Of a stretch of 32,290 nucleotides of DNA, positions 1-32,290 are shown piece after piece. The first letter of the stretch is position 1. The number at the start of each line of letters is the position of its first letter. The stretch is from Nitrospinota bacterium (lineage in GTDB: Bacteria > Nitrospinota_A > UBA7883 > JACRGQ01). The DNA is taken from assembly GCA_016217735.1 (NCBI GenBank), contig JACRGQ010000056.1, forward strand, positions 1-32,290. Direction: 5' to 3'. Both the position numbers and the translations under genes were made by a program. The notes under the pieces are model-generated. The model made no database searches, was not told the DNA's origin, and saw nothing but the letters and a program-made list of their open reading frames with translations.

Positions 1-1
1 G

Positions 2-106
2 GACGATCTGAGGAAGAAGGCTCATGGTCATTTGAAATCGCTACAGCGCAACCAGAAAAAGGTACGCTCGTTCTTTGACGAGCCGAATGTACGTTATGCC
101 GCATAA
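2..106 (+). pseudogene. C-terminal tail of a transposase (IS630-like?), cut by window edge
   Basis: An open frame enters from the left edge and ends at a TAA at 104-106, giving 34 residues. The basic tail ends with SFFDEPNVRYAA, and this style of ending (a basic helix, then an FF..P..RYAA terminus) resembles IS630-family transposases as I remember them. No catalytic residues are in view, so the family call is weak. It abuts the convergent ATP-grasp gene with no spacer: its stop ends one base before that gene's stop. Whether the element is intact depends on sequence to the left. Confidence 0.4.
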
Positions 107-1078
107 TCATGTCGCCTTACTAACGACTTCCTTAGTAACCATGCTGACAATAGGTCTTGATTGCAGAATGCTGAATGCCTGATTTTCGCAAGCCCACTCT
201 ATGTCTTGCGGTGTCCCGAAAACATCTTCAATTTTTAAACAAAGTTTTAAAAGGCCGGCTATTTGATGGTCTGTCAGTTTTTGTTTGTCCCGCCGGCTTT
301 TTGGAACTTGTTTTTCCCTGGTTCCGCCCTTCGCGCCGTTTATCAACATCGAAGCCTGATGGCTTATTTGTTTATCCACTATTCTCCATTCTTTTTTGTC
401 GGCCGTATATGAATCCGGGGTTATCAATCCTTCGACAACCGCTTTCCCCAAGCCATACCCGGCGTCAATCAACATCTGTCCGCGGTTTTTGGTGATGGGA
501 TTGGCCGTAAAGCAGACCCCGGCAATGTCAGGTTGGATCATCTTTTGAACGACCACGGCTATCGATGGGCCGCACAAAGGAAATCCGTTATGGAGGGAAT
601 AGTGGATGGCGCGCGGATTAAACAACGAAGCCCAGCACTTTTTTATGTTTTTCAGCAGCATTCTCTCCGGGGTATTTATGTAGCTTTCAAATTCTCCGGC
701 CCAGGAAGCCCGCGATGAATCTTCGGCGATTGCCGAACTTCTGACGGCCACCAGTGCGGTTTCCAATCGGGTGAGGGCCATAAGGATGTCCGTTGACAAA
801 TCGGCGGGCAGTTCGGCGTTGATAATAAGGCCCGATACCTCGCCCGAAACCGCTTCCACCCGTTGCGGGTTCTTAATGTCAATGCCCGCCAGCAATTTCA
901 GCAGCTTTTCCTTGATCCCGGTTGATTCCAAAAAGCGGTTATATGCCGTCGATAGAATTACAAAACCATCAGGCACCGGAATATTTTCATGCGTCAATAT
1001 TCCCAAAGACGCCCCCTTGCCGCCCGCAGTGGCTATGCTTGGATTAAGCATATTAAGGGGAATTACATCGTTGCTCAT
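107..1078 (-). CDS. Stand-alone PEP synthase/PPDK-type ATP-grasp domain protein
   Basis: This 323-residue protein is essentially one PPDK N-terminal (ATP-grasp) domain. Visible motifs are GGKGASLG at residues 19-26, VRSS at 112-115 followed by AEDS and SWAGEFESY, FTANP near 190-194, and a C-terminal DIEWA...ILQSRPI segment near 290-310 that normally closes the nucleotide site. In PEP synthase, PPDK and rifampin phosphotransferase this domain transfers phosphate from ATP to a swivelling His domain. Here the protein stops straight after the ATP-grasp fold, with no His domain and no PEP/substrate domain. A separate His-domain gene lies in the divergent operon at 6316-6657, so the two products probably act together (inference). 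The gene is transcribed away from that operon. Ribosome binding upstream of the ATG is weak. The domain call is secure; the substrate is unknown. Confidence 0.88.
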   Translation of the reverse strand: MSNDVIPLNMLNPSIATAGGKGASLGILTHENIPVPDGFVILSTAYNRFLESTGIKEKLLKLLAGIDIKNPQRVEAVSGEVSGLIINAELPADLSTDILMALTRLETALVAVRSSAIAEDSSRASWAGEFESYINTPERMLLKNIKKCWASLFNPRAIHYSLHNGFPLCGPSIAVVVQKMIQPDIAGVCFTANPITKNRGQMLIDAGYGLGKAVVEGLITPDSYTADKKEWRIVDKQISHQASMLINGAKGGTREKQVPKSRRDKQKLTDHQIAGLLKLCLKIEDVFGTPQDIEWACENQAFSILQSRPIVSMVTKEVVSKAT

Positions 1079-1208
1079 TTTGATCTCAGGCTTTCGGCGG
1101 AAATATGTTTGTTCGGGAACGTTGTTTCAAGCTCATGTCATATAGAGACACGGTATGCTTTGGCGGTGCGCTTGGCCGCCCACAAAAAATACCGCCCGTA
1201 AAAAACAA

Positions 1209-1247
1209 TTGACGCTATTCAGGATACCATATACTATATAAATAGTA
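1209..1247 (+). promoter_or_regulatory. Putative sigma-70 promoter with overlapping palindrome, head of the biosynthetic operon
   Basis: The 190-base gap between the divergent ATP-grasp and AMP-ligase genes is AT-rich in its middle. TTGACG at 1209-1214 is followed after 17 bases by TACTAT at 1232-1237, a fair -35/-10 pair for rightward transcription. The -10 is also the left arm of an inverted repeat, TACTAT-ATAA-ATAGTA (1232-1247), which a dimeric regulator could bind. No regulator gene was recognised in the cluster. Promoter calls by eye are tentative. Confidence 0.4.
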
Positions 1248-1367
1248 AAAAAAAGCAAACCTAAAGGTTTGATCTGCGGGGGTGTGAAGGATGCGGGTGA
1301 TGCGGTTTCCTCAATTGGCGGGGCGTACACCGCCAAGTACGGGTATCTGATGGCACAAGGCGAAGTC

Positions 1368-2855
1368 ATGACGGCCAAAAGTGATTTTTATGAATTCCGC
1401 GAAAACGGCTCCAGGGGGTTCGCGGTTTTGTCCGGCCGCGATTCAATAAGCTTTGAAGAAATCGAGAAAAGAACCTTTAAACTCGCGCATATTCTCAGAA
1501 CCCTGGGAATTGACGAAGGGGTACGGGCTGGCATGTTCTTGGGCAACGGGCCGGAGTTTGTAACCTCTCTTCTGGCGCTGTCGAAAAACAAATCAAGCGC
1601 TGTTCTTTTCAGCACATATTTCAAGCCCCGCGAGTTGCAAGATTACTTTGAAAGGACGCATGTGCGATTTCTGATATCGGACGAAAAACACGCAAATGCC
1701 GTCCAATCATTGCCGCTTGAAAAAGTGCTTGTACACGCGGAAGACGGTTTTTCCTGGGGCGGCCTGCAAATATGGCGGATGAACAACCCCGGGGAAGATG
1801 GCGCCAGCGCCGCCGGTGACAACTGGCTCGACAAGGAATTTGTTTTGAAATTTACTTCCGGGGTAAACGGAAAATCCAAGATTGTGCCGAAGACCTATGG
1901 GAATGTGGCCGATGAAGTTATGAACTTTTCAAGGACGATATCCCTGGGCGGGAACGATGTGGTCATTTGTCCGGCCCCGCTTTTCCATTCGTATGGCTTG
2001 ATCGACGGTTTTTTATCCAGTTTCCACTCAGGCGCCAAGCTTGTGTTGATGGATAAGTTCATCCCCAATGACTTTATAACCCTTGTCGAGAAAACCAAGG
2101 CCACTATTTTTATAGGGGTGCCGTTCATGTACCAGCTTCTATGCCTAACCTATTTGAACCGGGCGCCTGATTTTTCTTCACTAAGATACTGCTTCTCCGC
2201 GGGGGCCAAAATATCCGAAGAGACCGCCAATAACTATGAGGCAAGATTTGGCCGCAGGATAAACCAGCTTTACGGCTCGACTGAAACCGGGGTCATATCC
2301 GTCAATCTATACAAAGACGGTTTTAGCGACGTCAACTCCGCCGGCCAACCAGTTGAGGGGAGGGTCATTGAGGTCGTGGATGAAGAAGGAAACGAAGTTA
2401 AGCGCGGCACGGCGGGCGAAATCAAGGTGAAAAGCGAAGGGGCGGCAAAAGGCTACCTTGACCACGATGAGCCGGGCCATAAGGCGTTTAGCAACGGGTG
2501 GTATCACACGAATGACATCGGCTATTTAAGCGATGACGGGAACTTGTATGTCACGGGAAGAAAAAGCGCGTTTATAAACGTGGCTGGTTTGAAAGTGGAT
2601 CCCTTCGAAGTGGAAAAGGTATTGATGCTGCACGATGCCGTAAGTGAATGTGCGGTTGTGGGGGTCGCCGAGCCGCATTGCGGCGAGGCCGTGCAGGCCT
2701 ATGTTGTCGCAATCGGCAAGCCCGCGCCCATGGAAATAATCTTGTTTTGCAAAGAAAGATTGGCGGACTACAAGGTTCCCCAAAATATCCGGTTTGTGGA
2801 TGAGTTGCCAAAAAGTCCCACCGGGAAAATATTAAGAAAGTATTTGGCCGGCTGA
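1368..2855 (+). CDS. AMP-forming acyl/aryl ligase (ANL superfamily)
   Basis: ANL adenylating enzyme of about 495 residues from the chosen ATG. Core motifs are present in order: the phosphate loop FTSGVNGKSK, LYGSTETG (A5), WYHTNDIGY (A7), GRKSAFINVAGLKVDPFEVE (A8), and C-terminal PKSPTGKILRKYL carrying the catalytic lysine (A10). It should activate a carboxylic acid as an acyl-AMP and pass it to CoA or a carrier protein; the acyl carrier protein at 6051-6329 is the obvious local acceptor (inference). A TTG at 1269, an ATG at 1350 and the ATG at 1368 share the frame. I chose 1368 because recognisable ANL similarity begins just after it and the first 33 residues look unrelated. It leads the rightward operon and is followed after 14 bases by the radical SAM gene. 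Confidence 0.88.
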   Translation: MTAKSDFYEFRENGSRGFAVLSGRDSISFEEIEKRTFKLAHILRTLGIDEGVRAGMFLGNGPEFVTSLLALSKNKSSAVLFSTYFKPRELQDYFERTHVRFLISDEKHANAVQSLPLEKVLVHAEDGFSWGGLQIWRMNNPGEDGASAAGDNWLDKEFVLKFTSGVNGKSKIVPKTYGNVADEVMNFSRTISLGGNDVVICPAPLFHSYGLIDGFLSSFHSGAKLVLMDKFIPNDFITLVEKTKATIFIGVPFMYQLLCLTYLNRAPDFSSLRYCFSAGAKISEETANNYEARFGRRINQLYGSTETGVISVNLYKDGFSDVNSAGQPVEGRVIEVVDEEGNEVKRGTAGEIKVKSEGAAKGYLDHDEPGHKAFSNGWYHTNDIGYLSDDGNLYVTGRKSAFINVAGLKVDPFEVEKVLMLHDAVSECAVVGVAEPHCGEAVQAYVVAIGKPAPMEIILFCKERLADYKVPQNIRFVDELPKSPTGKILRKYLAG

Positions 2856-2869
2856 GGGGAGTGGGGACG

Positions 2870-4162
2870 ATGGAAATAAAGTTAGACAGGGACGACTTCA
2901 TAAATCAGTACCCGCCATTCAACCTGATAAATTCAAAGGCCGTAAACGGTATTTTCAAAAAAGAGGGAATGCACGTTTATGTGCATCTGCCGTTTTGCAA
3001 AAACAAGTGCGGGTATTGCTATTTCAAGTCCTTTGACGAGTTCACTGATGAGACCGTCAAGGCATACCTGGCGGCCCTGAAAAGGGAGGTATCCATTTAT
3101 AGCCAAATGGCGGAGGTGCAAAGCAAGAAGGTGAGGTCGCTATATTTCGGTGGCGGCACCCCAACCCTTCTCTCGTGCGCGCAATTGGAGGATTTGACGC
3201 ACCATATCAAGGGAAGCTTTGATTTTAATGATGATTATGAGTTTTGTGTTGAATCCAATCCGGACAAAGAAACCGCGACGAAAGAAAAGTTCGATCTTCT
3301 AAAAGCCCTTAATGTCCGGCGGATAAGCTTCGGCGTGCAAAATTTCAACGAGGCGGTCTTGCGGCTTAACGGCAGATACAACAATTTAGACGAGTTTTAC
3401 CGGATTTATGGGATGGCGAAAGACTCGGGCATCGAAGTAAGGAACATAGACATCATGTCCGGGATGATTGGCGAGACAAGCGGGAATTGGCGCGCGGTCA
3501 TAGACAAGCTCATTGAACTTGCGCCGGAAAATATAGCGTTTTACAAGATCGAGCTTTACTACAACACGAAGCTGTTCGAGAAGACGCGGAAAAACATTCA
3601 CGATACCCCCCTTATGTCGAACCGCGAGGAGATCGAGCTTATCAAATACGCCTATGACAGGCTTCAGGACGAAGGCCGGTATACCGTGACCAGTTGCTTC
3701 AACCTGGCAAAGAGCCGCCGGCAGGAGCATTTACACCGCAAGGGGATTTGGGAAGGGGATGACATGATTGGTTTTGGGTTGTCCTCGCATTCATGTTTTA
3801 ACCGGCACCTATATCAGAACGCATGGAACATGAAGGATTATCTTCAGGCCGTTAGCTCGCAAAGACTCCCCATCAAAAGGGCATATTTCATTTCGATGCG
3901 CGATGAAATAGCGTCGGCGATGGTTTACGGGGTCAAAAGCCTAGAAATGAGCAGGCAGGGCTTCATAGACCGGTTTGGCTTTGACATGACAGTCCTGTAC
4001 GGAGATACCATCGGTCTTCTGGAGGAAAAGGGGTTTTTACAGTTGACGCGGGACTCGCTAAAAGTACCCAGGGAATATTACATATTCGCCGACGATATAA
4101 GCAGGAAATTCTTCCTCCCCGAACACGAGACCATGATGCTTGCCCACCTTGCGAGGGCATAG
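2870..4162 (+). CDS. HemN/HemW-like radical SAM enzyme
   Basis: This 430-residue protein has the radical SAM cluster motif C-x3-C-x2-C at residues 43, 47 and 50 (HLPFCKNKCGYCYF). It also has the glycine-rich GGGTPT SAM-binding motif, an NVRRISFGVQNFNE segment typical of the HemN/HemW group, and a C-terminal winged-helix-like HemN_C region. Family members include coproporphyrinogen III dehydrogenase, the heme chaperone HemW and class C radical SAM methyltransferases/cyclopropanases of natural-product pathways. Its position in a biosynthetic operon favours a tailoring role over heme metabolism (inference). An in-frame GTG at 2861 is possible, but ATG 2870 has a better placed GGGGA upstream. The next gene follows after 3 bases. 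Confidence 0.85.
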   Translation: MEIKLDRDDFINQYPPFNLINSKAVNGIFKKEGMHVYVHLPFCKNKCGYCYFKSFDEFTDETVKAYLAALKREVSIYSQMAEVQSKKVRSLYFGGGTPTLLSCAQLEDLTHHIKGSFDFNDDYEFCVESNPDKETATKEKFDLLKALNVRRISFGVQNFNEAVLRLNGRYNNLDEFYRIYGMAKDSGIEVRNIDIMSGMIGETSGNWRAVIDKLIELAPENIAFYKIELYYNTKLFEKTRKNIHDTPLMSNREEIELIKYAYDRLQDEGRYTVTSCFNLAKSRRQEHLHRKGIWEGDDMIGFGLSSHSCFNRHLYQNAWNMKDYLQAVSSQRLPIKRAYFISMRDEIASAMVYGVKSLEMSRQGFIDRFGFDMTVLYGDTIGLLEEKGFLQLTRDSLKVPREYYIFADDISRKFFLPEHETMMLAHLARA

Positions 4163-4165
4163 GGG

Positions 4166-6058
4166 ATGTCCAGCGCGCTTGTCATGGGGTATTCCGGCTC
4201 CAGCCGCGAGAGCCAGGAAAACAGGAAAAAACTTTTTGTTTTAAAGAAAGCGCCCAGGAACGGCAACCGGCATTTTGACAGCTTCCTCTCCTTCGGGAAT
4301 GACGCGGAGGATGTGCCGATGAATTATTTTCCGCTAAAAGGGTTGGGGCACGATTGTGCGGCCTCTTTGATTCGCGGGGGCACGGCGGTCGCATCCGCCG
4401 CCGAAGAGAGGTTCAACAGGATGAAGCATTCCGTCTCCCCGGCCGGGAGCAATATGCTCCCTAAAAGATCAATGGAGTTCTGCTTAAAGCAAGGCGGCGC
4501 TTCGATGCGTGACGTGGATTACATCTGCTATTTCCTTGATGTGTCGGAAGAAGTATTCAATAGAAAGATCGAAATATTGTCGAGATGCCTGCCGGAACGC
4601 GTAAAAGAGAAAGTGATACAAGCCAACAGGCTCAGTTATGAAAAGGAATTCTCCAGTGCGCGGGTTTACGGCGAACTCGTAAGGGTGACGGCGCATGAGT
4701 GGGGACGTGAAAAGGTAAAGTTCATACCCCACCATTATGCGCATGCCGCGTCGGCATTTTACTCTTCAGGCTTTGATGATTGCGGCATTCTCACTTTGGA
4801 CGGGTATGGAGAGGTGGCCAGTTCTGTTTTCGCCATCGGGCATGGAAACAAATTGGATGTGATGGAGGAAACGGAAATACCCACGTCGCTAGGCATTTTA
4901 TACATGTTAATCACCGCGTTCCTCGGCTTCAAGCCCCTCAGCGACGAGTACAAGGTGATGGGTTTGGCGTCATATGGAGATTCAAAGAATTATGAAAAGG
5001 AATTCCGGAGCCTTATAAAAATTGGAAATGACGGCGCCTACGATACGTCAGCCCTCATACGGGAGGATTTTAAAAGCGTCATCGAGGAAATGTTCGGCAA
5101 GCCAAGGGAAGCACACGGTGAAATCACACGAAGGGAGAAAGATGTCGCCGCTTCATTGCAGCATGCGTTGGAGGAAGCCGTCCTTCACAAGCTTGCATAT
5201 CTGAAAGTGAAGCATGGTTTCAAAAACCTCTGCCTTTCAGGGGGCGTTGCCCTCAATTGCGCAATGAACGGAATGCTCGTCAAATCAGGCCTGTTTGAAA
5301 ATATTTATGTCTTTCCCGCAAGCGGTGATGACGGGTGCAGTTTGGGCGCGGCACAATACTTTTATTACAACAAAATGAATCCTGGCGGCGGGAAGAAGAA
5401 AGTCGCCTCGGTTTACCTGGGGCCTGAATATTCGGATGGCGAAGTATCCATGGCCATAAACAAGTTTGGGGGGGCAATCAGTTCTTGCAAAAAGGAATGC
5501 GTGGAAAACGAAGCCGCAAAACTCCTGGCGCGGCAAAAGGTGATCGGGTGGTTCCAGGGCCGGATGGAATTCGGCCCCAGGGCATTGGGGAACAGGAGCA
5601 TTCTGGCGGACCCGAGGAGTCCGGGTATGAAAGATATTGTCAACGCGAAAATCAAAAAGAGAGAGATGTTCAGGCCGTTTGCGCCGGCGGTAAAGCTGGA
5701 AAGCGCAGAAACGTACTTTGAAATGGAACGGTTGGATGAATCCCCCTATATGCTTTTCGTTGTGCCGGTCAAGGAAGATAAAAAAAACCTTATACCCGCT
5801 GTTACCCACTGTGACGGCACGGCGAGGATCCAGACCGTCAAGGAAGAAGATAATCCGATGTTTTGGAAATTACTATGCAGCTTTGAAAGACATGCCGGAC
5901 TGCCCATTATTTTAAATACGTCGTTCAATGTTATGGGCGAACCTATCGTGTGCAGTCCGGAGGACGCGGTGCGGTGTTTTCTTGGCACAAACTTGGATGC
6001 CCTTGTAATCGGCAACTATCTAATCGAAAAACTAAATCAAGGAGGCGGAAATGGATAG
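4166..6058 (+). CDS. NodU/CmcH/TobZ-family O-carbamoyltransferase
   Basis: This 630-residue protein matches the two-domain carbamoyltransferase family, which makes carbamoyl-adenylate from carbamoyl phosphate and ATP and transfers the carbamoyl group to a hydroxyl. The N-terminal Kae1-like domain shows GHDCAASLIRGG, AAEERFNRMKH, the metal-binding HHYAHAASAFY segment, LTLDGYGE and LSGGVALNCAMNG. The C-terminal domain shows GWFQGRMEFGPRALGNRSIL, FRPFAPAV and LNTSFN. About 55 residues precede the usual family start; they begin ALVMGYSGSS, which itself resembles a family N-terminus, so the region may hold a long basic insertion rather than a spurious extension. The likely product is a carbamate on the cluster metabolite (inference). 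Its last 8 bases overlap the carrier-protein start. Confidence 0.92.
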   Translation: MSSALVMGYSGSSRESQENRKKLFVLKKAPRNGNRHFDSFLSFGNDAEDVPMNYFPLKGLGHDCAASLIRGGTAVASAAEERFNRMKHSVSPAGSNMLPKRSMEFCLKQGGASMRDVDYICYFLDVSEEVFNRKIEILSRCLPERVKEKVIQANRLSYEKEFSSARVYGELVRVTAHEWGREKVKFIPHHYAHAASAFYSSGFDDCGILTLDGYGEVASSVFAIGHGNKLDVMEETEIPTSLGILYMLITAFLGFKPLSDEYKVMGLASYGDSKNYEKEFRSLIKIGNDGAYDTSALIREDFKSVIEEMFGKPREAHGEITRREKDVAASLQHALEEAVLHKLAYLKVKHGFKNLCLSGGVALNCAMNGMLVKSGLFENIYVFPASGDDGCSLGAAQYFYYNKMNPGGGKKKVASVYLGPEYSDGEVSMAINKFGGAISSCKKECVENEAAKLLARQKVIGWFQGRMEFGPRALGNRSILADPRSPGMKDIVNAKIKKREMFRPFAPAVKLESAETYFEMERLDESPYMLFVVPVKEDKKNLIPAVTHCDGTARIQTVKEEDNPMFWKLLCSFERHAGLPIILNTSFNVMGEPIVCSPEDAVRCFLGTNLDALVIGNYLIEKLNQGGGNG

Positions 6059-6329
6059 GGAAGAAATAAGGAAAGCGCTGTTGGACATACTCTGCTCCAA
6101 AGATCAAATGTCGTTGCAACTGGATACGTCGGACATTAAGGACGACACTTCATTGTTGAGCGACGTCTGTTTGGATTCCATTCAGATATTGGAGCTCGTA
6201 GTGGCAATCGAAAACAAATTCAAGGTATGCATAAACACCGAAGAAATCACCCTGGACATATTCGACCGATTTTCTGATTTAGTCGAATACATTGGCGCGC
6301 AGACCGGCGGTTCTTATGAAAAAATCTGA
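6051..6329 (+). CDS. Acyl carrier protein
   Basis: A 92-residue acidic helical protein with the phosphopantetheine attachment site CLDSIQILELV; the serine is residue 43. A following VAIENKFKVCINTEEITLDIFDRFSDLVEYI pattern matches helices II-IV of carrier proteins. The ATG lies inside the end of the carbamoyltransferase gene and is preceded by a strong AAGGAGGCGG ribosome site, which shows translational coupling. No ketosynthase or condensation domain is encoded in the window, so it probably holds a single acyl or aryl unit during tailoring, with the ANL ligase as loading enzyme (inference). No phosphopantetheinyl transferase was seen nearby. Confidence 0.9.
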   Translation: MDREEIRKALLDILCSKDQMSLQLDTSDIKDDTSLLSDVCLDSIQILELVVAIENKFKVCINTEEITLDIFDRFSDLVEYIGAQTGGSYEKI

Positions 6330-6657
6330 AATTAAAAAAAAGATACTGGAGGGGTTGCCGGTCAGCCGCGGAACGATAACCGGAACCGTCAGGGTAATAA
6401 AGGACCATAAAATGTCCGCCCTTGTGAACGAAGGGGACATTCTGGTTGTCCCCAGAAGCCATCCGAATTACGCGATCGGAGTCATGAAAGCCGGCGGTCT
6501 TATTTGCGAGGAAGGTGGCAGGCTGTCGCACCTTTGCATCGTGGCGATGGAAATGGGCATTCCCTGCATAACACAGGCAAAGGGAGCCATTACGCTGCTT
6601 GAGACGGCTTGCACCGTGACCCTGGACGCCAGTGACGGGGCGGTATATGAAGCCTAG
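6316..6657 (+). CDS. Stand-alone phosphohistidine swivelling domain (PEP-utiliser mobile domain)
   Basis: This 113-residue protein corresponds to the single PEP-utilising mobile domain. It starts with GLPVSRGTITGTVRVIKD, continues with EGDILVVPRSHPNYAIGVMKAGG, and carries the phosphohistidine signature EEGGRLSHLCIVAMEMGIPC with His at residue 72. The family pattern is GGRTSHAAIVAR, so T-S-H is L-S-H here but the histidine is kept. It ends with VTLDASDGAVYE, the normal domain end, so it is complete rather than truncated. I start it at ATG 6316, inside the carrier-protein gene, rather than at an upstream TTG (6292). It presumably receives phosphate from the ATP-grasp protein at 107-1078 (inference). 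It overlaps the next gene by 11 bases. Confidence 0.87.
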   Translation: MKKSEIKKKILEGLPVSRGTITGTVRVIKDHKMSALVNEGDILVVPRSHPNYAIGVMKAGGLICEEGGRLSHLCIVAMEMGIPCITQAKGAITLLETACTVTLDASDGAVYEA

Positions 6658-7687
6658 AACCGGCGAGGAAAGACTTACGCTTTACAGAAAATCGCTCGCA
6701 TTTGCCTGGGGCTTCGTCGATTACAACGACTGGCCGGTAAAGCTCAATTCCGTTTTCCACCTTTTCTTAAAGGAGTTCGGCGAGGAATTATTGGAAGATA
6801 TTAATGCACTAAAAGCACAAGGCTGTTCGGCGAAGGATATCGCCGGCGGCTTTTACAACCCGGCCAGAATATACAGAATCATAGACTCGGCCATTTATAG
6901 CATGAGGAGGAACAAATACCCCCTTGATCAACAAAAGGCGGTCACGTTGGAACTTCTATCCTTTGTCAGTGTCCTGAAACAGGGGTCTGAGTTTAATGAG
7001 GACGGCAGGAACATAATTTACAACGACGCCCAGTTGGCGGCGGTTATCGACAGATTGGATGGCAAGACCTGCACCCGCGATGATTCCCGGCTGTTACACA
7101 GATTTTGCGGAATGATTTGGGCATATACAGAGGCGATTTTTTTCAGGGCGCATGATGTCACAAAAGAGATACATGGCCCCTATTCCCACAAAGACGGAAG
7201 ATCGAACATTATCATCAAGGAATATCTGAATCTGCACCCATCGGACATCTGGCCGGGCATTGCTCTTTTGCCGTGCAAGACCATAAAGGTGGTCAGCCTC
7301 TATAGCGAGAACATAAAACAAAGCATAGACGCTTTGAATCACCTTTATCACGACGGCGGGAGTTTGGTGGACAACCTTAACGGATACTACATCGAGGTGG
7401 ACGGAAAAATCGAAAGCGCCGGCCGGATAAAGGAGCTTGTGAAGGATATTGGACGGGCGATATCCGAGATCACGGATAGGGTTGAGCAAATGACCTTCAA
7501 TGAAAAAATCATCAAATACGCGGAGATATTCTGGTTCAGGAAAAGGCCTTTACGGGAGATGCGCGGAAAGGACTGGAGGCTTCCGCTCCCGGTAAGGGAA
7601 AAAATCCTCGCGGGGGAAATCAACCCGCGCAGAATAAGCCGGCTGCCGGAAGAGCAGGTTCACAGGCTGGCGATGCTCACGATTTAA
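6647..7687 (+). CDS. Unrecognised 346-residue protein, candidate substrate domain of the split PEP-utiliser
   Basis: I do not recognise this protein. It starts at an ATG inside the end of the phosphohistidine-domain gene, which points to coupled translation and possibly a shared complex. It is soluble-looking and mixed helical, with many aromatic residues (AWGFVDYNDW, WAYTEAIFFRAHDVTKEIHGPY, YAEIFWFRKRP) and a charged C-terminus (DWRLPLPVREKILAGE). No signal peptide, membrane segment or Cys motif is visible. Multidomain PEP-utilisers such as rifampin phosphotransferase carry a substrate-binding domain between the ATP-grasp and His domains; with both of those separate here, this protein could supply that part (speculation). 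A GTG at 6632 is an alternative start. Confidence 0.75.
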   Translation: MKPRTGEERLTLYRKSLAFAWGFVDYNDWPVKLNSVFHLFLKEFGEELLEDINALKAQGCSAKDIAGGFYNPARIYRIIDSAIYSMRRNKYPLDQQKAVTLELLSFVSVLKQGSEFNEDGRNIIYNDAQLAAVIDRLDGKTCTRDDSRLLHRFCGMIWAYTEAIFFRAHDVTKEIHGPYSHKDGRSNIIIKEYLNLHPSDIWPGIALLPCKTIKVVSLYSENIKQSIDALNHLYHDGGSLVDNLNGYYIEVDGKIESAGRIKELVKDIGRAISEITDRVEQMTFNEKIIKYAEIFWFRKRPLREMRGKDWRLPLPVREKILAGEINPRRISRLPEEQVHRLAMLTI

Positions 7688-7695
7688 GGAACAGG

Positions 7696-8865
7696 ATGGC
7701 GTTAATGGATTCCGATATTTACATAGCCAAGTGCGATTCATACGATGGCGATGCCATCTACAAATTGCTTTTGGAGTTTTTTGGATACATCGGTGGCGCG
7801 GAAAAGTGGATTAAACCGGGAATGGAAGTATTGATTAAGCCCAATCTCTGCCTTGCCCATCCTCCCGAAATGGCGATAACGACACACCCAACGGTGATTG
7901 AGCAGGCCGCCAGGATCGCCATGGAGTGCGGAGCCAACGTGTCGATAGGAGACAACCCCATTGGCAAGTTCGATCAACGTCACATAAGCAGGATTTGGGA
8001 AGTTGCGGGCATGAATGCAATTGTCGAAAGGCTTGGTTGCGGGAAAAGCATTCTTGACAAAAAAGGATTCAGGAAAGAAACATTTGAGCTTAATGGAAAT
8101 ACGGCCGATTACTACATATCCAGGGAGTATTTAAGCGCCGATTTAGTCATAAACATTCCAAAGTTCAAGACGCACGCCCTGATGGGGTTTACCGGCGCCG
8201 TTAAAAACATATACGGAATCATACCCGGGCGGTCAAAACTCAGGCTGCATGGTTTTGCGCCGGGGGTACGCGAGTTTTCAAGGATCATTGCGGATGTGTA
8301 TTCCAAGAGGATTCCCGAGGTAACGATAATGGATGCCGTTGAAGGGCTTGAGGGTAACGGGCCAGGCACGGGGGGGGTGAAGAGGAAGGTGGGCCTGCTA
8401 ATGGCGAGCAGTGACGGGGTTTTGCTGGATTCGATCTGCTCAAGAGTTATTGGCGTGGACCCTAACGACATTGCAACAAACATCTCCGCCAGGGAAAAGG
8501 GGCTTGGAAGCATGAACCCGCGCAATGTGTATTTAAGCGGTATCGGCAGGTTGGAGGATGCATATCTCCGGGATTTTAAGATTCCAAGCACGATGCGCTA
8601 TAAAAACTCGAAGGTCGTGGAAAAACTATTCAACATCGCACGGTTCAAGATACGAATCCAGCCGGACAAATGTAAGGACTGTTTCCTGTGTTTCAAAAAT
8701 TGCCCTGTGGAAGCAATCGGGCAGGCGGCTGGCAAGCGCCTTCAAATAAACGAGGCTCAATGCATCCAATGCCTGTGTTGCCTTGAGTTATGTCCGCACG
8801 GCGCCGTTGACGCTTCCACGAGCAGGTTTTATTCGGAACTTAAAAGACTGCGGGCCCGTTCATGA
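7696..8865 (+). CDS. DUF362 protein with C-terminal 2[4Fe-4S] ferredoxin domain
   Basis: A 389-residue protein with an N-terminal DUF362 domain (VLIKPNLC, THPTVIEQAARIAMECGA, VINIPKFKTHALMGFTGAVKN, IMDAVEGLEGNGPG). A bacterial-type ferredoxin module follows, with two C-x2-C-x2-C-x3-CP motifs beginning at residues 326 and 356. DUF362 proteins have no settled biochemical role; the fused ferredoxin implies electron transfer, possibly to the radical SAM enzyme or a reductive step in the pathway (inference). An AAGGA site lies 5 bases before the ATG and 8 bases separate it from the previous stop. The domain call is firm, the role unknown. Confidence 0.88.
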   Translation: MALMDSDIYIAKCDSYDGDAIYKLLLEFFGYIGGAEKWIKPGMEVLIKPNLCLAHPPEMAITTHPTVIEQAARIAMECGANVSIGDNPIGKFDQRHISRIWEVAGMNAIVERLGCGKSILDKKGFRKETFELNGNTADYYISREYLSADLVINIPKFKTHALMGFTGAVKNIYGIIPGRSKLRLHGFAPGVREFSRIIADVYSKRIPEVTIMDAVEGLEGNGPGTGGVKRKVGLLMASSDGVLLDSICSRVIGVDPNDIATNISAREKGLGSMNPRNVYLSGIGRLEDAYLRDFKIPSTMRYKNSKVVEKLFNIARFKIRIQPDKCKDCFLCFKNCPVEAIGQAAGKRLQINEAQCIQCLCCLELCPHGAVDASTSRFYSELKRLRARS

Positions 8866-9473
8866 GGAATAACGCTATGGATAGTGGAAGGGACCTGGCA
8901 ATTATAATAGACAACTATGATTCATTTACATATAATTTGTACCAATATATTATGGAAATGGTCTCGGAGGTTAAGGTTTTCAGGAACGATAATATTACCA
9001 TTCGTGATATTGAGGATATGGAGCCGAAATATATTGTGATTTCCCCGGGACCCAAGGAACCCAAGGACGCGGGCATGTCCAAAAAAATCATAGAACGATT
9101 TGGGGAGGAGGTAAATATTTTAGGCGTATGTCTCGGCCACCAGTGCATTAATGAGGTCTTTGGCGGCATTACGGTCAGGGATAAAAAGGTATTTCATGGC
9201 AAGGTCTCCGTTATTAATAATGACCAAAAACACATATACAGGGGCTTGCCAAAAAGATTATCGGTGGCGCGTTACCATTCCCTGGTGGCTGATGCGGCCA
9301 GGATATCAAAAGATATTGAGATCACCGCATGGACCGATGACGGCGTGGTTATGGGGATAAGGCACAAGAGCCGCCCAATAGAGGGCGTTCAGTTCCATCC
9401 GGAATCCTTCATGACGGAATATGGCAAAGAAATGCTGCAAAATTATTTTAGCATGAGTTGCACGGTGGCATAA
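8862..9473 (+). CDS. pabA: Aminodeoxychorismate/anthranilate synthase glutamine amidotransferase subunit
   Basis: A class I glutamine amidotransferase of 203 residues. It shows IIIDNYDSFTYNLYQY, the ISPGPKEPKDAGMS motif, the nucleophile loop GVCLGHQ with Cys90, VARYHSLV, and the GVQFHPES catalytic His-Glu. It hydrolyses glutamine and delivers ammonia to the chorismate-binding subunit encoded immediately downstream. PabA and TrpG cannot be told apart from this subunit alone, so the name follows its partner. The ATG overlaps the DUF362 stop by 4 bases; a second ATG at 8877 has a better AGGAA site and is a fair alternative. Confidence 0.88.
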   Translation: MRNNAMDSGRDLAIIIDNYDSFTYNLYQYIMEMVSEVKVFRNDNITIRDIEDMEPKYIVISPGPKEPKDAGMSKKIIERFGEEVNILGVCLGHQCINEVFGGITVRDKKVFHGKVSVINNDQKHIYRGLPKRLSVARYHSLVADAARISKDIEITAWTDDGVVMGIRHKSRPIEGVQFHPESFMTEYGKEMLQNYFSMSCTVA

Positions 9474-9477
9474 GCCG

Positions 9478-10896
9478 ATGATAAAACCGCAAATCATGTC
9501 CCTTGGCGCCAGTCCCGGGTTCCACGACATTGCGGAGTACTTCTCCGATAGACCCCACTTTATTTTCCTCGACAGCAGGATACAGGGGGAGATCAATGGA
9601 AAATACTCTTATATAGCCTTTGACCCCTTTCTTGTTTTCAGGTCAAAGGGGAACAAAGTCACCATCTATGGACGCGGCGGACAGGCCGAACACGAGACAG
9701 GTAATCCCTTCGATGTTTTAAGCGGATTATTGGCAAAATATAAAATTGACCCGTCCTTCGGCAAAGAAACTTCGAACTTCCTCGGCGGCGCCATTGGTTA
9801 TTTTGCGTATGAGCTGGGCGGGCAAATAGAAAAACTGCCGGAGCGTAAAAAAGGTGAGCCGCCGGTTCCGGAATGTTATGTCTGCTTTTATGACACCGTG
9901 TTTATATATGACGGCGGCAAAAACAAAATATCATTGTCCCATTGCGCTTTTGAAGAAAACGCGCCTCCGGCGTCCGCGGTGGAACGCTTGCTCGATGAGG
10001 TTGCAGCCATTCCCGCCGGGATATATGAGTCCAGCATGCAACATTCAGCTGAAAACAACGGGCCTGCCGCTGGCGAAGTTACAAGCGATTTTACCAAGGA
10101 TGAATACATGCGCGCGATAAACCGGGTGAAAGAGTACATCCTGGCGGGCGACGTATATCAGGTCAACCTGACGCAAAGGTTTAAGTTCAGCGTTGGAAGC
10201 AAAGGCAACTGGTGGATATACAAAATGCTTATGCGGGTAAATCCGGCGCCGTTCGCGTGTTATTTAAATTTTGAGGACGTCTGCGTCGCTTCATCTTCGC
10301 CGGAAAGGTTTTTTAAGGTTGTGGATGGCGAGGTTGAAACCCGGCCGATTAAGGGCACCATTGGGAGAGGAGCGGATCCAAGCGAAGACGCGCAAAATAT
10401 GGAGACCCTTAAAAACTGCCAGAAGAACCGGGCGGAATTGGCAATGATCGTGGACTTGCTGCGGAATGACCTCGGGCGTGTATGCAAGCCGGGTACGGTA
10501 AAAGTCAAGGCTTTCCCGGAACTGGAGACCTACGCCTCCGTGCATCATCTTGTGGCGACCATAACGGGCGAGCTGTTGGAAGGCAAAAGCCCGGTAGACC
10601 TGTTAAGGGCGACGTTCCCCGGGGGATCGATTACCGGAGCGCCAAAAATAAGGGCGATGGAAATCATAGACGAACTGGAGCCGGTCGCCAGGGGCGTTTA
10701 CACCGGCAGTATAGGTTACCTCGGCTTTAATGGAAACGCGGACCTGAATATTGTGATACGGACGATTATCATCACAGGTCAAACGGGATACATCCAGGCC
10801 GGTGGAGGAATTGTTGCGGACTCCACGGCCGAGGACGAATATCACGAATCAATTCTAAAGGCAAAAAACCTTTTCAAGGCGCTTGCGGGGGGATAG
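9478..10896 (+). CDS. pabB: Aminodeoxychorismate synthase component I-like chorismate aminase
   Basis: A 472-residue chorismate-utilising enzyme with SSPERFF, RPIKGTIGRG, NDLGRVCKPGTV, FPGGSITGAPKIRAMEIIDELEP, GSIGYLGFNGNADLNIVIRT and an AGGGIVADS ending. The PIKGT motif (residues 290-294, Lys292) is the main diagnostic: aminodeoxychorismate synthases keep this nucleophilic lysine, whereas anthranilate synthases usually have alanine (PIAGT). The predicted product is therefore 4-amino-4-deoxychorismate rather than anthranilate. No PabC lyase and no aminophenylalanine-type chorismate mutase/dehydrogenase lies in the window. The gene ends the operon, 4 bases after its amidotransferase partner. 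It could instead be the housekeeping folate copy, though its place inside a specialised operon argues against that. Confidence 0.87.
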   Translation: MIKPQIMSLGASPGFHDIAEYFSDRPHFIFLDSRIQGEINGKYSYIAFDPFLVFRSKGNKVTIYGRGGQAEHETGNPFDVLSGLLAKYKIDPSFGKETSNFLGGAIGYFAYELGGQIEKLPERKKGEPPVPECYVCFYDTVFIYDGGKNKISLSHCAFEENAPPASAVERLLDEVAAIPAGIYESSMQHSAENNGPAAGEVTSDFTKDEYMRAINRVKEYILAGDVYQVNLTQRFKFSVGSKGNWWIYKMLMRVNPAPFACYLNFEDVCVASSSPERFFKVVDGEVETRPIKGTIGRGADPSEDAQNMETLKNCQKNRAELAMIVDLLRNDLGRVCKPGTVKVKAFPELETYASVHHLVATITGELLEGKSPVDLLRATFPGGSITGAPKIRAMEIIDELEPVARGVYTGSIGYLGFNGNADLNIVIRTIIITGQTGYIQAGGGIVADSTAEDEYHESILKAKNLFKALAGG

Positions 10897-10897
10897 C

Positions 10898-10923
10898 CGC
10901 TGGAAAAAATCATTAATCCAGCG
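10898..10923 (+). terminator. Hairpin just after the biosynthetic operon
   Basis: A perfect 7-bp inverted repeat (CGCTGGA at 10898-10904, TCCAGCG at 10917-10923) with a 12-base A-rich loop starts two bases after the pabB-like stop. No T-run follows, so it is not a classical intrinsic terminator. It may be a 3'-end stabilising or weak terminating hairpin. Confidence 0.35.
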
Positions 10924-10926
10924 AGT

Positions 10927-10985
10927 AGTATAATAATGCCGAATTGATAAAGTGCGCAGTATAATAATGCCAAGTTGATAAGTGG
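10927..10985. repeat. Two-copy direct repeat containing TATAAT
   Basis: Two copies of about 27 bases occur with a 31-base period. Both begin with AGTATAATAATGCC (10927-10940 and 10958-10971), and both continue with a variant of AATTGATAAGTG. Each copy contains a perfect TATAAT (from 10929 and 10960). A TTGATA in the second copy (10975-10980) stands 18-19 bases before TTATAAA near 10999-11005, so the repeat may supply promoter elements for the SnoaL-like gene. A remnant mobile-element end is another possibility. Confidence 0.5.
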
Positions 10986-11018
10986 AGTGATTGTCCGGTT
11001 ATAAACGGGAAATATTTT

Positions 11019-11456
11019 ATGAAAAATGAGGGACATATCATGGGAATGACTCAGCAGGAAAAGGAGATATGGGAAGTAGTCCAATCGCTTAACCGCACTT
11101 GGACCAAGGAGGGGAACCCCGATGCGCTTAAGGGCTATTTTCACAAGAATATGGTGGCTATAACCCCCACAGACCGTTTTTGCCTTGAGGGTGGAGATGT
11201 TTGCGTGGCGTCGTGGAAGACATTTGCCGAGAGCGCGAAAATCCATAGATGGGAGGAACTGCGGCCAAACATACAAATTTATGGAAACGGAAAGTTCGCC
11301 ATAGTCACTTATTATTTTGACATGGCGTTTGAGATGGGTGGTCAAGAAGTGGAAATGGGCGGGCGCGATATGTTCGTGCTTTCCAATGAAGACGGTAAAT
11401 GGTGGGTGGTCGCGGATAATTTTTCAGCGTACCCTGTTAGCGGAGCGGGCGCTTAA
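11019..11456 (+). CDS. SnoaL/NTF2-like (DUF4440-type) small protein
   Basis: A 145-residue protein with the cone-fold pattern of NTF2-like proteins: an N-terminal helix (EKEIWEVVQSLNRTWTKEGN), PDALKGYFHKNMVAITP, then strands ending NGKFAIVTYYFDMAF and the GGRDMFVLSNEDGKWWVVADNFS signature common in DUF4440/SnoaL-like proteins. Such proteins bind small ligands or act as isomerases or cyclases, or have no known activity. Three ATGs (11019, 11040, 11046) are close together; I give the longest. It may be monocistronic or co-transcribed with the next gene, which follows without a spacer. Confidence 0.65.
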   Translation: MKNEGHIMGMTQQEKEIWEVVQSLNRTWTKEGNPDALKGYFHKNMVAITPTDRFCLEGGDVCVASWKTFAESAKIHRWEELRPNIQIYGNGKFAIVTYYFDMAFEMGGQEVEMGGRDMFVLSNEDGKWWVVADNFSAYPVSGAGA

Positions 11457-12152
11457 TTGGACGATACGGGAGGCTTTCAAGGTTTTTCGAGGGAAACCAG
11501 CCGCTTCCTTCATGACCTTAAGCGAAACAACAACAAGGGTTGGTTCGAGTCAAACAAGGCGCGCTATCAGGATGTCCTTATAAAGCCGCTTACTGAATTG
11601 GCGTCGGATTTGGCGCCATTTATGCTCTCCATAGATTCGCACATGGAGGTAACTCCAGCGGTGAACAAAACAATATCCAGAATCTACCGGGATACAAGAT
11701 TTTCGCGGGACAAGTCTCCCTATAAGACCACGATGTGGATTACCTATAAAAGGCCGCGCAAGAATTGGGTTAGCGCGCCCGCGTATTTTTTTGAGATATC
11801 GGAGGAATCCTACCGTTACGGCATGGGGTTTTACAGCGCGGAAAAAGGCACCATGGACGGGCTAAGGTGGGCAATCAACGATGACCCGGCAGGTTTTTTA
11901 AAGGCAACCGCATTTTACTCCAAGCAGAATGCCTTTGCCGTGGAAGGGGAGAAATACAAGAGGTTGTTAAGTGAAACCATTCCCCCGGAACTATTGGATT
12001 GGTACCAGAGAAAGAATCTTTATCTCGTCTGCAACAGGAAAATGGAAGGAAGTATTTTTAGCCGGAAACTGGTGGCGGATCTGAAGGGCGGGTTCAGCCT
12101 GCTTGGCCCTTTTTACCACTATTTAAGGAAAGTCACTGAAGAGGTGGAATGA
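11457..12152 (+). CDS. DUF2461 / TIGR02453 family protein
   Basis: A 231-residue protein that matches the DUF2461 pattern: FQGFSRETSRFLHDLKRNNNKGWFESNKARY at the start, NKTISRIYRDTRFSRDKSPYKTT in the middle (family motif RDxRFSxDKxPYK), then YFFEISEESYRYGMGFY. The family is widespread and has no established function. The frame begins with TTG directly after the TAA of the SnoaL-like gene and in the same frame, and no in-frame ATG precedes the conserved region. TTG is therefore either the start, or the two domains were once fused and are now separated by one stop codon. Confidence 0.75.
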   Translation: MDDTGGFQGFSRETSRFLHDLKRNNNKGWFESNKARYQDVLIKPLTELASDLAPFMLSIDSHMEVTPAVNKTISRIYRDTRFSRDKSPYKTTMWITYKRPRKNWVSAPAYFFEISEESYRYGMGFYSAEKGTMDGLRWAINDDPAGFLKATAFYSKQNAFAVEGEKYKRLLSETIPPELLDWYQRKNLYLVCNRKMEGSIFSRKLVADLKGGFSLLGPFYHYLRKVTEEVE

Positions 12153-12268
12153 GCCGCCGGACACGATAAAAAACATCCAGCCGTGCCGCGATGGGAAATG
12201 CAATTTCGCTGGGTTCCAGGATGATCTCCCGGCGACGCTTTATGCGCACCGGGAGCCGCGGGGAAAAA

Positions 12269-12616
12269 TCAGCAGCTGGAGCTGCCGCCGCAGCCGCAGC
12301 CTCCACCGCCGCCATGACCGTGTCCGCCGCTGGGGGCGTTCGGATTGCGGAAAACGAAGGACGCGCCCTGCTGGTCGTCCACATAGTCCAGTTCAAGGCC
12401 TTTAATATTTTTGATGGTCTTCGGATCGATGATCACGGGGATGCCGTTGCAGGTGAATTCCGTATCTTCATCCCCCTTTTCGTCGAAGCCGAGGCCGTAT
12501 TCGAAACCGGAGCAGCCGCCGCCGACCACGGCGATCCTGAGCGGAAGCCCTTCGCACTTGGCGACAATCTGTGATTTCTTGATCTGTTCAGCCGCGCTGG
12601 CGGTAACGTTCACCAT
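12269..12616 (-). CDS. A-type iron-sulfur cluster carrier (IscA/ErpA/HesB family) with Gly/His-rich insert
   Basis: A 115-residue A-type carrier that would hold and transfer Fe-S clusters to apo-proteins. Conserved features are the N-terminal TASAAEQIKK, LRIAVVGGGCSGFEYGL with Cys35, and the C-terminal CGCG with Cys107 and Cys109. Between the usual NPNA and CGCG lies an extra glycine/histidine-rich stretch (SGGHGHGGGGG) about nine residues longer than in E. coli IscA, and the protein ends in an additional cysteine (Cys115). ATG 12616 is chosen because GGGAG sits 7 bases upstream and family similarity starts there; the frame is open further upstream without family character. No other isc/suf genes are in the window. 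Confidence 0.9.
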   Translation of the reverse strand: MVNVTASAAEQIKKSQIVAKCEGLPLRIAVVGGGCSGFEYGLGFDEKGDEDTEFTCNGIPVIIDPKTIKNIKGLELDYVDDQQGASFVFRNPNAPSGGHGHGGGGGCGCGGSSSC

Positions 12617-12756
12617 ATGATGACTCCCATTTAATACTCGTTTATGTGCAATTTTCCATATTTTAGCATGAAATCTGCCAAAAAGCCGGTTTTTACCCAA
12701 GGGGCGTATTGTTTTATCACTGCATAGAGCCGCAAAAGACCCTTTGGGATTCGGCG

Positions 12757-13413
12757 CTATTCCTTTTTTGGAATCCACCCGAGCGCGGCGGAGACGGATT
12801 TACGCGGGATCATAATATTCGCCTCGTTCAGCCGGACGCCGATTTTTTCCGATTCCAGCATTTTCATGATCATCGGCTGCGCGTCCAGCGTCCAGTCGCC
12901 GTAGCCGGGGGCGTAGCGGAATGTGAGGGAGTAGCCCATCTTGGCACACTCCGTTTGCACGCGGTCTTCCACGCGGTCGGCCATGTAATCGGCCATCCAT
13001 CCCCCCACATATTCGAGGTAGAAACCGTCGGTCGGTTCTGTTTTGATGATGGCGTCGGACATCGCGGGGAGTTTTGGGCCGATGGTGGTGAGGAGCAGCG
13101 TCACATAGTGGCAAGGGAGGAGCATCTCCACCACTTTTTTGCCGAAGAATAGTCCCGGTACTCCTTCCACGGCGGGCGGTTTTCCCTCTTCCTGTATCAG
13201 GCGGTAGGTGCGGTAGATTGCCTTCGGCTCGATGAGTCCGTAGCCGGTGTCTATCGCCTTTTTTATGTAGCGGGCGATGTTTTGCTCCGGCATCTCCTTG
13301 AGCGAGCTGATCTTCGAGATGCGCAGTTCGCGTAGCACCCGCTCCTCCTCGATGGTGAACGGGATGTTGTTCAGCACGATGGGGCGTTGGAGGCTTTCGA
13401 TGACGAGCGCCAC
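12757..13413 (-). CDS. Stand-alone MetH reactivation-domain-like protein
   Basis: A 218-residue protein resembling the AdoMet-binding activation domain of B12-dependent methionine synthase, here as a separate polypeptide. The C-terminal half carries the typical run YAPGYGDWTLDAQ, then IGVRLNEANIMIPRKSVSAALGW (family pattern: RxSPGYGDWPL...Q followed by L..S.MM.P.KSVS). VGGWMADYMADRVEDRVQ precedes it. The native role would be reductive methylation of inactive cob(II)alamin in MetH, or reactivation of another corrinoid protein. No MetH core is in the window. It starts at GTG 13413 behind GGGAG. A decayed second copy of its 5' end lies near 15354-15445. Confidence 0.65.
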   Translation of the reverse strand: MALVIESLQRPIVLNNIPFTIEEERVLRELRISKISSLKEMPEQNIARYIKKAIDTGYGLIEPKAIYRTYRLIQEEGKPPAVEGVPGLFFGKKVVEMLLPCHYVTLLLTTIGPKLPAMSDAIIKTEPTDGFYLEYVGGWMADYMADRVEDRVQTECAKMGYSLTFRYAPGYGDWTLDAQPMIMKMLESEKIGVRLNEANIMIPRKSVSAALGWIPKKE

Positions 13414-13463
13414 GCTTAGTGGCTCCCGCCTGTGATGTTCGTAACGCCGTTTCCCATGCCTGT

Positions 13464-13492
13464 ATTATAAAGCGGCGGGGGGAAAGCGCAAA
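13464..13492 (-). promoter_or_regulatory. Putative promoter of the MetH-activation-like gene
   Basis: Reading leftward, a perfect TATAAT occupies 13469-13464, about 50 bases before the GTG start. A weak TTTGCG stands 17 bases further upstream (13492-13487). The -10 is convincing, the -35 poor. Confidence 0.35.
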
Positions 13493-13510
13493 CCTCCCCC
13501 CGCGCATATT

Positions 13511-13635
13511 TCAAATCCCGGCGGCGCAGTCGCGCGCAAAACTTTCGAATGGGGTTGGCTCTTTGCCGGTCAACAGCCGGACATCCCCCGTAACCGCCGA
13601 GCAATACCCCGCCTTGCCGCTCCAATATCGGCAAG
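13511..13635 (-). pseudogene. C-terminal remnant of an NmrA-like NAD(P)-binding protein
   Basis: The leftward frame ending at TGA (13513-13511) reads GKAGYCSAVTGDVRLLTGKEPTPFESFARDC.., the characteristic C-terminus of NmrA-type reductases. It aligns with the intact gene at 15571-16434 (AEVRNTVEQVTGRKPHSFARFSRDY) but is not identical to it. Upstream of about 13635 the family similarity stops and no start is available. It is a decayed fragment, and a shorter relative lies at 15302-15340. Confidence 0.55.
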
Positions 13636-13674
13636 CCGAATGTGGCGTATACCCGCAACTTAACGGATTCAGGG

Positions 13675-14472
13675 TTAATCCCTCTTAAGAAGACATATTG
13701 ATACCCTCTCCAGAATCTTACTCGGCGTAAATGGAATTGAAAGAACTAACAGCCGATTAAATAGTCCGGGAACAATTACCTTCCTATTTCCCATAAATGC
13801 GCGATAAGCGATTCTGGCGACTTCCTGCGGTTCCATCACGAATTTTTTAAAAAGCAGGATATTTTCCATATTTGCTTTTTTGGCAAATTCCGTTTTCGTC
13901 GCGCCAGGGCACAATGTTGATACTGTCACCCCTGTTCCTGAAAGTTCCGCCCTAAGAGCGTTTGAGAAGCTTAAGACGTATGCTTTTGTCGCGCAATACA
14001 CGGCATCCAGGGGGCACGGGGCAAAGGAGCCGGTTGAACCCAAATTTAATATCTTGCCGTAATGGTTTTTCAACATCCCCGGCAGAAAGAGCTTTGTCAG
14101 GTGTGTAAGGGATGCAATATGCACTTGTAACATCCGCAGTTCTTTATCAATGTTTGTTTCGTGGAACGGGCCGCTTTCGTTGAATCCGGCATTATTTATC
14201 AAAATATCGACATGAATCCCTTGGCCTTGAATATCCAAAAAGACTTCTTTCGGCGCTCTGGGTTCCGAAAGGTCTTTTGCAAGGATGTGAACCGTTACCC
14301 CATAACGTTTTTCCAAATTTTCTTTTTGCGCCTTCAGCTTTTGGTCATTTCTGGAAACCAAAACCAGATTGAACCCCTCCATCGCAAAAATCTCACTAAG
14401 TTCATATCCGATTCCGCTCGTAGTTCCGGTAATAAGAACCGTTCTCATGTTGTTCTGGCCTTTGTTTTTCAT
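13675..14472 (-). CDS. Short-chain dehydrogenase/reductase
   Basis: A classical SDR of 265 residues. It has the Rossmann motif TGTTSGIGYEL, NNAGFN, the catalytic Ser of GSTGSF and the catalytic YCATK (Tyr-x3-Lys), followed by CPGATKTEF. It should oxidise or reduce an alcohol/carbonyl or lipid-like substrate with NAD(P)(H); the long hydrophobic C-terminal segment (VPGLFNRLLVLSIPFTPSKIL) is typical of SDRs that associate with membranes. A strong AAGGAGGAG site precedes the ATG. It lies 49 bases downstream of the TetR gene, and an operator-like palindrome sits between them, so it is probably the regulated gene. Confidence 0.9.
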   Translation of the reverse strand: MKNKGQNNMRTVLITGTTSGIGYELSEIFAMEGFNLVLVSRNDQKLKAQKENLEKRYGVTVHILAKDLSEPRAPKEVFLDIQGQGIHVDILINNAGFNESGPFHETNIDKELRMLQVHIASLTHLTKLFLPGMLKNHYGKILNLGSTGSFAPCPLDAVYCATKAYVLSFSNALRAELSGTGVTVSTLCPGATKTEFAKKANMENILLFKKFVMEPQEVARIAYRAFMGNRKVIVPGLFNRLLVLSIPFTPSKILERVSICLLKRD

Positions 14473-14490
14473 ATCGCGCTCCTCCTTAAG

Positions 14491-14503
14491 TGACCCATGG
14501 TCA
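14491..14503. promoter_or_regulatory. TetR operator copy upstream of the SDR gene
   Basis: TGACC-CAT-GGTCA is a perfect 5-bp-arm palindrome lying in the 49-base gap between the TetR stop and the SDR start. The same arms with the same 3-base spacing recur in front of the TetR gene (15227-15239). With flanks, the match extends as AAGTGACC..GGTCATTT. The shared sequence strongly suggests one regulator binds both sites. Confidence 0.65.
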
Positions 14504-14521
14504 TTTATATGGTAAATTTTT

Positions 14522-15190
14522 TTATCTCATGCGGGCAAACTTCATTCCGCTGATGAGCAGTGCCAGCATTGCCGGCAATCTTTCTTCAAAACTCAGTTGA
14601 AATACCTCCATTCTTTCCGTCTCGATGACTTGTTTGACTATTGGCGCTGGGTTGGTTAACTGGATGAGGCCGATAAGTAGCACCTGCAGGTGCAGCAAAA
14701 ACTCTGCACCATCGTTTTCTCGAAGAAAAGGGAGGCACCGTTCGATTAGCTGTCCAGTGATAAGGATTTCATGAAGTAAAAAGCGTTTGAATTCCAATGT
14801 GGTTTTATAGTCAATATTTCGTTCTAAGATGACATGAAGGATGGGTGTCAACCGGGTCATCATGGGGTGACTCCCAATGGAGGCCACGATGTTTTCCACA
14901 AATACGTTGATGGTGTTTTTAGTCTTATGCCGCAATGAAGTTTCTAGCCGCCTGTTGACATCCTCAAACCATGATTTGTACGCCCTGATCTGCAATTGCA
15001 GAAACAATTCCTCTTTTGTCCTGAAGTACAGGAAAATTGTTCCTTTAGCCAAACCCGCTTTTCGGGCAATGCAGGCGATGCTGATGTCATGATATTCGTC
15101 TCCGGTCAAAAGCTCTTCCGCCGCATTCAGGATAGCCTCCCGCCTTTCCTGTTTTTCGTCACTGCTGATTGCGCGTTGTTTGATGACCAT
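14522..15190 (-). CDS. TetR-family transcriptional regulator
   Basis: A 222-residue regulator with an N-terminal TetR DNA-binding domain (REAILNAAEELL...ISIACIARKAGLAKGTIFLYFRTKEELF) and an all-helical C-terminal ligand domain of family-typical length. I start it at ATG 15190, preceded by GGGGAGAG; a longer frame to 15247 would run through the operator palindrome and adds no conserved residues. It is followed by the SDR gene on the same strand. Matching palindromes before each gene suggest autoregulation plus control of the SDR (inference). Ligand unknown. Confidence 0.88.
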   Translation of the reverse strand: MVIKQRAISSDEKQERREAILNAAEELLTGDEYHDISIACIARKAGLAKGTIFLYFRTKEELFLQLQIRAYKSWFEDVNRRLETSLRHKTKNTINVFVENIVASIGSHPMMTRLTPILHVILERNIDYKTTLEFKRFLLHEILITGQLIERCLPFLRENDGAEFLLHLQVLLIGLIQLTNPAPIVKQVIETERMEVFQLSFEERLPAMLALLISGMKFARMR

Positions 15191-15223
15191 TACCCTCTCT
15201 CCCCAGCCTCTGTACAACAACAT

Positions 15224-15242
15224 AAATGACCAGTGGTCATTT
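15224..15242. promoter_or_regulatory. TetR operator copy upstream of the TetR gene
   Basis: AAATGACC-AGT-GGTCATTT is a perfect palindrome with 8-bp arms around a 3-base centre, about 35 bases before the chosen TetR start. It shares its core arms with the site at 14491-14503. Its position just upstream of the regulator fits autorepression. Confidence 0.68.
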
Positions 15243-15301
15243 GTCAAATGTTTTATTTATTGAATATTTCGCGTCTCGGTCGGGTTTCAAATCCCAGAAG
15301 T

Positions 15302-15340
15302 TCAGCCGCGCATAAAGCTCTCGAATGGAGCCTGTTCATT
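15302..15340 (-). pseudogene. Second decayed NmrA C-terminal remnant
   Basis: The leftward frame reads APFESFMRG then stops, aligning in register with TPFESFARDC of the remnant at 13511. At DNA level, 15284-15332 aligns without gaps to 13509-13557, sharing TTTCAAATCCC at one end and TCGAATGG near the other. It lies directly upstream of the TetR operator region and directly left of a MetH-activation remnant. Confidence 0.45.
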
Positions 15341-15353
15341 TCCGTTTTCCGAA

Positions 15354-15445
15354 GGGCAGTCGCGCAGCACCCGCTCTTCCTCGATGATGAACGGGATGTT
15401 GTTCAGCACGATGGGGCGTTGGAGGCTTTCGATGACGAGCGCCAC
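15354..15445 (-). pseudogene. 5' fragment of a duplicated MetH-activation-like gene
   Basis: Positions 15354-15462 closely repeat 13323-13430, the 5' end and ribosome site of the intact gene, with only scattered substitutions (by eye, about nine in ten bases match). The fragment encodes the GTG start and roughly 30 residues (ALVIESLQRPIVLNNIPF...EEERVL) before similarity ends. This is a recent partial duplication without function as a protein. Confidence 0.75.
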
Positions 15446-15518
15446 GGTCAGCGGCTCCCGTGGGTATGTTTTGAAACCCGCGCTTTGTTGTTCACCGGTT
15501 GATTATAGACCGGCCGCG

Positions 15519-15555
15519 AAAAAAAAAGGAGGGGCGGGATGCCCCTTCTTTTTTT
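15519..15555 (-). terminator. Intrinsic terminator of the NmrA-like gene
   Basis: A hairpin of AAGGAGGGGC (15526-15535) and GCCCCTTCTT (15541-15550), with one wobble pair and a 5-base loop, is flanked by an A-run on the left and a T-run on the right. Read leftward, it ends in a long U-tract 20 bases after the NmrA-like stop codon. The flanking runs could also let it work rightward. Confidence 0.8.
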
Positions 15556-15570
15556 AGCGGACACACGGTA

Positions 15571-16434
15571 TCAGGCGGCCCGTGCCGCCCCTTTGAAGCG
15601 GCGCACATAATCCCTGGAGAAACGGGCGAAGCTGTGCGGCTTCCTCCCGGTCACCTGCTCCACCGTATTGCGCACTTCGGCCATCTTGCCGCCGCGCGCC
15701 CAAGCGTAGAGTTCCAGCAATGCGTCGGTCAGCCATTCCGGCATTCCACCGGCCAGCATGGCTTTGCGGGCCTCTTCCGGCGGTGTATCGACATACCTGA
15801 AGTGTCCGCCGGACGCTTTCGCGATCAGGGCCACCGCTTCGGCGGCGGTGATGGCTTCCGGGCCGGTTATCGGGTAGATGCGCCCTTCATGCCCTTTTTC
15901 ATGCAACGCCTTCACCGCGACGGCCGCGATATCGCGCACATCGACGATGCTGACCCGCGCGGTACCCAGCGGCAGATAATAGGCTCCATCCACGGCCGGA
16001 TAGGTAAGGTAATTCTGCATGAAGAAATTGGGGCGTAGAATGGTGTACGGTATCCCCGATGCCCCTATCGCCTCTTCGGCGGCGAAATGCCAGCGCTGGA
16101 GGAGAGTCTCCTCGAGCTGTGAGCCGAACGCCGACTGCCGGACGATATGCCGTATCCCGGCCGACTTCGCCTCGTTGGTGACTGATTTGACCTGTTCCAC
16201 CATATTCGCGGCGACCGGCGTAAGCAGAAAGAGTTTTTCAATCCCCTTGAGGGCTTCGCGTATAGACTGGGGGTTTTCGTAATCGAACCGTACCGTTTCG
16301 ACCCCTTTGCCTTTTATCCTTTCCCTCTTTTCGGGGGAGTGGACGGCCGCGCGAACGGTAATGCCCGCAGCGGAAAGCTGCTTAACCACTTCGGAGCCGA
16401 CGGTTCCGGTGGCTCCGGTAACTAGAACTTTCAT
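15571..16434 (-). CDS. NmrA-like NAD(P)-binding reductase (atypical SDR)
   Basis: A 287-residue atypical SDR of the NmrA / NAD(P)H-quinone oxidoreductase-like type. The N-terminus has the dinucleotide motif VTGATGTVGSEVV. FLLTPVAANMVEQ, RQSAFGSQ, YTILRPNFFMQNYLT and YPITGPEAITAAEAVALI follow in the family order. Such proteins act as NAD(P)-dependent reductases or redox sensors. ATG 16434 has AGGAGG 6 bases upstream; the longer frame to 16473 adds nothing conserved. It is divergent from an HxlR regulator, a common arrangement for redox-responsive reductases, so HxlR control is likely (inference). Confidence 0.87.
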   Translation of the reverse strand: MKVLVTGATGTVGSEVVKQLSAAGITVRAAVHSPEKRERIKGKGVETVRFDYENPQSIREALKGIEKLFLLTPVAANMVEQVKSVTNEAKSAGIRHIVRQSAFGSQLEETLLQRWHFAAEEAIGASGIPYTILRPNFFMQNYLTYPAVDGAYYLPLGTARVSIVDVRDIAAVAVKALHEKGHEGRIYPITGPEAITAAEAVALIAKASGGHFRYVDTPPEEARKAMLAGGMPEWLTDALLELYAWARGGKMAEVRNTVEQVTGRKPHSFARFSRDYVRRFKGAARAA

Positions 16435-16486
16435 GATGAACCTCCTTATAGGCTGTTGCTTGTATCTTCCCACCTATTGTATATTA

Positions 16487-16520
16487 TTGCAATCTACTAT
16501 ATACTTTACCTGTAATTACA
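16487..16520 (+). promoter_or_regulatory. Divergent promoter/operator between nmrA-like and hxlR-like genes
   Basis: The 111-base gap is AT-rich. For rightward transcription TTGCAA (16487-16492) and TGTAAT (16511-16516) are 18 bases apart. The -10 overlaps a perfect 10-base palindrome TGTAATTACA (16511-16520), a plausible HxlR-dimer site. Leftward promoter elements are probably interleaved but cannot be assigned by eye. Confidence 0.4.
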
Positions 16521-16545
16521 CAATTGGAATTATAAGGATAAACAA

Positions 16546-16974
16546 ATGCTTACAAGACGAGAGCCTGCTCCAAACAACGATATTTCTTGTCCAGTTCATT
16601 CCGCAATCGCCATCATTCAAGGGAAATGGACGTTAATGATACTGCGCGACCTGATGGTTGGTACTCGGCGGTTTGGGGAACTGCGCCAATCGCTTGCCGG
16701 TGTCAGCCCCAAAACCCTTTCCGTTCGCCTCAAAGAACTGGAAGAGACGGGGGTGCTCACCCGCACCGTCTACGCCGAGGTTCCCCCCCGCGTGGAATAC
16801 GCCCTCACCGAAAAAGGGCGGGAATTGGAAGCCCTCATAGCCGCCATGGGGATATGGGGGACGAAATGGAAGGGCGATAATGATATCCGCCGCGCCGCTT
16901 CGGCCGCCGCCGCCGCCGCGGAACAGACCCCCGCGCAACGGAACAATATCGTCTCCAATTCCTTTATCGATTGA
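16546..16974 (+). CDS. HxlR-family transcriptional regulator
   Basis: A 142-residue winged-helix protein of HxlR type. It has the conserved Cys near the N-terminus (SCPVHSAIAIIQGKWTLMILRDLM), then GTRRFGELRQSLAGVSPKTLSVRLKELEETGVLTRTVYAEVPPRVEYALTEKGREL, which is the complete HxlR domain. The Ala-rich tail (AASAAAAAAEQ) is beyond the family core. HxlR regulators often sense electrophiles or oxidants through the N-terminal cysteine and control a divergent reductase, as the NmrA-like gene here would be (inference). Confidence 0.9.
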   Translation: MLTRREPAPNNDISCPVHSAIAIIQGKWTLMILRDLMVGTRRFGELRQSLAGVSPKTLSVRLKELEETGVLTRTVYAEVPPRVEYALTEKGRELEALIAAMGIWGTKWKGDNDIRRAASAAAAAAEQTPAQRNNIVSNSFID

Positions 16975-16992
16975 CATCTCCCCCCTCCGTGT

Positions 16993-17017
16993 TATTACAA
17001 TAAGTAAAATCGTATTA
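16993..17017. promoter_or_regulatory. Candidate NikR operator
   Basis: TATTAC at 16993-16998 and GTATTA at 17012-17017 form an inverted pair (5 of 6 positions) separated by 13 bases, about 50 bases upstream of nikR. NikR sites are widely spaced inverted repeats, often TRTTAC...GTAAYA-like outside enterobacteria, so the position and form fit autoregulation of the nikR-cbiQO operon. The match is imperfect. Confidence 0.42.
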
Positions 17018-17064
17018 CTGATGGGGTCATTCCAACAACGTCATGATGGTGGGGGAACAGGGCT

Positions 17065-17481
17065 ATGCCGGAACTGGAACGGTTGAGCTTTTCCATCGAG
17101 AAGCCGCTGATGGAGAAACTGGAAAAACTGATCAAAACCAGCGGCTACGGCAACCGCTCGGAATTCATCCGCGACATGATACGCGGCCGGCTGGTGGCGC
17201 GGGAGTGGGAATCGGATCACGAGGCGGTCGGCACGGTGACGCTGGTGTATAACCACCACCAGCGGAAGCTGGGCGAGAAGCTGACGGGAATCCAGCATCA
17301 TCACCATCACATCATTCTGGCCGCCACCCATATTCATCTGGATCACGATATGTGCGCCGAGGTGATCATCGCGCGTGGAGCGGCGAGCAGGATACGGGAA
17401 CTGGCGGACACGTTGCGGCGGCAAAAAGGGGTTTTTCACGCCGAGTTGAGCATGAGCTCCACCGGCACAAAATTGGCCTAA
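17065..17481 (+). CDS. nikR: Nickel-responsive regulator NikR
   Basis: A 138-residue protein with an N-terminal ribbon-helix-helix domain (LERLSFSIEKPLMEKLEKLI...GYGNRSEFIRDMIRGRL) and a C-terminal ACT-like nickel-binding domain. The square-planar nickel ligands of E. coli NikR (His76, His87, His89, Cys95) correspond to His78, His89, His91 and Cys97 here, within QHHHHHIILAATHIHLDHDMC. It represses nickel uptake when nickel is sufficient. The downstream cbiQ-cbiO pair is the likely regulated transporter. Confidence 0.93.
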   Translation: MPELERLSFSIEKPLMEKLEKLIKTSGYGNRSEFIRDMIRGRLVAREWESDHEAVGTVTLVYNHHQRKLGEKLTGIQHHHHHIILAATHIHLDHDMCAEVIIARGAASRIRELADTLRRQKGVFHAELSMSSTGTKLA

Positions 17482-17500
17482 AGATATTTCGGGAAAAACC

Positions 17501-18268
17501 ATGACGGCGCGGGGATTTGAACGTCACAGCTATCTTGAAAGCCCGGTTCACCGGCTGGACGCACGGGCCAAGATTGTGGGGTTGTTCGCCGCGATCCTCG
17601 TCTGCGTCAGCACCCCGCCGGACGCCTGCTTGGCGTTCATCGGTTACTTCGCTTTCGCCATCGGCTTTTTGATCGTCTCCCGCGTGCCGCCGGGGTATGT
17701 GCTGAAACGCTCGCTGGTGGTGATTCCCTTCGCGGCGATGACCGCCGTATTTCTTCCCTTTTCCGGGGACGGCGCGTTCACCGGCGGTTACAGTTTTGGC
17801 ATCGGCGGCATGCATCTTTCCCGCTCCGGCCTGTTGCTTTTCTGGAACGCGATGGTGAAGGCCTGCTTCGGGGTTGTCTGCGTCACGCTGCTTTCGGCCA
17901 CCACGCCGTTTCCCGAGTTGTTGCGCGGCCTTGAGCGGATGAAGGCCCCCCGCATCGTCACCATGCTCATCGGTTTCACCTACCGCTACCTTTTCGTCCT
18001 GAAAGAAGAGGCGCTCCGGATGAAGCGGGCGGGCGACGCGCGCGGCTACGGCGGGCGGTGGCTTTGGGATGCGCGGGTGATCGGCGAGATGGCCGGCACG
18101 CTGTTCCTCCGCGGCTACGAGCGGGGGGAGCGGGTCTACCTGGCGATGGCCTCGCGCGGATTCAACTGGCGGCCGCCGCCAACCGATGGTGAGCGTTTCC
18201 ACGCCGCCGACTGGTGGTTCATGCTTGCCGCTTTCACGTGGTTCGCCGCGGTGCGGGGAACATTATGA
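17501..18268 (+). CDS. cbiQ: ECF transporter transmembrane (T) component, CbiQ/NikQ-like
   Basis: A 255-residue integral membrane protein with several hydrophobic segments (near residues 20-60, 65-90 and 105-130, and a C-terminal one). It has the cytoplasmic Ala-Arg-Gly coupling signature RMKRAGDARGYGG and a second ERGERVYLAMASRGFNW copy, as expected for the helices that contact the ATPases. It would be the energy-coupling subunit of a nickel or cobalt ECF importer. NikR upstream favours nickel. The usual substrate-binding CbiM/NikM gene is not between nikR and cbiQ nor elsewhere in the window. Confidence 0.9.
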   Translation: MTARGFERHSYLESPVHRLDARAKIVGLFAAILVCVSTPPDACLAFIGYFAFAIGFLIVSRVPPGYVLKRSLVVIPFAAMTAVFLPFSGDGAFTGGYSFGIGGMHLSRSGLLLFWNAMVKACFGVVCVTLLSATTPFPELLRGLERMKAPRIVTMLIGFTYRYLFVLKEEALRMKRAGDARGYGGRWLWDARVIGEMAGTLFLRGYERGERVYLAMASRGFNWRPPPTDGERFHAADWWFMLAAFTWFAAVRGTL

Positions 18269-18975
18269 ACAGCGGGCCGGCGGTCAGCGTTACCGGACTC
18301 TCCTACGCCTATCCGGATGGCGCCACGGCGCTGAGAAACGTCCATCTCGCGGTGGAACGCGGCGAACGGGTGGGGATCATCGGCGCGAATGGCGCGGGGA
18401 AAAGCACGTTGCTGCTTCACCTCAACGGCATCATCATGGGGAACGGCAATATCCGAATCCACGGCCTGCCGGTGAGCAACGCCAACCTCAAGGAAATCCG
18501 CCGCCGCGTCGGCGTCGTTTTTCAAAACCCGGACGACCAGCTTTTTTGTCCCACGGTGTATGACGACATCGCCTTCGGCCCGCGCAACATGGGGTTGGAT
18601 GAAGCGGAAATAGCATCCCGCGTGGAGGAGAGCCTCCGACGCGTGGGACTCAACGGCGCGGCGGGCAAAAGCGCCTTTCACCTCAGCATGGGGCAGAAAA
18701 AAAGGGCCGCCATTGCCACCGTTCTTTCAATGGGGCCGGAACTGTTGGCGCTCGACGAGCCGACCGGCTCGCTTGACCCCAAGGGGCGCGCCCAGATCAT
18801 TGCGCTGCTGGCCGGGCTGGGGGGAACGCAGATCATCATTTCGCACGACATCGATCTGGTGCGGCGGCAATGCCAGCGTGCCGTGCTGCTCTCCAAGGGG
18901 GAAAAAGTGGCCGACGGCCCGGTGGAGCGGATACTGGCCGATACCCGCCTGCTGGAAGAGCATGGCATGACGTGA
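18265..18975 (+). CDS. cbiO: ECF transporter ATPase, CbiO/NikO-like
   Basis: A 236-residue ABC ATPase with Walker A GANGAGKST, the Q-loop segment VFQNPDDQLFCPTVYDDIAFGPRN characteristic of ECF ATPases, signature LSMGQKKR, Walker B LLALDEPTGSLDP and switch histidine IIISHDID. ATG 18265 overlaps the cbiQ stop by 4 bases, indicating coupling; a longer frame to 18214 lies inside cbiQ and is not needed. It forms the energising module with CbiQ. Confidence 0.92.
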   Translation: MNSGPAVSVTGLSYAYPDGATALRNVHLAVERGERVGIIGANGAGKSTLLLHLNGIIMGNGNIRIHGLPVSNANLKEIRRRVGVVFQNPDDQLFCPTVYDDIAFGPRNMGLDEAEIASRVEESLRRVGLNGAAGKSAFHLSMGQKKRAAIATVLSMGPELLALDEPTGSLDPKGRAQIIALLAGLGGTQIIISHDIDLVRRQCQRAVLLSKGEKVADGPVERILADTRLLEEHGMT

Positions 18976-18989
18976 TCGTTTTTTTGCGC

Positions 18990-19022
18990 GCGGAGCAAAA
19001 TTCTTTTCGTTCCGCCTTTTTC
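18990..19022 (+). terminator. Intrinsic terminator after cbiO
   Basis: GCGGA (18990-18994) pairs with TCCGC (19011-19015), with an inner AAAA/TTTT pairing across a small internal loop, and CTTTTT follows. It lies in the convergent gap between cbiO and the squalene-synthase-like gene, 14 bases after the cbiO stop. Confidence 0.6.
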
Positions 19023-20043
19023 AGCGGGAGAGCTTTTGGCGGACGGCGCGGACCCCGCCATCGAACCACCGTTGCAGCGCCCAGTTGCACGGCGCCAGCA
19101 GAAACGAATTGCGCACGATGCGGGCCACGTCGGCTTTCGATATTTTCACCGTTTTGCCGCCGTTGAAGATGTCCTCGTTGTCCACGCACTTGGCGTAGCT
19201 TTCCACCGCCATGAACAGCGGAATGAGGCAGAACACGCGCACGCGGACGGCGGAGCGGGGGAGCCGCTTGGTGTATGCCAGCGCGTCTTCAAGGTAGGGG
19301 AGGGCGTCTTCCACAATGGTGTCCAGCACTTTCATCGCTTTTTGGCGGTTTTCCGGCAGGCAGAGCGTTTGGTACGACAATCCCTGTGCCGTCAGCAGAT
19401 CCAGCGGCCAAAAATTGCGGTTGTGCGGTATGTCATTCGCCACGTCGCGCAGGATGTTCACCTTCTGCAATGCGATGCCGAAATTTTTGGCAAGTTCCAT
19501 GAACTGTTCGTCCGGCATTTCCGGAATTTGGCCGGCGAGGTGGAAAAGGCGCGAGTTGAGGTAGCCGACGATGCCCGCCACATAGTAGCAGTACTCTTCC
19601 TGCACTTTGAGGGAGTCGATGGTTTTTCCCTGGAATTTCAACATCCCATCCGCCATCTCGCGCGCGCAGTCGAGGATGGCCGTCTTTTCCCCGGCGGCAA
19701 AACCGTGAAAAACCTCCAGCAGGCTTTGCAGGTTTTCCAGCAAAACTTTTTCGTAGCTGTAATCAATGTTCGCCAGCAGGTAATCGCGGAGCGCCGCCGC
19801 CTTCTGGCGGTTCACGGGCGGCGGGGCGGCCAGCAGTTCGAGAAACTGGCCGAACGCCATCCGTTTGGTTTCCAGCGGCGCGGCGGAATCCTCGATGGTG
19901 TCGATCAGCCGCAGGATGAGGTACGCGGCCATCATCCGTTCGTCCAGCCCCTTGGGGAGCTTTTGGATGCAGAGCGCGAAACTGCGGGAAACCGCCGGGA
20001 GGATATCCCAGCATATCTGTTCGTGGTTGGCCGATTTGCGCAT
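19021..20043 (-). CDS. Squalene/phytoene synthase family protein, squalene-synthase-like
   Basis: A 340-residue trans-isoprenyl diphosphate synthase. SRSFALCI at residues 19-26 is followed by the first aspartate motif D48-x3-D52 (IDTIED), then YCYYVAGIVGYLNSRLF, and the second motif D200-x3-D204 within QKVNILRDVANDI. This layout (YC.YVAG.VG and QK.N..RD...D) resembles squalene synthases more than phytoene synthases. It would join two farnesyl diphosphates head to head via presqualene diphosphate. The frame extends to 20211, but similarity begins at ATG 20043. The ribosome site is weak. No hopanoid cyclase or carotenoid desaturase is nearby. Confidence 0.85.
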   Translation of the reverse strand: MRKSANHEQICWDILPAVSRSFALCIQKLPKGLDERMMAAYLILRLIDTIEDSAAPLETKRMAFGQFLELLAAPPPVNRQKAAALRDYLLANIDYSYEKVLLENLQSLLEVFHGFAAGEKTAILDCAREMADGMLKFQGKTIDSLKVQEEYCYYVAGIVGYLNSRLFHLAGQIPEMPDEQFMELAKNFGIALQKVNILRDVANDIPHNRNFWPLDLLTAQGLSYQTLCLPENRQKAMKVLDTIVEDALPYLEDALAYTKRLPRSAVRVRVFCLIPLFMAVESYAKCVDNEDIFNGGKTVKISKADVARIVRNSFLLAPCNWALQRWFDGGVRAVRQKLSR

Positions 20044-20132
20044 ATCGTGCGCATTATACCGGATTTGAAACGGAAGTCGTCCTGGCAACGCCCCTCCTGC
20101 CGCGCGGGAGGGGCGGGGATGATTTTTCCGGC

Positions 20133-20300
20133 TCAGGCGATGCCGACGCCGCTCATCCACCGGTAGTACGAGTGCGAAGCGTGAAACTGGAACAGGGGGT
20201 TGTATTTGCATACCTGCTTACAGTAGTGCTCGCCGCCAAAAAGGCTCGTCCGCACGTTAGCGCACTTCTTGCAAAATTGGGGCATCTGCTCTTTTCTCAT
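20133..20300 (-). CDS. Cys-rich microprotein 1 (55 residues)
   Basis: A short leftward frame with an ATG at 20300, preceded by GGGAG 8 bases upstream, and a stop at 20133-20135. The 55 residues carry C-x2-C (10, 13), Y-C (26-27), a further Cys31, and a Y-Y-R-W motif at 45-48. The spaced CxxC and CxxxC pairs look like a small zinc or iron site. The neighbouring 44-residue protein shares the layout C-x2-C, then YC, then Y-[WY]-R-W, which is unlikely by chance and supports both being real. They are separated by 6 bases. The family is not recognised, and there is no signal peptide or membrane segment. Confidence 0.72.
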   Translation of the reverse strand: MRKEQMPQFCKKCANVRTSLFGGEHYCKQVCKYNPLFQFHASHSYYRWMSGVGIA

Positions 20301-20306
20301 GATTGC

Positions 20307-20441
20307 TCACTCCCATCTCCAGTATTCAAGGTTGTTATTTACCAGACCGTACAGGCAGTAGCGCCTGTTCAGATTTTCCCAGCGGTATTCACAGGCTTGG
20401 CAGTGTCTGCCGCCGGGCGTTTTAGCCTTATTCGACATCAT
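20307..20441 (-). CDS. Cys-rich microprotein 2 (44 residues)
   Basis: A leftward frame starting at ATG 20441 behind AAGGAG at ideal spacing; an adjacent ATG at 20438 is equivalent. It encodes 44 residues with H-C-x2-C (13-17), Y-C (28-29) and a terminal Y-W-R-W (40-43), plus an earlier YRW at 19-21. It shares its motif order with microprotein 1 downstream and is presumably its paralogue and operon partner. About 45 bases upstream of the start lies the predicted transcription start of a near-consensus sigma-54 promoter. Function unknown; metal binding is inferred only from the cysteines. Confidence 0.7.
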   Translation of the reverse strand: MMSNKAKTPGGRHCQACEYRWENLNRRYCLYGLVNNNLEYWRWE

Positions 20442-20495
20442 CTGCTTCTCCTTATCATTTGTTATGTAATGTTTGCATCTACATCATATGTATAA

Positions 20496-20511
20496 AGCAT
20501 ATCCTGTGCCA
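20496..20511 (-). promoter_or_regulatory. Sigma-54 (-24/-12) promoter for the microprotein pair
   Basis: Read leftward from 20511 the sequence is TGGCAC-AGGAT-ATGCT. Consensus is TGGCAC-N5-TTGCW, so only one position of the defined elements differs and the invariant GG and GC are exactly 12 bases apart. The predicted start of transcription is near 20485, giving a leader of about 44 bases before ATG 20441. A sigma-54 activator gene stands divergently at 20775. Confidence 0.72.
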
Positions 20512-20552
20512 AAAATTTTATCAAAAGAATCAATAACATATCATAAATGCTT

Positions 20553-20610
20553 CTACAAAAGTGTATTTGTAAGTGTAGGCCATGTCTTTGTGTGTATAAA
20601 AATGTACACA
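20553..20610. promoter_or_regulatory. Candidate upstream activating sequences for the sigma-54 activator
   Basis: Two imperfect inverted repeats lie about 70-125 bases upstream of the predicted microprotein transcription start. TGTGTATA-AAAA-TGTACACA (20591-20610) has 7 of 8 arm positions paired, and CTACA/TGTAG arms occur at 20553-20557 and 20574-20578. GTGTA recurs at 20561, 20573 and 20592. The distance is typical of enhancer sites for sigma-54 activators. The rest of the 333-base gap (20442-20774) is AT-rich and holds only this, the sigma-54 site and the activator's own promoter. Confidence 0.45.
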
Positions 20611-20693
20611 TGCAAATAGGATAGCTGGTTGTGGTGACTATCGGTAAAATTGACGTAAGTAAAAAAAATCCCCAAAACAAAAATTTTATTTGC

Positions 20694-20722
20694 TTGAAAT
20701 AGGATTGATTATGGATTAAATT
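20694..20722 (+). promoter_or_regulatory. Putative sigma-70 promoter of the sigma-54 activator gene
   Basis: TTGAAA (20694-20699) and TAAATT (20717-20722) are 17 bases apart, about 50 bases before the ATG at 20775. A GGGAG ribosome site lies about 10 bases before that ATG. Each hexamer has two mismatches at most. Confidence 0.4.
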
Positions 20723-20774
20723 AGCCATAATTAGCTGAAATTATAACTTACGGGAGATAGGGAGCGTCAAAATT

Positions 20775-22175
20775 ATGAACGAACCTGATAATATCCTGGA
20801 TAATTTTACTGATCCTGATTTTGTACCGACTCCGATTATGCAGCAAGCTGAGCGGGTTGATCACGATGCCGCGGTCAACGCGGAAGAGATGGATGAGGAG
20901 ATAAGCGTCTTGTCCTACAATTCGATATTTATGGCTCCCCAACCGGACGAGCGGGAGAAACTGTTGGCCGCAAACCTGGCCGAGTTGCGTGCCGCCGAGG
21001 CGTTCCTTGAAGAAGCCGGCGAGGCGGCGGCGGAAGAAGCCTCCGGGCCGGAGCCGATGACCATCGAGGAGAAACTCCAAGAGCGCAAAGAGCAGGCCAT
21101 CGGCCACGTCACAGGCCGGGCCGCAACGCAGGGGAACGGCAAGGGGTTTGCCCACATTATCGGCAATTCAAAACGCATCCGTGAAATTTTCGGCACCGTC
21201 GAGAAGCTGGCCGATACCGACAGCACCGTGCTGGTGCTGGGGGAAAGCGGCACCGGCAAGGAACTCTTCGCCCGGTCGGTGCATATGCATTCGCCGCGGC
21301 GCAACAAAAACTTCGTGGTGGTGAATTGCGGCGCGATCCCCGAAGACCTGCTGGAGAGCGAGCTGTTCGGCCACGAGAAGGGGAGCTTCACCGGCGCCAT
21401 CCGCACCCGCGTGGGCAAATTCGAGATGGCGCACGAGGGAACGATATTCCTCGATGAAATCGGCGACATGAGTCCGGCCTTGCAGGTGAAGCTGCTGCGC
21501 ATCCTGCAGCAGCAGGAGTTCGTGCGGGTCGGCAGCAATCAGGTGATACGCACCAACGTGCGGGTGGTCGCCGCCACCAACATCGACCTTGAAAAGGCGA
21601 TCAAGGAAAAACGGTTCCGCGAGGATCTCTATTACCGCCTGAATGTCATTCCGATCAAACTGCCGCCGCTGCGCGCCCGCAAGGACGACATTGCGCTGTT
21701 GGTGGACCACTTCATCAAGCGGTTCAACAGGAGCAGGAACCGCGGCATCGCCGGCGTTACCCCGGCGGCGATGAAGCTGCTGCTGGAATACGAGTGGCCC
21801 GGCAACGTGCGCGAGCTGGAGAACATCTGCGAGCGGATGGTGGTGATCAAGGGGGAGGGGATGATCGACGTGGAGGACCTCCCGTACCAGTTCATCAGCG
21901 ACGCCAACCAGGACGAGCAGCTTTACACCGACATGCTGCTGGTCGGCGCGCAGGAGGCCGATCTGGAGCCGCAGGCCGCCGCGCCCGCCGCCGCGACGAT
22001 GGATATTCCCGAAACCGGCATCAGCCTCAAAGAGGTGGTGGAAGAATACGAGATGGGGCTTATCATGCAGGCGCTGGAAAAGACCAACTGGGTGAAGAAC
22101 AAGGCGGCCGCCATGCTGGGGCTTAACCGCACCACGCTCGTCGAGAAGCTCAAAAAGCGCGGCATCACCCGCTGA
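20775..22175 (+). CDS. Sigma-54-dependent enhancer-binding protein without receiver domain
   Basis: A 466-residue activator. The first 120 or so residues are acidic and Ala/Glu-rich with no CheY-like, GAF or PAS pattern. A complete AAA+ domain follows: Walker A GESGTGKE (156-163), the sigma-54-contacting GSFTGA loop (203-208), Walker [10 protein letters not shown], and an arginine-finger region [14 protein letters not shown]. The C-terminus is a Fis-type helix-turn-helix ([23 protein letters not shown]). The HTH style resembles FleQ/FlrA-type regulators (recollection only). The signal input is unclear. Divergent sigma-54-driven microproteins with repeats between make that pair its best candidate target (inference). 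Confidence 0.93.
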
Positions 22176-22333
22176 TCGCCATTCCCGTCCCTCTCTCCTT
22201 TCCAATCAGCCGAAAATTGTTCTTTCAATTCTTTCAGATGCTCCACGACGCTCCAAAACCTCCAAATCTTCCAAACGCCCCGCGTCAAAAGATTCAGGCG
22301 CGCCAAATGCGCCATTTCTCCCTTTCTCGGCAG

Positions 22334-22440
22334 GTACACAATTTATTGTGTACATCATGCATAACCTCTTCTCGGCCCGATGGGCCGATGGAGAAGCTTT
22401 GAAAATATGGCTGGATTCCCGCCTTCGCGGGAATGACAGG
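22334..22440. repeat. Cluster of three palindromes in the gap after the activator gene
   Basis: The 290-base gap 22176-22465 holds no convincing gene. It contains GTACACAAT-TT-ATTGTGTAC (22334-22353), then a hairpin with CTTCTC/GAGAAG outer arms and CGGCCC-GAT-GGGCCG core (22368-22396), then ATTCCCGC-CTTC-GCGGGAAT (22415-22434) followed by GACAGG. The last is the widespread GGATTCCCGC..GCGGGAATGACA-type dispersed intergenic repeat. The others may be part of the same mosaic or provide bidirectional termination between the convergent genes. Confidence 0.65.
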
Positions 22441-22465
22441 ATCAGGGGCCAGCGCGTGGCTTGAT

Positions 22466-23599
22466 TTACAGGCAGAGCTTGAGGACGGCGGTGATGCCGG
22501 AGGGGCCGAGGGAGCCGCCACCGGGGGAGCTTTCCAATACGTGTGCAACGATGCGGGGGATGTCCTCTTCCTTCAATCCAAGCCGGGCAAGCGTTACCGG
22601 CGCGCCGATCTGCGAAAAAAGCATTTTGAGCTGCGCGATGCCGTTTTGCGCCCCATGCATCCCAATCACCCGCTCGGCGAACTGGTCGAACTTTTCCGGC
22701 CTCTTCAGCGACGCATAACTCATCCAGCCGGGCATCACCACGGCAAGGCACGCGCCGTGCGGGGCATCGGTGAGCGCGCCGATGCTGTGGGCCAGCATGT
22801 GGTTTTCCCACCCGGCGGGGCCGCGCCCCGCCTGCGCGATGCCGCACAGCGCCACGGCGCTGGCCCAAAGCATGTCGGCCCGCCCCCGGTAGTCATGCGG
22901 GTCTTGCAGCAGCCGGTTGGCGCTTTCAAACAGCGCGACGAACAGCCCCTCGGCCAGCCGGTCCTGCACCGGCGCATCCATCTCGCGTCCGCCGAAGTAC
23001 GGCTCCATGATGTGGCTGAAGGTATCGACGATGCCGTAGACGGTCTGCTCCTTCGGCACGGTCATCGTAAGTTCGGGATCGAGTATCGAAACGGCCGGGT
23101 AGGAATGCGGTGAATACATCGCAAGCTTGAGGCCGCCGGAGGTCATGACGGAGTTGCCGTTCATCTCGCTGCCGGTGGCGGCCAGCGTCGGCACCGCCAC
23201 CAAAGGCAATGCCCGCTCAGGGCGCTTCCCCCCTGTAAAAAACAGCCACGGATCGTAATCCACCGTTGCCCCGGCGGCGATGGCCTTCGCCTCATCCATC
23301 ACGCTGCCGCCGCCGACGGCGAGAACCACCTCAAGCCCTTCGGCGCGCACCTTCGCTATTCCTTCGCGGGCGTGGCTGATGAGCGGGTTCGGCTTCACTC
23401 CGCCGTGATCCGCCGCGCGCACCCCCGCCGCCGCAAGGCTTTGGCGGATGCGGGCGTGGAGGCCGCTGCCCTTGATGCTCTCTTTGCCGTAAACCAGCAG
23501 GACGCTTTTTCCCAGCTTCGCCACGGCGGCGCCGGTTTCGGCGGCCTTGCCGCGTCCGAAGATGATCTGCGTCGGGTTGCGGTAGATGAAATCCTGCAT
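22466..23599 (-). CDS. Iron-containing (group III) alcohol dehydrogenase, YqhD/butanol dehydrogenase-like
   Basis: A 377-residue dehydrogenase starting MQDFIYRNPTQIIFGRG, the typical N-terminus of this family. It has the cofactor motif GGGSVMDEAKAIA, PTLAATGSEMNGNSV, and metal ligands from SILDPELT (Asp), DTFSHIMEPYF (His), ENHMLAHSIG (His) and DAPHGACLA (His). It reduces aldehydes to alcohols or the reverse with NAD(P)H. ATG 23599 has AAGGAG 7 bases upstream; the frame's extra 17 residues lack family features. It is monocistronic, between two repeat-bearing gaps. Confidence 0.9.
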   Translation of the reverse strand: MQDFIYRNPTQIIFGRGKAAETGAAVAKLGKSVLLVYGKESIKGSGLHARIRQSLAAAGVRAADHGGVKPNPLISHAREGIAKVRAEGLEVVLAVGGGSVMDEAKAIAAGATVDYDPWLFFTGGKRPERALPLVAVPTLAATGSEMNGNSVMTSGGLKLAMYSPHSYPAVSILDPELTMTVPKEQTVYGIVDTFSHIMEPYFGGREMDAPVQDRLAEGLFVALFESANRLLQDPHDYRGRADMLWASAVALCGIAQAGRGPAGWENHMLAHSIGALTDAPHGACLAVVMPGWMSYASLKRPEKFDQFAERVIGMHGAQNGIAQLKMLFSQIGAPVTLARLGLKEEDIPRIVAHVLESSPGGGSLGPSGITAVLKLCL

Positions 23600-23646
23600 C
23601 GGTCGGCTCCTTCGCAAGGGTGTTTTTTTCACTATACCAATTTTTG

Positions 23647-23712
23647 TCATTCTGAGTGCAACGAAGAATCCCTTTCCGGAAGGAGTTCCTTCGCCCGCGG
23701 CTCAGGATGACA
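23647..23712. repeat. Dispersed GTCATTCTGAG..CTCAGGATGAC palindromic repeat
   Basis: The segment begins GTCATTCTGAG (with a TGCAACGAAGAATCC continuation) and ends CTCAGGATGACA; the outer arms pair with one bulge/mismatch, and an inner CCTTTCCGGAAGG palindrome lies between. This is the widespread short intergenic repeat of the type 'GTCATTCTGAGCGCAACGAAGAATC', present in many unrelated genomes. It sits between the alcohol dehydrogenase start and the TetR start. Confidence 0.7.
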
Positions 23713-23825
23713 GAAGCGGGAAAGAACCGCGGTACCGCCGCCGGAAACTGCAACACGATGAAATAGTTTCCATGCCCTGCTTTTCATGGTATATTTGAAA
23801 ACAGGCAAGAGGGAGAAGGATACTC

Positions 23826-24497
23826 ATGCATGATATTGCAGTTTCCACGCGGGAGCGGACGGTGGCCGAAGCCGATACGCGCACCCGCATCATCGCCGCC
23901 GCGCGCGGCCTCTTCATTGCCCGCGGTTTTTCCAAAGTGACGATGGACGAATTGGCCGGGCAGCTTGGCATCAGCAAAAAAACGCTCTACCGGCATTTCG
24001 ACAAAAAGGACGATCTGGTGGACGCGGCGTTTGAGTGGCAGATGCTTTACATCCGCCAAAACCTGACCGAAATCTTTTCCCGGCCCGGCGATTTTCTCGA
24101 CCGGCTGTATGCCTTCTGCGCGTTCATCACCGGCGCGCTGTCGCGGGTGAACCGCGCGTTCCTCGAAGACCTCCGCCGTTTCCGCCCCGATCTCTGGAAA
24201 AAGATAGAGGAGTTCCGCCGCGCGCGGATAGAGGGGGAATTCGCCAAGGTGATCGCCGACGGCCGGCGCATCGGCGTGGTGCGCGGCGACGTGAACGTGG
24301 AACTGTTCATCGCCATTTTCCTCGCGGCGGTGCAAGGGGTGGTAAACCCCGAAACGCTGTCGCGGCATCCGTTCACCGCCGAAGAAGCCTACCGGGGGGT
24401 TATCGGGGTGATGTTCGAGGGAATTTTGGCCGACGGCGCGAAACCGCTGTTCCGCGCCCGCTTCAAGCAAACCGCCAAGGAAGGAAAAAAGAAATGA
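23826..24497 (+). CDS. TetR-family regulator of the efflux operon (CecR-like)
   Basis: A 223-residue TetR protein with the DNA-binding domain ADTRTRIIAAARGLFIARGFSKVTMDELAGQLGISKKTLYRHFDKKDDLVDAAF near the N-terminus and a helical ligand domain. GGAGAAGGA precedes the ATG. Its stop overlaps the adaptor gene's ATG by 4 bases, so it heads the efflux operon. In E. coli the equivalent order is cecR(ybiH)-ybhG-ybhF-ybhS-ybhR, where CecR represses the exporter. Self-repression is likely by analogy; no clear operator palindrome was found upstream. Confidence 0.88.
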   Translation: MHDIAVSTRERTVAEADTRTRIIAAARGLFIARGFSKVTMDELAGQLGISKKTLYRHFDKKDDLVDAAFEWQMLYIRQNLTEIFSRPGDFLDRLYAFCAFITGALSRVNRAFLEDLRRFRPDLWKKIEEFRRARIEGEFAKVIADGRRIGVVRGDVNVELFIAIFLAAVQGVVNPETLSRHPFTAEEAYRGVIGVMFEGILADGAKPLFRARFKQTAKEGKKK

Positions 24498-25414
24498 AGC
24501 GCATAGCTCTTGTGATCGCCGTCATCGCGCTGGCCGGATGCAATAACGCCCGGGACGGCGCCATCACCGCCAGCGGCGTGATAGAGGCGACCGAAGTGAC
24601 CGTGAACGCCAAGCTGGGCGGCGAGATAACGGCGCTTGCCGTGGCTGAGGGGGCCGAGGTGAAAAAAGGGGATTTGCTTGCAACCATCGATCACGCAAAC
24701 CTCGACATCCAACTGCGGCAGGCCGAGGCCAACGTGCAGGCCGCCAGCGCGCAGCACCGTTTGGCCCAGCGCGGCGCGCGCGGCGAGGACATCAGGCTGG
24801 CCGAGGCGAATTTCCGCTTCGCCGAAACGGAGTTCAAGCGGATAGCCGAGCTTTTCCGCCTGCGGGGCGCGACGCAACGGCAGCATGACGACGCGGCCAC
24901 GCGCCTCGCCGTGGCGAAAGAGACTTACGAAAAACTGAAAAACGGCCTGCTGCCCGAAGAGATAGAGTCCGCCCAGGCGCGCCTCGCGCTGGCCGAGGCG
25001 CAGCGCGCGCAGGTGGAGAAATACATCGCCGATACCTCCGTCACCGCCCCGGTGGACGGCACCGTCACCCGAAAATCGGTGGAGGAGGGGGATCACGTGC
25101 TGCCGAACGCGCAGCTTTTCCGTATCAGCCGCCTTGCCACCGTGAACCTGATGATCTATGTAAGCGAGGTGGAGCTGGCGCGGGTGAAGCTGGGGCGGCG
25201 GGCGGACGTCTTTATCGACGCGCGGCCGAAAAAGGCCATTCCGGCCACGGTGGTGTATATTTCGCCGGTGGCGGAGTTCACCCCCAAAAACGTGCAGACC
25301 AAGGACGACCGGACCAAGCTGGTCTTCGGCGTGAAGCTGGAGATACCGAACCCCGAACGCGCGCTCAAGCCGGGAATGCCGGCCGACGCGGAGCTGGCGG
25401 CGGGGCGGCCATGA
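24494..25414 (+). CDS. Periplasmic adaptor lipoprotein (HlyD/YbhG-like membrane fusion protein)
   Basis: A 306-residue adaptor beginning MKRIALVIAVIALAGC, a lipoprotein signal peptide with lipobox LAGC (Cys16). A split lipoyl/barrel-sandwich follows (GGEITALAVAEGAEVKKGDLLATIDHANLDIQLRQAEANV), then a long alpha-helical hairpin rich in Ala, Arg and Glu (about residues 75-180), the second half-lipoyl region (ITSVTAPVDGTVTRKSVEEGDHV type) and a beta-barrel domain. It should bridge the inner-membrane ABC transporter and the TolC channel encoded nearby. ATG 24494 overlaps the TetR stop by 4 bases, the longer open frame being spurious. Its stop overlaps ATPase 1. Confidence 0.9.
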   Translation: MKRIALVIAVIALAGCNNARDGAITASGVIEATEVTVNAKLGGEITALAVAEGAEVKKGDLLATIDHANLDIQLRQAEANVQAASAQHRLAQRGARGEDIRLAEANFRFAETEFKRIAELFRLRGATQRQHDDAATRLAVAKETYEKLKNGLLPEEIESAQARLALAEAQRAQVEKYIADTSVTAPVDGTVTRKSVEEGDHVLPNAQLFRISRLATVNLMIYVSEVELARVKLGRRADVFIDARPKKAIPATVVYISPVAEFTPKNVQTKDDRTKLVFGVKLEIPNPERALKPGMPADAELAAGRP

Positions 25415-26328
25415 CGGAAGCGTTGGCCATCGAAGGGCTGGGCAAATCATTCGGCGATATGCGCGCGGTGGACGGCATATCCCTGACCGTGCGCGAGGGG
25501 GAGATGTTCGGCATCGTGGGGCCGGACGGGGCGGGGAAGACCACGCTCTTCCGCATGCTCTGCGGCATCATGAAGCCGTCCAAAGGAACCGCCCGCATCT
25601 TCGGCCACGATGTCCGCGGCGGCATGGAACAAATCAAGCGACAGATAGGTTACTTCTCGCAGCGGTTCACGCTTTACGGCGACCTTTCGGTGGACGAAAA
25701 CATCGAGTTCTTCGCCGAGATACACGACGTGCATGATTACCGGGAGCGGCGCGAAGAGCTGCTCGCCTTCACCCGCCTCACGCCGTTCCGCGGCCGGCTG
25801 GCCGACCGGCTTTCGGGCGGCATGAAGCAGAAGCTGGCGCTCGCCTGCACGCTCATCCACCGCCCCCGGCTGATATTCCTCGACGAGCCGACCACCGGGG
25901 TGGACCCGATATCGCGCATGGATTTTTGGAAAATACTTTCCGCCCTGCTTAAAACCAACATCACCATCGTGATGAGCACCCCCTATCTGGACGAGGCGGA
26001 GCGGTGCGGCCGGGTGGCGCTGATGAACAGGGGGGCGGTGATGGCGCTCGACACCCCCGCCAACATCAAGGAACGGATGCGCGGCGACGTGCTTGAAATC
26101 GTCTGCGGCGATATCCGGGCCGCCGCGCGCCTGCTGAAAGGGGCCGCCGGCATACTGGACGTGCAGGCGTTCGGCGACCGGCTCAACGTGGTGGTGGACG
26201 GAACGGAGGCGGGCTTCAAAAAAGTTGAATCCATTTTGCGGAATGGCGGCATTCCCATTACGGACTGGCGGCCGGTGAAACCGTCGCTGGAAAACGTGTT
26301 TATATCGCTCATCACCAATGCGGCATAA
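25411..26328 (+). CDS. Efflux ABC ATPase 1 (YbhF N-half-like), lacking the switch histidine
   Basis: A 305-residue ATP-binding subunit matching the first half of YbhF. Walker A is GPDGAGKTT (residues 37-45), the signature LSGGMKQ (134-140) is canonical, and Walker B is LIFLDEPTTGVDP (154-166). The switch (H-loop) position reads STPYLDEAE with Pro191 where a histidine is usual, so its own Walker site is probably catalytically weak. The C-terminal 90 residues are the regulatory extension seen in drug-exporter ATPases. The ATG overlaps the adaptor stop by 4 bases. It is expected to pair with ATPase 2 at 27872. Confidence 0.9.
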   Translation: MTEALAIEGLGKSFGDMRAVDGISLTVREGEMFGIVGPDGAGKTTLFRMLCGIMKPSKGTARIFGHDVRGGMEQIKRQIGYFSQRFTLYGDLSVDENIEFFAEIHDVHDYRERREELLAFTRLTPFRGRLADRLSGGMKQKLALACTLIHRPRLIFLDEPTTGVDPISRMDFWKILSALLKTNITIVMSTPYLDEAERCGRVALMNRGAVMALDTPANIKERMRGDVLEIVCGDIRAAARLLKGAAGILDVQAFGDRLNVVVDGTEAGFKKVESILRNGGIPITDWRPVKPSLENVFISLITNAA

Positions 26329-26350
26329 CGGAATGAAAGGAACGGCATCG

Positions 26351-27682
26351 ATGAAACGGATAGGGATAATGCTTGCGGTGTTGCTGCCCGCCGCGGCTTT
26401 CGCGGCGGATGAACGGCGGCTTTCGATAGACGAGGCGGCGCGGATGGCGCTGCAGAACAGCAAGCAGGTGCGGATGGCCTCGTTGGGGGCCGCCGCGGCC
26501 CACGCCAAGGCGGATGAGACTTCCGGCGCGGACAAGCCGCGGGTGGCGGCGCAGGCGGGCTATACCCGGATGAGCGACGTCGGCCCGTTCCAGATACAGC
26601 CCCCCGGTTCCCCCGCGCCGACCGTCATTTCCCCCTCGCTCACCAATTGGTACCAGGCCAAGCTTTCGGTCACCTATCCGCTCTTCACCGGCAACAGGCT
26701 GGAGGGGTACGCCGAATCGGCGGCGTACAGCGCCCTGGCGGCCGACAAGGAATACGAAGACGGCAGGGCCGGCATGGCGCTGGCGGCGCGGAGCGCCTAC
26801 TGGATACTGTACAAAACCCAACAGGTGAAGCAGGTGATAGACGAAAACGTGACGCAGGTGCAAAGCCACCTCACCGACGTGACCAATATGGTGAATGCCG
26901 GCATCATGCTGCGCGACGAACAGCTCAAGGCGCAGGTGCAGCTTAGCAACGCCCGGTTCGCGCAGGCGGATGCCGCCAACAACGTGAAGCTCGCCATGAT
27001 GCAGCTCAACAACGTCATCGGCCTGCCGCTGGACACGAACCTCGCGCTGACCACCCCCCTCGCCGCGCGGGACGCCCCGCTGAAGACGCTGGCGGAATAC
27101 AAAAGCTCCGCCATCGAGAACCGCCCTGATCTGCTTGCCGCGCGGATGAAGGTGAAATCGGCCCGCGCCGGTTACGGCGCCAGCAAGGGGGGATTCCTCC
27201 CCACGGTTTCCCTCTTCGGCGATTTTCTCTACGCCAACCCCAACCAGCGCTACCTGCCGAATCAGGAGCGCTGGGACAGCACGTGGGCCGCCGGCGTCAT
27301 GGTCAGTTACGATGTTTTCGACTGGGGGATCACCCGCAGCCAGGTGGCCCAGGCCGATGCGCGGAAATCGCAGGCGGAACTCGCCTATGAGCAGGCGCTC
27401 GACGGCGTGGAACTGGAAGTGAACCAGAGCTATCTGGCCCTGCTGCAGGCCCGCGAACGGATCGCCATCGCCGGCGGCGGCGTGGAACAGGCCGAGGAAA
27501 GCGCCCGCATCACCAAAAACCGGTTCCACAACGGCCACGCCACCAACACCGAAGTGCTGGATGCCGAGATCGCCCTGTTGCAGAGCAAACTGAACTACAC
27601 CATCGCCACGGCCGATTACGAAATCGCCCAGGCGCGCATGCGAAAATCGGCCGGGGAGCCGGATACGGAAGAGGAAAAATAA
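26351..27682 (+). CDS. TolC-family outer-membrane efflux channel
   Basis: A 443-residue outer-membrane factor. The signal peptide MKRIGIMLAVLLPAAAFA is followed by AD at the predicted cleavage site. Two repeats typical of the family are visible: long amphipathic helices (RLSIDEAARMALQNSKQVRMASLGAAAA... and RPDLLAARMKVKSARAGYGASKGGFLPTVSLFGDF) and beta segments (YQAKLSVTYPLFTGN; AAGVMVSYDVFDWG). It would be the exit duct for the ABC exporter. ATG 26351 starts the signal peptide; ATGs slightly upstream (26333) are less likely. It sits between the two ATPase genes, which is unlike the E. coli ybh operon, where no TolC gene is present. Confidence 0.9.
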   Translation: MKRIGIMLAVLLPAAAFAADERRLSIDEAARMALQNSKQVRMASLGAAAAHAKADETSGADKPRVAAQAGYTRMSDVGPFQIQPPGSPAPTVISPSLTNWYQAKLSVTYPLFTGNRLEGYAESAAYSALAADKEYEDGRAGMALAARSAYWILYKTQQVKQVIDENVTQVQSHLTDVTNMVNAGIMLRDEQLKAQVQLSNARFAQADAANNVKLAMMQLNNVIGLPLDTNLALTTPLAARDAPLKTLAEYKSSAIENRPDLLAARMKVKSARAGYGASKGGFLPTVSLFGDFLYANPNQRYLPNQERWDSTWAAGVMVSYDVFDWGITRSQVAQADARKSQAELAYEQALDGVELEVNQSYLALLQARERIAIAGGGVEQAEESARITKNRFHNGHATNTEVLDAEIALLQSKLNYTIATADYEIAQARMRKSAGEPDTEEEK

Positions 27683-27716
27683 GGAATTCCTCCCCTTGAT
27701 CCCCTTGCTTGGCAGA

Positions 27717-27763
27717 GGCGACACTCCTGTCGCCCGAATAAATCGGCGGCAAGAGTGCCGCCG
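27717..27763. repeat. Double-hairpin intergenic repeat within the efflux operon
   Basis: GGCGAC-ACTCCT-GTCGCC (27717-27734) and CGGCGGCA-AGAG-TGCCGCCG (27744-27763) are perfect hairpins in the 189-base gap between the TolC gene and ATPase 2. The text 'GGCGACACTCCTGTCGCC' and 'GCGGCAAGAGTGCCGCCGCTACC' belongs to a dispersed repeat type I recall from several bacterial phyla. Being inside an operon, it could attenuate or stabilise the transcript. Confidence 0.65.
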
Positions 27764-27871
27764 CTACCTGGGCATGGCGGCAAAAGGGAAGGGAAATGGA
27801 GAGCATTGCCATATCCATGGTATCCAATTAGCATGAAATCTGTGGCGGCTGGCGGAAAAAAAGGAGCGCGT

Positions 27872-28810
27872 ATGCCCCCCTATGCGATCGAGGTGGACGG
27901 GCTGACAAAAAAATTCGGCGCGTTCACCGCCGTCGACAACATCTCGTTCCATGTGGAGCGCGGGGAGATATTCGGTTTTCTCGGCCCCAACGGCGCGGGC
28001 AAATCGACCGCCATCCGGATGCTCTGCGGCCTGATGGAACCGACGGCGGGCCGCGCCTCCGTGGGGGGCTTCGACATCGCCACCCAGACGTTCCAGATAA
28101 AAAAAAGCATCGGCTACATGTCGCAAAAATTCTCGCTCTACGAGGACCTCACCGTGGAGGAAAATATCCGTTTCTATGGCGGGGTATACGGCCTTTCCCC
28201 GGCGCGCATCACCGAACGGATGCGGTGGGTGGTGGAGATGGCCGGCCTTGCGGGACGCGAAGGCAGCCTCACCGGCGAACTCTCCGACGGCTGGAAACAG
28301 CGCCTCGCGCTCGGCTGCGCCGTTATCCACGAGCCGGCCATCGTTTTCCTCGATGAGCCGACCTCCGGCGTCGATCCGGTCTCGCGCCGCAATTTTTGGG
28401 AGCTTATCAGCCGGCTCTCCGAACAGGGGGTGACGGTGCTGGTGACCACCCACTACCTCGACGAGGCGGAATACTGCAACGACATCATGATGATAAACGC
28501 CGGCCGCATCGTGGCCAGCGGCGGGCCGAAAGAATTGAAGCAACGCCATATCACCTACCGGATGCTGGAAGTGCGGACCGCCGATCCGGTGGCCGCCATG
28601 GAGGCGCTGAAGGGGGAACCGTGGGTGCGTGAACTGACGCTTTTCGGCATCCACCTCCACGCGGGGGTGGACGATGCCGTGGAGGGGAGCCGCCGGATAC
28701 GGGAGGCGTTCGCCCGCCGGGGATTGACGGCGGAGCGGATAGAGCCGATCACGCCGTCGCTGGAGGACGTCTTCATCCACCTGCTGGCGGAATCGGGAGG
28801 AGGGGACTGA
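27872..28810 (+). CDS. Efflux ABC ATPase 2 (YbhF C-half-like), with degenerate signature motif
   Basis: A 312-residue ATP-binding subunit with Walker A GPNGAGKST, Walker B IVFLDEPTSGVDP and a normal switch histidine (TTHYLDEAE, His194). Its signature motif reads LSDGWKQ (from residue 137) instead of LSGGQ. These traits complement ATPase 1, which has a good signature but no switch histidine. ATG 27872 is preceded by AAGGAG at good spacing; upstream in-frame starts (27755, 27833) lie in repeat DNA. The permease gene follows after one base. Confidence 0.9.
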   Translation: MPPYAIEVDGLTKKFGAFTAVDNISFHVERGEIFGFLGPNGAGKSTAIRMLCGLMEPTAGRASVGGFDIATQTFQIKKSIGYMSQKFSLYEDLTVEENIRFYGGVYGLSPARITERMRWVVEMAGLAGREGSLTGELSDGWKQRLALGCAVIHEPAIVFLDEPTSGVDPVSRRNFWELISRLSEQGVTVLVTTHYLDEAEYCNDIMMINAGRIVASGGPKELKQRHITYRMLEVRTADPVAAMEALKGEPWVRELTLFGIHLHAGVDDAVEGSRRIREAFARRGLTAERIEPITPSLEDVFIHLLAESGGGD

Positions 28811-28811
28811 A

Positions 28812-29948
28812 ATGACCTTCAGGCGCATAAAACCGATTGTCGTAAAAGAATTCCGGCAGGTGCGGCGCGATTGGGTATCGCTCATGCTCCTCATCCTGCT
28901 TCCCGCCTTTCTCATGTTGATGGTGGGGAAGGCGCTCAACTTCGACGTGAAGAGCGTCCGGCTGGCGGTGTTCGACCAGGACAAAAGCAGCCAAAGCCGC
29001 GCGTTTATCCGCGCGTTCACCAATTCCGGCTACTTCACCATCGCCGCGGACGTGACCAGCTACCGCGACATTGAAACAAGCATCGAAAGCGGCCGGGCGC
29101 TCGCCGCGCTGGTGATTCCCGCCGATTTCGCCAAACGGCTGGACCGCGGCGAAGACGCGCCGGTGCAAGTGCTGATGGACGGCTCGAACAACAACACCGC
29201 CACCACCGCGCTGGGCTACATGAACACCATCATCCAAACTTACTCCGCGAACCTGCGCGCCGAGTTCATGACCCGCCGCGGCCAGCGGTTCGATCCCCCC
29301 ATCGAGCTGCGCCCGAAGGTCTGGTACAACCCCAATCTCTCCAGCACCAAATTTCTCGTTCCCGGCTTCATCGGCTTCATCCTGATGATGAGCTCGGTCA
29401 TTTCCACGGCGCTTTCCATCGTGCGCGAAAAAGAGAGCGGTACGATGGAGCAGCTCGCCGTTTCGCCGCTGGGGACGGCGGAGATCGTCATCGGCAAAAC
29501 GCTTCCCTATTTCATCATATCGCTGGTCAGTTCCGCGTTTGTGCTCGGCATCGCCTTTGTGTTTTTCGATCTGGCGGTGCGCGGGGCGATTGTCTGGCTC
29601 TATCTGGGCATCGTGGTCTTCCTGTTCGCGGCGTTGGGGCAGGGGCTCCTGATCTCCGCCATCGCCGAGAAACAGCAGATCGCCTTCATGATGGCGGTTC
29701 TGTCGTCCATCCTCCCCACGTTTCTTTTGTCCGGGCTCGTCTTCCCCATCCGGAGCATGCCGTGGCTGCTGCAAATCCTCTCCAACGTGACGCCGGTGAA
29801 ATTTTTTCTCATCATCATCCGCGGCGTGATGCTCAAGGGGGTGGGGCCGGATGTCTTTTGGCGCGAACTGCTCTATATGCTGCTGTTCGCGGCGGTCACG
29901 CTGGCGCTTGCGGCCCACATCATGCTGCGAAAACGGAGGGCCGCATGA
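28812..29948 (+). CDS. ABC-2 type permease (YbhS-like)
   Basis: A 378-residue inner-membrane permease. One N-terminal transmembrane helix (VSLMLLILLPAFLMLMVGKAL) is followed by a large periplasmic domain (about residues 45-170, including SSQSRAFIRAFTNSGYF and IPADFAKRLDRGE) and five or so C-terminal helices. The ABC-2 signature region is IVREKESGTMEQLAVSPLGTAEIVIGKTLPY. Its sister permease starts inside its stop codon, so the two form a heterodimeric pore. The substrate may be drugs or ions by analogy with Ybh transporters. Confidence 0.9.
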   Translation: MTFRRIKPIVVKEFRQVRRDWVSLMLLILLPAFLMLMVGKALNFDVKSVRLAVFDQDKSSQSRAFIRAFTNSGYFTIAADVTSYRDIETSIESGRALAALVIPADFAKRLDRGEDAPVQVLMDGSNNNTATTALGYMNTIIQTYSANLRAEFMTRRGQRFDPPIELRPKVWYNPNLSSTKFLVPGFIGFILMMSSVISTALSIVREKESGTMEQLAVSPLGTAEIVIGKTLPYFIISLVSSAFVLGIAFVFFDLAVRGAIVWLYLGIVVFLFAALGQGLLISAIAEKQQIAFMMAVLSSILPTFLLSGLVFPIRSMPWLLQILSNVTPVKFFLIIIRGVMLKGVGPDVFWRELLYMLLFAAVTLALAAHIMLRKRRAA

Positions 29949-31072
29949 ATACCGTGCTGCTGATAGTGATGAAAGAGCTGCGCCAGATTTTCCGCGACAA
30001 GCGGCTGCGCTTCATGGCCATCGCCGCGCCGGTCATCCAGCTTACGGTGCTGGGCTACGCCGCCGTCACCGACGTTAAGCACGTGCCGCTGGTGGTGTGC
30101 GATTACGACCGGACCAGCATCAGCCGGGGTTTGGCGGACCGCTTCCTCAACTCCGGTTATTTCGAGCTGGCCGGAACCGTGGATACGGCGGACGGCGTGG
30201 ACGAATACATCGAGCACGGCCGCGCCGCGCTGGCGCTGGTGATACCCGCCGATTTCAGCGCCGACGTGCTGGGGCGGCATACCGCGCAATTGCAGGTGCT
30301 GGCCGACGGCACCGACGGCAACTCCGCGAACATCGCGCTGGCGTATGCCTCGATGATCGTGAACAGCTATTCGCAGTATCTGCTGCAGGACATGCTGGAC
30401 AAAAATCCCCAGGCCGATCTGCCGCCGCGCATCGCGCCGGAAATCCGGGTGTGGCACAACGCGTCGCTGCAAAGCCGCAACTATATGGTGCCGGGGGTGC
30501 TGGCCTTCGTCCTCATGCTCATCACCATGTCGATGACCTCCATGGCCATCGTGCGCGAACGGGAGATCGGCACGATGGAACAGCTTCTCGTCACCCCGAT
30601 ACGCCCGTGGCAGCTCCTCTTCGGCAAGCTGATCCCGTACGTCTTCATCGGCATGATCGACGTGACGCTGGTGCTGCTGGTGGCGGTCTTCTGGTTTAAC
30701 GTGCCGTTGCGCGGCTCGGTGGGGCTGCTCTACCTTTGCAGCGGGCTGTTCGTTCTCACCATGCTGGGGTTGGGCCTTTTCGTCAGCACGGTCGCCCGCA
30801 CGCAGCAGCAGGCGCTCATGATCGCGCAGTTCGCCTTCTTCATTCCGTTCATGTACTTTTCCGGCTTCGTCTTCCCCATCGAGAACATGCCGGTGGTCAT
30901 CCAGAAAATCACCTATCTGGTGCCGCTCCGCTATTTCATGGAGATCATCCGGGGGATTTTCCTGAAGGGGGTGGGGATGGATGTGCTCTGGCCGCAGATG
31001 CTGGCGCTGGTGGCCATCGGGGTGTCGGTCTTCTCGCTGGCGGTGCTCCGCTTCCGCCGCACCATCGAATAA
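29945..31072 (+). CDS. ABC-2 type permease (YbhR-like)
   Basis: A 375-residue permease paralogous to the upstream one: an N-terminal helix after KELRQIFRDKRLRFMAIAAP, a periplasmic domain with DYDRTSISRGLADRFLNSGYFELAG and IPADFSADVLG, the coupling segment IVREREIGTMEQLLVTPIRPWQLLFGKLIPY, then a multi-helix C-terminal half. ATG 29945 overlaps the previous stop by 4 bases; an open frame running upstream to 29762 is out of family and spurious. It closes the efflux operon. Confidence 0.9.
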   Translation: MNTVLLIVMKELRQIFRDKRLRFMAIAAPVIQLTVLGYAAVTDVKHVPLVVCDYDRTSISRGLADRFLNSGYFELAGTVDTADGVDEYIEHGRAALALVIPADFSADVLGRHTAQLQVLADGTDGNSANIALAYASMIVNSYSQYLLQDMLDKNPQADLPPRIAPEIRVWHNASLQSRNYMVPGVLAFVLMLITMSMTSMAIVREREIGTMEQLLVTPIRPWQLLFGKLIPYVFIGMIDVTLVLLVAVFWFNVPLRGSVGLLYLCSGLFVLTMLGLGLFVSTVARTQQQALMIAQFAFFIPFMYFSGFVFPIENMPVVIQKITYLVPLRYFMEIIRGIFLKGVGMDVLWPQMLALVAIGVSVFSLAVLRFRRTIE

Positions 31073-31112
31073 CCCGCTTTAACCCGTCCGCCATATCGCC
31101 TACAATCGGCGG

Positions 31113-31802
31113 ATGCCAAACGCACACAACGCAAAAAAACTGACGGCGGTGTATGACCGCCTGTATGCGCATTACGGCCCGCAGCACTGGTGGCCGGGCG
31201 ACACCGACGTTGAGGTGATAACCGGCGCCATCCTCACGCAGAACACCTCGTGGGGAAACGTGGCGAAGGCCATCGCCAACCTCAAGGTGGAAACGGCGTT
31301 GGAAATGGAACCGCTTCTCGCCATTCCGGAGGAACGGCTGGCGGAACTGATACGCCCCAGCGGCTACTTCAGGCAAAAGGCGGCGCGGCTGCGGGGGTTC
31401 TTCATCTGGCTCGGCTCGCTCAACGGCGGCGATTGGCGCGCGTGGCTGAAAAAAACGCCGCTTAACGAAGCGCGCGCCGCCTTGCTGAAGGTGCACGGCA
31501 TCGGGCCGGAGACCGCCGACTCCATACTCCTCTACGGCGCGGCCCGGAAAACGTTCGTCATCGACAAGTACACGCTCCGCTTCGGCGCGCGCTACGGCCT
31601 CTATGGGGAGAAAACGAAGTACGACGGGGCGCGGCGTTTTTTCATGGACCATCTCCCGCAAAGCGCGAAGCTCTACAACGAATACCACGCGCTCATCGTC
31701 CGCCTCGGCGCCACCGTCTGCAAATCGAAGCCGCTCTGCGCCGCCTGCCCCCTCAACCAAACCTGCCGCGCGGGAAAAAGAAGCACGAAATCCCCGGCAT
31801 AA
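31113..31802 (+). CDS. HhH-GPD DNA glycosylase with [4Fe-4S] motif, monofunctional type
   Basis: A 229-residue endonuclease III superfamily protein: GAILTQNTSWGNVAKAI, the helix-hairpin-helix LLKVHGIGPETADSILL, the catalytic-Asp strand FVIDKYTLRF, and a C-terminal C-x5-C-x2-C-x5-C cluster motif (CKSKPLC..C.....C). EndoIII has a lysine in GVGRKTA that gives lyase activity; the equivalent here is GIGPETA, without lysine, while the Asp is kept. That argues for a monofunctional base-excision glycosylase, perhaps alkylation-specific like MagIII (inference). It is preceded by a small CCGCC/GGCGG inverted repeat (31088-31112) that touches the ATG. Confidence 0.87.
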   Translation: MPNAHNAKKLTAVYDRLYAHYGPQHWWPGDTDVEVITGAILTQNTSWGNVAKAIANLKVETALEMEPLLAIPEERLAELIRPSGYFRQKAARLRGFFIWLGSLNGGDWRAWLKKTPLNEARAALLKVHGIGPETADSILLYGAARKTFVIDKYTLRFGARYGLYGEKTKYDGARRFFMDHLPQSAKLYNEYHALIVRLGATVCKSKPLCAACPLNQTCRAGKRSTKSPA

Positions 31803-31809
31803 AACAAAC

Positions 31810-32289
31810 CTAAAAATTTCCCTGGCGGCGTTCGCGGAGATGCTTGAAGCGTTTCATCCGGAAGGTCTCCTCGCGGGCCTGTTCTTCCAGGCTGAAGCGG
31901 ATGACGGCGGCATCGCGCGCCAGTTCCGGCGCCACGCGCATCTCCAGGGCGTTCACGCGGCGGCTGGTGGCTTTGACCGCGCCGCCGATGTTCGTCAGGT
32001 GGTTTTCCGCCACGGCGCTTTCGATCAGCGCGCCGATGGTATCTTCAAAGCGCGCGGCGGTTTCGTCCACCACCGGGCTGCGGTGGCCGGGGGCGCTGCC
32101 GCGGCCGAAATGACCCCGGCGCAGCGGCGGAAAACCGATGGAGGGAATCTTCACCCCCCAGACGTTGCGGAGTGAGGCGGTCAACGGGATATCGCGCCCC
32201 GCCGCCAGCGCCGCCGTCACCAGCCCCCGGTGCGGCTCTATCGAGCGGGCGAGCAGCAGGCTCTTTCCCGCGAGCCGCAGCATGTCGCC
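31810..32289 (-). CDS. V/A-type ATP synthase subunit D, 3' part (N-terminus beyond window)
   Basis: The leftward frame is open to the right edge; at least 159 residues are in view. The C-terminal part TSRRVNALEMRVAPELARDAAVIRFSLEEQAREETFRMKRFKHLRE matches the conserved helix of subunit D, the central-stalk rotor shaft. The central ASLRNVWGVKIPSIGF matches the segment between its two long helices. The ATG at 32283 is inside the gene, not the start: full-length subunits are about 200 residues and the first helix is missing. The gene converges on the glycosylase with a 7-base gap. The rest of a V-type operon is expected to the right. Confidence 0.82.
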   Translation of the reverse strand, partial: GDMLRLAGKSLLLARSIEPHRGLVTAALAAGRDIPLTASLRNVWGVKIPSIGFPPLRRGHFGRGSAPGHRSPVVDETAARFEDTIGALIESAVAENHLTNIGGAVKATSRRVNALEMRVAPELARDAAVIRFSLEEQAREETFRMKRFKHLRERRQGNF

Positions 32290-32290
32290 C

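Follow-up and report, generated by a model that had tools for sequence, protein, structure and literature searches.

A conserved operon with a free-standing carrier protein, separate ATP-grasp and swivel proteins and an orphan protein in Nitrospinota: a possible three-component dikinase

Do ten adjacent genes for chorismate amination, acid activation, a carrier protein, radical chemistry, O-carbamoylation, redox chemistry and two separate parts of a phosphotransferase belong together and, if so, what do they make? This question is raised by one end of the 32,290-nt stretch of Nitrospinota DNA analyzed here, referred to as the window (G000:C56:1-32290). A first-pass annotation had described ten adjacent genes, nine of them in a tight operon, had named their products and had noted the lack of a PKS or NRPS module. 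This description was borne out: 10 of the 10 ORFs were confirmed by ORF calls on the window, Pfam and NCBIfam names were assigned to nine of the ten proteins, with a 346-aa orphan as the exception, and no NRPS or PKS module was detected by Pfam among the operon genes or the other scanned genes of the window. The nine plus-strand genes from 1368 to 10896 are separated by 5 bp, 3 bp, −8, −14, −11, +8, −4 and +4, that is, by gaps or overlaps of at most 14 bases, and therefore constitute one operon. The tenth gene, encoding an ATP-grasp protein (107 to 1078, minus strand), is divergent from the operon, and the contig begins 106 bp away from it, so that the locus may run on past the end of the assembly. 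Upstream of the operon there is a promoter-like sequence (TTGACG-17-TACTAT, 1209 to 1237, plus strand), a consensus match only, of a kind that is no more common than in shuffled sequences. The base composition of the operon is foreign to the host, with GC3 values of 0.53–0.64 vs. 0.77–0.83 in genes of the host itself, among them trpE, pabB and cbiQ.

The grouping of the genes is not due to chance, because the order of nine of them is preserved in a second phylum. A Nitrospirae groundwater MAG (G060), which belongs to a different GTDB phylum, harbors all nine operon genes in an identical arrangement, with 52–70% identity, on two contigs that meet inside the swivel gene. Furthermore, Candidatus Thiomargarita nelsonii has a six-gene core consisting of the solo ATP-grasp, the solo swivel, the 346-aa orphan, the ligase, the carrier protein and the HemN-like radical SAM protein; the genes for the latter three adjoin one another. 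The first-pass annotation had conceded that a neighborhood conserved nowhere would speak against it, and this doubt is removed. It had also proposed a search for co-occurrence of the orphan with solo ATP-grasp, solo swivel, NodU-family and DUF362 genes across genomes. The nine colinear genes and the six-gene core are the outcome; no solo ATP-grasp gene was found in the G060 assembly, and NodU, DUF362 and also PabAB are missing from the Thiomargarita contig. The PabAB/DUF362/NodU half is common to two genomes only, the window host and the Nitrospirae MAG, and the chemistry of the core, which in Thiomargarita stands on a contig without this half, therefore need not begin from aminodeoxychorismate. 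The membership of the divergent ATP-grasp gene in the locus depends on Thiomargarita. In Thiomargarita, a PhpK-like radical SAM gene stands between the swivel and the orphan genes; the window lacks such a gene, and a phosphinate reading was therefore set aside. The Thiomargarita contig also contains an NRPS condensation-like ORF (13096–14808), judged by motif only.

The orphan was found in three genomes only, those of the window host, the Nitrospirae MAG and Thiomargarita. It was absent from 23 other genomes of the host phylum, from 395 other genomes sampled from the phylum of the Nitrospirae MAG, from 176 other genomes of the order of this MAG (overlapping with the sample of 395), from 42 other genomes of the order of Thiomargarita, and from the viral contigs, plasmids and phages searched. 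A weak match in a Nitrospirota genome (L013) was rejected as a chance match to a sigma-70 protein. The swivel domain is solo in 3 of the 3 orphan-bearing genomes, whereas essentially all other matches in a sample of 385 genomes are located within large fused proteins. Since two uncultured lineages and also a giant sulfur bacterium carry the locus, the evidence points to a small molecule that is shared among them and has moved horizontally.

Three of the core proteins resemble a known set for acid activation and radical chemistry. The AMP-forming acyl ligase (1368 to 2855, plus strand, likeliest start ATG 1368; PF00501, 3.9e-61, and PF13193, 2.2e-19) is 52% identical to the Nitrospirae copy and 31% identical to the Thiomargarita copy. 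The discrete acyl carrier protein (6051 to 6329, plus strand; PF00550, 3.9e-07) has its phosphopantetheine serine in LDSIQ and is 69% identical to the Nitrospirae copy, and LDS is invariant in all three copies. The HemN-like radical SAM protein (2870 to 4162, plus strand, start ATG 2870 or GTG 2861; PF04055, 1.9e-22) contains CX3CX2C and YVHLPFC motifs, is 59% and 30% identical to its Nitrospirae and Thiomargarita counterparts, respectively, and matches HemN (1olt, 3.6e-30) and NocN (9p2u, 9.3e-23) in the PDB. Its scores are below the NCBIfam equivalog cut-offs for HemW (166.7 vs. 205.4) and HemN (168.2 vs. 325). The sequence features of class C radical SAM methylases (HemN family, CX3CX2C and the tyrosine for the second SAM; PMC12871812) are present, and HemN shares them. 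The three proteins form a core similar to NosI/NosJ/NosN, and they may act according to the carrier logic of that set (PMC5585349).

The end of the operon encodes a PabA-type glutamine amidotransferase (8862 to 9473, plus strand; PF00117, TIGR00566 above cut-off; 70% identity to the Nitrospirae copy) and a PabB-type aminodeoxychorismate synthase (9478 to 10896, plus strand), which scores 364 bits against the pabB model TIGR00553 (cut-off 328) and remains below the trpE cut-off. The operon PabB has a PIKGT motif with lysine, whereas the host TrpE has PIAGT. The host possesses three Chorismate_bind genes, whereas 20 of the other 23 genomes from its phylum have two, and its own TrpE and PabB were identified elsewhere in the genome; the operon PabAB is the third chorismate-enzyme set besides these. 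The NodU/TobZ-type O-carbamoyltransferase (4166 to 6058, plus strand; PF02543 and PF16861, that is, Carbam_trans_N and _C, over the gathering scores) matches 7xb6 in the PDB (1.1e-107) as well as GdmN and TobZ, and is 58% identical to the Nitrospirae copy. The DUF362 protein (7696 to 8865, plus strand; PF04015, 1.4e-49, plus Fer4 matches) carries a C-terminal 2x[4Fe-4S] ferredoxin with both CX2CX2CX3C motifs retained and is 56% identical to the Nitrospirae copy.

The two pieces that the first-pass annotation had called a split PEP-utilizer were confirmed as solo proteins, and their description can be sharpened. The 323-aa ATP-grasp (PPDK_N) subunit (PF01326, 3.7e-92) matches the ATP-grasp part of Rph (5hv6, 3.5e-61) and HpeI (9goj_A; 3.9e-71 with the profile and 4.1e-45 with the window protein alone), is 35–37% identical to the solo copy of Thiomargarita, and its motifs GGKG, VRSSA.ED, QDIEWA and QSR are invariant. 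The 113-aa swivel (phosphohistidine, PEP-utilizers) protein (6316 to 6657, plus strand, start ATG 6316; PF00391, 9.9e-20) is 64% and 50% identical to its counterparts in the Nitrospirae MAG and Thiomargarita, respectively; the catalytic histidine of GGxxxH is invariant in all three copies, and the preceding T/S is replaced by cysteine. ATP-grasp and swivel parts can occupy separate proteins (PMC12167813), and two-component dikinases of this kind phosphorylate phenols and aniline (PMC7500099). Judged from their sequences, the likeliest reading of the two proteins is as components of a small-molecule dikinase whose swivel is detached.

The orphan (6647 to 7687, plus strand; 61% identity to the Nitrospirae copy and 35% to the Thiomargarita copy) is the candidate for an acceptor-binding third part. 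It contains many invariant His, Cys, Glu and Arg residues and the motifs FRAHxxxKExHGPYxH and HxxCGxxWAYxE. It has no Pfam, NCBIfam, PADLOC or PDB match, and no family could be assigned even at E<=10, bar marginal matches of single members, one of which matched an NCBIfam transcriptional regulator model (8e-4). Foldseek with two models (built from three sequences, pLDDT 68–69) found nothing significant. Homology to the middle (acceptor) domain of Rph was rejected, since the hhalign probability was 0.2% and hmmsearch gave no match, and the proposed acceptor-binding role is therefore argued from gene context.

The product is most likely a carrier-tethered, aminodeoxychorismate-derived, carbamoylated specialized metabolite. 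In the order of steps that we infer, PabAB would form 4-amino-4-deoxychorismate, which would be turned into a related amino acid or PABA itself; the operon contains no gene for a lyase. The ligase would load an aryl or alicyclic acid onto the carrier, in the manner of NosI and NosJ, and the radical SAM protein, like NosN, would add a one-carbon unit to this tethered acid or shift one within it. The NodU enzyme would O-carbamoylate, and the DUF362-ferredoxin could provide a redox step. The ATP-grasp protein would use ATP to phosphorylate the histidine of the solo swivel protein, and the swivel would then transfer this phosphate to an acceptor bound by the orphan. The three proteins would in this way make up a three-component small-molecule dikinase; the transferred phosphate might stay on the product or might serve to activate a group for the reaction that follows. 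The view of the first-pass annotation that PabAB, ligase, carrier and carbamoyltransferase act together in a dedicated, conserved biosynthetic locus is supported. A literature search found no published pathway with the same gene set. That the operon was acquired horizontally and makes a specialized metabolite around its free-standing carrier protein, with the three-component mechanism included, has in our estimate about an even chance. The narrower proposal of a three-component phosphohistidine dikinase with a new acceptor-binding family, acting on carrier-tethered acids in a new class of NRPS/PKS-free operon, is tentative and somewhat improbable.

Alternatively, ATP-grasp and swivel might form a two-part dikinase to which the loaded carrier presents the acceptor, and the orphan might be an unrelated pathway enzyme, for example a transferase, a hydrolase or a metal enzyme. 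The invariant orphan motifs suggest catalysis of its own, its lack of similarity to Rph middle domains fits, and the swivel and orphan genes do not adjoin in Thiomargarita. However, the window and Thiomargarita both have the orphan together with a solo swivel and a solo ATP-grasp protein, the orphan and swivel genes overlap in two genomes, the window and the Nitrospirae MAG (L009), and known relatives bear a separate acceptor domain (PMC12167813); we consider this alternative rather unlikely. Distinctly unlikely is a phosphohistidine relay that activates the substrate for condensation, as in the prodigiosin ligases PigC/RedH, and leaves no phosphate on the product. ATP-grasp and swivel both match the PigC and RedH models, albeit with lower scores than they reach against models of PEP synthase/Rph, and they miss the PigC equivalog cut-off by a wide margin; an operon lacking NRPS condensation domains would need another bond-forming enzyme.

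In Desulfatiglans, PasAB phosphorylates aniline, followed by carboxylation to 4-aminobenzoate (PMC7500099), and the recurrence of a split dikinase and 4-aminobenzoate chemistry could indicate a similar catabolic operon for aromatic amines. This is very improbable: PabAB is biosynthetic, the carrier protein and the O-carbamoyltransferase have no evident catabolic place, and Pfam assigned none of the operon genes to a carboxylase or benzoyl-CoA reductase family. The probability that housekeeping genes (folate PabAB, HemW, pieces of PEP synthase) were grouped by chance, a concern of the first-pass annotation, is close to negligible; every family by itself is common, but the separate host TrpE and PabB, the radical SAM scores below the HemW/HemN cut-offs, the colinearity across phyla and the foreign GC3 all argue against it. 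If the three-component reading is true, it would add a new type of enzyme architecture, in which a dikinase consists of three parts and its mobile swivel stands alone, and a new family of proteins whose motifs are strongly conserved. The solo swivel together with the orphan would then be a hallmark by which to detect biosynthetic loci that NRPS/PKS-keyed rules may overlook. The phosphotransfer step is open to a direct test with three small recombinant proteins.

Among known systems, the NosI-NosJ-NosN set for the nosiheptide/nocathiacin side ring (PMC5585349, PMC12871812) shares the AMP-ligase, the discrete carrier and the HemN-like radical SAM protein with CX3CX2C and the tyrosine of YVHxPFC; it is accompanied by NosL/NosK and thiopeptide genes, whereas here the dikinase parts, PabAB, DUF362 and the carbamoyltransferase are found instead. 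A family-level scan detected no NosL, NosK hydrolase or thiopeptide precursor or maturation families among the operon genes or in the Pfam-scanned rest of the window. Albicidin has a PABA synthase and a carbamoyltransferase and is thus similar with respect to O-carbamoylation. More generally, PABA-derived arylamide antibiotics share aminobenzoate units and carrier-bound acid activation and, in the case of cystobactamid, radical SAM tailoring (PMC7966384). However, albicidin and cystobactamid are made by multimodular NRPS/PKS systems, of which there is no NRPS module here, and cystobactamid involves a cobalamin radical SAM enzyme instead of a HemN-like one. We know of no counterpart of the split dikinase and the orphan in these antibiotic systems. 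Rifampicin phosphotransferase Rph and prodigiosin ligase PigC, single polypeptides of about 870 aa, contain the same ATP-grasp and swivel domain families, which are separate proteins here, and the orphan has no detectable kinship to their middle domain. There is also a likeness to the two-component dikinases HpeHI, CreHI, PpsAB and PasAB: the solo ATP-grasp subunit is homologous to HpeI (9GOJ), the swivel domain has the catalytic histidine, and a small aromatic acceptor is plausible here as well. In HpeHI, CreHI and PpsAB, the swivel is fused C-terminally to a Rif-binding-like acceptor domain, whereas here it stands alone beside a separate orphan, and the swivel of the window has cysteine in place of the T/S of their T/SxxGGxxxH motif. 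Finally, these systems serve aromatic catabolism, whereas the dikinase parts of the window are encoded together with a carrier-protein operon.

All ten genes reported in the first-pass annotation were present in the window sequence, and their family assignments agreed. Nine of them, at 1368-10896 on the forward strand, form an operon in which neighbouring genes are separated by 3-8 bases or overlap by 4-14, in the order ligase, HemN-like radical SAM, NodU-type carbamoyltransferase, carrier, swivel (a solo phosphohistidine domain, 6316-6657), orphan (a 346-aa protein, 6647-7687), DUF362-ferredoxin, PabA and PabB. The remaining gene (107-1078) encodes a solo ATP-grasp (PPDK_N) protein and is divergent from the operon; because the window starts at base 1 of the contig, the locus may continue further to the left.

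Six 8-residue patterns taken from the orphan, run against about 85,000 species genomes, yielded two relatives, in a Nitrospirae groundwater MAG (61% identity) and in Candidatus Thiomargarita nelsonii (35%). Searches of the host phylum (23 other genomes), the MAG's phylum (395 others) and Thiomargarita's order (42 others) found no further orphan; the single weak match was a sigma factor. The first-pass annotation had proposed looking for a conserved neighbourhood, and indeed the nine operon genes are colinear with the window in the MAG, over two contigs, with identities of 52% (ligase), 59% (radical SAM), 58% (NodU), 69% (carrier), 64% (swivel part), 56% (DUF362), 70% (PabA) and 57% (PabB). The contigs break within the swivel gene, the first 74 codons ending one and the last codons opening the other; the C-terminal end reads DMVMLDADEGIVYEIQNR-stop in the MAG versus CTVTLDASDGAVYEA-stop in the window. 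The start of the MAG orphan gene overlaps the swivel stop. Since their phylum groups differ (at least 396 genomes versus 24), the MAG and the host belong to different phyla. The solo ATP-grasp gene was not found in the MAG assembly, perhaps because a contig ends there. Two regions of the MAG carry additional genes. Two genes without a counterpart in the window lie 3' of PabB (L009, its orphan-to-PabB contig, 4363-6157) and possibly extend the MAG pathway: one encodes a 356-aa protein that matches no Pfam family, and the other, of which just the start is present, gives a weak, below-cut-off B12-binding match. Upstream of the ligase (L024, the ligase contig, 5258-6649), a 463-aa protein of no Pfam family contains an adenylation-motif-like YTTGTTGIPS stretch.

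The Thiomargarita contig (L010) encodes, in order, ATP-grasp, an ORF that we read as methyltransferase-like, swivel, a PhpK-family radical SAM, orphan, ligase, carrier and HemN-like radical SAM, with an apparently NRPS condensation-like ORF farther along. Compared with the window, identity is 35% for ATP-grasp, 50% for swivel, 31% for ligase and 30% for radical SAM, and its carrier is 33% identical to that of the MAG. The PhpK-family protein beside the split dikinase (L010:2772-4409) scores above the curated P-methyltransferase cut-off (TIGR04479, 619.6 versus 600), which hints at phosphorus chemistry in this giant sulfur bacterium. Two AMP-ligases of the locus (1-585 and 5589-7097), 71% identical over the fragment, are, judged by sequence, a duplication inside it.

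The first-pass annotation had also considered that the enzymes might be housekeeping ones (folate PabAB, HemW). The Lys of PIKGT is a mark of aminodeoxychorismate synthases, and the window PabB contains PIKGT and scores above the pabB and below the trpE cut-off. The host has three chorismate-utilising enzymes versus two in most relatives, the other two being a TrpE with PIAGT and a PabB with PIKGT, each above its NCBIfam cut-off, and the window radical SAM protein scores under the HemW and HemN cut-offs; a housekeeping role is thus contradicted. Third-position GC is 0.53-0.64 in the operon versus about 0.77-0.83 in host genes such as trpE, housekeeping pabB, cbiQ and the sigma-54 activator; the operon is foreign to the host. 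The DUF4440/SnoaL-like, DUF2461, SDR and TetR genes at 11019-15247 are equally low, so that the imported stretch may extend to about 15 kb. A drug-type efflux operon with host-like GC (24035-31072; HlyD, ABC ATPases, outer-membrane efflux protein, two ABC-2 permeases, all in one direction) lies 13 kb from the biosynthetic operon; its role as exporter for the locus is possible but unproven.

Thiomargarita, too, has ligase, carrier and HemN-like radical SAM next to one another, so these three are core. During nosiheptide assembly an aryl acid is adenylated by NosI, which transfers it to the stand-alone carrier NosJ; once tethered, the acid is the substrate of the class C radical SAM enzyme NosN (PMC5585349). 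The window radical SAM resembles NocN/HemN in its CX3CX2C motif and the Tyr of YVHxPFC, which stacks on the second SAM in those enzymes (PMC12871812), but HemN itself has both; the window enzyme would likely carry out a C1 transfer. In the likeliest scheme, PabAB would provide aminodeoxychorismate, and a derived acid would be placed on the carrier and tailored by the radical SAM, dikinase, DUF362-ferredoxin and carbamoyltransferase. Because the operon lacks a lyase (PabC), the loaded acid may be PABA, made via a lyase encoded elsewhere, or a non-aromatic derivative. Of the earlier pathway logic, the dedicated, conserved locus stands, with nine genes colinear in the MAG, and a PabAB-derived ligase substrate remains a proposal. 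The Thiomargarita contig has no PabAB, DUF362 or NodU, which implies an exchangeable core of ligase, carrier, radical SAM, dikinase and orphan that is combined with different precursors and finishing enzymes. No published work combining these elements was found in the open-access literature.

The orphan matched nothing in Pfam, NCBIfam or PADLOC, and a sequence search of the PDB found no relative either. Its profile did not match Rph-like middle domains and its two AlphaFold2 models (pLDDT 68.5 and 68.7; pTM 0.68 and 0.70) matched no solved fold, both weak negatives because only three sequences were available. The models agree in element order (N-terminal helical part, four strands, C-terminal helical part), and the invariant motifs HxxCGxxWAYxE and FRAHxxxKExHGPYxH suggest an active site.

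Three domains are combined in PEP synthase, PPDK, Rph and PigC: ATP-grasp, acceptor and swivel, the last with the catalytic His. The window ATP-grasp protein matches both the Rph ATP-grasp domain and HpeI, and its nucleotide-site motifs are invariant between window and Thiomargarita. The 113-aa window swivel retains the invariant His in GGxxxH, but the Thr/Ser of the usual T/SxxGGxxxH is replaced by Cys in the window (6490-6530) and Thiomargarita copies. Across 385 genomes sampled from many families, non-host matches to this swivel lay almost all within proteins several hundred residues long; a single short match was a 141-aa open frame. PasAB is reported to phosphorylate aniline on its nitrogen (PMC7500099). 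In the HpeHI, CreHI and PpsAB subfamily, described in 2025, a stand-alone ATP-grasp protein is paired with an acceptor-swivel protein (PMC12167813), whereas the window swivel lacks the acceptor part. Although the missing matches to Rph-like middle domains and solved folds speak against the orphan in this role, it is the best candidate, since a solo swivel occurs with it in all three genomes and the two genes overlap in two.

Follow-up and report, generated by a model that had tools for sequence, protein, structure and literature searches.

What does a bacterium switch on when a sigma-54 activator with no recognised sensor domain stands divergently next to an operon of two very small genes? The question is raised by a locus in the window, that is, the whole 32,290-nucleotide stretch analysed here, which is contig 56 of a groundwater metagenome-assembled genome of Nitrospinota (2.53 Mb, 95% complete) from a lineage of groundwater relatives of marine nitrite-oxidising bacteria. 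A reading made from the sequence only had described two small leftward open reading frames (ORFs) of 55 and 44 codons behind a sigma-54 box, next to a divergent sigma-54 activator, and all of these are present at the locus. The key features are the following.

p55 gene, 20133..20300, minus strand: 55-residue Cys4 microprotein (C10-x2-C13-x13-C27-x3-C31, KYNP motif), the core gene of the operon; an ORF with relatives in 6 further genomes, a proline and four cysteines invariant in 11 relatives, and dN/dS of 0.22-0.38
p44 gene, 20307..20441, minus strand: 44-residue genus-specific small protein, gene 1 of the operon, with non-conserved Cys and a weak coding signal
AAACATTACA-type element, 20465..20474, minus strand: conserved 5' UTR element, AAACATTACA in three genus members and AAACGTTACG in G008
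sigma-54 -24/-12 promoter TTGGCACAGGATATGC, 20497..20512, minus strand: predicted start near 20485, box kept at 7/7 soluble-p55 loci
candidate enhancer site TGTACATTTTTATACACAC, 20590..20608, minus strand: ~80-90 bp upstream of the sigma-54 box, aligned in genus mates
sigma-54-dependent activator gene, 20775..22175, plus strand: AAA+ domain with GSFTGA loop and Fis-type helix-turn-helix; N-terminal ~125 residues acidic, without a recognised sensor domain
squalene/phytoene-synthase-family gene (SQS), 19021..20046, minus strand: downstream of p55, with its own TATAAT just upstream

Conservation of p55

The comparative evidence indicates that p55 is a real, conserved gene. Six of the 10 other family genomes contain relatives (profile E-values from 1.5e-27 to 1.1e-21, with recovery also by a single-protein search), bringing the total to 7 of 11 with the window genome counted, and searches of the phylum detect p55 in none of its other families. 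Between the p55 genes of the three genus members in which it occurs, dN/dS is 0.22-0.38, which points to purifying selection; when the same substitutions are placed at random, a stop appears in 48-86% of cases. Across 11 sequences of the family, including one phage homolog, a single proline and four cysteines never vary. In the window protein, the cysteines are spaced C-x2-C-x13-C-x3-C, and in the relatives, KYNP and SFY usually follow. Conservation extends beyond the cysteines to the LPxF, KYNP and SFY motifs, and F10, N35 and S45 (in the numbering of the G008 protein) are nearly invariant.

The p55 sequence has no Pfam family above the cut-off and matches no family in NCBIfam, PHROG, PADLOC or the PDB; the Rfam search gave no match either. 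p55 founds a family, as yet without a name, of Cys4 microproteins with a single domain, and the libraries searched here contain no match to it.

p44 and the question of paralogy

The suggestion that the operon encodes two paralogous Cys-rich microproteins fails. Comparison of the p44 and p55 families with hhalign yields a probability of 0.2%, blastp produces no alignment between the two proteins, and the Cys residues of p44 are not conserved; on these results, p44 does not count as a paralog of p55. The layout that the two products were thought to share does not hold for either protein: the C-x2-C of p44 is lost in both relatives (C..Y in G003 and Y..F in G001), and in p55, the Y-[WY]-R-W motif is replaced by CFYRK in both genus mates. 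Of the proposal that the pair is probably metal-binding, the part concerning p55, with its four invariant Cys, stands, and the part concerning p44 is unsupported.

Of the two genes, p44 is the weaker. It is confined to three genus members, where YRWENL and RWE are retained in the relatives, and it shows a modest coding signal, with dN/dS at 0.36-0.59 and a randomisation P of 0.02-0.11 per pair. In G008, an unrelated 44-codon ORF (L044:7953-8087) occupies the place of p44 and overlaps the p55 start by ATGA, a possible leader-ORF replacement, and in G010 and G009, there is no ORF of comparable size at this position; hence p55 is independent of p44. The favored explanation treats the latter as a lineage-specific accessory or leader ORF. 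The restriction of p44 to one genus and its weak coding signal would also suit the view that these are ordinary conserved hypothetical genes, with p44 untranslated or a non-functional remnant and the promoter match incidental. For p55, its conservation and the sigma-54 box at 7/7 loci argue strongly against this view, which we consider barely credible.

The promoter and the intergenic region

In TTGGCACAGGATATGC (20512-20497, minus strand), the GG and GC elements are 10 nt apart. A consensus box, TGGCA[CT]-N5-[TG]GC, precedes each of the 7 soluble-p55 operons identified, including those of G010 and G009, where no activator adjoins p55. Combined with a ribosome-binding site in a strict pattern, the box occurs just 3 times in the 2.53-Mb window genome, and across 24 genomes of the phylum, this pattern is far commoner than its reversed control. 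RpoN is encoded elsewhere in the window genome. The claim of a sigma-54 promoter with exact GG/GC spacing is borne out by the conserved box and by the presence of RpoN.

The candidate enhancer TGTACATTTTTATACACAC has its sole exact match in the genome at the p55 locus, with inexact matches at the background level. It may be the binding site of the activator, and the lack of another exact match in the genome fits an activator with nearly a single target.

Two further observations concern the flanks of the operon. Directly ahead of the activator gene, a stretch of ~90 bp (20680-20774) is 82-87% conserved, compared with 53-56% in the middle of the intergenic region, and contains an invariant TTTGACGC, as read on the minus strand, close to the activator start and TTTGCTTGAA upstream; this segment is possibly a promoter, an autoregulatory element or a 5'-UTR element. 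On the other side, the SQS-family gene is probably outside the p44-p55 operon because it has its own TATAAT just upstream, which is conserved in G000, G003, G001, G008 and G010. In these five genomes, the TATAAT (20047-20070 in the window) lies just a few bases before the ATG, suggesting that the SQS transcript is leaderless or has a very short leader.

The activator and its linkage to p55

The gene at 20775 encodes the divergent Fis-type sigma-54 activator that the sequence-only reading had placed there, with an intact Sigma54_activat AAA+ domain (5.7e-73), an intact HTH_8 (Fis-type) domain and GSFTGA in the translation. An N-terminal sensor or receiver domain is usual in bacterial enhancer-binding proteins (bEBPs), although not universal. 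No such domain is recognised by Pfam or NCBIfam in the first ~125 residues of this activator, and this part of the protein shows no alignment between genera. Against the PspF model TIGR02974, the protein scores 305.8 bits, under the cut-off of 443.55. Judging from this domain composition, the activator is a sensor-less bEBP that is PspF-like by arrangement, not by membership.

Orthologs of the activator are present in 8 genomes of the family, 6 of which also have p55, and the activator is divergent from p55 in G000, G001, G003, G008 and G004. Synteny within the genus comprises the activator, p44, p55 and SQS, and G008 has the same gene order without a p44 homolog. In G010, p55 stands beside SQS alone, away from the activator; in G009, p55 is present with no activator detected; and in G005 and G006, the activator is kept with no p55 found. 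The gene neighborhoods therefore point to a link between the activator and p55 that is strong but not exclusive: the activator occurs without p55 in two genomes, and p55 occurs apart from the activator in two others. The description of the activator as dedicated to this operon is accordingly right only in part. The sole exact match of TGTACATTTTTATACACAC at this locus is in its favor, whereas the genomes that have one partner without the other, or apart from it, count against it; since G005 and G006 keep it without p55, the activator may have other targets.

G004 and G006 share a longer stretch of synteny around the activator, with neither p55 nor the box in the G006 gap. At L078:6032-6439, G006 keeps the G004-type activator synteny without the p55 pair or a sigma-54 box, marking a site of gain or loss. 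The MMPL-LolA-outer-membrane genes of this region were rejected as a functional hint, given that this synteny is common to G004 and G006 and not kept elsewhere.

Membrane-anchored, tandem and phage forms

The p55 domain is also found behind an N-terminal hydrophobic segment, with no evident sigma-54 box, in G004 (C49) and G010 (C100), at L045:8315-8602 and L047:9671-9943, respectively. One of these membrane-anchored copies adjoins a gene for a SpoIIE-type phosphatase, and the other has a cNMP-binding/metallo-beta-lactamase-fold gene and a gene for outer-membrane efflux in its vicinity. G004 additionally encodes tandem p55 paralogs after one sigma-54 box (L048:9427-9757); these two, in contrast to p44 and p55, are genuine paralogs.

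A clear phage homolog of 58 residues, with 44% identity to the G008 p55, is encoded at ~9.3 kb of the 236-kb IMG/VR contig IMGVR_UViG_3300022697_000186 (L087:2935-3111), in a tRNA-rich region beside other small Cys-rich ORFs. From its gene content (many tRNAs, homing endonucleases, an SbcC-like nuclease, a helicase and a phage-type nicotinamide phosphoribosyltransferase, at 26-31% GC), this contig looks like a jumbo phage. Five of the 7 scans of viral collections retrieved it, and none yielded a second phage homolog. The other IMG/VR hits to the DNA pattern failed the profile or were short chance fragments, and no p55 homolog was found among the INPHARED phages. A plasmid search gave one hit, within a 397-residue protein of Pseudomonas CP136011, which was judged to be due to chance, and 385 genomes, mostly from outside the phylum, gave just a 28-residue fragment from G250, which was rejected as a homolog.

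Fold and metal binding

The p55 family displays the four invariant Cys and the knuckle spacing of a generic Cys4 zinc finger, and p55 would be expected to bind zinc, although sequence alone cannot tell zinc from another metal or a disulfide. The models built with AlphaFold2 are too weak (pLDDT 53 and 51) to establish the fold, although both put a possible short hairpin between the Cys pairs. The number of Cys (just four), their nearly fixed spacing, the conservation of residues other than Cys and the absence of a leader/core layout make a structural zinc finger more likely than a metal buffer or a precursor peptide. The conserved LPxF, KYNP and SFY motifs argue for a specific surface, not a metal sponge.

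A sigma-54 switch for a putative regulatory adaptor

The gene reality of p55, its conservation, its four invariant Cys, its promoter and its gene neighborhood have been established computationally. The explanation that we favor, at roughly even odds (about 0.5), is that a sensor-less activator drives a sigma-54 promoter for a Cys4 zinc-finger microprotein that acts as a regulatory adaptor. Under this scenario, some condition, presumably a stress, would free or raise the activator, which would bind an enhancer within the 330 bp between the divergent genes, putatively TGTACATTTTTATACACAC, and fire the promoter, so that p44-p55 is transcribed and p55 is turned on. The functional product of the operon would be p55, folding as a small zinc knuckle plus beta-hairpin round a single structural zinc and acting as a protein-binding adaptor or regulator. 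The membrane-anchored copies carry the same p55 domain, which suggests that the partner of this domain can be met at the membrane.

Several known systems offer rival readings of the same locus. PspF is an activator without a regulatory domain that is restrained in trans by PspA (PMC3128695), so that p55 becomes a candidate feedback partner: zinc-loaded p55 would bind the AAA+ activator and set or shut off its output. The likeness is one of arrangement, namely, a sensor-less AAA+ sigma-54 activator with a divergent target operon encoding a small protein that is a possible modulator, and p55 and the activator mostly co-occur (6/8 activator genomes). However, the activator is below the PspF cut-off, p55 is unrelated to PspA, and feedback is in this case a proposal; moreover, p55 occurs in G009 with no activator detected, and the membrane-anchored and phage copies have no adjoining activator. 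Feedback is kept as a rival because two genomes (G005 and G006) have the activator without p55, and we regard it as doubtful. Lower still in our estimate stands the idea that metal stress induces p55 to serve as a metal buffer or metallochaperone, for which the zinc-responsive ZraR offers a precedent: this activator depends on sigma-54 and targets zraSR and zraP (PMC7657598). As in that system, a sigma-54 activator would control a small metal-associated protein, and p55 has four invariant Cys. Yet these suffice for one site, with near-rigid spacing and conserved non-Cys residues around it; the conserved neighborhood includes neither a sensor kinase nor a metal exporter; and ZraR, a response regulator, is paired with a sensor kinase, whereas the window activator has neither kinase nor receiver domain. 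ZraP is a periplasmic chaperone; p55 has no evident signal peptide and does not resemble it. The metal-buffer reading is accordingly improbable.

A comparably long shot is that p55, as a small protein, inhibits an enzyme acting on nucleic acids, such as gyrase or RNA polymerase, or serves as its adaptor, and is used by the host and borne by a phage as well. The gyrase inhibitor YacG (DUF329) is a small one-domain zinc finger whose Cys spacing is similar to the C-x2-C-x13-C-x3-C of p55. However, the YacG profile (PF03884) matches none of the 9 p55 members tested, p55 lacks the rest of the YacG sequence, no YacG is found in 24 genomes of the phylum, and there is no PDB match. TraR and lambda Orf73 are small C4 proteins found in bacteria and phages (PMC9239242), and the jumbo-phage homolog gives p55 a similar distribution, but, compared with these TraR/DksA-type microproteins of plasmids and phages, p55 has no Pfam match and a different Cys spacing. 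The membrane-anchored copies also suit a cytosolic DNA enzyme less well. The stand-alone one-domain zinc-finger micro-proteins of Haloferax, implicated in stress adaptation (PMC6562870), are alike in kind, but they are archaeal, belong to other families and are not under sigma-54 control.

The regulatory-adaptor explanation can be extended into a bolder one. The p55 proteins could form a new adaptor family, zinc fingers induced through sigma-54 and passed between Nitrospinota and jumbo phages, in which the host would use the sensor-less, nearly single-target switch as a stress or phage response, the phage copy would hijack the same partner, and the membrane versions would place this partner at the inner membrane. 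We consider this extension unlikely as a whole.

Implications

The novelty here is a family without a match in the searched libraries, within a known kind of regulation. p55 represents a conserved family in an uncultured lineage that is tied to a class of promoters needing an activator to fire, and it connects a microprotein of bacteria to a gene of a jumbo phage. Should the trigger and the partner be found, it would become clear what such a sensor-less sigma-54 switch governs in Nitrospinota of the subsurface.
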